Below, piece by piece: positions 1-64,000 of a stretch of 64,000 nt of DNA. The notes beneath the pieces are model-generated. The model saw nothing but the letters and a program-made list of their open reading frames with translations, made no database searches and had not been told where the DNA came from. Made by a program: the position numbers and the translations under genes. The stretch's first letter is position 1. Every line of letters starts with the position of its first letter. The DNA lies in assembly GCA_013076295.1 (NCBI GenBank), contig RQOL01000861.1:2356001-2420000 (forward strand), read 5' to 3'. Source of the DNA: Sanderia malayensis. Its lineage: Eukaryota; Cnidaria; Scyphozoa; Semaeostomeae; Pelagiidae.

Positions 1-153
1 CAAAGCTAACAAAATCAAACAAAGAAATCATTTAGTGATCTAAACGCAGAAATCTGCATCGCAGAAGCTGCATCATTAAATATATTCAAGAACAAGCTCG
101 ACAATCATATCGGAAACTTAAAGTATTCAACTGATATTGACACATTTTATTAG
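1..153 (+). mobile_element. 3' end of a non-LTR (LINE) retrotransposon ORF
   Basis: The frame ending at the TAG at 151-153 reads, in its last ~40 residues, [14 protein letters not shown], resembling the C-terminal tail of many LINE reverse-transcriptase proteins (pattern S-x-N-x-F-K-x-x-L-D). An in-frame stop lies at 7-9, so this is a decayed copy or the frame was lost at the window edge. It lies in an ANKIB1 intron, antisense to that gene. A TATAG pentamer array follows at ~222-266, as expected of LINE families with microsatellite tails. What is seen is a short peptide match and the tail; assignment to LINE is inference and the clade cannot be told. Confidence 0.5.
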
Positions 154-1937
154 AATTTATTTTTACTTATTTTGACTTTCATGGACCTATTTAAAAACTC
201 TAAGCCTACTAACAGTAATTAGTATAGTATAGTATATAGTATAGTATAGTATAGTATAGTATAGTAAACTTGTGACATAAACTCCAAAAATTACTTACCT
301 ATCCCAACACTTATTACAAAACTTATGTCCGCAAGACATTTCTGTCATTTGAATACTTTCATCAGTTGAAAAATAATCTTCACAGATATCACAGTTTTCC
401 TGTAATTAAACACTTGATAGTTTTGTCACTGGGTCATGTATTCATAAAAAAGTATGCACAAGAATCTAAAACAATGAAAACGTACTTCTGTTTGTTTTTC
501 TGACACATTGTTATCAGAAGTAATCTTCATAGTCTTCATAGTATGGTCTAAGGAAAGAATGATCTTTAGCTGGTTAGCAAAAACTTTAGAGCCATAAAAA
601 TACCAAATAATCTTGTTAATTTCCAATGCAATGTAGCGACCTTGAGGTAATTGTACGCCAGAATTTTCACAAATTGTTTTTGGATCAGCTGTCATCCATG
701 ATTCAAGAAGTTTCTCTTTTGACCAACTATGTTTATGCAACAAGGCTTCAGCAGTAAACAAAGGAAGCTGATATGAAATAATGAAAACAATTAAAACCAA
801 TGATTATCAAGGATTTGTCATGAGTAAACTACATATTTGTATACCCTATCACCTGAAGCATATCTGATATATCAATAATCAATTGATCTTTTGCTTCTTG
901 TAAGTTGACAGGATTTAAGCTTGTATACTAAAAAGTTAAAAGTGGCTTACTTTAGTAACAATGATATCAGATAAATTTACATAGTATTGGTCAAAAAAGG
1001 ACATCAACTAACCTCAAAATCAGCACAACTGAAAATTGAATTCCCTTGAACAGAAGCATGTATTATTTCCTCTTTCTGCTGATATAATTAAAAGTTTTAT
1101 AGTCAGCTAAATAATATAAATCTTATCATGTTATTGTAACATTGATGAAGAATAAGCAACTATGAAAATATTGAACCTGAAAACTAAATATCATTTTGGC
1201 TTCTAGAAATGCAGCCACTGCAAAATGATGATTTTGTTCTGCGATGTTACAAGCAGTGAGTTCGTTTTTGTCTTTCCAAAACAACGGAACATTTTCACCA
1301 ACAAGGCACTGTAACAAAACAAATCATCAATTGAACAATAGAGGTGACAATGCTAATAAAAGCTGCCTTGGCATTTTTTTAATTCACAAAACATTATCTT
1401 ACTTGGATGCAAAGTAATAAACCGGAAGCTGCAGCATAATGAAGAGCTGTTTTATTTTCCTAAAAGAAAAATAGTATCTTGATGAGTAACTAATATTAAC
1501 AACACAATGAATTTAATAATAATTGCAATTGATAATGAAGAAACCTTGTCTGTGGCATGAATGTTCAAAGTTTCTTCATTTCCGTCAGATGATATTTGAC
1601 CTGTCCATCTTAAAAGCATATGTAAGCAATCAAGCCTCTTTTGAGCAGCAACTAAAACTGAGTCACAAGACGGTATCATAAGCATGTGTAATGTTGTCTG
1701 GCCATGCAGGTTTTTTATGTTCGGATTTCCTCCTCTCGAAATGAAATCTTTCATCAGTGACTTCATGCAATACTTTGCAACAAAATGAAGTGGCGTATTA
1801 CCACTATCATCATTATCATATGCAGCATTAACATCTAATTTATTGGGAATACATGGATTCTGCAGATACAATTGATAAGCAAGAGCTTCATTGCCTTGCT
1901 TGATGGCTTTTTTGAATTTTGAGCTTGCACTACCCAT
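1..1937 (-). CDS. ANKIB1: ANKIB1-like RBR E3 ubiquitin ligase, N-terminal part
   Basis: RBR-type E3 ubiquitin ligase with N-terminal ankyrin repeats. The gene starts at ATG 1937 and runs off the left edge. Exon 1 (1937-1545) holds the N-terminus MGSASSKF, whose Gly2/Ser6 fit N-myristoylation, and ankyrin repeats ([22 protein letters not shown]). Further exons lie at 1459-1403 ([12 protein letters not shown]), ~1308-1180, ~1078-1015, ~928-852 (DISDMLQ) and ~772-640 ([15 protein letters not shown], a segment highly conserved in ANKIB1). The exon at ~401-302 begins the RING1 domain (CDICEDYF, then [11 protein letters not shown]). IBR and RING2 must lie outside the window. Exon order and motifs match vertebrate ANKIB1. 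Some boundaries are uncertain because a few donors are weak (GTTTCT at 1544). Confidence 0.9.
222..266. repeat. (TATAG)n microsatellite
   Basis: About nine tandem copies of the pentamer TATAG, with one disruption. It follows the LINE-like reading frame by ~70 bp and may be its 3' tail. Confidence 0.85.
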
Positions 1938-3177
1938 ATCCTTTATGTATATGCGTTTGCTTCTATTCTCAGCAACCTAGAAGTAATCACATGAACAACT
2001 TCAACACCAAGTGGGTTGGAGAGAGAGGTACAATAGGGGACAAAGGTCCTGGGACACTTGGGAATTGTGCAAGGCTTACACGCATACTACATTCCCTTGC
2101 CCAGCGATGAGAAGACTGGTGCACCACAAGACAACATTGCTTGGGGAGAATGGGGGTCACATTCTGCTTACAGGGAACAAAGTGTGCAGAAACATAGCAT
2201 TATCAACTGAACTTTTCAAGTGTCCAAGTGACCTTTGTCCCCTTTAGTAGCAAGTAGCAACAATGACCTTCAAACACATAGACTGTTTGGTGGAATTTTT
2301 CAATGAAAATTGAAAATCCAACCTTCTATAATGCTTAGCATTGTCTCGTGTTAATCCATTAATAAACCTCCGACGTTTATTCTATCTTAGTTATGGTGTA
2401 CTGATAGCAATGACGTCATCGACAACGCAACATCGCAACCGAAAATATCTGACAAGGAAGAAAAAGAAGTTTTAGCTTTATGAAGTTTACTCACAATAGA
2501 TCTTGACAACAGTTTTGAATTAAAGAAACTGGTTGCTAAAATTCACATAGCGTTGTAAGTTGGTGACGTTTGAGTATGTTACTATTTGTTCTACAACGTT
2601 GTACATTACACGTGCTTTCTGAAAAAAATAAATTGATATGATGACGAGCTACAAAAGTGATCGTATTTAAAATTTGACTTTGATATTCATAGAGGACAGA
2701 CATTCCAAAAAGACCAATCTTCTTTTTCTTTATTCTATTACTTAATTCGTCTTATATTTTCAATATACATGACCCGAGCTTGTGAATATATTTATAAGTT
2801 AAGTATAGGCCTTCTCCCCATTCAATAAATACAAAACGGAAACATGAACCAACAAACTTTTGGAAGCATTGGCTATAATTTAAACTTACATTCAAGGAGC
2901 AAAATAGCTGGTGATGGAAACTTCTAGTTCTTTGTTCAGTGTTTTATAAGCAGTCTCTTGTTAATAAGGTTTTCATTTTCACTCAGTTTCTCCTTCTTGT
3001 CAAAATTTTTCACCAACGTATTGTTTTTGTTAAACGAAGCAGCAACAACAACAATATTATTACGTCACGATATCAATGCAGAATGTTGCGTCGTGCGGTA
3101 TTCAAAATAAAATATAAATGAAAAGAAGACTATTATCACAGTTATAAAAAAAGCACTTTTAACAACAGTGCATGCAG
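1938..3177. other. Intergenic: ANKIB1 upstream region and CWC22 3' flank
   Basis: No convincing gene. It holds the MITE-like element at 2036-2242 and a perfect CRE palindrome TGACGTCA at 2411-2418, about 475 bp upstream of the ANKIB1 start codon. The remainder is AT-rich unique sequence. Confidence 0.6.
2036..2242. mobile_element. Small MITE-like inverted-repeat element
   Basis: Imperfect terminal inverted repeats of ~26 bp bound a 207-bp unit just upstream of ANKIB1. The left end begins GGGGACAAAGGTCCTGG and the inverted right end begins GGGGACAAAGGTCACTTGG; both continue to ACACTTG. There is no coding capacity. The target duplication is unclear (TA-like on the left, TTTA on the right), so the superfamily is not assigned. 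Confidence 0.6.
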
Positions 3178-6100
3178 TTAATGTCTTTTATTTCTTCGTT
3201 CGGTTTGCTTTCTTTCATGTCTTGTGTAAACCATAAAATAAAGAATAAAACAGGTAAATGATAATAAACTTGAATTGAATCGAGAATGAGTAAAATGGAA
3301 CTGAATCAACATAAATAAACTTAAAATAGATAATAAACATATTTCTCTTACCTTTTTTTTCTCGATCTTTCTCTTTCGCTTTCCGAAGAAGATGAAGAAG
3401 ATGAAGACGAAGAATCTAAAAGAAACGAAGCTATTTAGAGGAGTGGAAAACTGCTAAAGCAAACAGGAGAAACGAGTAAGAAAACCCATATATTTATGAT
3501 GAATAGCTAAATGAACCTGATGATGAATCCGAATCATTTGAATCACTTGAATCAGTCGAATCACTCGAATCACTGGAATCATCTGTTGAATCTGGTAAGA
3601 TTATCTTCTTGGGTGCATTTTTCAAATGTTCTCGAAGCTCATCTCTGTTAATTGAATATTAACAAACACTGATACACTACACTGGTATATATATATTAGA
3701 TACAAGAAACTGAATAGCAGAGAAAATGACATTGTGTCCGTATACATGAATGTTTGATAAAAAGGAACAGGATAAATTACTTACGTTAATCCTCCAAGAC
3801 CAATAGCAGTGAAGAAATTAATTGCAAATCTTGTATTTCGTGGATTATCTCTTGGGAACAATCCTTCAAAGAATGGTGACAGTACTCTGGAAAGAAAACA
3901 TTCTTTTTTATTCAGAAACATTAATCATGTAAATAAAATCGGATTAACTTGCCAATGTTCAACTACTTACGGATCTGCTACCCTTTGATTAATTTTTGGA
4001 ATACCAAGGTATTCAGCAAGTGTTTGAAACATCACTTTTATGAAAATACGACTGAAAAGAAAGCATAATTATCACATTAACATTGCAATGATATAATAGT
4101 TTGCATAATTGACATTAAAATCGGAATTAATGTTGTAAGAAAACCTTGAACTTGTCGTATCATCTTCATTCAATTTTATGCACTCCATAACCTGTAAAAC
4201 AAAATGGTGTTGTATAAACATAAGAAAATTGCCCTTTATAAAAATCATTGATTGTAAAAAAAGAAAAAGGCTTACAGTCCAAGGGATGGCATCAGTATAC
4301 AAAAGGTGAGAAAAAAACTTTGCCACATTTCTTAATTTATTTGTATCATATCTGTGGATGGTTTCATACTACGAAATAAGGAAATCATTTCAATTAATTC
4401 ATCATATATTTGTTTTTACAAAGTGCATCGTAGAATATCAACAAGAATTAAATAAAACTTGCCTGTTCTCTGAATATCTTGATATATTCACTCATAAACT
4501 CCTTTTTCAATAAACAGAATCTCTACACGGTAAAATAAAACAATGAATAATCAAGATTTCACGAATTCAGTTAATTAACTAATTATCGATTAATTAATTG
4601 CGGAGTGGAGTATATGCATGGTAATTCTGTGGTTACAATACAATGCCAAATCATTGATATCAGGTATTTCATGGTATGCATTGCCAGAGAACATTGTTGA
4701 TACATAGAATTAATAAAAGGCGTGTTTCCATCATTGATGACATACTATATGTTAGCAGTATTTAATCATGGTATAACAAAATCCCACCCACATTACATCA
4801 ATATGTATTTCCATAATATTCATTTATATGTTGTTGTGTGCAATTGAATTGGGGCATGAAATGTTGACGAGAGATTTTCGCGGTAATCGAAAGAAAATAA
4901 CCAAATGTCAACAGCAGAAACAAAGAAATGAATCAACCCGAACCGAACATCAAACGATCAGAATTTGCAGAACATTTCACACTGCCTCGGTTCCAATAAG
5001 AGATTGTTTATCATAAATACACGTTGCATGCAAGATGCTTCACTGATGAAGAAACGACAAAAATAACTTGACTGGTCAATCCATTTGAAATCATTTGAAA
5101 TCATTTGAAATCATGCAGACCATGGAAATTTTGCAAATAAAACGAAGTATGTGTTAAATAGAACAGGCAATTATTCTTATCCATCACAAAATTAAAGGCA
5201 TTTTTGACTAATCTTGTTCAATGTGTGTGTCCAACGTGAGGATATATGAAGAATACAGAAAAATTCAGCCTGCGTTGTCAGGATATCCATTCTCAATCAT
5301 ACGTGAAAACCAAACGACAACACAACATAATCGGCAAGATAGATAGGTAGCAAATATGTACATAGGTGGAGAAGTCGGGTTTTAAATATTATTCAACTCA
5401 AACTAAAGAATAAATGCAACTTGAAGCCTTGGGACAATATAACCTCGTCTCTTAATGATGATCGAAATGCAAATTATTAAACACAATACATGCGCATGCG
5501 TTGAGATGGCAGACAATGAAAAGCTGTCGGGAACACGAGTCATTTATTTATCAAATTAAAACTGCATTTGCAAGTTTATCTTTTGCAGCCAGCACATTTC
5601 ATATTTGGGATTTTGGAATAGTCGTTGGGAGTGAAATTCAAAGCAGACACGTGACCAGCATCAATAAATATCAATAAAAATATGGTCATAGCGAAGCTGT
5701 TAAATCAATGTGTTGACTATTAATTAGACGCATTCTCCTCCCCTCATAATCATGCAGATGTGGATAAAAATGAGGTGGCGGGGCCAAGGCACTCATCTTG
5801 ATTGCATGTATAAAAGGAAATCAAATATTGTTAATTCTATTTCCCGTCATATTGATGAAATGCTGAATAGAATACTGAATATGTTGGTGTTATTTTACGC
5901 TTGGCTAACATTCAAAGTGAATAAAATGTGTGTCAAGTTGATTGAGAGTTGATTTAACAACCAGTTTCAGTTTGGCGTCTTGTTTTCCTATTGTTCTATG
6001 AATACAGACGAGTAGAATTGACCATTAGCTGTGTACACATTCACTACAAGTGCTAATTTCAAGTGCCATTCTCTTTACTTCAACAACTCAACTGATCAAA

Positions 6101-9100
6101 CATTATTCACTCTTGTAATTAATACATTCTGACAGAAAACTAATACATTCTCAAGTGATACCTCGATTTCCATTGGAAAGTTTGCTCTGCTTAATAAATA
6201 TGTGCTAAGATGAATTAGGGAAAGACAACTGTTCTAAAAGCATTTTATCATATCGAAATTACATAGATGGATGTATGGATGTATGGATGGAATCATTTCA
6301 ATGGTCATGTCCTCTTGAGCAACCACATTTTACAACACACGTCTCTATTTTCAACCGTCCCTATCAACAAGTAGAGTGAAATACTATTCAGTTACACTTG
6401 TAATAAACTGCTACCAATACTCCACGCCTACTTTGACCAAAAATCACGTGACATAGATAATGGCATTTCCCCCACTTAACAGCCGATGACTTGGCGCGGA
6501 GGTGTTGGATAACTTTAAATTGTACTTCTTCCTGAGTGTCAAATGTAAATGATTTTATAGCGTCTGACAGATTAAATATAGTACACGATTCTTCGACCAA
6601 AGCAAGAACAATGCATTGCACCGCCTTCCACATCGTTCCCAAGATGCATTTCAGGAATCAAAGCAAAAAAACTACAGCTTCCATACAAATATAATTTAAT
6701 AATGTTCAGGAAATACATAAAGAAATTAAATTACATAGTGCCACAACGTTTCCCGGAGAATGAGGGGATAGTAGCTATGTACACAGTGTAGCAAGTCGGC
6801 AATTGGTTTGTTTACAATAAAAATCCCAGCTAACAATGATGATAATAACAATAAAGTAATACTAATTAATATAGAACTATATTCAACCAATGAGGCGGTC
6901 GTTGTAATGCTTTTATGACAGTAGTTTATGGTGATGGTGATAATGATGATGATGATTAAAATGTGGATTCCTGACGGATACATCACTTGTTGACCAACAG
7001 AATTTGCAATAATCTGGATATGTTGGTCTGAAACATTCCATGTTTGCAAACTTATCTGCAGGATGAAGGTCTACGTTGCATTGTTTGAGCAAATGATATT
7101 CCATGATATTATTTGCGTCAAATGACAATAAAGAAGACGGAGATGATGATGATGATGATGACGAGATTGGTGCAGTTGTTGGTGAATTGTGTAAATTATA
7201 ATCAGTAGCAGGATTTCGTCTGTGCATTGGATTATGGTTGTCATGTTGATGAAAGTGACGTTGTTGTGGCATTGTATTAACTTTCATTGAATGTGCTTCA
7301 CAGTCCATCTCTTCCTTCTGCCTTTTGTATTTATAGCGATGGTTTTGAAACCAGATTTTTACTTGCGTTGCACTTAAATTGATCATACGTCCTAGCTGTT
7401 CTCGTTCCGGGGCAGATAAATATCTTTGATGCATAAATCGTCTTTCCAGTTCATAAGTTTGTGCTTTTGTGAATAATATTCTTCTTCTTCGCTTCTTTAA
7501 AGTTGTTGACGATGAAAGTGAAGCATCTTTGGAAATCACAATTGATGAATTGTCTTTTGCATCACCATTGTTATCATCATCTTCGCCTTCGGCTTTACCA
7601 TCTGGCGTGTACGCCAAATGCGAGCGACAATCGTCGAAAGATTCTTCACTCTCTTTGCCATTCTCTTTACAAACTATAACAAAATGAGTAACAATTAAAG
7701 ACAACGGTTTATTCGTGGAATATTTTTTGAGCTCATGCGAGATGATTACGTTAACAGAGAAGAATCCCTGCCCAATTTGGTTGGCGGTAAGAATACAACA
7801 AACGAACGGCAAGAATAAGTAACACGGAAACGGTACTGTAACAATATTGCACGCCTCGCCGACTATAGAGTACAGGGGAATATTGTTAGCTATCGAAATG
7901 AAACTTATCACTCATGGACTCATTCTTGAGTTGACAGTGAATTGTAAGTTATGAACTTGATAATTTGCGACATCTAATCGTCTAAAGTAAGTATCGCACA
8001 CATTGTTGACTGTTTAAGAAGGGCGATCTATGACGTAATAAGCATATAATGCAAAGACCAGTATTTCCGTTGTATTTTCCAGTGGACTTTATTGAATTGA
8101 GGACATGCTTCAAATGTCAATAGAAATGTAGTTTATTTGCAATAAATGGCACCAAAACTAAATACCAAGGAATTCTTAACATGCGAAAAAAGTGAGATAA
8201 AAAGTCATAACTACCTTTGCTAAGCGATATTGGCGATAAAACATTTGTGTTATTAGCATATTTGGGCAAGTGTTGTTCGGATTGGTGATAACATTCATGA
8301 TAATTCTGTTGGCTTCCATCGATTTTCATGTTTCTCATTGCTTTTGTCGAATTACGTTCACAAGCCAAGTCGGAGATTGAATCTTTATGAACAATTCCAA
8401 GAATATCTTCCATAAAAAATGATTTCAATTTCTTTCGATTGCTCCTTATTTCTGTATTCATTTTGCCAGCAATGTGAAATGAAAACTCAAGCAACGTTGA
8501 ATGTGACTTGGTGGATAGGACAATTACCTTTCAAACGATTTCACGTTCAACTGCAAAAGTGCCAGGCCGCGATCTTGCTTTTGATGTGAATAAAATCCAA
8601 AGAAAACCAGTTGATGCAACTTGATTGAATACGAAAAATGATGAAAAGCATCAAACAAAACGAGTATCGCAGTGAGATGCGACCAGCATGTGTTGAGCAG
8701 TTCGATTGAAGTTTGATCAGAGATGAGCTTGCAAGCAAGCAAACTGATATCGTTGACTTGCGAAATAGAGTGACGCGTTGATGGAGACGTCAATCATAAA
8801 ATGAATTAAACAATGCAGAACTTCTTAACACCCACTTCTATTTTGATTGACACTAGCCAGCTATGAGTGACAACAAGAAACTCCATTCACACTTTGACAA
8901 TCCTCACAATAACGTTACATATGTATCATGCATAAAATGACGAATGCGTTCCACCAAGCAGCCAACAACAGACAAACACTTGTGCTAAGCTGAATATATT
9001 GTATCTCTTTTCAGATTTCAATTGGATTCACTCAATTTTGTCTATTATTATTCTTGTAAGATAGATGTGCGTGTGGCGCGCATGTCTACCAGTGTCTGCA

Positions 9101-12100
9101 AGTGGCAAGTAGATGGTGTCTGCTGGATAATAAATTTCTTTGTTGTGTAAAGCTTCGAATTAAATGCCAAGAGAGGAGGGGTAAGGAGTAATCTGTGGCT
9201 TCTTATTACCAAAAATAAATATAATACGTGATAGAGATATGTGATGTGTTGATGAACTGTGTATGCTACTCTGGCCGGACAATGACAGTGCTTCTGCAAA
9301 AGCACTTTCAATGTCTATTCATGATCCTCTGTTCAGTAGCAATGATTATCACTGTACTTTATTATTATGATTATGATTATGATTTTGAATGGCGTGTGGT
9401 CAAATCAGTTGACGCTGGGAAGGAGGATTCAAATAAGATTATATGTCTTCATGACAAAGGTCATCACTTGAAAGCAGTGGCATCCTAATAATAGTTTTCA
9501 GTTTCAGATGAAGAAATGCCATTGTTATTATAATAATATTAATAAAACAAGAAAGTTTTAGTTAATCCATGACAAATGTTCAGCACTCGTGGAACAATTC
9601 ACTCGTAAAACCTAAGAACATATTGACTTTCCGTAGATTTATATAACATGTAGCTATTGGTTGATTCAAATGATAATCGAAGGTAAAGCCAAATGTTGTT
9701 TTCACTTTAGATTAACAAGACTAATGTGTTAATTAAAATAACAAGAGAAGTTGGGGAATAAATGGACAACAAAAACAAAGGCAACTGTTTTATAACTGAA
9801 CTATATTCACCGGCATTCACCAGTTTTTGAATCAAAAGGAAAGAAAAGGAAATGGTGTGCAGAACAGCGAAACATGATCCCATGGGACTCGTATTTCCGT
9901 ATGAAAGTTCGCTTTTACTAATAAAACTGTCTGATTAGTGAGCACGTGGAGACATAGTGATATCACGACAAAATCAGCAGCAGACATCCTCACAATCATG
10001 AATACTTTAAAGTTTTATGATTGAAATCGTGTGAAAGCTGGTGCAAAAACGTGGAATGGAATCGTGGAATGAGATAGGGAATGCTCTTGACCATTTGTAA
10101 TCTTCATAAAACTTGATGCCATGTTTAATTAGCCTCGCATTTCGGAAAATCATATAAATATAAAAAGTAGATAAAGTTGGGGGGCGGGGTAAAATACAAG
10201 CACATACCTGGGCAAGAAGTCCAAAGAATTTCTCATAGGTTCTTTGTTGAGCGCAGCAATCAATAATCATCAAACAGAATTCATGCTATGAGACAAATAA
10301 ATATTATAAATAAAACAAATATTTGATTGGATTTGATCATCAAGCGATGATGATGGTGAAACAAACATGTCTTGGCAGCTGCCAAATGAGATGACGATGG
10401 TAATGTTATTTGTATGCAATGGAATCAAACATGGCATTGATAGAATATCAATAACGAGAAAAACATGATAATTCGTATTTGTATAGGTATGGATGGCTGA
10501 TACTTCGAATGAAGTCAGGTAATTATAAGACGGGTCCTCTCACGATTTTATTTAACCTTTGCGACATTCAATATTTTCGTAGCAATATTAAAATAGAAGA
10601 AAGTATCATGAAAGACAATATTGAAAGGCTTGACCTCTCACGGATTCACACTTTCGACTCAAATCATTTGACATGCAAACTTATTAAAATGTGTTGAGTA
10701 GATGAAATGATTTACTTCAAAACCTTAAGTAGCTTGTACTTTTTCATACATTCATTTTCAATATCAATATATGTAATAAAATCAACACAATGACAATGCC
10801 TTGTTTTCATGACTTTTCACTTCTTATTATTGTTTTAATTCATTGCAATGAGTTCTTGTGACATCACATGTCAGAAAGGTAGGCAAATGACTCGCAAACG
10901 TTGTTCGCTGAAAATCCGCTGTGTATTTTGTGAAACAATTCACTGACTTGCAGAAACACAGCGCATAATTGTCTGATTTTCAATGTATAAATGGGGAAAT
11001 TGTGAAATCCAATGTCCATTTGGCGCAATACATAACTCAAGCATTTATCAATACGTGCGTTTGATTTCATTCAGCAGCACATGAATATGAAAAGGCCAAT
11101 CATGAGTGCGCATACAACACAGGTGCAAAGATGGTACGAGGTTACAGTACCAATCTCGATTTCAATTCAATCTTAATGATAGAATAAACAAGACAAAAAA
11201 TGAAGTTTGTCAAGATTGGGTTGCCAGTGTTGAAAATAAGAATAAAAAAAATGAAATTGATGAGAATACCTCTTGACCTGGTTTCAGTTGCATTTTCATC
11301 ATTTTATGTGCACATTCTTCATAATCTAAGCTGATAGGGTAAAATTATTATTATCAATAAATGCCTGAGATACATTACGACAATCGAAAGTATTGTAATG
11401 ACATTAATGATACCTCGATTGTATGGTAAGATAAATGGTTCTTCTCAAGGCGACAAGATTGGTTTCTGTTTTATCAATTATATCCATTTTGGCACTTTCT
11501 TCTGTGAATTAGCAAAAATAGCATCACTGTCAAATAATATGACATGAACAACTAATAACAAATATATGGATCAATGAAAATAAATAATAAAAACCTTGTG
11601 ATTCATTATTTCCATCATCGTCATCGTCTTCATCATCGTCGTCATCGTCATTATCGTCATCGTCATCTTCTTCATCGTCACTTTCATCGCCACCAATGAT
11701 TTCTTAATTCAATCGAAAATATATTAGTAGCTAAAATTCATTATCAAATACAACTAAACTAATATTTCATAACGCAAATGCTGTTCTGTGATTTTTTGAT
11801 CGATTTTTCTCACCTTTTTTGATCTGTTTGTATTTCTCCTCATTTTCAAGATAATCCTCGTCGTATTTGAACACATCTGCAAACAGAATGATTCAGAGTT
11901 GAATTTCTTGTGTTCACAATCATTTCAATTACAAGTAACATGATAGCAAGGAATATAACATGTGAAAACAACGACAAACTTAAAACATCATCCACTGGTC
12001 CATCATCATCAAGTCTTAATAAATGAGTTATCTGATCTTCTTCTTCAACCAAATCCAATTCTCCTAAAACAGCTGGGTGATCCTAAAATACACAAACAGT

Positions 12101-14602
12101 TACCATTTCCATCTTCACTAGCTTCATAGCTATTGTAATTATAATTATTAATATAATCATTATTATTACTTTCAGCTATAAAGTAGCTGCTTGGTGAAAA
12201 GAAGACAAAATATGAAACATTGATTCACCTTAAATCCATCCTTTCTGATTGCAAACATTACTTCCAACATGTATTGTGTGCGCTTGTCAATTGTGCCTTC
12301 ATTAAGAACATTTCGAAGTCTTTCAAATACAGCTACAAATTAAGCAGTAAACTATTAACAACTCAATCTACGAGAAATCACGGAAGTGCTTGATAGCTAC
12401 AATATAATTAAATCGAAGAAAAGTTGAACAAATGAAACGCACCATTGAGACCTCTGGGAGATACCTCAGTAAGCTTCTGACCAACGTCTTTAAGGAAAGC
12501 CACCTGATGATATCAATAAGATCTTGTCTATAATGTTAATTAGCTAAAAACATCAATGTACATACATCAATAATAAGACGGGAAGATGGTATAATAAAAT
12601 GCGAAACTCACGGCAACTTCAACGCTATCATCATTTGGTTTTTGTAGCAATAATGTCAACAGTTCCAGCGCAATAAGTTCATGTGCCTTAGAAGAAATAA
12701 TATGTCATGAACAAATCCATTCGTATAGCGGAAAATCACAAAAGAGTTCACATAATATAAAATACTATACTTACGATTTCTTGATTAACAAGGTGGGCAA
12801 TGAATCTCGCACTATTCATGCAAATAGTCTACAAATGGAAAACATTAAAAATATTGATATTAAATCGATAAATAAGGAAAAACTATGATAGAATGTTATA
12901 TTTGAATGATAAAACACCAACCTTATTATTTCGTCTATAAGCTCTTCGAAATTGCAGAATCGATCTGCGTAGAATAAGTTCACCAATCTTTGGAAACTAA
13001 AAACAAATGTATTTAATTATGACGCAGTACTTTATATGAAAAAGGATTATATGAAATTCAAGAGATATGTTAAGATTACCTTTGTATTGACAACTGCTAT
13101 AAGAGCAGCATAGACATTTGTAAATAGTGGAGAGGCAATTTGTGCCCGCATAACTGATTGTGACAAAAGACCTCTGAAAAGATAAAACCAAAATATGGTA
13201 TTTACAACAGAAGACATAAATCATTAAAAAGTAGTTAGGCAAATGAAATTACTTACCTTCCTCTGATGATGTTTTCTTCCAATAACTCTTGCACAATGTT
13301 TGCAATATTTGAAACATTAACCTATGTTTAATTTCAAACAATGGATAATAGAAACATAATATAAAGGAGACAGTGCACGTGAATAGAAAAGAAGAAGATG
13401 TTGAATGAAATACCTTATTAACCAAGCCATTGATACTCTTCTTTAAAGCTTCCCAGGACAATCGTTGAAAAGCAGCACTGTGATTCAAAATAATAACAAA
13501 TGAAGGCAATAAAAAGAAATAGATATTAATCTATGACTCCACAATAAATAAAACTTAGATTGGATAATAACCTTGATTTATCAGTAATTTCTTCTTGCAT
13601 CATTTTTAACCTTGCAGGGGGGATATATGCTCCACCTTGAATGGTAAATAGATTATTTGATAAACATTAAGCAAGTAACCTATATGTACCTATGGATGAC
13701 AAATTGTATAATGGATAAATAAAATGGCAGATAGCAAACCTGTTCTTGTCATAATATCTGTGGCATCTTTTTTCTTTTTATTTTCTTCTTGCCTTTCATT
13801 TCCATCTGATTCTTCTTGCCTCTCATCTTTTGATCTTTTTTCATCTCGTCTTTTATCATTTTCTCTATAATAATCATCATATTTTCTTTTCCTGTCTACA
13901 TTTTCTTTATCTTCAGCATGATGTCTTCTTGTTCTGTAATAATCATCATCTCTTCTGCTGGTTCTCTCTTCTATATTTCTTCTCCTTTGATATCTGTGAT
14001 GAATGCAACATTTAAGACAATGCTAAACCAGCAAAATAAATCAAGTGGGTGACAATAAAAATCAAAAGTATTGATTAAAAAACCTTGGAGATGCAGATCT
14101 GGATCTTGATTTTTCACGCCTTCTTGAAATTTCTCTTCCCCTCCCCTCTTCAGTACTTTTCACAACCTGTCAAACATCATATTGTAGGATTGAATATTAA
14201 GTATAATGTTTATTAAAGCAAAGTGTCATGTTAATAATATAACAGATTATATTGTGGAAGGCGTTCAAAAAATACTTACACTAATTACGCTTTTAAATCG
14301 CTTAGTATCCTCACCAGAGCTAGAATTATCGCCACTACAACAAACCAAGTATGGGGTATGGTTAGTAGGTATAATACAATAATGGTGGTGGGCAATGAAT
14401 TAGCATTGGAGGATGGAGAGATGTGTGTCTGTGTGTCTGTGTGTGACAAGGTGACCTGTGTACATTCACCTAAATATTATAAGGTATTACGTACACAGAG
14501 GATTGTAACCTCGATTCATTCATAAGTACGTATTTGATATGATATTTATATGCTTTAACTATAACACATAACATTGATATTTTTTACTCACCTGGAACTC
14601 AT
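3178..14602 (-). CDS. CWC22: Pre-mRNA-splicing factor CWC22
   Basis: Spliceosome factor that loads eIF4A3 into the exon junction complex. About 20 short exons, start ATG 14602 (MSSR, donor CAGGTGAGT). The N-terminal exons are RS/acidic (14335-13740). The MIF4G part runs from [13 protein letters not shown] (~13630) through exons near 13470, 13300, 13160, 12990, 12820, 12690, 12500 and 12320. An Asp/Glu-rich exon (11705-11600) and [13 protein letters not shown] (~11470) lead into the MA3 domain: [13 protein letters not shown] (~11320) and [16 protein letters not shown] (~10250). The protein then resumes only at 4548 ([10 protein letters not shown]), with [37 protein letters not shown] and [14 protein letters not shown] Ser/Asp tail follows, and the last exon (stop 3180-3178) joins in frame to give [12 protein letters not shown]. 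The intron ~10207-4548 (~5.7 kb, far longer than all others) contains the homeobox gene. Confidence 0.92.
4570..6912. other. Giant CWC22 intron, part downstream of the NK2 gene
   Basis: No gene seen. It contains a threefold ATTTGAAATC repeat at ~5085-5114 and GATG/TATG minirepeats at ~6265-6292. Candidate enhancer space for the nested homeobox gene, but nothing in the sequence alone proves this. Confidence 0.5.
6913..8461 (-). CDS. NK2-class homeobox protein (Nkx2-2/vnd-like), nested in CWC22 intron
   Basis: Sequence-specific transcription factor of the NK2 group; in bilaterians such genes pattern ventral nervous system and endoderm. Two exons, 8461-8215 and 7673-6913, joined in frame: 335 aa. 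The N-terminus carries an Eh1/TN-like repressor motif, SFFMEDILG (~residue 15). The homeodomain is in exon 2 after [29 protein letters not shown], then [18 protein letters not shown], with the NK2-diagnostic Tyr54 and [17 protein letters not shown] favours Nkx2-2/vnd over Nkx2-1 or Nkx2-5. I do not see a convincing NK2-specific domain. Low-complexity tracts are a Ser run (~7150) and a His-rich C-terminus ([10 protein letters not shown]). The gene lies inside, and on the same strand as, CWC22. Confidence 0.93.
8462..10206. other. Giant CWC22 intron, part upstream of the NK2 gene
   Basis: It must hold the homeobox gene's promoter and 5' UTR. No further coding exon is supported. A short TTATGA microsatellite lies at ~9360-9384. 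No other organised feature is visible. Confidence 0.5.
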
Positions 14603-14874
14603 ATTTATCAGCGTAGAATGTCACTAGCAAGTGGCCTAAAAATCAATTAATGTTGGCTTGGCCTAAGTTGTGTAACGCGTGACGTCATAAAACTAAAGCA
14701 TGGGCATTTCGAAGTATGCATGAAAATCATACATCATTTGTCAATTGACGTCCTCGTCCTCCCACCCGCCGCCCAATTGGCAAAGCAACATAACATGTTC
14801 GACTAACAAAATAAATTGTTTAATCAAGTCAAGTCAGGCTCGTAAGAAGCTGTTTCTCAAAGAATTTCTCAAGA
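14603..14874. promoter_or_regulatory. Bidirectional CWC22/APC11 promoter with CRE
   Basis: The two start codons are 272 bp apart and divergent. A perfect CRE palindrome, TGACGTCA, lies at 14680-14687, and a related TGACGTCC lies near 14746. No TATA box is evident, as expected for housekeeping promoters. A shared promoter is inferred from spacing. Confidence 0.7.
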
Positions 14875-15129
14875 ATGAAGGTGTCAATTAAAAAGTGGAC
14901 ATCTGTTGCAACATGGCATTGGACAGCAAATGATGAAAATTGTGGAATATGTCGAATGCAGTTTGATGGTTGCTGTCCAGATTGCAAGATACCTGGAGAT
15001 GATTGTCCCCTTGTTTGGGGCAGATGTTCACATGTTTTTCATATGCATTGTATTTTAAAATGGTTGAATTCACAACAACTTCGACAATTATGTCCAATGT
15101 GCAGACAAGAATGGCATTTCAGAGACTAA
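14875..15129 (+). CDS. ANAPC11: Anaphase-promoting complex subunit 11 (RING-H2)
   Basis: Catalytic RING-H2 subunit of the APC/C ubiquitin ligase, which recruits the E2 during mitotic exit. Single exon, 84 aa, exactly the usual length. The start MKVSIKKW and the core ANDENCGICRMQFDGCCPDC, PGDDCPLVWG, CSHVFHMHCILKWL and CPMCRQEW carry all expected zinc-binding Cys/His residues. Its start faces CWC22 across 272 bp, and it converges on the small gene at 15353, with stop codons 223 bp apart. Confidence 0.97.
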   Translation: MKVSIKKWTSVATWHWTANDENCGICRMQFDGCCPDCKIPGDDCPLVWGRCSHVFHMHCILKWLNSQQLRQLCPMCRQEWHFRD

Positions 15130-15352
15130 CAGTACATCAAAGTAGAAGACACACCATCTAACTCAAGATTCAAGAAAACAGACTTATTTCAACACGTTTT
15201 AAAAATAGCACGTGTTTGAAATTACGTTATTAAAACTTATTAACAATTTAAGACCTTGATTGAAACCAACTTTTCTTGCAAATTTCTGGACAACGAATGT
15301 AAAGACACCAGCTAGAGGTTAAATATTTTATATAAAATGTAGAACAGCAAAA

Positions 15353-15767
15353 TTAACTGATTGCTTTTGTCTTGATGTTAAGTTCTGCTATTTTTTGAGA
15401 AATTCCTTCATTGTTTTGCTGTATTAAATTCGATTCGTTTATGATTTTTTGTTCGTTTTCCTCTTTAATTCTTTGCTCTCTGTTCTTATCCATCCATGGT
15501 TTCAAAGCGACAAATACCCCAGCAGATGCAAAGATGCAGCCAGCCCTGTATTGAATATAGTGAGAGTTCTGTTAACATTTCTAAAACAACGTTTCAGTGA
15601 CCTCGGCCTAGATTAGTAGCAGGAAAGAATCCCGGGCCTAGCCATATGCTTGCTTACCAGATAGCAGCTATAATGTACGTATTCCTTACTCTTCGGCGTA
15701 GAGATGGTTCTAAATCTCTGTACTTGGTTATAATCTTCTCATTCTCGGGGAGTTTTTCACGCTCCAT
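15353..15767 (-). CDS. Small single-pass membrane protein, unidentified
   Basis: Two exons (15767-15658 and 15545-15353) give an in-frame 100-aa protein. The N-terminal half is basic and helical (MEREKLPENEKII, RDLEPSLRRRVRN). A membrane segment follows, spanning the intron: NTYIIAAIW then AGCIFASAGVFVALKPW. The C-terminus is Glu/Lys/Gln-rich (DKNREQRIKEENEQ), likely coiled coil. Size and layout resemble small mitochondrial inner-membrane or assembly proteins, but I recognise no family. A CAG acceptor just upstream of the ATG, at ~15782, suggests a 5' UTR intron or a slightly longer N-terminus. Confidence 0.7.
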
Positions 15768-16090
15768 CACTCTCAATAGTTCTGACAAATTACAACACAA
15801 GAGGCAAGATGCAATGAAAGAAACATATTTCGAAATCACAACACAACGCAGACACAAAAAAACATAAAGGTGGGCGGGAGAAAATGAGGGGTGTCAGTTA
15901 GGGTTAGTTAGTTCCATTGTGATTGTGAACAATAAATGTTATGAAAAATCGAATAAAATTTGTTTATCGATCAGCTATAAAAATATATAGTTAGAAGAGT
16001 CATATAAAAGTTGATCAAAATAAGTATAAAATTCAGACTCATTGACATATCAAGAGGGACTGGAGGCTGAGTACAAAGTGTGCTGTGACA

Positions 16091-19000
16091 TCATTTATCC
16101 TTCTTGATTCTTCGTAATTGAATATAGGCAATCAAGAGTAATGCCAAAGTGATGACTCCCAATGCAATCATATTGTACCATAAATCTCCAACATGGATGC
16201 CCTGTGATCGTAAATAATCATCACCAGATGGGCTATACAAATAAAACAAATGAAAATATCATCACATGAAAACAGTAAATAGAGTCAATTACGTCATATA
16301 TGCTCCTGCGCAGTAGGCTGAATATGGCACTGCGCACGCACACCCACCTTTAGACATATCTAACCCTAACCCTAACCCAAACCTTCACTCTTACCTAGGG
16401 CAATGTGCGTATCATTACGTCATGCATGCTCCTGCGCAGTAGGCTGAATATGGTACTGCGCACGCACACCCACCTTCAGGCATATCTAACCCTAACCCTA
16501 ATCCTAACCCTAACCCTAACCCTAACCCTCACTGATACACTAGACACTGTCAGTAGCATTACGTCATGCATACACCTGCGCAGTAGCCTCTATATGGCTC
16601 TGCGCATACACGCCCACCTTTACGGCAGTCTGGCCCTAACCCTAACCCTAACCCTAATCCTAACCCTAACCTTAACCCCAACCTTCAACCCTACCTAAGG
16701 CAATGTGCGTATCATTAAGTCATGCATGCTCCTGCGCAGTAGGCTGAATATGGCACTGCGCACGCACACCCACCTTTAGACATATCTAACCCTAACCCTA
16801 ACCCAAACCTTCACTCTTACCTAGGGGAATGTGCGTATCATTACGTCATGCATGCTCCTGCGCAGTAGGCTGAATATGGTACTGCGCACGCACACCCACC
16901 TTCAGGCATATCTAACCCTAACCCTAATCCTAATCCTAATCCTAACCCTAACCCTAACCCTAACCCTAACCCTAACCCTAACCCTAACCCTCACTGATAC
17001 ACTAGACACTGTCAGTAGCATTACGTCATGCATACACCTGCGCAGTAGCCTCTATATGGCTCTGCGCATACACGCCCACCTTTACGGCAGTCTGGCCCTA
17101 ACCCTAACCCTAACCCTAACCTTAACCCCAACCTTCAACCCTACCTAAGGCAATGTGCGTATCATTAAGTCATGCATGCTCCTGCGCAGTAGGCTGAATA
17201 TGGTACTGCGCACGCACACCCAGCTTCAGGCATATCTAACCCTAACCCTAACCCCAACCCCAACCTTCAGCCCTACCTAAGGCACAATGCATATAATTAC
17301 GTCATGCATATACCCCCCCTTCAGTGATCTTAAATAAATTAATTTGTCAATAATCATGTGAGAATCCCTCGTCTGGATTTGAACCAGGGATCATTGACAC
17401 AGCGTGCAACTACATTACCAGTGGTCAACTCTACCACGCTTCTGTCCTGCTTAATCTTTCGATATCTGATCTACGTTGCGGACACGACGTTTCACATCAC
17501 AGGGATGTTTTCGCGTGAGAAAAGTCAAAATTGCTTACTTTGAAAGTTGATAGTGAAAAAAGTATACATAATTTGCAGATTCTATTTGCGCCATGTTACT
17601 TTGCATTGAAATCTGTAGAATTTTGAAATAAAACACAATGTATAACTTTGTTGCATTGGCATTTATAGTACAACAAGAATCACCATGGAACTCCTTTGGG
17701 ACAGTGAAACTTCAACCCAGCAAGCTCATTTATGTCAAGGCTCTGGGAGAGAAGCAAGTTGATCATAAATACAGAAAAAAACAAATAGTGTTTGAAAAGA
17801 TTTTGGCGATTTTATCTACTAAAAATACCCGGCGTCCTGTGAAAGTAAATTATACTCACAGATAAACTATACCGAAAAATGCTGAAATATTTCAACCAGC
17901 TTAGCCAAGCAGCCATTTGTTTCAAATTGATCAGCATTCCACTAAAAATCTACGACAAGGAAGACATATTTGAAAGTTTGTTAAGTCCAACAACGTCGAT
18001 AAATGTAGATAAAAAGTAAAAAATGTATTTTACCATCATGAAGATGTAAGGCAAAACGGTAAGCAAGCTGGCCAGAGCAAAGATTTTGACACTTGAACTA
18101 ACAGCGAAACAAACAGCCGAGGAACTCAATGAAGTAAGAACTAAGTTGAGGGTGAAGATGAGAAACCTTTCAACATCACTTCGTAAACCTAATAAAAACA
18201 AAAAGGACAGTTATATTCATCATAACGCCGTTTTCATCACAAAGTATGGCTTAAATATGGAGATCATTTGAAAAGCAGTTAATTTACCAATCATCCAGTA
18301 AGTAATTGAAGAAAATATGAGTATGGGTATTATTCTCATTGGAAGAATATCGCAAAATACTTTTGCAAGGAAATAGGATGACACCCGATAATAGCCACTT
18401 GCACATTCGTGTCTAAAAACAAAATTGTCAATGTAGTGCAAGAACAGAACCAGGAAATTATTGTAAATAAATCGGTCATTAGCGAACCCTGGACATTATG
18501 TTAGATATGATATTAAAGTAGATGCTTTAGGGTGTAGATTGAGTTGAATTGCATTGCTTACTTACATAAAAATTACTCTTTCATCGATGAATATTTGAAT
18601 GGCATTCATGTTTCCAAATATCATGTTCATGGTTAAAAAGAAGAATACACCAATTCTATCGGAAAATTCCAAGATTTTGTCATGTCATATAAATGTTACT
18701 ACAAGTCATTTGTTTAGTTTATTTCATTAAAATGTCTTTGCAATGATAGATACCTGTTTTGAAGTCCACTTTCACCCAAATCAATTTGAAAATAAATTAT
18801 CCCAATGATAATGGCAAATAAGATATTTATACCAATCTACAATAAACAAAATGATAAAAAAACAATTCCTGATCACTCTACCACCTTTTTTCACCCACTA
18901 GCGTTACTTTCTCAAACTTATTACCAGTGAACAGTTACCTGTAACATGAAATTGCATATAAACTTTACATAAATACAACTTTATTGTGCGATTACCTGTG

Positions 19001-21277
19001 CTATTCCAGTCTTTGGATTTCTGATAATATTGAGAAATGATCTTCCTGAAACTCTAGCAAACTGAAAGGAAAACATAAAGAAGCAAATCTCGATCGAATG
19101 CTATTTTGTAGCGAACATCGAATTTCTGTGTAGGATATTAAATTATTAAATTTTACCTGTGTGATAACAGAAGAAGGATAAACGATAGCATTGTCTTTAT
19201 TACGGTCATCGTGGTATTTCTGATTTTCATTCAACGCATCAATCTGAGCTGAAAGTTCGTCAATTGTCTTTTTGTAGAAGACCGTTTCTTTGTATTTTTC
19301 AACTAGAGCTGAACCATAAGAGTATTCAATAAAACCATTTCTTTCTTCTTCGTTTTCTTGCGCTTGGCAATTATCCACTGCTTTCGTAACTATGTCACAG
19401 ATAAAAATATAATTAAATATTATTAATCGATAGATATAGTAGCTAGATTTGACAAATATTGCATCAATCCTTCACCTTGAAGAGACTTTTCTTCTTGATT
19501 GATGACGTCAAGAAGAAAGTCTGGTGGATTGTTGTATTCTTCACACACATATCCTGCACAAGATAAATCAGCAGCTAACTTAATAGTTACAATGCAGACA
19601 CTTCTCCATTAAAGCAAATAAATAAAGCAATTGTTTAAATGGCTATGAAGGCGCGAGCCATACCGATTCGTTCAAAATGCGGAAGAATACTTTGACAATC
19701 TCCGTGATAAACAGTTTCTCCGTTTGATAAAAGTGTCAGGGTGTCAAATAATTTGAAAATATTGTATCTTGGTTGATGAATAGAAAATATAACAGTTCTT
19801 CCTCTTCTTGCTTGTCTATACAAAATAAGAAAAGACACTTAGAAGACTGTCAAAACTAAAGGGGCACCACGCCCTGAAAAAGCGCGGGAAAGGGAGTCAT
19901 GCCCTTCACCAATGGTAAAATTTTATGTGCCACTTAATCCACTACCCCAAACTTTTGTTCAATTATGTATTCACATGCGATCCATTGACTATATTCCTCT
20001 GTTTATCATAACAATTGCATGCCATAGCCGCGCAACTGAAAAAAGTCTGACGTTCGCGCAATGATCGATGGCCCCTTTATTTTCTCATTGAATTTGGACA
20101 AACAACACCGAGATTGATCCTGGCAATAACTGGAGAGTCTGGTCCCCAGTCTCCCCACCCCCGAAGCACCGCCACCGTTATACTCGAATAGTTGTGGATA
20201 TGAAAATCGCAATGCAATGATCAAATTACTTGTTTAAAAGTTGCATGACGGAGAAAGCAGTTGAAGCATCAAGTCCAGTAGTTGGCTCATCAAGAAATAA
20301 TATATCTGGTGACGTAATCAGTTCCATTCCGATGGATGTTCTTCTCTTTTCTCCTCCTGATACACCACGAATGAATTCATTTCCAACCTTCATAAGAAGA
20401 AAATGCTTTATCAATGGCTATATGCATGCATCAGAAGACCTTTGCTGCTACTTTCCCGAATATTCCACTGGCTACCACGTACTTTGCTATACCTACTTTA
20501 AAATTGGCCACTTTTGTCAGACCGAGATCATTGATAACCATGTCAACTCTAGCCTCTTTATCATGTTTATCAAGGTGCGAAGGTAAACGCAAAGCGGCAG
20601 AAAACATGAGATTTTCTTTAACTGTTAATGTTCCCATGACAACATCATCCTAGGTAAAGAGAGATCGGTTGCAACATGTCGTTCACGCCCTCCATTATGA
20701 ATAAAAAAAAATAAAGGAAGTGAATAAAATTTCTATTTACCTGAACGACATATCCTGAGAATATTTTGAAATTAGATGGTTGGAGTTCACCATTGATTAA
20801 CACATAACCAGATAAAAACTTTTTATTCTTTCTTGCTGCTAATATATCCAATAGTCTACACAAATATCAAATGAACAATGAAATATGACACACAACGTGT
20901 TGTGTTACACCCTTGCAAAATGGTATTTGAGATACTAACGTTGTTTTCCCACTTCCTGTTGGTCCAAGGATTGCATGCAGACCGGGCTTCATTATACCAC
21001 TAAGACAAAATTTCAACAGTTCAAGATTTGTTTCAAACTTTCAAACAAATTCAGATAAATACATGTATGAAAACGTAAATAGACTTTTTTACCTCACATT
21101 TTTAAGAAGCGTTTTCTGAACTTTCTTACGCTTAACTTTCACAGGAACTGTGTAAGAAACATTATAAAAGGAAATTTCTGTGCCAACATGCTGTCTGCTT
21201 GCTGGCCTTTGGTCTGCAGAATTTACACGATTTGCATCATTTTCTATCAGCGATTGTCTTTCAATATCCTCTATCAT
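16091..21277 (-). CDS. ABCG2: ABCG2-like half-transporter
   Basis: ABC transporter of subfamily G, NBD before TMD, presumably a homodimeric plasma-membrane exporter. Start ATG 21277 (MIEDIERQ), about 16 exons. Walker [10 protein letters not shown] (~20950), QDDVV-type segment [14 protein letters not shown] (~20640), signature [16 protein letters not shown] and Walker [13 protein letters not shown] (~20390-20270), H-loop [15 protein letters not shown] (~19780). The membrane part follows in exons at ~19065, 18840, 18650, 18415 ([16 protein letters not shown]), 18190 and 17951-17860 ([20 protein letters not shown]). A short extracellular exon ([10 protein letters not shown], ~17735) precedes the last exon, 16234-16091 ([11 protein letters not shown], a final helix, RRIKKDK). 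The motif order matches ABCG2 closely. The last intron (~16235-17688) contains the telomere-like satellite. Confidence 0.9.
16285..17325. repeat. Telomere-like satellite array 1 (CCCTAA with GCGCAGTA hairpin monomers)
   Basis: CCCTAA tracts alternate with a unique ~100-bp block. The block carries ACGTCATGCAT and an inverted repeat, TGCGCAGTA with a 12-nt spacer and TACTGCGCA. The CCTGCGCAGTA motif recurs at 16305, 16431, 16575, 16731, 16857, 17037 and 17181. The spacings are 126, 144, 156, then 126, 180, 144, i.e. a three-monomer higher-order unit of ~426-450 bp present twice. Length differences fall in the CCCTAA tracts. It lies in the last ABCG2 intron, so it is transcribed as GGGTTA-rich intronic RNA. 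Confidence 0.9.
17358..17445 (-). repeat. tRNA-like sequence (SINE head or tRNA pseudogene)
   Basis: On the minus strand a B box matching GGTTCAAATCC (17375-17385) closes a short T-arm-like stem (CTGG/CCAG). It is preceded by an A-box-like segment (TGGTAGAGTTGACC) and by TGGTAA exactly 35 nt before the B box. The acceptor arms do not pair, so it is not a functional tRNA. It sits just beyond satellite array 1. Confidence 0.6.
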
Positions 21278-21771
21278 CTTGAAGAGAGAGAAAAACAAAG
21301 CTATTCAGACATGAAATAAACACTCTCTGTGCTCGTCTTGATAAACGGTGCACAAGCAAACACAGTCAACATCACATGATGAAGAAACATGAAAAGACGT
21401 CTTGCAAGTGTCTGGTGCGGGCTGCCATTTAAGAACAATGGCAGGAAATGATGTTTGCACCAGATCTGATTGTCATGTCATAAAAGAATGAAGTCTGGTT
21501 TCTTGGGAACATACTCCGTAACAAAGCAAGGAACTGGGGAGCAATGCACTAAAATGCTTCAAAAAAGGCGTAATAACAATAATTACCATTGAAGATAGAA
21601 GTGAATGCGACAAAAAACTGTTGGCGACGATCACTGGATGTCATTTTTTCACGGAGATTTTGTTTTCGTGCAAAGTACGAATTAGCCTTTGCGTGGCAAG
21701 AGCCTCGTGTAAGGAAAACATCAGCCTTTTGCTTTTCTTCACATGTTTTGCTGCATGTTGTTATTTATCAG
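21278..21771. promoter_or_regulatory. ABCG2 upstream region
   Basis: The divergent ABCG2 and galactosyltransferase start codons are ~970 bp apart, and half of that gap is the hAT-type MITE. No specific promoter element is recognised in the remaining sequence. Confidence 0.35.
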
Positions 21772-22212
21772 CAGGGTTGCCAGTTTGGATTTTTCAAATC
21801 CAAATTCCAGAAATCTGGATTTTTAAGAACTCGTTTGGATTTGAAAAAATCATTTGGATTTGACCGAAAATCTGGATTAATTTTGGATTTATCAGAGAAT
21901 TTCCATATTTCGAAGATTTTATTTAAAAGCAAGCTCAATAACAAAAGAAATTTCACAACTGTATGTAATGAAAATTGAGAATCCAAAAGCAATTTCAATA
22001 TCCAAACACATTTGACAATGAAAACCTGTTGCTTTTGTTCTCCGGAAGTATCTTGGGAGTATCATGACTGAGAAATATTTCCTTTGACAATGAGCCTCGT
22101 TTTCATTATAGAAGATTCTATTGTTTTAAAGCCTCGTTTTGAAATTTGGATTAATCTGGATTTTTGTCACGCATGATTTGGATTTAAGAAATTTTTCGAC
22201 CTGGCAACCCTG
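21772..22212. mobile_element. hAT-type non-autonomous element (MITE)
   Basis: Perfect 12-bp terminal inverted repeats, CAGGGTTGCCAG and CTGGCAACCCTG, flanked by an exact 8-bp direct duplication TTTATCAG (21764-21771 and 22213-22220). The 8-bp duplication and CAGGG ends are hallmarks of hAT transposons. The 441-bp interior has no transposase and is dense in TGGATTT/AAATCCA motifs. It ends 36 bp before the galactosyltransferase start codon, so it probably supplies or interrupts that gene's promoter or 5' UTR. Confidence 0.92.
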
Positions 22213-22248
22213 TTTATCAGTGCTGGCTGCGTGTCATCATTTGAAATC

Positions 22249-23353
22249 ATGAATTTAAGTTTACATAAAAGTATATTAATTGCATTTTGCATAATTGCTT
22301 CTTGTTCAATCATATTTTTAACAATGGAGATGTGCAAAGGCCAAAGAACTTCAAACTTCTTTAAAGCTCACCAATCTGACAGCATATCGACGACGAAGAA
22401 AGGCCGCCTAGGCCATGTTAAATTACCAAAGAAAAACACGGCAATTTTGTCAAAATTAAATGAAAAAGATAAGCTTATAGAAATCGCTACAGATCCATTA
22501 CCATTATCTGCTACATGCAAAAACGCAGTATATTTAGCAATAATTGTTTCTTCATCTCCAACAAGTTATAAGAGACGGAATGCTATTCGAGCAACTTGGG
22601 CTAAAGTTGACAAAACTAATAGCATTGCTCGTATAGTATTTTTGATTGGAAAAACACATGATAAACGCTCTAATTCTTTGATTGAAACTGAAATGGAAGA
22701 GTTTGGAGATGTTGTTCTTGGAGGATTTCATGAAGATTATCGAAATTTAACTTATAAAACAAGACTTGGATTGAAATGGGCATACTATTATTGCCACGCA
22801 AATTACATTCTCAAAACAGATGATGATGTGTTTATCAATCTGTTTCCACTAATTAAATGGTTGAAAAAACAAAACGATGCTAAATTCTATGCTGGTTGGT
22901 GCAACTTTAATTCACCAGTTGTGAGGGATCCAAATAACAAATGGTAATTCACAAATTTTTAAATTAATTTGTTAATTAAACTTATGATTATATTGTGTAT
23001 TCTAATATTTGTTTCTCTTTTTAAGGTATATATCTCCTGATGATTATTCAGGGTCAACATATCCTGGCTACTGTCTTGGTGGTGGCTATATAATGTCAAG
23101 TGATGTACTAAGAAGAATAATAAAAATATCTTATGGAAGGAAATTATTTCCAATGGAAGATCTTTACGTTGGCTTTATGATAAATGAACTGAACGATGTG
23201 ACTCCAACAGATAATAAGATTGGTTTTAATCTAATATTTAGTGGCATTCAGGGTTGCTCTTACAATCAATTGTATTTGGCACATCCTGTTAACCCAGATG
23301 ATCAATTAAAAATGCTATTAGAATCATTGATAGTTCAGAAAACTTGTTCATGA
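22249..23353 (+). CDS. Beta-1,3-galactosyltransferase family (GT31)
   Basis: Golgi type II glycosyltransferase transferring galactose (or GlcNAc) in beta-1,3 linkage. Two exons (22249-22943 and 23026-23353) joined in frame: 340 aa. A short cytoplasmic tail (MNLSLHK) precedes a signal anchor (SILIAFCIIASCSIIFL). GT31 motifs in order: RRNAIRATWAK, DVVLGGFHEDYRNLTYKT, the DxD motif KTDDDVFIN, YPGYCLGGGYIMS and EDLYVGF. The acceptor specificity cannot be deduced. A poly(A) signal lies at 23537-23542. Confidence 0.93.
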
Positions 23354-24470
23354 TTTCAGATGTATTTATTTATATCGTTTATGTATTTTATATTGTATTT
23401 TATATAGTATTCATTTATTAGCTTATGTTTCAATATATTGACAGATTTATTTTACATTGCATTTATGAAACAAACACTTGTTTTGAGGCAACAATGGATT
23501 CTGCAGTACTGAATTTCAATGATATATATTTTGGATAATAAACCCACCATCATACCCCAATGTTTTTAATACTTTGTTGCTTGCTACATACATGGCCACA
23601 GCTCAAATACAAATGCAAATGGTAGCCTTTTCGTGTCATTACTCAACTGAGTTGAAGGCGACCGCCGACCACCGCTGACCATCCGCCGACTGACCACATG
23701 CAAGGAGCTTTGCGCAACTACAAGAACGTTAAAACATTCTCATCATAAATGGTTGAATCAATCAACAAATGATAAAGTATTTAATAAATTAAGAAATATG
23801 GCCGGTGACTTGATTCGTTGCATTTATTTTGGTTTTATATCACATTTGAATTGCGTATTCATCTCTATGTGCAGCTGAAGACAATAATGTGAAATAGATT
23901 TCACTAAATCCTCGGGTAACTCCATTCATTGTTACTTCTATTTTTCCTTACTTGCTTACAAGTTTACATCTACGCAACTGCAAAAGGACAGGGGGGGTAC
24001 ATTGCTACCTTTCTACAATTCTACACGAAAATTCTACAGTTTTCCCTCTTTTGGGCTCACTTGAATTCATCACTTATGGCTCTTTTGCATGCTTATTTCA
24101 TTCAAAATAAAAACTCTGTTATTTTTTGTTTGTGTATTTTTTCTCTTGATTAAAACCTGCCGCCATAGGTACGGTTCTTGCTCGAAATTCGTCACCCCGG
24201 CTGATTTTAACAGATGACTGTGGGGTCACAAGTTGACGTGTTTCGTAGAAATTTCATGTTTGTGTTGTTTTCGCTGCTTCGAGTCGTACAATAACGTCAA
24301 CGTATTTTGTGCATCTTTTTTATGAAATAAGCTTATGTTTATTTAAAAACATTGTCAGATAGCTAATCATTTTTCATGCATTTTATCTATTAACCTTCCA
24401 AGGTTCATCATTTACAATGGATTTGTGCTGTTGTGCATGGTATAGTTAAAATTAGTTAAAGACAAACAAG
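23354..24470. other. Intergenic: galactosyltransferase 3' flank and receptor-channel upstream region
   Basis: No coding exon is supported. It holds the poly(A) signal at 23537 and a GC-richer patch with repeated CCGCCGAC/CCGCTGAC words at ~23650-23690. The promoter of the receptor-channel gene must lie at its right end, but no element is recognisable. Confidence 0.5.
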
Positions 24471-27400
24471 ATGAAGACTTGTATACTTATTCATGCAATT
24501 ATTCTTTTCAACATTATTTGGTCTTCGCAAGGTATATCTACTGGTATTTCAATTCCTTTTTACTAGTGAAAATAAAAATAATGAGATGAATACAACGTAT
24601 GTATGTGTGTTGCTGGATTTTTTATTCACAGGCTATTTGAATGAATTTAAGCTTCGTGGAGGAGAGAGCGGTACAATGTCTTGTACCAAGAATGAAAATA
24701 TTAAAATCATCTATGCTAATTTTGGAGATGCACTAACGGACGGATGTGTTAATAAGAATAAACAAGATGATACGAAGAAAGTGATTGATTTTTGTGAAAA
24801 TAAAATCAACTGTTCGTTGAGTGCATCAAATGAAACATACAAAAATCCATGCGGAGGAACAAACAATACCTTGACAGTTCATTATCATTGCTTGGGTTGG
24901 TATCTTACTCCTACACTTTAATTTATTGTTGACTGTTGCTTTCAGGTCAGTCAGATAAAATAAATGTATTTGTATTTAATTGTAGAAAAGTCAAGATATG
25001 GAATGAATGTGTTTTACGTTCTTGGTGAAGGATGCTCATCTCCATATGTCTATCCGAGTTGCCCCCTTTCCCGTTGTGAATTTGAAATCAGTGGAACAAA
25101 AATCACACGGGCATTAAGGGGTCTTAATGTAATAACAATTGATGGAAGTACATGGAATGTTCTTCAAACCTTTAATTTCGATACATTTGCAAGTAGCACA
25201 AGTTTTCTTGCATGGATGAGAGGCTTGAGTGACGGGACATTCCTATTGCTATGTGGATGGGATGAATCAACTCATGGTATGACAACGGACGCATGGACTG
25301 AGCTGGTATGTTTCAAACTTTATTCATTTCTCACATACTTCCTTAATTTATGTGGCAATATCATTATGATAACAAATTTTTATTATTCGCTTCGCTTGTG
25401 GCTTGAAGGAAAAACTTGGATATAAAAGTCCGTCAAAAGAGTTTAGGTCATCACATGCATTAATTGGATACAAAGGAAATTCTAAAATTCACATCAGCAG
25501 ATCAAAATCAACTCCAGCATTTTCACTCCCTGCGGTCGTATCTTTGAGTATTGGTATGTAGCCATACTAAATTGGTCATTCAGCCTTGTTGCTATCAATG
25601 TATTGTTGTTAAAGTATTCTTAAATGTGTGCAAATTGATTTTTCCAAGTGAAAGCACCAGATGATATTGAAATTCACCTTTCTGGCAATGACTATGTTGA
25701 AGTTTATTGGAAGCATACCAATTTGAAAGAAGTAACAGTCTTCATTACCCATAAAACAGCAACAGACACTAATGCATTAAGCAAGACTGTTTTTGCAGAT
25801 GCATATTTGAATAAAACAGTGATTGGCCCACTTGAAAAAAATGCAATTAGCGAGATAATTGTGGCGTATGGAAATTCAAGTGAAACTCATTTTTACTTGA
25901 CAAGTTCATCATTTGTTATTGCTGGTTATGTTCAATCTTCATCTACCATTCGTAAGTTATTTTATCATATCAAATTATTTGGTAAGATTTATTCGTTGTG
26001 TGCATTCTTTGATGTATTTTTCAATTTGTCAGAATGTCAGCCATCAGTTTTCAAACTTATGCTTGAAACAAACCCTTCCTCGGTAAGTATTCATATTTTG
26101 CGCAGCACACATAAACTATAGGTTTTTAAAATGTTCGAATGTGTTCAAATGTATATACAATTAAAGTTATACATGACTTGGTTTGACAATTTTCATTCTT
26201 TTCCGTGCAGACAAAGTTTGATTATGCATCTCTTTATTGGGAAAACGAGGGAAAGTTAAATGAATTAGGAGGAATGGCTGTCGCATTTGAAGGAGATGAT
26301 ATCAAAACAAGCGAATATTCAAACTCAAAATTTAAAAGATGGTGTGTGGGCATGAAAATTCAAAATACGGCAACATATAGATTTACAGAAATCGCGTCAC
26401 CAGATCATACAAAGTCGTTTCTTGAGCTCATGAAAAACAAAGCTACCACAAATGCACATAGAAGCAAATGGCTTCGTTTAATGCCAGAAAGTAAGCGTTA
26501 AAACTTTGGAACTACTTGTTAACGTTACACAGATGACTTACCTTTTTATTGTTATCAAATGTTTTTGTTATCTTACAGGTAATTGGCAGTCGCTTCAACC
26601 GCATTGCAATTTGGAGGGTTTTAATAAGTATTCACCAACATATTCTTACCTCAGGAAAACTAGGTTTGGTATTTTGGGAAATAATGAAAAAGACTGTAGA
26701 ACTCCAGATTCTGTACTTGGATTTGGACCCACACAATTCCATGCAACACACGGAGTTATAATTCATCTCAAGGCTCACGGTTATATTCTTGGTAAAACAT
26801 TTTATTAGAAAAAAACACTCAATTGGCCAGTTCAATTAATGAACGATTAAAAATAACAAATATTTAACTTTAATTTGTTTAGGTTCCTCTACTATTAATG
26901 GCAATTGGGGAAGTTGGAGCCAATGGTCAACAATCTGTTCTGTTTCATGTGGGACTGGAAATTTGATTCGAAATAGATCATGTGACAATCCAGCTCCAAT
27001 TCGGGGTTTGCCATGTCAAGGAGCATCAAATGATACGAAATCATGTCATACCGATTGTCCACGTAAGAATAATTTCAAAATGTCTACTACCCGATGATTT
27101 TTCAAACAAAACAGTCTTACTATATTAACCCCATGCTGCACAATTTAATAGAGTAATAATAATAGTTTTCCTTTCAATCGAAGCTGCCCCGCAGAATCCA
27201 CGTGGAGACAGAGGTTCTCAAAGGCTCACACTTAAATGGGACGCAATACCGCTCACTGAGATTGTCAGTCCGATAAAATATTATGTTGTGCGTCTGTGGA
27301 AAGAAGCAGAAGAATTGGTAGAAACAATAAATATTGGACCCACACTGACTTCAACGACACAATACAGTTTAGAAATTTATACAAAATATTGTTTCGTTGT

Positions 27401-30400
27401 CCGCGTGTTATTGCAGAGTGGAGTAAAGGGACCTAATTCCACATCCTATTGCCTTTACACGAAGGAATCAAGTAAATAGCTTTATTATTTTTTCTTGTAA
27501 CTGCAATTGATAACAATTAAAAAATGTTGCTAAATTTCTTCTTTTTGTTATTTTTAGCTCCAATTGCCCCTCCAATGAATTTTGTTGGGTTCAATACCAG
27601 TGCATGGTGTTTGAATTTTACATGGACTCAAATACCAGTGCATTTAGCAAGAGGAATCATCATAGGATACAATGTATACATGTCAACATCAAGTAATGGT
27701 CCAAATACAAAACACATCACGATTGCAACAAACAGAACCCAAATTTGCAATTTGAAGCCTTATACATTGTATTATGCAAAGATTGAAGGCTTCACTAAAG
27801 TTGGACCAGGCGACCCAAATGTTGCCATGTCTTCACCAATTCAAATGAGATCAGATGAGCATGGTATGTGAAGTACATGCATTTTCATTAATCATTAATC
27901 ATTAATCATTAATCATTAATCATTAATCATTAATCATTAATCATTAATCATTAATCATTAATCATTAATCATTAATCATTAATCATTAATCATTAATCAT
28001 TAATCATTAATCATTAATCATTAATCATTAATCATTCATTAATCAATTACAGACTTATCTTTTATATTTTTTTAATCGACAGTTCCAGTTCAAGCCCCAA
28101 ATATCGCATCAGTTCATAACATCACATCAACCTCCTTGAATATTAAATGGACCAAACTAAATGAGATATATTGGGATGGAATACCACAAGGATATATAAT
28201 ATATAGCAAATTGAAGTCTTCAGCAAAGACAACAGTTGTCGTTGATATCAAATCATGGCTAACAATAAGTTATGCTATGCATGGTTTAAAGAAGTATTCA
28301 GAATACAGTGTATGGATGACAGCTTATACATCTAAAGGAACTGGAATAAATAGCACGGTCGTTTCAGGATGGACTGATGAAGATGGTAATAAACATGTAG
28401 TTCTTATTTTTTAAATTTGCTGCCATATATTCTTTTAACTTCTCGGATGAAATTCTTATTAATTTTAGTTCCAATTCGTGGACCTGAACTTGTGTGGGCA
28501 CAGAACAGTAGCTCATCTTCCTTGTCAGTCCACTGGCAAAGCCTTGAGCCAAAATACAGACAAGGCATTCTACTTGGTTATCGGGTATACTGTACAAATA
28601 TGAAAAGTCTAAGAACAACGTATATTGATGTCAATGCAAATGCAATTTCAGCAACGATAAATCATTTACAACCATTTACAAATCATAGTGTAAGAATTTC
28701 CGCATATAACATCAAAGGATTAGGATCAAACAGCAGCATAGCCTATGCGTTTACTGATGAATCTGGTAATGCACATTCTACTCAAATAGTATTCATGCAG
28801 TTGCTAATGTTTGCTGCTAAAAGATACGTTGTTTGATGTATGTAATTATTATTCGTTTACAGTTCCTTTAAGGGCTCCAAGTAACTTCCATGGCTATAAC
28901 TTATCTTCAAGCTCAATTTTTCTGAGATGGTCAGAAGTTCAAAAAGTCTACCTGCAAGGAATTCTCCTGGGATTTACAATTTTATGCAGAGAAACGTCCA
29001 CTCTTCATGCATCATGGGACGCAGTTGAAGTTAACGACACCAAGTTGAGCACAACGATTGCAAATCTTTCAGCCTACACAAATTTCACGTTTAAAATTGC
29101 CGCATTTACTTCGAAAGGAAATGGAAACTTAAGCTCAGAAATTATTGTCATAACTGAAGAAGATGGTATGAACATCAAGTGATCTTATTAAGCTTCGTTC
29201 AACTGTAATTTTTATTGGTGTATTTTCGTGGGATTGCTTAAAGTCAGCTTGCTTGCTGTAACAACTTTTACTCATAAAATTTTAGCGCCAAGGAAGCCAC
29301 CGGAAAAAGTAAAAGTAGCCACGAATTCATCATCAACATGTTTGGTCACGTGGCATGCTCCTTCGTCGGGCATGGTAGGAGTTTTACGTGGATATAAAGT
29401 ATCATATGAGCCAATGTATAAAGAGGATGACTTCAAAAATCATCTTCTTGTCAGAAAAAGTCGAAAGAAAAGGACCATAATATCAACCCCGTTGCAGATG
29501 AATATGTAAGTTGGTAATAATGTTGAAACAGCTGATTGGTTAAATTAATGGTCACCGAGTTAATCAATTCATTTGATTACTTTTTCAGCATCCAAATTAC
29601 TGTCGGTCCTAATGTCCACTCACTACTCTTAGAAGATTTACATGGAAATACCAATTATAGCATCAAGGTATTGGCATTTACTATCCTTGATGGAATTTCG
29701 AGTGAAACGTTCTATATCACTACACCAGAATCAGGTAAAATACGGGCATGCTTATATTTCTCTATGCACACGTACGTACTGTATTTGACTATACGTTGGT
29801 TACCTTCTAGTGCCTGGTATGTCTCCTGTTAATGTTTCAACTGTTGCAACGTTATATCATTCCGTCATGGTAACTTGGAAACATGTCCCACCAGCTTATG
29901 CACATGGTTTTATCACTGGCTATATTGTCTTCTACCAACAAGGCAATCATAGTGAGGTAACTGAGCACAATGAAACACAAATTGCCGAAAGACCTTACCT
30001 TGAGATTACTCATCTTGCAACATTTGAGTGGCATTCATTTCAAGTTGCGGCATTAACATCAGCAGGTGTTGGTACCAAAAGCGAAGTAGTCTACGAGAGA
30101 ACAAGAGAATGGTGTAAGTTATTCTCATTAAAATTCTATATTACCTATCCACCTAAAATGACTTTCAAACAGCTCTTGATGAGGTAGTGAATATTCATTT
30201 TTGTAACACTGTTTTTATTTCTAATTCAGATCCAATCAAAGCTCCAGAAAAATTGAGTGCAACAAGTTATTATTCCCCATTTCAAATCAATATAACTTGG
30301 CAGCCATTGTTTTACGAGTATTGGAAAGGGCACCCTTTTAAGTATAAGCTCACAATTCGCACAACTGCAGTTGGTGGTAAAAATTTAAAGCAATCAGAAG

Positions 30401-32977
30401 TAAAGAAATTTCTATTTGTTATTCCTGCTGCCCAAACACGTTTCGATTTCAAGCAAGCAGAGCCATTTACCAAATATTCAATAGAGATACAAGCTCAAAC
30501 AGTAGTGGGTTCTGGTCCTTCTGCTTCAATATTTGCAGGTAAATTATGCTGCACGGATTTTCTCATTGAAGCTTGGGACACACTGGTGAGGTATTTTACC
30601 TGTTAGTTGATAATTTCACTGTATTTTGTTTCATTTCTTTCAGATAGTTGTAATGTTGATCGCTACGAGTTTTTTACATCATGGGTAATCAACGAACCGT
30701 TTGTACAGCCTGGAAACTCAAGCTCAGTGCCTGTTGGCGTAGTTCCACAAATTTTACAATCTGCACTTCTTGAGTGTCGCGGGCATTGTGCAACTCTGAA
30801 CCACACATTGATGATAAATTATCAAATTGATGGTGTAAACGAGAAAGCCAGGAAATCAGGTTACAAGGAAATGATCTACAAGAAGAACAATCTAACGGAT
30901 TTCATATTTCCAGTGATAAAAAAGAGCTTTGATGTTGAACAATTTCAATTTATTAAAATAATGTCAGTTCCTGGAGCAGCTTTTATAAGAAAAAATCCAA
31001 GTAGAACAATAATTGGGAAAAGTGTTGGAATAGCAGCAACGACAATTTTCGGCGAAATTATCATGTTCGCTTTGCTTTGCTGGCTTTTTGGAATTTTGAT
31101 TTGGCTTCTTGTAAGTACTAAGTATTCTTTATACTCAATTTTCTTGCTAGTCGTATTTGCGACTTCACATTGTTTTAAGGTTATTTGATTTTTAACAAAG
31201 GAAAATTTGAGCGATGCTGGTACGTTTGAAAGTAGTTCACTTGAAGGAATGTTTGAAGGATTCTATTGGGCATTTACAACAGCCACAACAGTGGGGTAAT
31301 TGACAAATCCTCACTTATTCTTATATTATTTGGCATAATTATTTCCAGAACAAGTTTATATAACTACGCACTTTTCTCTTAAAGTTATGGTGATAAATAT
31401 CCCTCTTCAGTTCCGGGAAGATTATTAATGGTAATTTGGGCATACGTTGGTCTTGTCCTTGTTGTCTTATTGGCTGGTGCTTTGACAAATGTACTCATTG
31501 CAGAAGAAGAGGTTATTCCAGCTAGTCTTGGAGGAACCAAAAGCCAGCCTGTCTCAGGGGTAAGGCTAGCTTTTCCAATTACTTCCACAAGACAAGTCAA
31601 CGAAACTCAAAATGAAAATGATTTTGTTGCTTTTTTAGATTGGAGCCGTGGCTGAATCTTGGGAATATTTCGCTAGCATTAAAACAGGCTTTCATATACG
31701 TAAGTTTGCTAAACTGCAGCATATTAAAAAAGCTGAAGTTAATTATGATATAAATAAGATAAGCTAACAATTTATAAGAACGCACACTTGCCATGACCGA
31801 ATTTTCTTTGCGTAGAAAAAACATTTAGCGAAGCCTCAATGTTGATCGATGCCATATCAAAGAATGAAATTGAGTTTGGAATACTGGACCAGTACATCGC
31901 ATCGGCACATAAATTTAAAATGGAAGCAAGTGAAGTCTCAGTTAAAAGAATTCTAAAGATGCAAGCTTCTATCGGGTTATACACAACAGGACATGCAAGA
32001 AAGTTACGCCATTGCTTAGAAAAATATGTGGAAGATAATTCACAATATGCTACAAATCTGCTATCTAAAAGTATCGCGGTGAATAACCTTGCAACCAATT
32101 AAATAATAAATAATAAGACTTTAATTGAAATAATGATCTATTTAATCATGTGATAAATCGTGTGTTGTGATTTAATCGTGTGTATGTTATTGATTTATAA
32201 ATTGTAATTATATTTATCAACAGGAAACAACGAAAAAACTAGCAAATCAATCATCAGAAGAACATTCAATGTCAGCATCATTAATTGAAGATGACAAACC
32301 AGAGTTTTACAGTTGGGAATCACAAATTTTGCAAAGATATCTCAAACTATCGTGGATTTTGTTTGGAACATTCTTCAGTCTTGGATGCATTTATCAATTA
32401 ATGAAATTCATCAGAATGAAGAAGAGAAGGTCTTTCAATATTGACCCATCTGCACACAATTCTCAAGGTTTGTCACCAATAAAGAACATGTGCTGCTTAC
32501 AAGCTTACAAGAAGCATTCTATTGCCATTAAATAGATGATGTGTATAAAACATCATGTTATATAACTGTGATCATATGTTCTTTTAATATATAGCAAACA
32601 AGTATGAAGACAGGACTGAAGAAAGAAGTGCGAAAGATGACAGTTTGGTGTTAGCATCATTAATAAGAGACGATCAATGGAGAAGGCATTACGCTGATCT
32701 ACAAGCGTTGCATTGTGCTAAAGGAAACCAAAATTTCATCCAACGGCTGCGCACAAGAATGATGAAAGAAAGGAGAATAGCTTCAATGAATATGCCAAGT
32801 TCATTAGAGATAGCGACGGACGAATTTCTCACCGACTTTCGCAATCGCATTGAAAATCGATTTAAAGAGCTTGAAACTAAACAACTGAGACAACTGCTGC
32901 AGAAGAAAGAAGAAATGATGAAAAAATATGGCAGATATAAATATATAAAAGAAACTGAACTTATGGAACCATTTTAA
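24471..32977 (+). CDS. Lectin/ILEI/TSP1/FN3 receptor fused to a GluR0-like K+ channel
   Basis: Twenty-five exons, summed length 5,979 nt, in frame throughout: 1,992 aa. Residues 1-20 signal peptide; 21-108 SUEL lectin (ANFGDALTDGC, NPCGGTNNTLTVHYHC); 109-263 ILEI/FAM3-like domain (RGLNVITIDG, LSDGTFLLL, SSHALIGYKG); 264-364 FN3-like; 365-545 unclassified (TRFGILGNNEKDC); 546-605 TSP1 (WGSWSQWSTICSVSCGTG); 606-1430 eight FN3 domains, seven encoded by single phase-1 exons. From 1431 comes a glutamate-receptor-like S1 lobe (NEPFV, DFIFPVIKKSFD), helix M1 (IAATTIFGEIIMFALLCWLF), the pore TTATTVGYGD, helix M2/M3 (MVIWAYVGLVLVVLLAG), an S2 lobe (GAVAESWEYF, FGILDQY), M4 (SWILFGTFFSLGCIYQL) and a 130-aa basic, coiled-coil cytoplasmic tail. 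Predicted surface receptor, probably a K+-selective tetramer; the ligand is unknown. Confidence 0.9.
27886..28047. repeat. (CATTAAT)n heptamer microsatellite in receptor-channel intron
   Basis: About 21-23 near-perfect tandem copies of the 7-mer CATTAAT fill most of the intron between the second and third FN3 exons. The near-perfect copies suggest recent expansion and length polymorphism. Confidence 0.95.
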
Positions 32978-33013
32978 TTTTTGATGCTAATTAAATTATC
33001 GAGGAATCTTAAT

Positions 33014-33019
33014 AATAAA
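33014..33019 (+). terminator. Poly(A) signal of the receptor-channel gene
   Basis: AATAAA 37 nt past the stop codon. The gene converges on the ENPP-like gene, stops 277 bp apart. Confidence 0.55.
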
Positions 33020-33254
33020 TTTGATGATATTTGCTATGCAGCTTATAGCTTAATCAATAGTTAACTGTTTTATATAATAATTGACAATGTGCATTAAAAG
33101 CAAAAATTAATTATGTGTTAGTAAATTAACTTCATGCACTTTGAAATTGATGAGCATATGTAACACCAAATTATTGGTTTAAGCAGTCTTATCAAAAAAC
33201 AAGTTACTAATACATTAGTATATATTTGAGTTAAATCAAGTGTTAGTAGCTAAA

Positions 33255-34862
33255 TTATGAGTGCGAGTATTTGACCTCATATTCATTAACATCACTGTCT
33301 TCATCAATTTCGCTTCCTGATAGTTCATCTTCATTTGCTAACAGATGCTTTCTTCCCTCGTTAACTTTTCCATTTGATGAGTACGAACTTTGATTGTGTG
33401 TCTTACCTTCACCTTTCGGGCATGCGCAACGCGACGAAGCATTGTAGATGACATGTATCAATAGGTAAAGAACAGCAAATAGAAGCACAAGAAACATGAC
33501 AATAATTCCTGTCAGCATTTCTTTTGATTGGACAACTGTCTTGGCAATTCGCCAATACCATCTCTCTTGTATCGCCATAATATTTGATAACATGTACCCT
33601 GAACCATTGTGGGGCTTTGCTTGCAACTTAATAGCGGCACAAAGAAGTTGATAAACATCAACATTGTTTATCATATCAAGACGGATTGATTTACGAAAAG
33701 CAGGTCCTTTCGCAATGAATATTGAATGTGTTGCTCTTATAGCTGATGAATAGCCCATAATAGCCTTGCGAATATCATTTGGATCTTTTATTCTTCTGGC
33801 GTGAACTTGCCATTCTTCATCTGCCACCAATATTAATGGCGTCGTTCTATTTTCGTGCTTGAAGTGAAAGTGTTCTGGCAAATCTTCTTTCTTGTATACT
33901 TCCATGTGTTGATTTGATCCATTCAGTTTCGCCACTAATATGTTCAAATCTTTCATTGCTTTAGGGACAATCATTGTAATCGGTCCATCATCAACTACAT
34001 CAAAGGAAGACTGAAGTTTTTCGTCAAGGTAATCTTCAAGATAAATCTTCTTTTCTGTGTTAATATTCATAGCTCCTGCATCACTTGTTAAAACCAAATT
34101 GATTTTATCGAAAAGTTTGGCATCTTTCAATCCTTGAACAAGTTTTGCTACAACATTATCAATATTTTTTAAAGTCATTTTCATTTCGCTTGATTCTGTT
34201 CCATGTAACAAAGCTGTCTTGAATGGCTCTTCAAAATAGGAACCAATGAAATTCGGTCCATGTTCCATTTCAATCCATTCCAATATTTTCCGCACCCGAT
34301 CTTCCATTGAAAAAACTGGTTTCTTTATATTTGAACTCAAAGTTATTTCTTCGAAAGGATCGGACAGCTTTGTGCCATTTTGTTCCAAGGGGCATGAATA
34401 CGATATCCTTGTCTCTGAGTATTTCACATTGTGTCCAGGCCAGTAGCATAATGCACTTTTTGTTCCATTTCTTTTCTCGTTTGACACCCAAATGGGTTCA
34501 CCCTCATTCCACCATCTTTCCTCTTGATTAGACACATCAAATTGGTCCCCGTTTGATAAATCTCTCATTTTATTCGCCAACATGCCATGTTTTTCAGGAT
34601 ATAAGCCAGTAACAATTGTTTGTAGTGAAGGCAATGTTTCAGATTGAAATGCAGTGCGCTTTTCATTCACCAATACTCCATCTGCTGCTAATTTTCTGAT
34701 ATTGGGCAACTCGTTTTCATAGATACTCTTCCAGCGAAGTCCACTAAAAGCGAGCAGTATCACAGACCTTTCTTCATTTGGATCTTTTGTGTATTCCAAA
34801 ACAAAACAGTCGCTCCCCAAGACGAAAAGAACAAGAAGTAAACCAGCCTGATGAAATGCCAT
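33255..34862 (-). CDS. ENPP4/5-like ectoenzyme homologue lacking metal ligands (pseudoenzyme)
   Basis: Type I membrane protein of the nucleotide pyrophosphatase/phosphodiesterase family, single exon. I start at ATG 34862 because it opens a good signal peptide (MAFHQAGLLLVLFVLG), giving 535 aa; an in-frame ATG at 34919 would add 19 polar residues. ENPP4/5 landmarks are clear: VTGLYPEKHGMLANKM, WWNEGEPIWVSN, IFIAKGPAF and a C-terminal membrane helix (IIVMFLVLLFAVLYLLIHVIY). The active site is broken: the first Asp (FDGFR in relatives) is Ser in AFSGLR; EEPD is EEPF; the SDHGM motif is SDAGAM; GDHGYDN is IMGYSSA. Only the nucleophile Thr (SETLPS) and one Asp remain. No frame damage is present, so it is likely a functional non-catalytic protein. 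Confidence 0.88.
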   Translation of the reverse strand: MAFHQAGLLLVLFVLGSDCFVLEYTKDPNEERSVILLAFSGLRWKSIYENELPNIRKLAADGVLVNEKRTAFQSETLPSLQTIVTGLYPEKHGMLANKMRDLSNGDQFDVSNQEERWWNEGEPIWVSNEKRNGTKSALCYWPGHNVKYSETRISYSCPLEQNGTKLSDPFEEITLSSNIKKPVFSMEDRVRKILEWIEMEHGPNFIGSYFEEPFKTALLHGTESSEMKMTLKNIDNVVAKLVQGLKDAKLFDKINLVLTSDAGAMNINTEKKIYLEDYLDEKLQSSFDVVDDGPITMIVPKAMKDLNILVAKLNGSNQHMEVYKKEDLPEHFHFKHENRTTPLILVADEEWQVHARRIKDPNDIRKAIMGYSSAIRATHSIFIAKGPAFRKSIRLDMINNVDVYQLLCAAIKLQAKPHNGSGYMLSNIMAIQERWYWRIAKTVVQSKEMLTGIIVMFLVLLFAVLYLLIHVIYNASSRCACPKGEGKTHNQSSYSSNGKVNEGRKHLLANEDELSGSEIDEDSDVNEYEVKYSHS

Positions 34863-34919
34863 TCTCTTGCAATTAAATATGCTCTTTTTATAATCTTCTT
34901 TCGAATATCCTGTTATCAT

Positions 34920-35665
34920 CTACGAAGAGCTGCTCACATTTGACGCAGTAAAAACCAGATTGAATATGAAATGAGAGAATAAAATATGACGCTATGACGC
35001 TGAATAAATGGCTGTTTCTGTTCGCTTGAAAAACAACTATTATGGCGGGTGTTCTTTTCATTGCATGTAAATAAGAAATAATGTTGACCATGTGTTTTTA
35101 AGCAAATGATCATTCGACATTCTCTATTTCATGCAGCTGTGTTCATGTGAAGCTCTTCTTATGCAAATTTCATATTTGAACGCATGCAGGTGACATAATT
35201 CAGCTTTCTTGACAACGCCATCTTTTAACCGCTTCAATCATAATGGCATGTTGTCCAGTCGCATTGACATTACAACTTCAAACCATTTCAGAATATTTTA
35301 TAATATTCTCCTTTTTCACCGACTTTCATTAACATATTGAGACCGTTTTCGTCTTTCTGGCACACAAGTATGTGTTTAGCAAATATAATTATACACATGT
35401 CTACGCACATATTCAAATACAGCGACCACTAAACATCACAAGGGACCATTCTACAGTAAAATAAAACATAACCACGCGTATTCCCGGGCTATTGGGCTGT
35501 ACACTACAATTTCTAAAATTAAATGTTTTAGTCAACTCCTGAGCAAACATAATCAGACAAATTGTTAATTAGCTTCATTTATTATTAACACGGTAAGTAA
35601 CATCATTAATAATTATACTCACTAATAATAACATTATTTTAAAATATAATTTTAAAGAAGTCAAG
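34920..35665. other. Intergenic: ENPP-like upstream region and NPRL2 3' flank
   Basis: No gene seen. A reverse-strand AATAAA for NPRL2 lies at 35583-35578, 83 nt past its stop. Confidence 0.5.
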
Positions 35666-36832
35666 TTACTTCCAAATGCAGATTAAAGATGGATCTGTTT
35701 CCGTAAGCAGGTCCAGTTCTTGATACGAAATTGATTCACCAATGGCATAATTTCTGCAAATTATTTCATCACAACTGTAGCTTCCATTCAACCATTTAGC
35801 AAGATTTCTCAACTTTTGAGAAGAAGGATCTGATATTAATATAGGATATTTGTCAAGTCTGTGAATGAATCCTTTAATCAGACCATATTGAACCAACAAC
35901 CTTGGATCTATTTTGAGTATTGCCATGTCATGTCTTATACACAAATCTTTCACTGTTATTCCAGGACCCATTGCACAGTATAGCATGAACACATCTTTAA
36001 AATTGGGTAAATGTGAAATGTCAGCAGCAACCCATTTGATGCATTCCTTTTGCATTTCATTGTCCTTTGACAATTTGTTGATTTCTGGTGTCAGTGCATA
36101 CTTGTTTGAATGCAAAAATACTGGGATTAGGGTGATAACACCATAATATAATAATGTTTGGATTGCAGATCTGACTAAATTCAGATCCATATCTGCTACT
36201 GCTGCTATTTTTTGGACATGATTACAACCATTAATGTGCTGCAGTATTTGCTGAGCTGTTAAGTCCCAATGTGATGCAAAAATCTCCTTCTTATCCCATA
36301 GGAAAACAGGCACATGATAATCTAATACAACAGGTGGATGAACAAGACCTTGAACTATCTTCAAAAATATTGTATTTGATCCATTTATCTTGATATTACA
36401 TTCACCTTTTCTATTTAATCCATGCAATATATCATTTAATATGTTTGGGATATTTTGTTTCGTTTCCTCTTGGGATATATACCCAGTTTCTTGCTCAAGT
36501 GTTATCAAGTAAGCTGAAAGCTTTTTAACAACTGCTTCATACTTATTTGTAAAACTATCTTCATCAAGTATAAAGCAAACATTGAATAGCAATGCATTTC
36601 TTGAGTATTTTGCATTCTCGATTCCAACTGAGCAACCAATGAATTTGTAATCAAAGGCTCTTAAAGTTAAAAGTCTCTGTTGGAGTTGAGGTTTTGTAAT
36701 AACATACGGTGCAATGCTATCAAATTGTCCTTTACTTATAAATTCTTCTGGCGATTGATAAGCTATTTTAGGACCAGCAATTGGATCGAATTCACAAAAC
36801 AAAATACAACGAATCTCATACCTTTCCTCCAT
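35666..36832 (-). CDS. NPRL2: GATOR1 subunit NPRL2
   Basis: Subunit of GATOR1, the GTPase-activating complex that inhibits mTORC1 when amino acids are scarce. Single exon, 388 aa (about 380 in vertebrates). It shows the longin-type start CILFCEFDPIAGPKIAYQ and the conserved ITKPQLQQRLLTL, FIGCSVGIEN, YSRNALLFNVCF, VPVFLWDKKE, WDLTAQQILQHI, LNLVRSAIQTLLYYGVITL, and the C-terminus SYQELDLLTETDPSLICIWK. Being intronless among multi-exon neighbours hints at retroposition or intron loss. It shares a 110-bp head-to-head promoter with POP4. Confidence 0.96.
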   Translation of the reverse strand: MEERYEIRCILFCEFDPIAGPKIAYQSPEEFISKGQFDSIAPYVITKPQLQQRLLTLRAFDYKFIGCSVGIENAKYSRNALLFNVCFILDEDSFTNKYEAVVKKLSAYLITLEQETGYISQEETKQNIPNILNDILHGLNRKGECNIKINGSNTIFLKIVQGLVHPPVVLDYHVPVFLWDKKEIFASHWDLTAQQILQHINGCNHVQKIAAVADMDLNLVRSAIQTLLYYGVITLIPVFLHSNKYALTPEINKLSKDNEMQKECIKWVAADISHLPNFKDVFMLYCAMGPGITVKDLCIRHDMAILKIDPRLLVQYGLIKGFIHRLDKYPILISDPSSQKLRNLAKWLNGSYSCDEIICRNYAIGESISYQELDLLTETDPSLICIWK

Positions 36833-36942
36833 TTTGCATGTCGTTAACTAACGTATTTGAGATTTGAGGTTCACGCCCATTTAAGACATCCATCAAAAAC
36901 ATACAAAATCGATATTAAAAGGTGGGCGGCACAAGCACAACA
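36833..36942. promoter_or_regulatory. 110-bp bidirectional NPRL2/POP4 promoter
   Basis: The divergent start codons of two housekeeping genes are only 110 bp apart, so both 5' UTRs and the core promoter must fit here. No TATA box is clear. Confidence 0.75.
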
Positions 36943-38343
36943 ATGGCACGTGTTTACTCTCAGGAGAAGCAATGTTTCATCAATGACAAGGACATGCAGG
37001 AGCAAGGTAATATTGCTTGAAAGTCCAAACTTTGAAATAGATCAAAATACAACTCCCAGTAAACATATTTATGAAATGTCTGTGAAAATAAATTCAGGTA
37101 CATTTATGTATTTGCAAATTTTTAAATATTCGATTTACGTGTTTATAACAACTATGTAATAGGCATTATTTTGCTTGCTATATATTTGATAGAGAGTTTA
37201 TATGATGGCCTTCCCGAGAAGACAAAAGAGGAACTTCATTTGATGGTATTTTATACAATTTATTATTTATATCTTTATTGTTTGCTACTATGATTGATTT
37301 ATATGTTTTTGGATTGTTATCTTAAATGGCAAAATGTTCTTTTAGCCTTTGGGTATGCCTGCTTCATTATCTATCGAAAGTTTTATAAATGAAGCAACAC
37401 CAGATGATATCGAAAAGCATTTAGAAAGTTTGAGAAATAAACCATTAATGCTGGATAAATATAGAAAACAAAACATTAAAAGAAGAAGTAGAGCTATTGG
37501 ATTATCAGCTAAGGAGAAAAGAGAACTTGGTTTATACAAAATACCCAAAGAAAAACAAAGGTTTTTTTTATTAGGTTTCATAAATTAAGAATTATTACTC
37601 ACATAACTATATGTTTCTTGATTTATGATAAAATATCATAGTCTTATGATTGTTGTTTTCATTGCAGATATGAAAGTTTTGTTCCATTGCATAAATTATG
37701 GACTGATTATATGAAAACATTGATTGGAATTTATGCTGCTCGCTCCAACATGTATAAAACAGTTATATTCATTAAAACATTTCACAAATACTTTTGACTA
37801 TAAGTTCTTGAATGTATTAACTATTTGTTATTTACAGAACTTTGAAAACAGTTGAGAACAAGTTATTAAAAGCAGATTATCATGGAGCTTTTCTAGAAGG
37901 TTTTTATTCTATTTTTTATTTAGTACTATATGACACCTTACCATAACCCATGCATTGTATTTTGAAGCATCTATAATTTTATTTTTTATTATAGTTGCAA
38001 GTTCAAAATGCAGAACATATCTAAATACTATGGGCATCGTTATAAAAGAAACAAAGAATATGTTTTATATAATTACTGAAGAAGATAAAGTTAAAGGTAA
38101 AAATTATATTTAATTACATAACGTCCCTTGAATAAATATAAATTTAGGAATTACCATTATTATTTATGAATTAACTGATTTAGTTTTTGTTCTTTCTTGA
38201 TTCTAGGTATACCAAAATTGAACAGTGTATTTCAATTTTCATTGGATGATTATATATTTGAAATATTTGGAAATAATTTTAGATTTAGAGCTGGAGAAAG
38301 ATGTGCAAGAAAATTTAAGACAAAGCCCTTTCTTTCTTTTTGA
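36943..38343 (+). CDS. POP4: Ribonuclease P/MRP subunit p29 (POP4)
   Basis: Protein subunit of RNase P and RNase MRP, needed for tRNA 5' processing and rRNA maturation. Seven exons (36943-37006, 37193-37245, 37346-37560, 37668-37751, 37838-37899, 37995-38096, 38207-38343) give 238 aa in frame. Family landmarks are LSAKEKRELGLYKI, the Sm-like fold LLKADYHGAFLEV, the segment MGIVIKETKNMFYIITEEDKV and IPKLNSVF, and the basic C-terminus GERCARKFKTK. The exon 3 donor (GTTTTTT) is weak, but phase and protein continuity support it. It converges on the next gene with stop codons 39 bp apart. Confidence 0.92.
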
Positions 38344-38349
38344 TTATAT

Positions 38350-38355
38350 TTTATT
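38350..38355 (-). terminator. Poly(A) signal of the prostanoid-receptor-like gene
   Basis: AATAAA on the minus strand, 28 nt after that gene's stop and only 7 bp beyond the POP4 stop. The two convergent transcripts therefore must overlap. Confidence 0.6.
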
Positions 38356-38382
38356 TTATATAAGCAATAAGCTTAACTTGCT

Positions 38383-39959
38383 TTAACCACTATTATTTGT
38401 ACATCCTCCTTCAATGTTTTCATTTTCTTCATCAATAAATGTCAATGTTTTATCTTTTTTCGTTTCTTTTGCATCCTCATTAGTATGATCATCACTTTTT
38501 ATATTATTTAATTGCATTTCATCATTTGTTGTTATGTCGTCATTTCTTATTATTTCTGTTCTCGTTCTTTGAGAATATAGTTGCAATGTTTCCCTTCTTG
38601 TTGACCTGGCTTCTATGATATCATCTATTCATTGAGTAATGGGTAACATTAGATGTCATGACGTTCATGATTTACATTCTAAAGCTATTTGTTAAGCGAT
38701 TTCCTGCCGCGTCATCATTTAACTCAAACTTTGAGCAATTTGGTCGATCTCTGCACACAGCCTTGATAAAACATCAAAAAGAGTAGAGAAAAACAGGTAA
38801 ACACACTCACCGAGATTTGTGTGTGGCTTTTTGATTAAGTTGAATGATATCTTGTTAATAAGAAGTCGTAGCAAATGCCAAAATCCATCACTGTATTGCT
38901 TGCGTAGCAGTGGGTATAACCATGGTGTAATAACACTTTGAAAAGATGCAAGGCGAGCTGATATGAAATCCAGATGTTGTGAAAAACTCATTCCATTTGC
39001 TGCTAAGCACATGCGGATCTAGAAACAAATGATATCTCTATAAACAGTAATGTCAAGATAACACAAGAGTTAGCACCTTTATCCATCTGACAATAGAGTG
39101 AACATGACCTGACACGCACCAAGAAAGGTAGCCAACATATTGCGAACACTGCACTTGTAAATATGCTAATCTTGAGAAGCTTCTTTTCTTGTTTTGGAGT
39201 GAGTTTCTTTTGTAAATAATAACTGCTATTATTTGGTTGTTGAACAGTTGCTTGTCTCTTTACCTCTCTTTTAGACATCTGCAAGGATGGTCTGATTGCT
39301 TTGATTAATAGCTGCACTTGTATACACACCCCTATATTTAATAGCATTATCAACACAGTCAATGCACTTATTAATGCAACATGAATGCTTAGCAGTACCA
39401 TACTTCTCGTCTCGTTATAATCCATATTAAATAAGCAATAACTATTTGGAAACTGAAGTACATTTTCTCCAACTCCAATCAATGGTAAGATACTTAAAAT
39501 AGCTATGAATATAGCAATAAGAGAAAACGTAGTTGCAATTTTATGCTTACGGCTTATTTCATAAGCAATGTGTTCTTTGTAGCAGAATGGATATGTCATT
39601 GCAAGAAAGCGGTCCAAACTTATCATACAGATTAGTATTATTGACATGTACTTGAAAAATACGATAGCTGTTGCATGGTAATTGCATGCAATTGCACCAC
39701 CAATATATCTTCCAGCAAGATGGCTCAATACAGCTTGACTATACGTCAGAGGTAAACTAAGAAGGTCAACGATGCACAGAAAAAGTATGAGAATATTTGG
39801 CATGCTTTTACGACGTTTTAGAATTTTCGTTATCAGAATCAGGACAAGCAAATTTCCAATTATTCCAATTAGTTGTGCAATTAACAAAGTTATTCCAGAA
39901 ACAAATCTCAATGAGAATGATAATTGTTCATAGCTCCATTGTCTTTTCAAATATTCCAT
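38383..39959 (-). CDS. Prostanoid-receptor-like class A GPCR
   Basis: Three exons (39959-39120, 39018-38811, 38624-38383) join in frame to 429 aa. Seven membrane helices are evident: TM1 LIGIIGNLLVLILI, TM2 ILFLCIVDLLSLP, TM3 ending CMISLDRFLAMTYPF (DRF for DRY), TM6 CWLPFL. Similarity to prostaglandin E receptors is seen in the TM4/ECL2 region (ILPLIGVGENVLQFPNSYCLF) and TM7 (SARLASFQSVITPWLYPLLRK). There the Arg equivalent to the prostanoid carboxylate-binding residue is kept and PWLYPLLRK replaces the usual NPxxY. The long Asp/Asn/Thr-rich C-terminus is encoded by exon 3. It is divergent from SNAP-25, with starts ~1.4 kb apart. Membership of the prostanoid branch is inference. Confidence 0.75.
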
Positions 39960-41370
39960 GTCAATCAACTGCTACTCCAGCTCAATAAAATAAGTGTTTA
40001 AACAACGTTTTTTTGTAAAATTACCAGTTTGATTCCAAGTAGCTAATGCACAATATATGCCAATACATCTTGAGCAAACATTCAATAGATATGCAGGCAA
40101 AAGTAAGAAAGAAAATAAGACTTTCTTATTTCATAGTGACTCCGTGCATCGAGTTTTATTGTTTTAGAAATTTCGTGTATTCTCCATGAAATAGCCAAGA
40201 TAGGGAAGAGAGAAGAAAATCTGGCATTGACAATGACTTGCAACAGCGAAACAGCGTCAGATCGAAAGGTGAACAGGTGGCATTATCTTCCGCGCATTTT
40301 CTAACTATTTACTTCCAAACAAACGTATGCAGCAAAACCATTGAGGAGGTGCCTTAGAGCTCTTAGGTGAATCAAAGGAATACGCAAACAAATAAAGACT
40401 CTGGCGTGGAGAAAGATAATCACCAACTCTTTTGGAACATTTCTTGTAACAATTCAGTTGGATCAATATATTTACAACAATAAGTTCAGTGCTTCAACTT
40501 GTGATTCTTAAATGAAAATTTAAACTTTATTGTTAAAAACGTTTTGCCATAAATATTGAAGCACTTTTGTCTTTGATGTTTTAAAACTTGTAAACATTTG
40601 TATATACGAAATATTTATTTATTTCAACCTTATATCTTATATTTTATATATTTATAACTTTATATTTTGGCGATATTTGTCACATCAATTATTATGCCTC
40701 AATTCACTTTTACTCTCTCAGGTTACGAAATATTTCAAGCAACACTGTGAAATACTTCACTACACGGAAGATGAAAACTTTTCATGATCAAATTTCTCAA
40801 CTTCATGTGACGTCATAAGATTAGGAATGTTTATGTCATGGCGTTTTAGCGGCGGGGCGGCGACGGTGAAGCGATTTTAAATTTCATTGTGGTGTGAAGG
40901 GTGAAACTGTCGGTTCTAATTTCGCATCGGTAGTCATAAATATTTTGGCTTCAACAGCTTCTGACACAATAAATTTTTTTATCGATATCTTCGGAGAGGC
41001 TTGCAAAAAGAGTAAATAAGGTGAAATATGTATAATAATGCGAATTAGTTACCTGAATTTTTATTCATTAATGTGATCTTCATCTTGTCTGACCAATTCA
41101 TCTTGTCGTATATGTAGGCCCAGTTCTTGAAGCTGCAAAAGAAATTAACCAATTAAACCAGAATTATTTTGTGATCAATGTTTTTTAATATTCTTAAATA
41201 TATAACTTAGCTTTAGTTATTTATATGATTAGTGCGTGCATGAAAGTTTAAATGTGGAAATTGATGGGTTTAGCAAATTCATCTTGGGTTTAGAATGGGA
41301 AGCAACCAGGAACAAACTAAGAACGTCAAAATATTTCTTCTCAGTTGAACAGTATTTGAATAGATGCAAA
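39960..41370. promoter_or_regulatory. Divergent upstream region between GPCR and SNAP-25 genes
   Basis: It contains a perfect CRE, TGACGTCA, at 40808-40815, 556 bp upstream of the SNAP-25 ATG, then a GC-rich patch at ~40845-40870. On the minus strand 41140-41065 there is an exon-like stretch after a TTTTGCAG acceptor, reading LQELGLHIRQDELVRQDED and stopping soon after. No partner exon was found. Confidence 0.5.
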
Positions 41371-42606
41371 ATGATGTCCGAAGAAGATAGAATGCGAATG
41401 GAGCTGCAAAGAATGCAGCGAAAGGCAGATGAAACCACAGATGAGGTAAATTAATATGTATATGCAATAATTTGCTTATTATATATTTTTTGAAATGCTG
41501 CAATCAATATTCCACTTAACCAACTCTGTATGTAATGTCAATAAGTTGGCTCTGTAAAATATGAGATGAAATAATAATAATTTTTCAATAATTCTATTTT
41601 ATGTTATTATTTTATTTAAGTCACTAGAAGCTACGAAAAGGATTCTTAGAACAGCAGAAGAGGTTAGTAGTTTGTTTGTTTACTTGAGTGAATTTATTTG
41701 TTTCTTTGGACTTATTTCAATTGCTTAAACTTGGTTGTATTTTGAAAATATATGATGATAGACTCAAGATGTCGGAATAAAAACCTTGGTGATGCTGGAC
41801 GAGCAAGGTGAAAAATTGGATCGAATTGATGATACGTTGAATGACATCAATGAAGATATGAGGGAAGCAGAGAAAAATTTGACTGGTTTGGAAAAGTTTT
41901 GTGGTCTTTGTATCTGCAGCTGCAAGAGGTTTGCTCTAAAGTTGCTTCATCTATCTGACAATAAAAGAATTTTTCAGTAACATCTACATGCGTATATAAT
42001 TTGCAAAATATTTCATAGGCGCAAGAACTTTGAGAAAAGCGAAGAATATAAGAAAGGTTTTGGACCAAGGGAAGGTGGTGGTTCAAGTTCAAAAGCTGGT
42101 TCAAATACAGCAACAAATGGAAGAGGAGAAGTACCAACAGGAGGATATATTCAGAAGTATTCACAGTTTTATTGCTTCTGATTTTATCAGTATTATTGAT
42201 AATTAATGAGATCTTGTTATTATCGTGCTCTGTTTCAGAATAACAAATGACGCACGTGAAGATGAAATGGATGAAAATTTGGGGTAAATTTTTCCTTTCT
42301 TTTTTTAATTCAATTAAATGGATTGTATGAAAGTTGTTTAATGAAAAAAAATTTAATTCAGACAAGTTGCCGGAATCGTGGGCAATCTGAAGTTAATGGC
42401 TGTTGACATGGGAACAGAGCTGGATACTCAGAATGTACAAATTGACAAAATTATTGACAAGGTAGACAATATTTTTTCTTGGCTTTGTTTTGAAGATCTT
42501 TTTATGATAAAACATTCTGATTGTTTTTTCTTCTTCTTAGACAACTGCAAATGAATCCAGGGTTGAAAGTGCAAATGTTAGAGCAAGAGATATCCTAAGA
42601 AAATAA
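41371..42606 (+). CDS. SNAP25: SNAP-25 (Qbc-SNARE)
   Basis: Target-membrane SNARE for regulated exocytosis, supplying the Qb and Qc helices to the complex with syntaxin and synaptobrevin. Seven exons give 210 aa in frame (vertebrate SNAP-25 is 206). The first SNARE helix contains [14 protein letters not shown], with the zero-layer Gln. It is followed by the palmitoylated linker CGLCICSC (four Cys) and, after a Gly/Ser-rich linker, the second helix: [36 protein letters not shown] with its Gln. The C-terminus is ARDILRK. The CGLCxCxC cluster separates it from SNAP-29. Start MM or M at 41371/41374 is equivalent. Confidence 0.96.
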
Positions 42607-42981
42607 CTTTTATTAACAGTAAATCCAAACAACCTTATTACCCCAATCAATTTTTCTAACTGTGTTTCATGTATTAATTCTGGCACTTTTTGTATCAAAG
42701 ACTCATCTTATAAAGCTTGTGCAATTAATCTGATATTTTTTCACTTTTGCACTTTCATCTATAAAGTAGAATCCATTAACAAGTAAAGATATTACCGAAG
42801 GAGACTGCTTTGCTATTATATCTTTTATGTTTATCATATGTTGTATTAGGAAGTATAACACTGATGAAAAATCACACAATATAACAGATATATGCTTTAA
42901 AATCCACAGCAAGCATACTTGAAAGTCAAACTAGAGTTGAAATTAAAAGTTTTTATTCTTCTGATGCGACTTTAGTTTCAG

Positions 42982-43405
42982 TTAATTTGCGTCTTTGGGT
43001 TTTTCCCTTGTTACCATTAACAGGACAGGCAATCCCAAAACAGCTATGCCAAGAAATCCCACAATACCAACCATTGCGGGGACACTCTGCAAAAAAATAA
43101 TAATAATAGACTTTACAAAATGCATAATAAGAATTAGATTATATTTGCAAATAAAGTTTGGTGCTACGTTAGCATGATGCTGGATAAATAACTTGACTGC
43201 ATTGCAGTAATTGCGAACGACGATTATGGGACACTTGTTGAGTTAGGCCAACAACGGGGCGAATGTGAACAAAACTAAAGTAACAACTTACGTCTCCTTT
43301 TCTTGCTCCTTCGAGCTGCTGTGTTTCTGCAGACATGTTCCTAACTGTCATTCTTTGTCCAAAAAGACCAGCTCTGCGAGCAGCTAAACTTAGAGCGCCA
43401 GACAT
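42982..43405 (-). CDS. Small mitochondrial-type membrane protein, unidentified
   Basis: Two exons (43405-43292 and 43086-42982) give an in-frame 72-aa protein. The N-terminus, MSGALSLAARRAGLFGQRM, looks like a mitochondrial presequence (Arg-rich, no acids). One membrane helix follows (AMVGIVGFLGIAVLGLPVLLM) and the protein ends TREKPKDAN. Length and layout fit a small cytochrome-oxidase or other respiratory-complex subunit, but I cannot assign which. Confidence 0.72.
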
Positions 43406-45100
43406 TTTCTTAAAAACTTTGCAATTTCACTTTTAGCAAACACAAAATAGAAAGCAAAGCAGAAAAGAAAGGTCCATGCTCCAAAGCGCACGCGCTATGA
43501 AATTTACCAACCCCGGCCTCGTTCAGAGACATTATATCACATTGGCCATAAAAAAATTTTTTGGATTTTCTTTTCCAATTTTGCTTTTTTGTTTCCATTT
43601 TCCTTTTGTACTTTGCAATTTTTTATTTCCGCTTTTTTTATTTTGTAAAATTTCGAAATAAAAGAAGGCTAAGAAAATAATTAACGCCACAAGCCGAGCT
43701 CTGCTTTGCTACAGTATGCAGCGAAGTGCTGTCCCTAGAGTGAAAATGGCTGACGATGACACCAACAAGTGGAAGAGGGGGCTTTGCCAAAGTAGCTGCT
43801 AAAAGGGACATTAATAGGAAAGTGCCGGGCAAAAAAGTACATGTAATAAGTAACGACGCCATTGTGGTTTAGCGACTGACTTCTCCAGTCTGGGCAAAGG
43901 CCACGAGAGAAGACTGTTTGCATTTCACCGAACTATCACGAGCAAAAACCATTTTCCGTTGAAAATGTTCCTCCTTCGTTGGGTGTTTGGCTTTGCTTAA
44001 AGTTGGGTGCATTTCTTGACATTCAGTTCTCTGCTAACAACGCATGCTACAATACCTTAAAAAATAGCTTACATGATGACAAATTCTTGAAAGCGGTTTC
44101 CTTTCAGAAAGAACTTCGAGATGGAAGGAAGCAGAAGAGCACAGCATGACAAATTACAACATCAAAATTATAAGTTTACTTACATGGCTGCATTATTTTC
44201 TGAAATGGCTTGCTCATGCCTACCAAAACAACACCAAATCTGAAAATCTTTGCGCACAATTAAAACGTCCTTCACAGCAAATACGAATCTGAAAAGATTT
44301 CCGGAGATACAGCTTTACTGTGGCCCAAATAAAATTTGTTTTGAGACTTGTCACGGCGTGCGATTCAGATAAACGAGCATGAAAGAAATTCATCGTCCAG
44401 TTACGAATGAAATTTTTCGCTCGTGCAGCGAATGCTCTCGGGGAAAGGTAAAATAAAATAAAACAATAAAAAGTTGATTTTCAAAGTTTTATTTTGACAC
44501 ATCCGTTAAATTTTACCATAATAAAACAACAGCTTTAATTGATGAAATAATAAAGCGAAATTGATAACAGTGAAACTAATTTTACTTTATCTTCTCGACA
44601 ATGTCCCAGCATAAACTCATTGATATAAACTGATGTTCTTCATAATAGAATTAGATAAACATGAACCTCTTCGAGAGGTATACGAAAATAATATAAAGAA
44701 TAAAGCTTTTAATGAATACAAGCAACTTAAAAGAAGAAAAATAAACATAATAGCAAATTAGTAACATAATAGGTGAACATAAAAATAAATCATAAATGGT
44801 TTTAAAACTTCAATTTAGTAGGCTCCTCCTCCTTATTAACTCATTTTAAATGCAAAGCATTTCTTTAAATAATGTCTACAGTTATAAATGTTTATAACTA
44901 ATACAACCCACTTTCTTACAAACTATTTTTCCCAAAAATAGAAAAGCAGAAAATCAAAATAGATTCTCGCTTCAAAAACAAAACAAAACAAAACAAAACA
45001 AAACAAACCTCGTTGAGCATCTTCTCCAAAACAATTAACGCGAAAAAGCAGATTAATTGTTTTCTTTCTTTCGTAACAATAATTTTACTGCAAACCAACT
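43406..45100. other. Intergenic, 1.7 kb
   Basis: AT-rich with no supported gene. It includes an AAAAC pentamer array at ~44976-45007, which abuts the 3' side of the kinase gene. Confidence 0.55.
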
Positions 45101-51209
<6,109 letters not shown>

Positions 51210-52155
51210 TTTGATCCATAATTTTAGGCAACAGCCTTAACTTTCGACTCGAATCATGAAAAGAACTGAAATTCTCAAATGGCAAACTTTTTGCAACCGG
51301 TTTTGAAGAGGAGTATATTTTTGACAGGTGACACATTCACAGCATGAAACTTCTCATCTGGGGGGAGGCGTGTGTGTACACATACGTCCCGCATTTGCCT
51401 TCAATTACTTCCGCTGCTCTATTGCGCGCTGTAACATAATCTGCATTTCCGTCCGGTTTAATCATGTCACAATTATTCTCCATGTGGAAAGCAATGTTTC
51501 AAGCATACAATTAATGCCACAAACCCTGTAAGTTTCTCGGTCCAAAGGATTGATTTCCATTGACTTGCTTCAGAAATATATTTTACATATTTGCATTGCA
51601 ATTTGCTGTAAAAATCATGAAACACGAAAGGTTTGTTGGCGTGCCTAACCCCCGTGGCGTTCGCATATAGACCAGATCATCTTATGTTACCCAGATGATT
51701 ATATTTCTAAACCTTTGCTAATGAAATTATGGCCTTTTTCATGTTTCCTAATCCAACAGCAAACGTCATGAATTGTTAACACAGTTGAAAAAAACTGATT
51801 TGCGTGACAGTCCAAAAAGTCATAAATCGATAAATTTTTTAGCAGGAAATTCTTTCCAGTTGTAATTTGGTTGGTCTATCTTCACCCCCGGATCTGTTAA
51901 AGCTGCGTTCAAGGGACCTCTCATCGCAAATGGCATTTATTATCAGCAAACTTGCATCTCTCCTTGTGGTCTTGTCATCGACTAGATACTGCTGCATGCA
52001 TTGCACCTTTGATGATACTGACTATGAATCAACACTCAAACATACTACAACGAATTGGCGTCAAAGTTTGCCTTTTAAAAATCGTACACCAGAGAAGAAA
52101 TAAAAATGCAATATTTATTTAGGATTTCAAAATTCAAACCTCCACTGAATCTTAC

Positions 52156-52186
52156 CTATAGTAAATATGAAAAAATTCATCTTCAT
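52156..52186 (-). CDS. Possible alternative first exon of the receptor tyrosine kinase
   Basis: Reads MKMNFFIFTI then a G before a GTAAG donor (phase 1). It can splice in frame to the exon at 50102, exactly as the 51209 exon does, and gives a hydrophobic signal start. It could be an alternative promoter product or chance. Confidence 0.35.
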
Positions 52187-52580
52187 TTCGCATTCATAAC
52201 TGATGATGAAAATATGATCATTTGAGAATTTCTTGTGGTCATCAAGACCAACTTTTCAAGCTCCAACCTTCCTCCTCCCTGAAATTTTCAAAATGGAATT
52301 GAAATGATACGACTGTCTCATTTTACACAAGGCTATCAAATTTTACCCCATGAGAGCTACTGTCCTCGTCTTACATTACAGAGAAAACGATGAACACTCA
52401 AAAGGGATTCTGATTGAACAAGAGAATAAAACTGAGGAATCGGGGACAATAAAATGTAGTACCGTTACTGTACTGCCCCCACCCCGCCAATCGCCCCAAT
52501 CAACCAAGATGTACTTCGCTCTTGTAGTAGGTGTTGCATAATTTATGCAGCGACTGGAGTCCCATGTTGATGTCGTCTTC

Positions 52581-52796
52581 CAGGGCTGTCATGTTGCCAT
52601 TGATTTTTTTTCTGGAAAGTTGGCTTACTTAAGCTAACTTAACTTTTCAAGACCGTTGTTGTATGGATTTTACACTAAGGGGATGATCGATTTTTTCAAC
52701 GCAGAGAAATCTACAAAGAGGGCCAAAATATGGAATTTGGATGGAATTTGGTGGCCCATTGGCTTGGCGGCTAACTACTAACATCTGGCAGCCCTG
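52581..52796. mobile_element. Degenerate hAT-like MITE
   Basis: Ends CAGGGCTGTCATGTT and, inverted, CAGGGCTGCCAGATGTT, resembling the TIR of the 21772 element. The putative 8-bp duplications (TCGTCTTC and TCCTCTGT) agree at only 5 of 8 positions, so this is an old or doubtful copy. Confidence 0.4.
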
Positions 52797-53233
52797 TCCT
52801 CTGTTTTCTTCATTCAAGAGTTGAACTGTTTAGGGCTTTTTAAAATGGGCAGAAAAGGCTAAACAAAATCAGCGGTGCATAAACAAAATCAAATCAATTC
52901 GCAAAACAATACTTGATAAATGATCGAAAGGCGAGCAAACTCAAGAGGATAACAATCTTGGAAAGAAGTGAGCCTAAAATATAATATTTTGAGATATTTC
53001 TTTGGGTGACGATTTCATATTTTCTCTTTTCGGGTTTTATTTCAAGTTTTACAATATGCAATATATTGCAGAGGATATTATCCACAGATCAAATGATATA
53101 TTTCTAATCTTAACTTATTTACAACGACTTGAACACAATTTTAATTGGTTGTATTTGTTCTTGTTTTTCTTCAGTTGGTATACAGTGTTATCTTTAAAAC
53201 ATTACAGGTGTTCTCGATGGTTCAGTCTTCAAA

Positions 53234-55498
53234 ATGATGCTGAGAAGATCTTTGCTGAAATTTAGATTTGTCACATTTCGTGCCATCCATGTAAACACGC
53301 GTTTTTTATCAACAATTAACAAGGAAGTCAAAATTCATTCCGTGTTGGGGAAAGATAATGTTGTTAAAAGCGCAATATTTCAAGACATTCCAGACAATGT
53401 ATCTGTTTATGATCATGTCACGTCAAACTTCTCAAACATGAAGGATAAAATCGCATTCGTAAGTAAACCAGACAGACCTACCACCGTACATAATAACTTT
53501 TATTAAATTATTTAACTAAAATATTCTCTTGTCGTGTCAGAACGCTCAAACAATTATTAATTTCAGATTGATGGAATATCAGGTGAAAAATTTTCCTATG
53601 GGAATCTGGAGTCAGAGTCGCGAAAGTTTGGTTCATTTATTTCCAAAAATGATTTTAACATGCATGACACTTTGGTCATATATTCACCAAATGATGTGAA
53701 ATATGCTGCAATTGTACTTGGTACTTTGGCAATTGGAGGCTCTGTTTCTACTGCCAATCCGCAGTATACAAAATTGGAATTAGTTAATCAATTGTTGGAT
53801 TCCAAATCAAAAATGATTGTCACAACATCTGCACTGCTAGAAACAGCCAAATCTGCAGCTAAAGAAACTGGAATCAAACAAATAATAAATATTGATGAAG
53901 GGTGCGATAATGTTCATGATGGAGTATTCACTTGGTCTGATATCATTTCTGATGATGGAAATGCTTTTGAAAATCGTTCAACACAAATTAATGCAAAAGA
54001 AACTTGTGCATTGTTGCCATATTCAAGTGGCACCACAGGTAAACCAAAAGGTGTTGTTTTAACACATCATAATCTTGTCGCAAATGGACTTCAATTGGAT
54101 TCGTTTTCGGAAACGCTTCCCAGAAATATTTCTCTCGGATTGTTGCCATTTTTCCACATCTATGGTTTATCAATTATTCTTCTGAGTGGATTGAGAAATG
54201 GTGAAACTATTGTCACACTTCCAAAATTTGAGCCACAATCTTTCCTGCAAGCTATTCAGGATCATAAGGTATTTTTCTCATTTTAAACCTATGTAATACG
54301 CTATTGTTTTTCTTCAGAAATTTGCAATCAATGTCACTGAACACTTTTTTACACATTAATAGATTGATTATTTATATTTGGTACCACCTTTGGTCTTATT
54401 CCTGATCAAAGCCCCAGAAGTTGCTAATTATGACATCAGCAGTATAAGACATGTGACTTCAGGTGCAGCACCTTTTGGTACTGACCTTTGGAAAAGTTTC
54501 ACTGACAAATTTTCCTCTCAAATAAAAGTCATACAAGGTCAGTATAAGAATTGTTTGCTTGTGATAAAAGGCGTGTCAAAGGACTATCTTTAGTTATTTA
54601 ATGGGATGTTTATTTCAATTAAAAGGTTATGGTTTATCAGAGGTTAGCCCACTTGCAACCTTGACTCCTGGTGATGATGTCACGGTTGGCTCAGTTGGAA
54701 AAATAGTGCCAAATTCTGAAATGAAGGTGATGAATTATCTTTGAATCCTTCATTCATATGGGCAATGGCAAGATATTAATATTTAAATAAATAATTTATG
54801 AACTTCTATTTGGTTGTAAGGTTGTGGACTCAGTTAATGGTAAAAATCTAGGTCCAAATTCAGTTGGAGAAATAGCAATAAAAGGTCCCCATGTCATGAA
54901 AGGTATACTCTTAATAATTGAATCAATAATCTTATCATGATAAATGATGTAGAATTTGTATGCACTTTTGGATTGAAATATTTTCCCCTTCAGGTTATTT
55001 GAATAATCCTGAAGCCACAGATGAATGCCTTACAAAAGATGGATGGTTTCTTTCTGGCGACCTTGGTTATTATGACGATGGTCATAATTTTTATATTGTT
55101 GATCGATCAAAAGAACTCATTAAGTACAAAGGAATGCAGGTATGTTTTGAAAGCATCAACTATCTTGAAGTGGAATCTATTGTAAAGATAATGATTCTAA
55201 TTTACACTCTAAATGTTGAACTCAGGTTGCACCAGCAGAATTAGAAGATTTTCTTATGTCACATGAAAAAATACGCGATGCAGCAGTGGTAGGGATACCA
55301 GACAAAGAAGCAGGAGAATTGCCAAAAGCATTTGTGGTCACAGATGGAAATATAACTGAGGAAGAGGTGGTAAAATATGTTGAAACATCTCTTGCTCCCT
55401 TCAAACGTTTAAGGGGTGGTGTAGAATTCGTTGATTCAATTCCAAAATCAACAAGTGGAAAGATATTACGAAGAATATTGCGTGAAAAGCACATTTGA
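53234..55498 (+). CDS. 4-coumarate-CoA-ligase-like acyl-CoA synthetase
   Basis: ANL-superfamily adenylating enzyme that activates a carboxylic acid as acyl-AMP and then acyl-CoA. Seven exons (53234-53458, 53567-54268, 54363-54537, 54626-54726, 54821-54902, 54994-55139, 55226-55498) give 567 aa in frame. Signature motifs are the phosphate loop [32 protein letters not shown], hinge [17 protein letters not shown] and the catalytic Lys in STSGKILRR. The N-terminal ~30 residues ([18 protein letters not shown]) are basic and amphipathic, resembling a mitochondrial presequence. The C-terminus EKHI is not a peroxisomal PTS1. The substrate is unknown; insect luciferase is in the same branch. A poly(A) signal lies at 55664-55669. 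Confidence 0.93.
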
Positions 55499-55981
55499 TC
55501 CTTCACAGTAGCAGCATATATTATGAACTTAAATAACCATTTTATACTTTACCATATCATTTAAGAGGAAAATATTATTATTGCTTTATGAAAAACTAAA
55601 GAAAAAAGTTGCATGACAGCTGACTTTGTAATGTTTCCTGCCTCTGTCTTTGTTATATTGTCCAATAAAGAAATAAAAAGATCTAGCTACCAACTCAATA
55701 TTATATTTTTATGAGAACATCACCTATGCCATCCCTAGATTACATAATATCTGTTTAAAATATAAAGTACGCAACAAATGCAAGCAAAGTTGACCAGCGA
55801 GGTTGGTTATACTGCTATTCAAAAATAAATGCATTTAACTATCTGTGAGCTCACCTCCTATAAACATGAATACATTAAGAGTGTTTTTCAACCCGAGAGA
55901 TTTAATTATTACTTACTTAAAATGATATTCCTATTGTCTTCAAATGTCTATTACTGGCAATATAAATTTAGAAAGAGGAAA
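55499..55981. other. Convergent intergenic spacer (ligase / GRASP)
   Basis: Holds the AATAAA of the ligase gene at 55664-55669. No other gene or repeat is seen. Confidence 0.5.
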
Positions 55982-58416
55982 TTAAGTAAGGGTTACTTCA
56001 CCGGTAGATAAATTCGACACATTTTTATTCGAATTATCAAGATTTTCGGACAGGGCTGTTGGAACAGCTCCATCAGTGATATCAGCAACCAACGGAATAG
56101 GATTAGCCACAATGATTGTATTACTGCCTTCAGAAGATGACGATGAAGTGGGGAGAATAGCAGCGGAATTGTTATCAGGTAATACTGCTGCAGTAATGGG
56201 TGCGTGCGATGTGGCCATTAATGGAGCCGGGAATGTTGGTGTACCGTGACCTGGGTGATCAAGTGATTGTTGAGTAGTCGCAGGAGTTGGTATCATTGCT
56301 TCAGCAGGCAACAATGAAGTTGTATTACTTATTGGAGAAGCTGAGGATGGTAATGTACCAGGTAATTTACTTGTTAACAAAGGGGCTTGCATTGATGCTG
56401 TTGGTTGGTATCCAAGATGCAGGTTGGCCAAATTTTTCTCTAAATCTTTCAGATAAGAGAATATTATATTCATACTTATCTCCAATTTTACATAGACTGC
56501 CCCAATAAAGGCATACTGGGTTTGTGGTGTGTTATAATTAATGTTAAACAAACCATGCAAGACACTTACCCGTTTTCGCTTGCTGTCCACCTTTTGAATC
56601 TCCAACCAATGAAACCTTGAAAAAAATGAAAAACATTAACACTGCTGTTGTCAAATAGAGACATTGGATAATTTGTGCAAAGGACGACAAACATGAAAAA
56701 TATTTGTCATGTACTTCGGAAAATCCTCCTTCCGAGCTTGCAACTGGCATAATTGGCGGAGAAGGCTTTGACTCATCATCACGGACAGGTATTCGGTGTA
56801 AATATCCATAGCCAATGCCACAGCCAAGACTAAATATAAAAAATTGTAAAAAATTACAGAATAACATTCTCATTGAGTGCTCACATTAAAATAAATTAGC
56901 ATGAATTATCATGTATACCACACCTTCCATCTCCTCCCCAATTAGAATTTGGTGTTATGTTGACCTGAAATACATTAGTAATGTTTATGCATTACTGATG
57001 GCTGTGAACTCAAGGCTCTGTATGAGTAATAAATTTTGCATGTGATTTTGCTATATTGAAATATACTCACTTCTCTGCAGCCGTCTGTTTCTATATTATA
57101 AACATAAAACTTTAGAGGCTTGCCTTCTTGACCTTCAATAAGGGTGAAAAAGTCTTCAGCCTAAGAAAACAAAACATGTTTCAAGATGGTGTTGTCCTTA
57201 GAAACAAATGAAGAACAAATACAAGTTATGTTGCAAGCAAATAAATACCTCATGCAAAATGGAATCTGCCCCAATTATATAATCTGTATTGGATCTTAGC
57301 CCCGCAATATCAGCTGGAGAGTTCGGCTGGACATCCTACAAAAAACAAAATGAGCATTATAGTTACATAAAATTTTACATGCGATACCAACTGAGCCCTT
57401 GAAATCTATCAATCTACCACAAATTCTGCAATCGATACCAAGTTTTATCGAACTTGTGTAACACACTGCAAACCACATTAAAAGAAAAACCTTTAAAATG
57501 CTTACCAGAACGTGCCAAACATTTTCATTTGCTCCCTCAAAAGAGCAAAAGCGAATACTGACACCTGAAGCAAAAAAAACATAAATCACAAAAATATATG
57601 CTTGTTATTATTTTACAACAAATGATCGCAGATCAACCCAAGTAGGAAAATCAATTTTCATTTATAGATTGTGACATTCTATAACGTACCAAGTAGGCCT
57701 TGACCTCCCCAAAAATTACTCGGAGTGATGCTGACCTCTATAAAAAATAGAAAATACTTAATACCTAGTGTATGGGGTACACAAATGAGCAAAATAAAGT
57801 AAAGTTTAGCAGCAGTGTTGGTATTCAACTCATAATCTAGGTACCTCTCGTTTTTCCAGTCTTGCTGCTATATACTAACATCTTTACTGGCTTTTCAGAA
57901 TTATTTTTCAAAACATTTTTTAGAGAGTCATTGTCGGTATCCTGCAAAAAATATTCACACTGCTCAATATAGGTGGGTGACTGACCTTGCAAAGAAATAG
58001 AGTACATGTCTAGGATTCATCATAATGACTACATTGTAATTAATTAGAGAAGCAATAAATTATGTAATTTTTATTCACACTATGCTTACCAATCTCACAT
58101 TTTCAACCATGACAATAAAATCAAAGAAAGGTTCAAGTCCTGCTTTATAACCTGGAGATCCTTCTTGAACCTACAAGATGCATATACAATCTAGATCATA
58201 TGATCGATATATGCCATGTTACATATTTCAAAAAAACATAATTTTACATATAAAAGTATATGAAAGCTCAAGTTCCATGTAATACATAACAAAAGACCTT
58301 AGGCCATTTTCTTGAAAAGCGAGAGGAGATCCAAAAACTAAATAACAAACCCTTAAAACATGATATCCTTCTGAGCCACCTCCAGGAACTTCGTTAGCTG
58401 ACGAACCAGCTCCCAT
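55982..58416 (-). CDS. GORASP2: Golgi reassembly-stacking protein (GRASP55/65)
   Basis: Peripheral Golgi protein that tethers and stacks cisternae through tandem PDZ-like GRASP domains. About 11 exons from ATG 58416. The N-terminus [22 protein letters not shown] has the myristoylatable Gly2. The first domain includes [16 protein letters not shown] and [17 protein letters not shown]. The second has [49 protein letters not shown] and the conserved [14 protein letters not shown]. The C-terminal ~190 residues are Ser/Pro/Thr/Ala-rich and disordered, as in the family. Animals outside vertebrates usually have one GRASP gene, so the vertebrate symbol is only nominal. Confidence 0.93.
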
Positions 58417-58927
58417 TTTGTTGTAAATAGTTTTAGATGACCCAACACAAATGTGCTCAAATCAAATCAAATCAAAATAAGGTCTTTTACTTTTTTCGAT
58501 CTTTGGATGGTTGACGTGTCATGTGCAGGACCGCCATTGGTCAGCGAGAGTTTCACCAGGCAAATTGACGTTTCTCTCTCCTTCCGAGAGGCTTTCACTA
58601 CGCAGGGGCATTTACATTTGTCGATCGATTATATTTACCTGCGGAGGCGCTTTTACTGCGGAGCGGCAATAGAATAAGACGTATCGCACAGCAATATTGA
58701 CCAAAACCTTGACAAGAATTTCCCCCTTTTTCTCCAATCATGAAATAGAAACTGGTATTGTATTTTTTTGATTAATAAAATTTACAATTGATAGATATTT
58801 GTGATGAATAAAAATAATGCTAAAAAGTTGGTTGGTGCTCTCTTTATGAAGACGAGGCCATTGGCGAGAGCATTTGCTGTCCCGGCATGCCCTTTGTTCT
58901 TCCTTTAGACCATTCCATTTCACGAAG
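58417..58927. promoter_or_regulatory. GRASP/RPL11 divergent promoter region
   Basis: A 511-bp gap between divergent start codons. The polypyrimidine stretch at 58891-58906, just before the RPL11 start, is the most likely transcription start of that gene. Confidence 0.5.
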
Positions 58928-59876
58928 ATGGCGGTGAGTGTCTTCACGTGTCGATTACTTATTTCATTTCTCGTGTTTTTGCATTGCATCGTAACCTAAG
59001 CAGTTAAAATAAGCCCCATTGATTATCTCTAACATTTTGTTTTAAATTAATTAGTATTTTTCATGGGATTTGCTTGTCATAAGTTGAAACTCTTTTTGGC
59101 CTCCTTGTGAATTTGGACACATGTGATTTTCATGGAACGTTTGAATGCGAGAGGGCTTGTCATATTATTTCATCTAAGCTCAATTTACTCACAGCTAATG
59201 GGAATTATGTTAAATATCGACATTATTATTTTTATGTTAAGATAACCAAGGAAGGAAAGCAGAGTGACAAGGAAAATGTCATGAAAGATATTCGTATAAA
59301 GAAATTATGTCTTAACATTTGCGTGGGAGAAAGTGGCGACAGGCTTGTAAGAGCAGGAAAGGTTCTTGAAGCTTTGACTGGTCAAACTCCAGTTTTTTCA
59401 AAGGCAAGATTCACTGTCAGATCTTTTGGTATCAGAAGAAATGAAAAAATTGCAGTTCACTGCACAGTGCGAGGTCCCAAGGCTGAAGAAATTCTTGAGA
59501 AAGGCTTGAAGGTAAAAATTTATCATTTTATCACTTATGTTTTGTTTCATTACAAACCCTTATCTCTTTTTAATCAGGGAAATAACTTATCTTTACTTTC
59601 TAGGTCAAGGAGTATGAATTGAGGAAGGGAAATTTTTCTGCAACTGGTAATTTTGGATTTGGAATTCAAGAGCATATTGATCTCGGCATCAAGTATGATC
59701 CAGCCATTGGTATTTATGGTATGGACTTTTATGTTGTCCTTGGAAGGCCAGGAGGAAGAGTTGCAAGAAGAAGGCGTTGCAAGACTGCAATTGGTGCCAG
59801 TCATAAAATTGTCAAGGAAGATGCTATGAAATGGTTCCAGAAAAAGTATGAAGGAATCTTGTTACCAGGAAAATGA
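58928..59876 (+). CDS. RPL11: 60S ribosomal protein L11 (uL5)
   Basis: Large-subunit protein of the central protuberance, binding 5S rRNA with RPL5. Exon 1 carries only ATG GCG, followed by a GTGAGT donor, a ribosomal-protein habit. Exons 59251-59511 and 59604-59876 complete a 179-aa protein (178 in vertebrates). Diagnostic stretches are [71 protein letters not shown] and the C-terminus [12 protein letters not shown] pyrimidine-rich CCTTTGTTCTTCCTTT at 58891-58906 may be a 5'TOP start. A poly(A) signal lies at 59943-59948. Confidence 0.97.
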
Positions 59877-60068
59877 GGACTAAAACTCTAAATATCAATT
59901 GTCTTGTATCTTTCCTATTATCATGAAAAGCCAAAAATAGTCAATAAATTGTCTTCTTTTTTTTGAGTCCTCCACCACAAAATTTTCAGAATATTTTCAG
60001 TTTTTTAGAAAATATAATAAACAATTTTTAAGAAGTAAGATATTAATGAATGGAGTCTTTTAACATAG

Positions 60069-61094
60069 TTAATTTACAATATTTTCATTTAAACTTCCTA
60101 GAGTAAAGCTTGTAAAAGCTTCAGAGCTCCTTGAACTCTTTGCTACCTTAAATGTCTTTTCTCTTCTAAAGAAATTCATTTGTTGTTTGCAACATACTAC
60201 TCTGTGGAAAAATCTTCTGAAAGATTTATTAAATATCAAATATGCAGTGGGTGTTGTGCATGTATCTAATGCACTTAAGAAGAACAAAGCAAATGTATAC
60301 CATGAATACAAAAAATTTAATTGTTTTTCATCCTCAATTTCAAAGTACTCAATTATATGTAAAACCATCAAAGGCACATGTGTTATTGAAAATCCAAATG
60401 ACATAATTCCTAAGATGATAAAGACAGCCTTATTCTCCTTTGATCTTGCTTGTAGATATATTGCCTGCATGTGCTTGTTCAATTCTGCTAAGGATTGTTT
60501 CAATTTACGTCTTAACATAAACACAACAGTTATGCAGTAAATTGCTGGAATAAGGAGAAGGAAAACAATAGAAGTTGACCAAATTTCCATTTTGACTTTA
60601 CAAACATCAACGAAAATGTTGTTTGATGTTGTACTATTGTATGTTACCACATTCCAATCATAAAACCTTGGACTGCACATGAGAGCAGTTGAAATGATAA
60701 ATACAACAAAGCACCCAAAAATTGCATGTTTCTTTGAGTTGATCATGTAAAATTGTTCTGTCATTATGACTCTCTTTTGAATATGCACAAGATAAACAAT
60801 AATGAATTCACTCATAAGGTATGCAACAGCACCAAGTTTTGCAATTATTTGACAACTCAAGTGCCCCCAAAACCATGTCCCAGTATAATAAGCAGCATGT
60901 GAAATGATCATGAAGATTGCGATTTTTATTATATTAAATAAAGTCAACAATGACACAAGCATCTCATTTATTGTCAAATGATAATGTTTCCTTCGACGTA
61001 GTGAAAATCCAAGCAGCATTAAATTCCCAGGCAAACCAATAAGAGGAATAATGCAACTTATCACAAGATATTCAACATGACTTGGTTCCTTCAT
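60069..61094 (-). CDS. Single-exon rhodopsin-class GPCR, orphan
   Basis: 341 aa, intronless, seven membrane helices: TM1 VISCIIPLIGLPGNLMLLGF, TM3 region WFWGHLSCQIIAKLG with the disulfide Cys, ECL2 Cys (VDVCKV), TM6 ending ITHVPLM, TM7 CTTPTAYLIFNKSFRRF. The DRY motif is replaced (VHIQKRVIM) and NPxxY is TPTAY. The TM2-TM3 and TM7/helix-8 texture recalls opsin/melatonin-type receptors, but I see no lysine at the retinal-attachment position in TM7. The ligand is unknown. The 3' end faces RPL11 with stops ~190 bp apart. Confidence 0.85.
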   Translation of the reverse strand: MKEPSHVEYLVISCIIPLIGLPGNLMLLGFSLRRRKHYHLTINEMLVSLLTLFNIIKIAIFMIISHAAYYTGTWFWGHLSCQIIAKLGAVAYLMSEFIIVYLVHIQKRVIMTEQFYMINSKKHAIFGCFVVFIISTALMCSPRFYDWNVVTYNSTTSNNIFVDVCKVKMEIWSTSIVFLLLIPAIYCITVVFMLRRKLKQSLAELNKHMQAIYLQARSKENKAVFIILGIMSFGFSITHVPLMVLHIIEYFEIEDEKQLNFLYSWYTFALFFLSALDTCTTPTAYLIFNKSFRRFFHRVVCCKQQMNFFRREKTFKVAKSSRSSEAFTSFTLGSLNENIVN

Positions 61095-61236
61095 ATTTTA
61101 CAGATATTTGAAGGCAAGAGTAATAGTAAAAAACCCTGTTTTCAAACCTTGCCGGGTTGATCTTTGTGATGAAGTCGAGTTTTCGTGCTTAATTATTCCT
61201 CACTAACAACTATACTAACACAAGGCCATAAAAGTT

Positions 61237-61635
61237 CCAGGGTGCATTCCGTGTTAGGCCCACGCCAGAGAAAATTCAACCTTATTCTGGCTGCACGCCA
61301 GGGACAAAACAATACAATATATCACCCTCGGTCGCACGCCAATTGGGTGTTGTCTTTGGGCGTGGTCGCGAAAATACTAAACATTTTTTATCGTTAATTA
61401 AAATTGTTTTCTAGTCTAACTAAAAGTATCGGTTACAGGATATAGCATGAAGGGTTTCATCCGGGGTCAAACAATATTTTCCATTTCATCACTTTCGCTA
61501 CGCCTACCGCCACAATTTATCACGTGCGCCAATACGCCAAGGCTTGCTGCAAACAGACTTCACGCCGGTACGCCGAGGAAAAAGCGAAGTCCACGCCGGA
61601 GATCTCTGGCGTGAACTACATGGAATGCACCCTGG
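61237..61635. mobile_element. hAT-like MITE with CACGCC subterminal repeats
   Basis: A 399-bp unit with ends CCAGGGTGCATTCC and GGAATGCACCCTGG, the inverted repeat extending imperfectly to CACGCCAGAG (~32 bp). Exact 8-bp duplications TAAAAGTT flank it (61229-61236 and 61636-61643). CACGCC/TACGCC words recur inside both ends, like transposase-binding subterminal repeats of hAT elements. There is no coding capacity. Confidence 0.88.
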
Positions 61636-61854
61636 TAAAAGTTTCGTTTTGGCATTACCGATGAGATTTTTACCGTCTTTCTCTGAATCTTATTTTCAAT
61701 TCAGCTTCCTTCTTCAAATTTCTAATTTTTAACAGCGCAAAGCTAAAGTGCAAAACATTTTTAGGATTTTTGTTTCCGTTTTAAGTCCAGTCAACGCATT
61801 CCACACCCGGATTGGATGCTTTCAGGAAAGCAAGTTTGAATCCCCCCCCCCAAC

Positions 61855-63145
61855 CCTAACCCTAACCCTGACATCATAGGCACTGGACCTTATTACATCA
61901 TAAGTCCTCCTGCGCAGTAGCCCATACATGGTACTGCGCATACTCGCCTACCTTTAGTATACTTCAGCCCTAACCCTAATCCTAACCCTAACCCTAACCC
62001 TGACATCATAGGCACTGGACCTTATTACATCATAAGTCCTCCTGCGCAGTAGCCCATACATGGTACTGCGCATACTCGCCTACCTTTAGTATACTTCAGC
62101 CCTAACCCTAATCCTAACCCTAACCCTAACCCTGACATCATAGGCACTGGACCTTATTACATCATAAGTCCTCCTGCGCAGTAGCCCATACATGGTACTG
62201 CGCATACCCGCCTAGCTTTAGTATACTTCAGCCCTAACCCTAACCCTAACCCTAACCCTGACATCATAGGCACTGGACCTTATTACATCATAAGTCCTCC
62301 TGCGCAGTAGCCCATGCATGGTACTGCGCATACCCGCCTACCTTTAGTATACTTCAGCCCTAACCCTAATCCTAACCCTAACCCTGACCACCCTGACATC
62401 ATAGGCACTGGACCTTATTACATCATAAGTCCTCCTGCGCAGTAGCCCATACATGGTACTGCGCATACCCGCCTACCTTTAGTATACTTTAGCCCTAACT
62501 CTAATCCTAACCCTAACCCTAACCATGACCCTGACATCATAGGCACTGGACCTTATTACATCATAAGTCCTCCTGCGCAGTAGCCCATACATGGTACTGC
62601 GCATACTCGCCTACCTTTAGTATACTTCAGCCCTAACCCTAATCCTAACCCTAACCCTAACCCTGACATCATAGGCACTGGACCTTATTACATCATAAGT
62701 CCTCCTGCGCAGTAGCCCATACATGGTACTGCGCATACCCGCCTAGCTTTAGTATACTTCAGCCCTAACCCTAACCCTAACCCTAACCCTGACATCATAG
62801 GCACTGGACCTTATTACATCATAAGTCCTCCTGCGCAGTAGCCCATGCATGGTACTGCGCATACCCGCCTACCTTTAGTATACTTCAGCCCTAACCCTAA
62901 TCCTAACCCTAACCCTGACCACCCTGACATCATAGGCACTGGACCTTATTACATCATAAGTCCTCCTGCGCAGTAGCCCATACATGGTACTGCGCATACC
63001 CGCCTACCTTTAGTATACTTCAACCCTAACCCTACTCCTAACCCTAACCCTAACCCTAACCCTGACATCATTGGCACTAAACCTTATTACGTCATGAATC
63101 CTCTTGCGCAGTAATTCATTTATGGTACTGCGCATACTTAAATTA
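61855..63145. repeat. Telomere-like satellite array 2, with four-monomer higher-order repeat
   Basis: Nine to ten monomers, each a CCCTAA tract plus a ~100-bp block beginning GACATCATAGGCACTGG. The block holds the inverted repeat TGCGCAGTA, a 12-nt spacer and TACTGCGCA. GACATCAT recurs at 61870, 62002, 62134, 62260, 62395, 62533, 62665, 62791, 62926 and 63064. The spacings are 132, then 132-126-135-138 twice: a 531-bp higher-order unit duplicated in tandem. A poly-C run (~61843-61852) precedes it. The block shares the hairpin but not the flanking words with array 1. Confidence 0.93.
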
Positions 63146-63164
63146 TTGATTTTTTCAAAAGACA

Positions 63165-63245
63165 AGGCAGATGCTCTGATCAGGGCTCGAACCAGTTGTT
63201 TTCAGATTACCTTGCAGCCACGTTACCATCGGGCTACAACCTCAA
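63165..63245 (-). repeat. tRNA-like sequence (SINE head) beside array 2
   Basis: Minus strand: B box GGTTCGAGCCC (63193-63183), with TGGTAACGTGGCTGCA starting exactly 35 nt upstream and an A-box-like TAGCCCGATGG before it. The order and spacing match the element beside array 1. Confidence 0.6.
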
Positions 63246-64000
63246 TGGCTTGTGGTAGATAATGGCACGAGGTAAAAAAGATCAACTCAATACATTGCGT
63301 CCCTGTGTTTTGGCTCGTTCTCCGCTCCACCAATAGGTGAGCGAGGTTCGCACATCCATACCCATCCATCGCCCAAGCCCATCCATCACCCATCCACACC
63401 CATGCATGACCCATCGCTCTTGTCTTGTCTCTTGTGTGTTTATTATTTGCGCTGTAAGCAGCAAATATTAAAATACAGACGGTGTGCAGGATATACGCTT
63501 CAGTGAGAAGGCGAGAAATTGGCCAATGGCGGCAGCTAATTCCATAAAGACAATGGCTACAACAATGGCTAGTTTAGCGTATTGTTTACCAGATTAGGAT
63601 TTGCCAAACACCCACAATAATACGTGCGCGCGCATTAATGTCAAACAACGGAACAATCAATGTATTGAAACGTGATGAAGTGAAGAAAGTGAAGAAAATA
63701 ATATCAATATCAAATTAAAGACAAACGTTGCGAAGCTAAAAGTTGAGCTTGAGCAAAACCGAATAACTAATTTTATTGAATATTCACGTTTTTAAACTCC
63801 TGGACATAAAATACCCTGGATTCAATTTTCAGGATTGAACGCAGCAAATTAAAAAACATTTGTTTTGAGACCACTCAAGCAATCATTTTGACTTCAATTT
63901 TCGATCTTGTTTCATCAAAGTTAAAAAAATTTCATTTCCCAAAACAAAAGTGAAATACTATAATTGTTGTATTAGTTGCATAAGCATTACAGCTAGAAAA
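63246..64000. other. Right-edge region, no gene seen
   Basis: It includes CCCATCCA-type minirepeats at ~63353-63412. The rest is AT-rich unique sequence with no supported exon. Confidence 0.5.

Follow-up and report, generated by a model that had tools for sequence, protein, structure and literature searches.

A single gene of Sanderia malayensis, lying within the analysed window (the whole stretch of 64,000 nucleotides from contig RQOL01000861.1), probably encodes a contact- or ligand-gated potassium channel in which a lectin/ILEI/TSP1/FN3 ectodomain is joined to a GluR0-type core with a potassium filter. As read from the sequence, the protein has a signal-like start, adhesion modules, the order S1-M1-pore-M2-S2-M4, the filter TTVGYGD and seven relatives. 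The central claim of an earlier note, that one gene combines an adhesion-type ectodomain with a GluR0-like channel bearing a potassium filter, finds support in the public gene model P0001, a collinear second gene, the seven cnidarian relatives, kinship in profile searches and in a tree, and bilobed domains in two structural models.

The gene consists of one open reading frame of 25 exons on the + strand, running from an ATG at 24471 to a stop codon ending at 32977, with a spliced length of 5,979 nt (1,992 aa), no internal stops and GT-AG borders in 24 of 24 introns:

24471..24531, + strand: exon 1, start codon and signal peptide (MKTCILIHAIILFNIIWSSQ, hydropathy 1.57), absent from P0001
24632..32977, + strand: exons 2-25, all GT-AG
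24632-24895, 24986-25305, 25409-25553, 25649-25951, + strand: exons 2-5
26033-26082, 26211-26490, 26579-26791, 26883-27062, + strand: exons 6-9
27184-27471, 27558-27863, 28083-28385, 28469-28765, + strand: exons 10-13
28863-29165, 29286-29505, 29589-29734, 29811-30113, + strand: exons 14-17
30230-30538, 30644-31110, 31201-31295, 31385-31559, + strand: exons 18-21
31639-31699, 31816-32078, 32224-32467, 32595-32977, + strand: exons 22-25

The splicing program was given the start and end from the earlier note and some seed stretches chosen by eye, without the exon list. Its raw output of 27 segments (1,962 aa) contained a zero-length segment, a donor at 25981 instead of 25951 (30 nt downstream) and one split FN3 exon; these three points were set by hand according to intron length and the pattern of one exon per FN3 module. 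P0001 concurs at both disputed joins and is identical to the 25-exon model from residue 22 on, apart from the sequence fused to its N-terminus and a gap of 33 residues in exon 10. Additionally, tblastn with the spliced protein recovers exons 2-25 in order. The 25 exons, 5,979 nt and unbroken frame described earlier are borne out by the splicing analysis and by P0001 at the disputed joins. The fusion of galactosyltransferase and receptor, as present in P0001, was rejected, the upstream galactosyltransferase reading frame having its own stop at 23353. P0001 also skips the signal-peptide exon and the said part of exon 10, which leaves it with seven fn3 stretches instead of eight.

The following parts are distinguished in the ectodomain:

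24676..24891, + strand: SUEL galactose/rhamnose-lectin domain, residues 36-107 (Pfam PF02140, 42.9 bits, above cut-off)
25117..25480, + strand: ILEI/FAM3-like domain on two exons, residues 153-239 (Pfam PF15711, 54.7 bits, above cut-off)
25649..26791, + strand: exons 5-8, residues 264-546, no recognised domain (FN3-like and unclassified in the earlier note)
26912..27055, + strand: thrombospondin type 1 repeat, residues 556-603 (Pfam PF00090, 33.8 bits, above cut-off)
27184..30538, + strand: eight fibronectin type III modules (Pfam fn3, 8 stretches, 2.2e-66)

The Pfam searches proposed in the earlier note place SUEL, ILEI, TSP1 and fn3 above cut-off. Of the module order given there, the signal-like start, SUEL, ILEI, TSP1, eight fn3 and the channel core stand, while the FN3-like assignment of exon 5 (residues 264-365) does not, as Pfam finds no fn3 match in it. 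Residues 365-546 gave no Pfam match and no PDB match below E 0.79; residues 384-476 recur in the second gene of the same genome (E 2.3e-4). An ATD family is absent from the Pfam matches of the 1,992-aa protein. Each FN3 module is encoded by one exon, save the sixth with two, and all outer borders are phase 1, as is the exon border at which S1 starts. The 1,410-aa ectodomain contains 27 sequons (mean 14.9 and maximum 26 in 500 shuffles), the 143-aa tail none; yet S2 (126 aa), predicted to lie outside, has none either, and the M1-pore linker, inside according to the topology, has one.

The channel core is composed as follows:

30644..31011, + strand: S1, first of the two segments of the bilobed domain, residues 1431-1553 (AF2 model, matched to the GluR0 core 1ii5)
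31045..31101, + strand: M1 transmembrane helix, residues 1565-1583 (hydropathy 2.48)
31276..31394, + strand: selectivity filter TTATTVGYGD, residues 1612-1621, interrupted by the intron 31296-31384
31422..31478, + strand: M2, pore-lining helix, residues 1631-1649 (hydropathy 2.67)
31530..32078, + strand: S2, second segment of the bilobed domain, residues 1667-1784 (hhalign to GluR0-type S2)
31887-31889, + strand: Asp1721, invariant acid in S2 (Asp in 8/8 family members)
32356..32412, + strand: M4 transmembrane helix, residues 1829-1847 (hydropathy 1.55; 1.84-2.57 in the seven relatives)
32413..32977, + strand: tail, cytoplasmic by prediction, containing a long modelled helix, an invariant Phe and the intron 32468-32594

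Pfam recognises Ion_trans_2 (47.7 bits) and Ion_trans (31 bits) in the core, both above cut-off, the latter covering the pore half only (profile positions 108-218 of 241); the Lig_chan match lies below cut-off (21.2 vs 30.8 bits). As in GluR0-type channels, S1 and S2 flank M1-pore-M2; S2 is placed by its profile (hhalign against GluR0-type S2, E 1.3e-4, above 200 of 200 shuffles), and S1 is assigned by fold only, its alignment register being uncertain. A bilobed periplasmic-binding-protein fold, whose absence would have counted against the earlier note, is predicted in two models with 1ii5 as best match. These fold matches carry the clamshell assignment, rather than the Foldseek search with the whole chain, which gave TM-scores of 0.24-0.46 at rmsd 10-16 and in which all 50 matches listed were AMPA and NMDA receptors. 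By this prediction, S1 and S2 form an extracellular clamshell resembling that of GluR0, and the tail is intracellular; the tail helix of the AF2 model comprises core residues 481-547, of which Phe513 is invariant in alignment A1.

Likeness to GluR0 is found in the best outside profile matches, the tree neighbours and the best fold match. The best outside matches among those listed are GluR0-type proteins, from a profile search in which 7,997 candidates sharing most words (rows of 261-983 aa) were scored and whose list is not exhaustive, the family member P0005 (732 aa) being absent. In the tree, based on 98 columns with 36 of 79 inner branches open, the core clusters with three of the five GluR0-like rows (90) and is separated from 67 further potassium-type channels; the family forms one side of a branch at 80, and iGluRs are represented by only two rows, each taken from this genome. 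The order S1-M1-potassium filter-M2-S2 is shared with the prokaryotic 'Group 1' channels and with GluR0 of Synechocystis (PMC2950845). Whereas GluR0 possesses two transmembrane helices (PMC12332018), the cnidarian family adds M4, the tail and the adhesion modules; M1, M2 and M4 occur in 8/8 members, P0004 having one further weak stretch in S1. AvGluR1 of Adineta vaga is reported to have the eukaryotic iGluR architecture and to pass sodium despite its filter (PMC3483616, PMC12332018), so potassium selectivity is not to be inferred from the filter. The accessible parts of these two sources do not mention adhesion modules for AvGluR1, which the cnidarian family does have.

With animal iGluRs (AMPA, kainate, NMDA, epsilon), the family has the predicted extracellular clamshell, the pore loop and an M4 after S2 in common. 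It differs in its potassium filter, in a reduced SYTANLAAF motif (3/9 at the homologous place in seven members and 2/9 in one, compared to 8/9 in an ordinary iGluR exon of the same genome) and in adhesion modules, here SUEL, ILEI, TSP1 and fn3, in place of the N-terminal ATD. Chance matches to SYTANLAAF of 4/9 and 5/9 occur elsewhere in P0007 and P0008. Across the genome 31 Lig_chan matches were obtained, none within the window, and L001, L003 and L006 look ordinary. An ordinary iGluR with converted filter was rejected on the motif and on the tree with its two iGluR rows. An ordinary voltage-gated potassium channel was rejected as well, since hydropathy gives only the signal-like start, M1, M2 and M4, with no S1-S4 voltage sensor, and the tree places the core with GluR0-like rows. 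Chains of FN3, TSP1, SUEL lectin, SEA or Ig modules are familiar from adhesion GPCRs, PTPRQ-type receptor phosphatases and sidekick, two of which lend their names to relatives. Where those receptors have a 7TM bundle or a phosphatase, the membrane part here is a channel.

A protein search of the Sanderia malayensis genome returned at least 24 matches: seven in this gene, four in a second gene on C809 and 13 that cover only M1-pore-M2 of the query (residues 101-242). Family members in this genome number at least two. The second gene is collinear, its modules following in the same order as far as the core and across it; it has the filter TTVGYGD, interrupted by an intron at the identical site and in the same phase (GG|T of Gly-Tyr); the SUEL part was not found in the 3.3 kb before its ILEI-like part. 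The seven relatives are predicted proteins from corals and sea anemones of four genera, three of them in Nematostella, each holding ectodomain modules and the same core within one protein. Ectodomains vary between members (CUB/Ig, LamG, TSP1, lectin), the core being constant. Full-length relatives outside cnidarians were not found in searches covering length-limited proteins that share short words. Together with the predicted coral and sea anemone relatives, the second gene in the same genome points to a family of potassium channels in cnidarians that are likely gated by contact or a ligand.

It is very improbable that prediction merged two adjacent genes, one for an adhesion protein that stops with exon 18 and one for a channel that begins with exon 19. 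P0001 does include one evident false join, with the galactosyltransferase gene upstream, but the open frame of exon 19 offers no ATG before the middle of S1, fn3 or Ig directly precedes the same core in 7/7 relatives, and the two-gene reading becomes less likely because the second gene keeps its module order through the core. Little more can be said for a channel part that has lost conduction and functions as an anchor or a tail for signalling, which is improbable. The unconserved glutamate-clamping arginine and TTLGYGD instead of TTVGYGD in P0006 would fit such a loss, which, however, would let the filter drift, while a TXVGYG-type filter is kept in 8/8 members (TTVGYGD in the other seven), contributes 6 of 21 invariant alignment columns and is also present in the second gene.

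The ligand site bears on the remaining alternative. In GluR0-type receptors, an arginine of S1 fixes the carboxylate of the ligand and an acid of S2 the amino group. The arginine is aligned in 5/5 GluR0-like proteins but in only 1/8 family members, the window protein having Lys, in an S1 register that is uncertain; two members lack any basic residue in this stretch. In 8/8 members, Asp occupies the position that aligns with the amino-group site. Lacking a conserved arginine to hold the carboxylate, the core is unlikely to be a plain glutamate receptor. With the amino-group acid kept but not the arginine, conventional glutamate sensing by the clamshell is improbable; the clamshell would take a different small ligand that carries an amine, or serve for coupling. 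An alternative in which a dissolved small molecule gates a GluR0-type channel via its clamshell, and the adhesion modules position the channel at a contact or in the matrix without gating it, is unlikely, if clearly ahead of the two preceding ones. The clamshell predicted in both models, the Asp in all members and widely differing ectodomains on a kept core, as expected of a place-finding part, speak for it, whereas the arginine counts make a usual amino-acid ligand unlikely.

For the preferred reading, a contact- or ligand-gated channel, the following mechanism may be envisaged. Such channels assemble as tetramers, and four subunits would form one pore. FN3 chains would keep the outermost modules off the membrane, and the lectin, TSP1 and ILEI modules may bind glycans, matrix or another cell. 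Binding or tension would then shift the clamshells and open (or close) a potassium conductance, which would hyperpolarise the cell. Phase-1 borders at the modules and at the core start would permit ectodomain swaps by exon shuffling, which fits the ectodomain variety of the family. Tentatively, a GluR0-type core, otherwise of a bacterial kind, may have acquired M4 and a tail in cnidarians while its glutamate clamp disappeared, and exon shuffling may have joined it to varying adhesion modules, so that touch of glycan, matrix or cell could directly switch a potassium conductance with no second protein.

The earlier note knew of no described channel of this composition; none was found among the titles and abstract starts listed from open-licence literature. 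The composition does, however, extend beyond this gene and belongs to the cnidarian family. The family is easily overlooked, because members carry database names such as PTPRQ, sidekick-1 and Cubilin, and a survey that required four residues of SYTANLAAF (PMC6307864) would have missed it. According to the accessible text of PMC2950845, the GluR0-type potassium-filter core was known only in bacteria in 2010, and it was later reported in a rotifer protein (PMC12332018). Its presence with M4 in several cnidarian genera bears on the origin of glutamate receptors from potassium channels, and three members in Nematostella make the family open to knockout, expression and recording. In cnidarians, sensing of contact and of chemicals underlies the action of stinging cells, feeding and self-recognition. 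If the proposed reading is true, the family would link cell contact directly to membrane voltage within one protein.

A single open frame of 1,992 residues, as the earlier note had proposed, spans 25 exons at 24471-32977 (+), and its introns are GT-AG. A splice program supplied with no more than the two ends of the gene and several seed stretches gave a near-identical chain of 27 segments (1,962 aa), in which three artefacts were corrected by hand, and the mended joins match the public gene model P0001. While P0001 is 100% identical to the window protein in the channel part, it is a fusion with the galactosyltransferase gene upstream and lacks both the signal-peptide exon and 33 residues of exon 10, and hence displays seven fn3 stretches versus eight in the 25-exon model, which is the better of the two. 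The fusion itself is ruled out, as the galactosyltransferase gene has its own stop at 23353. Exons 8 to 19 all start in phase 1 except exon 16, which lies inside the sixth FN3, and the channel core (S1-M1-pore-M2-S2-M4-tail) likewise begins at a phase-1 exon border. At about 27888-28036, inside intron 11, the 7-base unit ATTAATC is repeated in tandem, as read by eye.

Further features of the window
6913-7911, minus strand: homeodomain match
22177-23353, plus strand: galactosyltransferase gene (Galactosyl_T, 96.2 bits in the first ORF; stop at 23353)
26033-26791, plus strand: extracellular segment without Pfam match (residues 365-546), containing WQSLQPHCNLEGFN and RFGILGNNEKDC stretches
33255-34919, minus strand: nucleotide pyrophosphatase/phosphodiesterase open frame (Phosphodiest, 230.5 bits), just downstream of the window gene on the opposite strand
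35666-36847, minus strand: NPR2 match (265.9 bits)
39003-39971, minus strand: rhodopsin-type GPCR match (Pfam)
53561-54286, plus strand: AMP-binding enzyme match (Pfam)
60069-61097, minus strand: 342-aa ORF, no Pfam match
The homeodomain match likewise comes from Pfam.

In the window protein, SUEL lectin, ILEI, TSP1, fn3 (8 stretches), Ion_trans_2 and Ion_trans exceed the Pfam cut-offs; exon 5, described in the earlier note as FN3-like, obtains no FN3 match. No domain was recognised in exons 6-8, and Lig_chan reaches 21.2 bits, below its cut-off of 30.8. Sequons number 27 in the ectodomain and none in the tail, but also none in S2; the clamshell of S1 and S2 and the membrane topology are predicted.

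A second gene of the same kind is found in the same genome (184,004,477 bases in 918 contigs) at G000:C809:182300-197500 (+; loci L029 and L030), collinear with the window gene. Read exon by exon, it comprises an ILEI-like part, TSP1, FN3 and a potassium-filter core; no SUEL part turned up within the 3.3 kb upstream. Matches to the window protein run from 182306 to about 195800 and involve, in turn, its residues 119-249 (E 6.5e-8), 384-476 (E 2.3e-4) and 554-604 (E 0.007), the FN3 region one exon at a time (strongest for 1227-1327, with 55% identity and E 4.2e-31), S1 and M1 (E 1.6e-13), and the pore plus M4 region up to residue 1865 (E 8e-11). Pfam recognises TSP1 (31.9 bits), Ion_trans_2 (31.8 bits) and fn3 in all eight pieces given, five above and three below the cut-off. 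The filter reads TTVGYGD, and an intron cuts the same codon base as in the window gene. Since part of residues 365-546 recurs in this second gene, the segment may be an undescribed module. The 31 Lig_chan matches listed for this genome include ordinary receptor exons, e.g. locus L001 with TYTANLAAF.

A protein search with the window channel part retrieved, besides the window gene, a single relative, Actinia LOC116295209 (P0002; E 3.0e-22). The channel part of the latter, in turn, retrieved 13 proteins; seven of these, counting P0002, align over 95-100% of the query and are taken as the family (Actinia 1, Nematostella 3, Oculina 1, Acropora 2), while the remaining six match 10-44%. All family relatives found are cnidarian. 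Their recognised ectodomains comprise FN3 only (P0002, P0003, P0006), FN3 and LamG (P0004), CUB and Ig (P0005), TSP1 and FN3 plus a sub-threshold SEA match (P0007), or SEA and eleven FN3 plus a PAN match that narrowly misses its cut-off (P0008). With the window protein included, the module adjoining the core N-terminally is fn3 in seven of eight and Ig in one. No Pfam model matched the N-terminal 220 residues tested of P0002, nor, in a whole-protein scan, about the first 200 of P0003 (Nematostella LOC5519070); by eye, the N-terminal 200 or so residues of both look PA14-like. Alignment of the eight cores leaves 21 columns invariant, including two S1 cysteines, six filter residues, one S2 acid and one tail phenylalanine. 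M1, M2 and M4 are present in all eight, and P0004 has one extra weak stretch in S1. P0005-P0008 (Acropora, Nematostella) are named 'Cubilin', 'protein sidekick-1' and 'phosphatidylinositol phosphatase PTPRQ', yet carry a potassium-channel core, and these database names appear to be wrong.

The core is of the GluR0 type. When a profile built from the eight cores was run against a protein collection (listed rows 261-983 aa), the top three among the matches listed were GluR0 types combining SBP_bac_3, Lig_chan and a potassium pore (2.7e-32, 9.4e-27, 2.4e-20), followed by the best non-GluR0 channel (2.9e-14) and two further GluR0 types (1.0e-13, 4.0e-12); this list has gaps, as P0005, a family member of fitting length, is missing. 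Against solved structures, the rows listed contain potassium-type channels, which align at the pore or its surroundings, and no glutamate receptors. Comparison of family and GluR0 profiles aligned 205 columns (E 7.6e-32). Because the pore dominates this score, S2 and S1 were tested separately: S2 alone scored 30.05, above all 200 column shuffles (best 20.7), whereas S1 alone scored 17.5, a value that 2 of 200 shuffles reached, with a crossed S2-to-S1 comparison at 18.2. A tree of 82 pore regions, built on 98 columns and with many open forks, sets the family apart by a branch with SH-aLRT 80 and groups it with three of five GluR0 types (SH-aLRT 90); two ordinary iGluR exons of the same genome fall elsewhere.

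In glutamate receptors, an S1 arginine binds the ligand carboxylate and an S2 acid its amino group. The acid is aligned in all 13 sequences (five GluR0 types, eight family members). The arginine, in an uncertain S1 register, occurs in 5/5 GluR0 types versus one of eight family members, with lysine in the window protein, and in P0004 and P0008 the stretch from the FP motif to the following strand lacks lysine and arginine altogether. Ordinary glutamate sensing is hence unlikely. At the place homologous to SYTANLAAF, the family retains two to three of nine residues, compared with 8/9 in an exon of an ordinary receptor in this genome. An eLife survey of metazoan glutamate receptors required at least four residues of this motif for a sequence to be kept, a threshold which would have removed the adhesion-channel family (PMC6307864).

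As of 2010, the pairing of a glutamate-type domain and a potassium filter was described as known from bacteria alone (PMC2950845); AvGluR1 was reported later (PMC12332018). The core is of a known kind, the GluR0 type, but no paper on cnidarian proteins of such kind, Nematostella and corals included, was among the matches listed from the open-licence literature, and for the complete adhesion channel no counterpart was found described there.

Sequence evidence shows the single reading frame, the domains, the core and the relatives. For the window protein, we infer tetrameric assembly, potassium selectivity, a ligand and the mode of gating. A rotifer channel with the same filter conducts sodium, so that the filter alone does not settle selectivity (PMC3483616). 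In the proposed mechanism, the ectodomain would bind a partner, binding or tension would pass through the clamshell to the pore, and the resulting potassium flow would quiet the cell.
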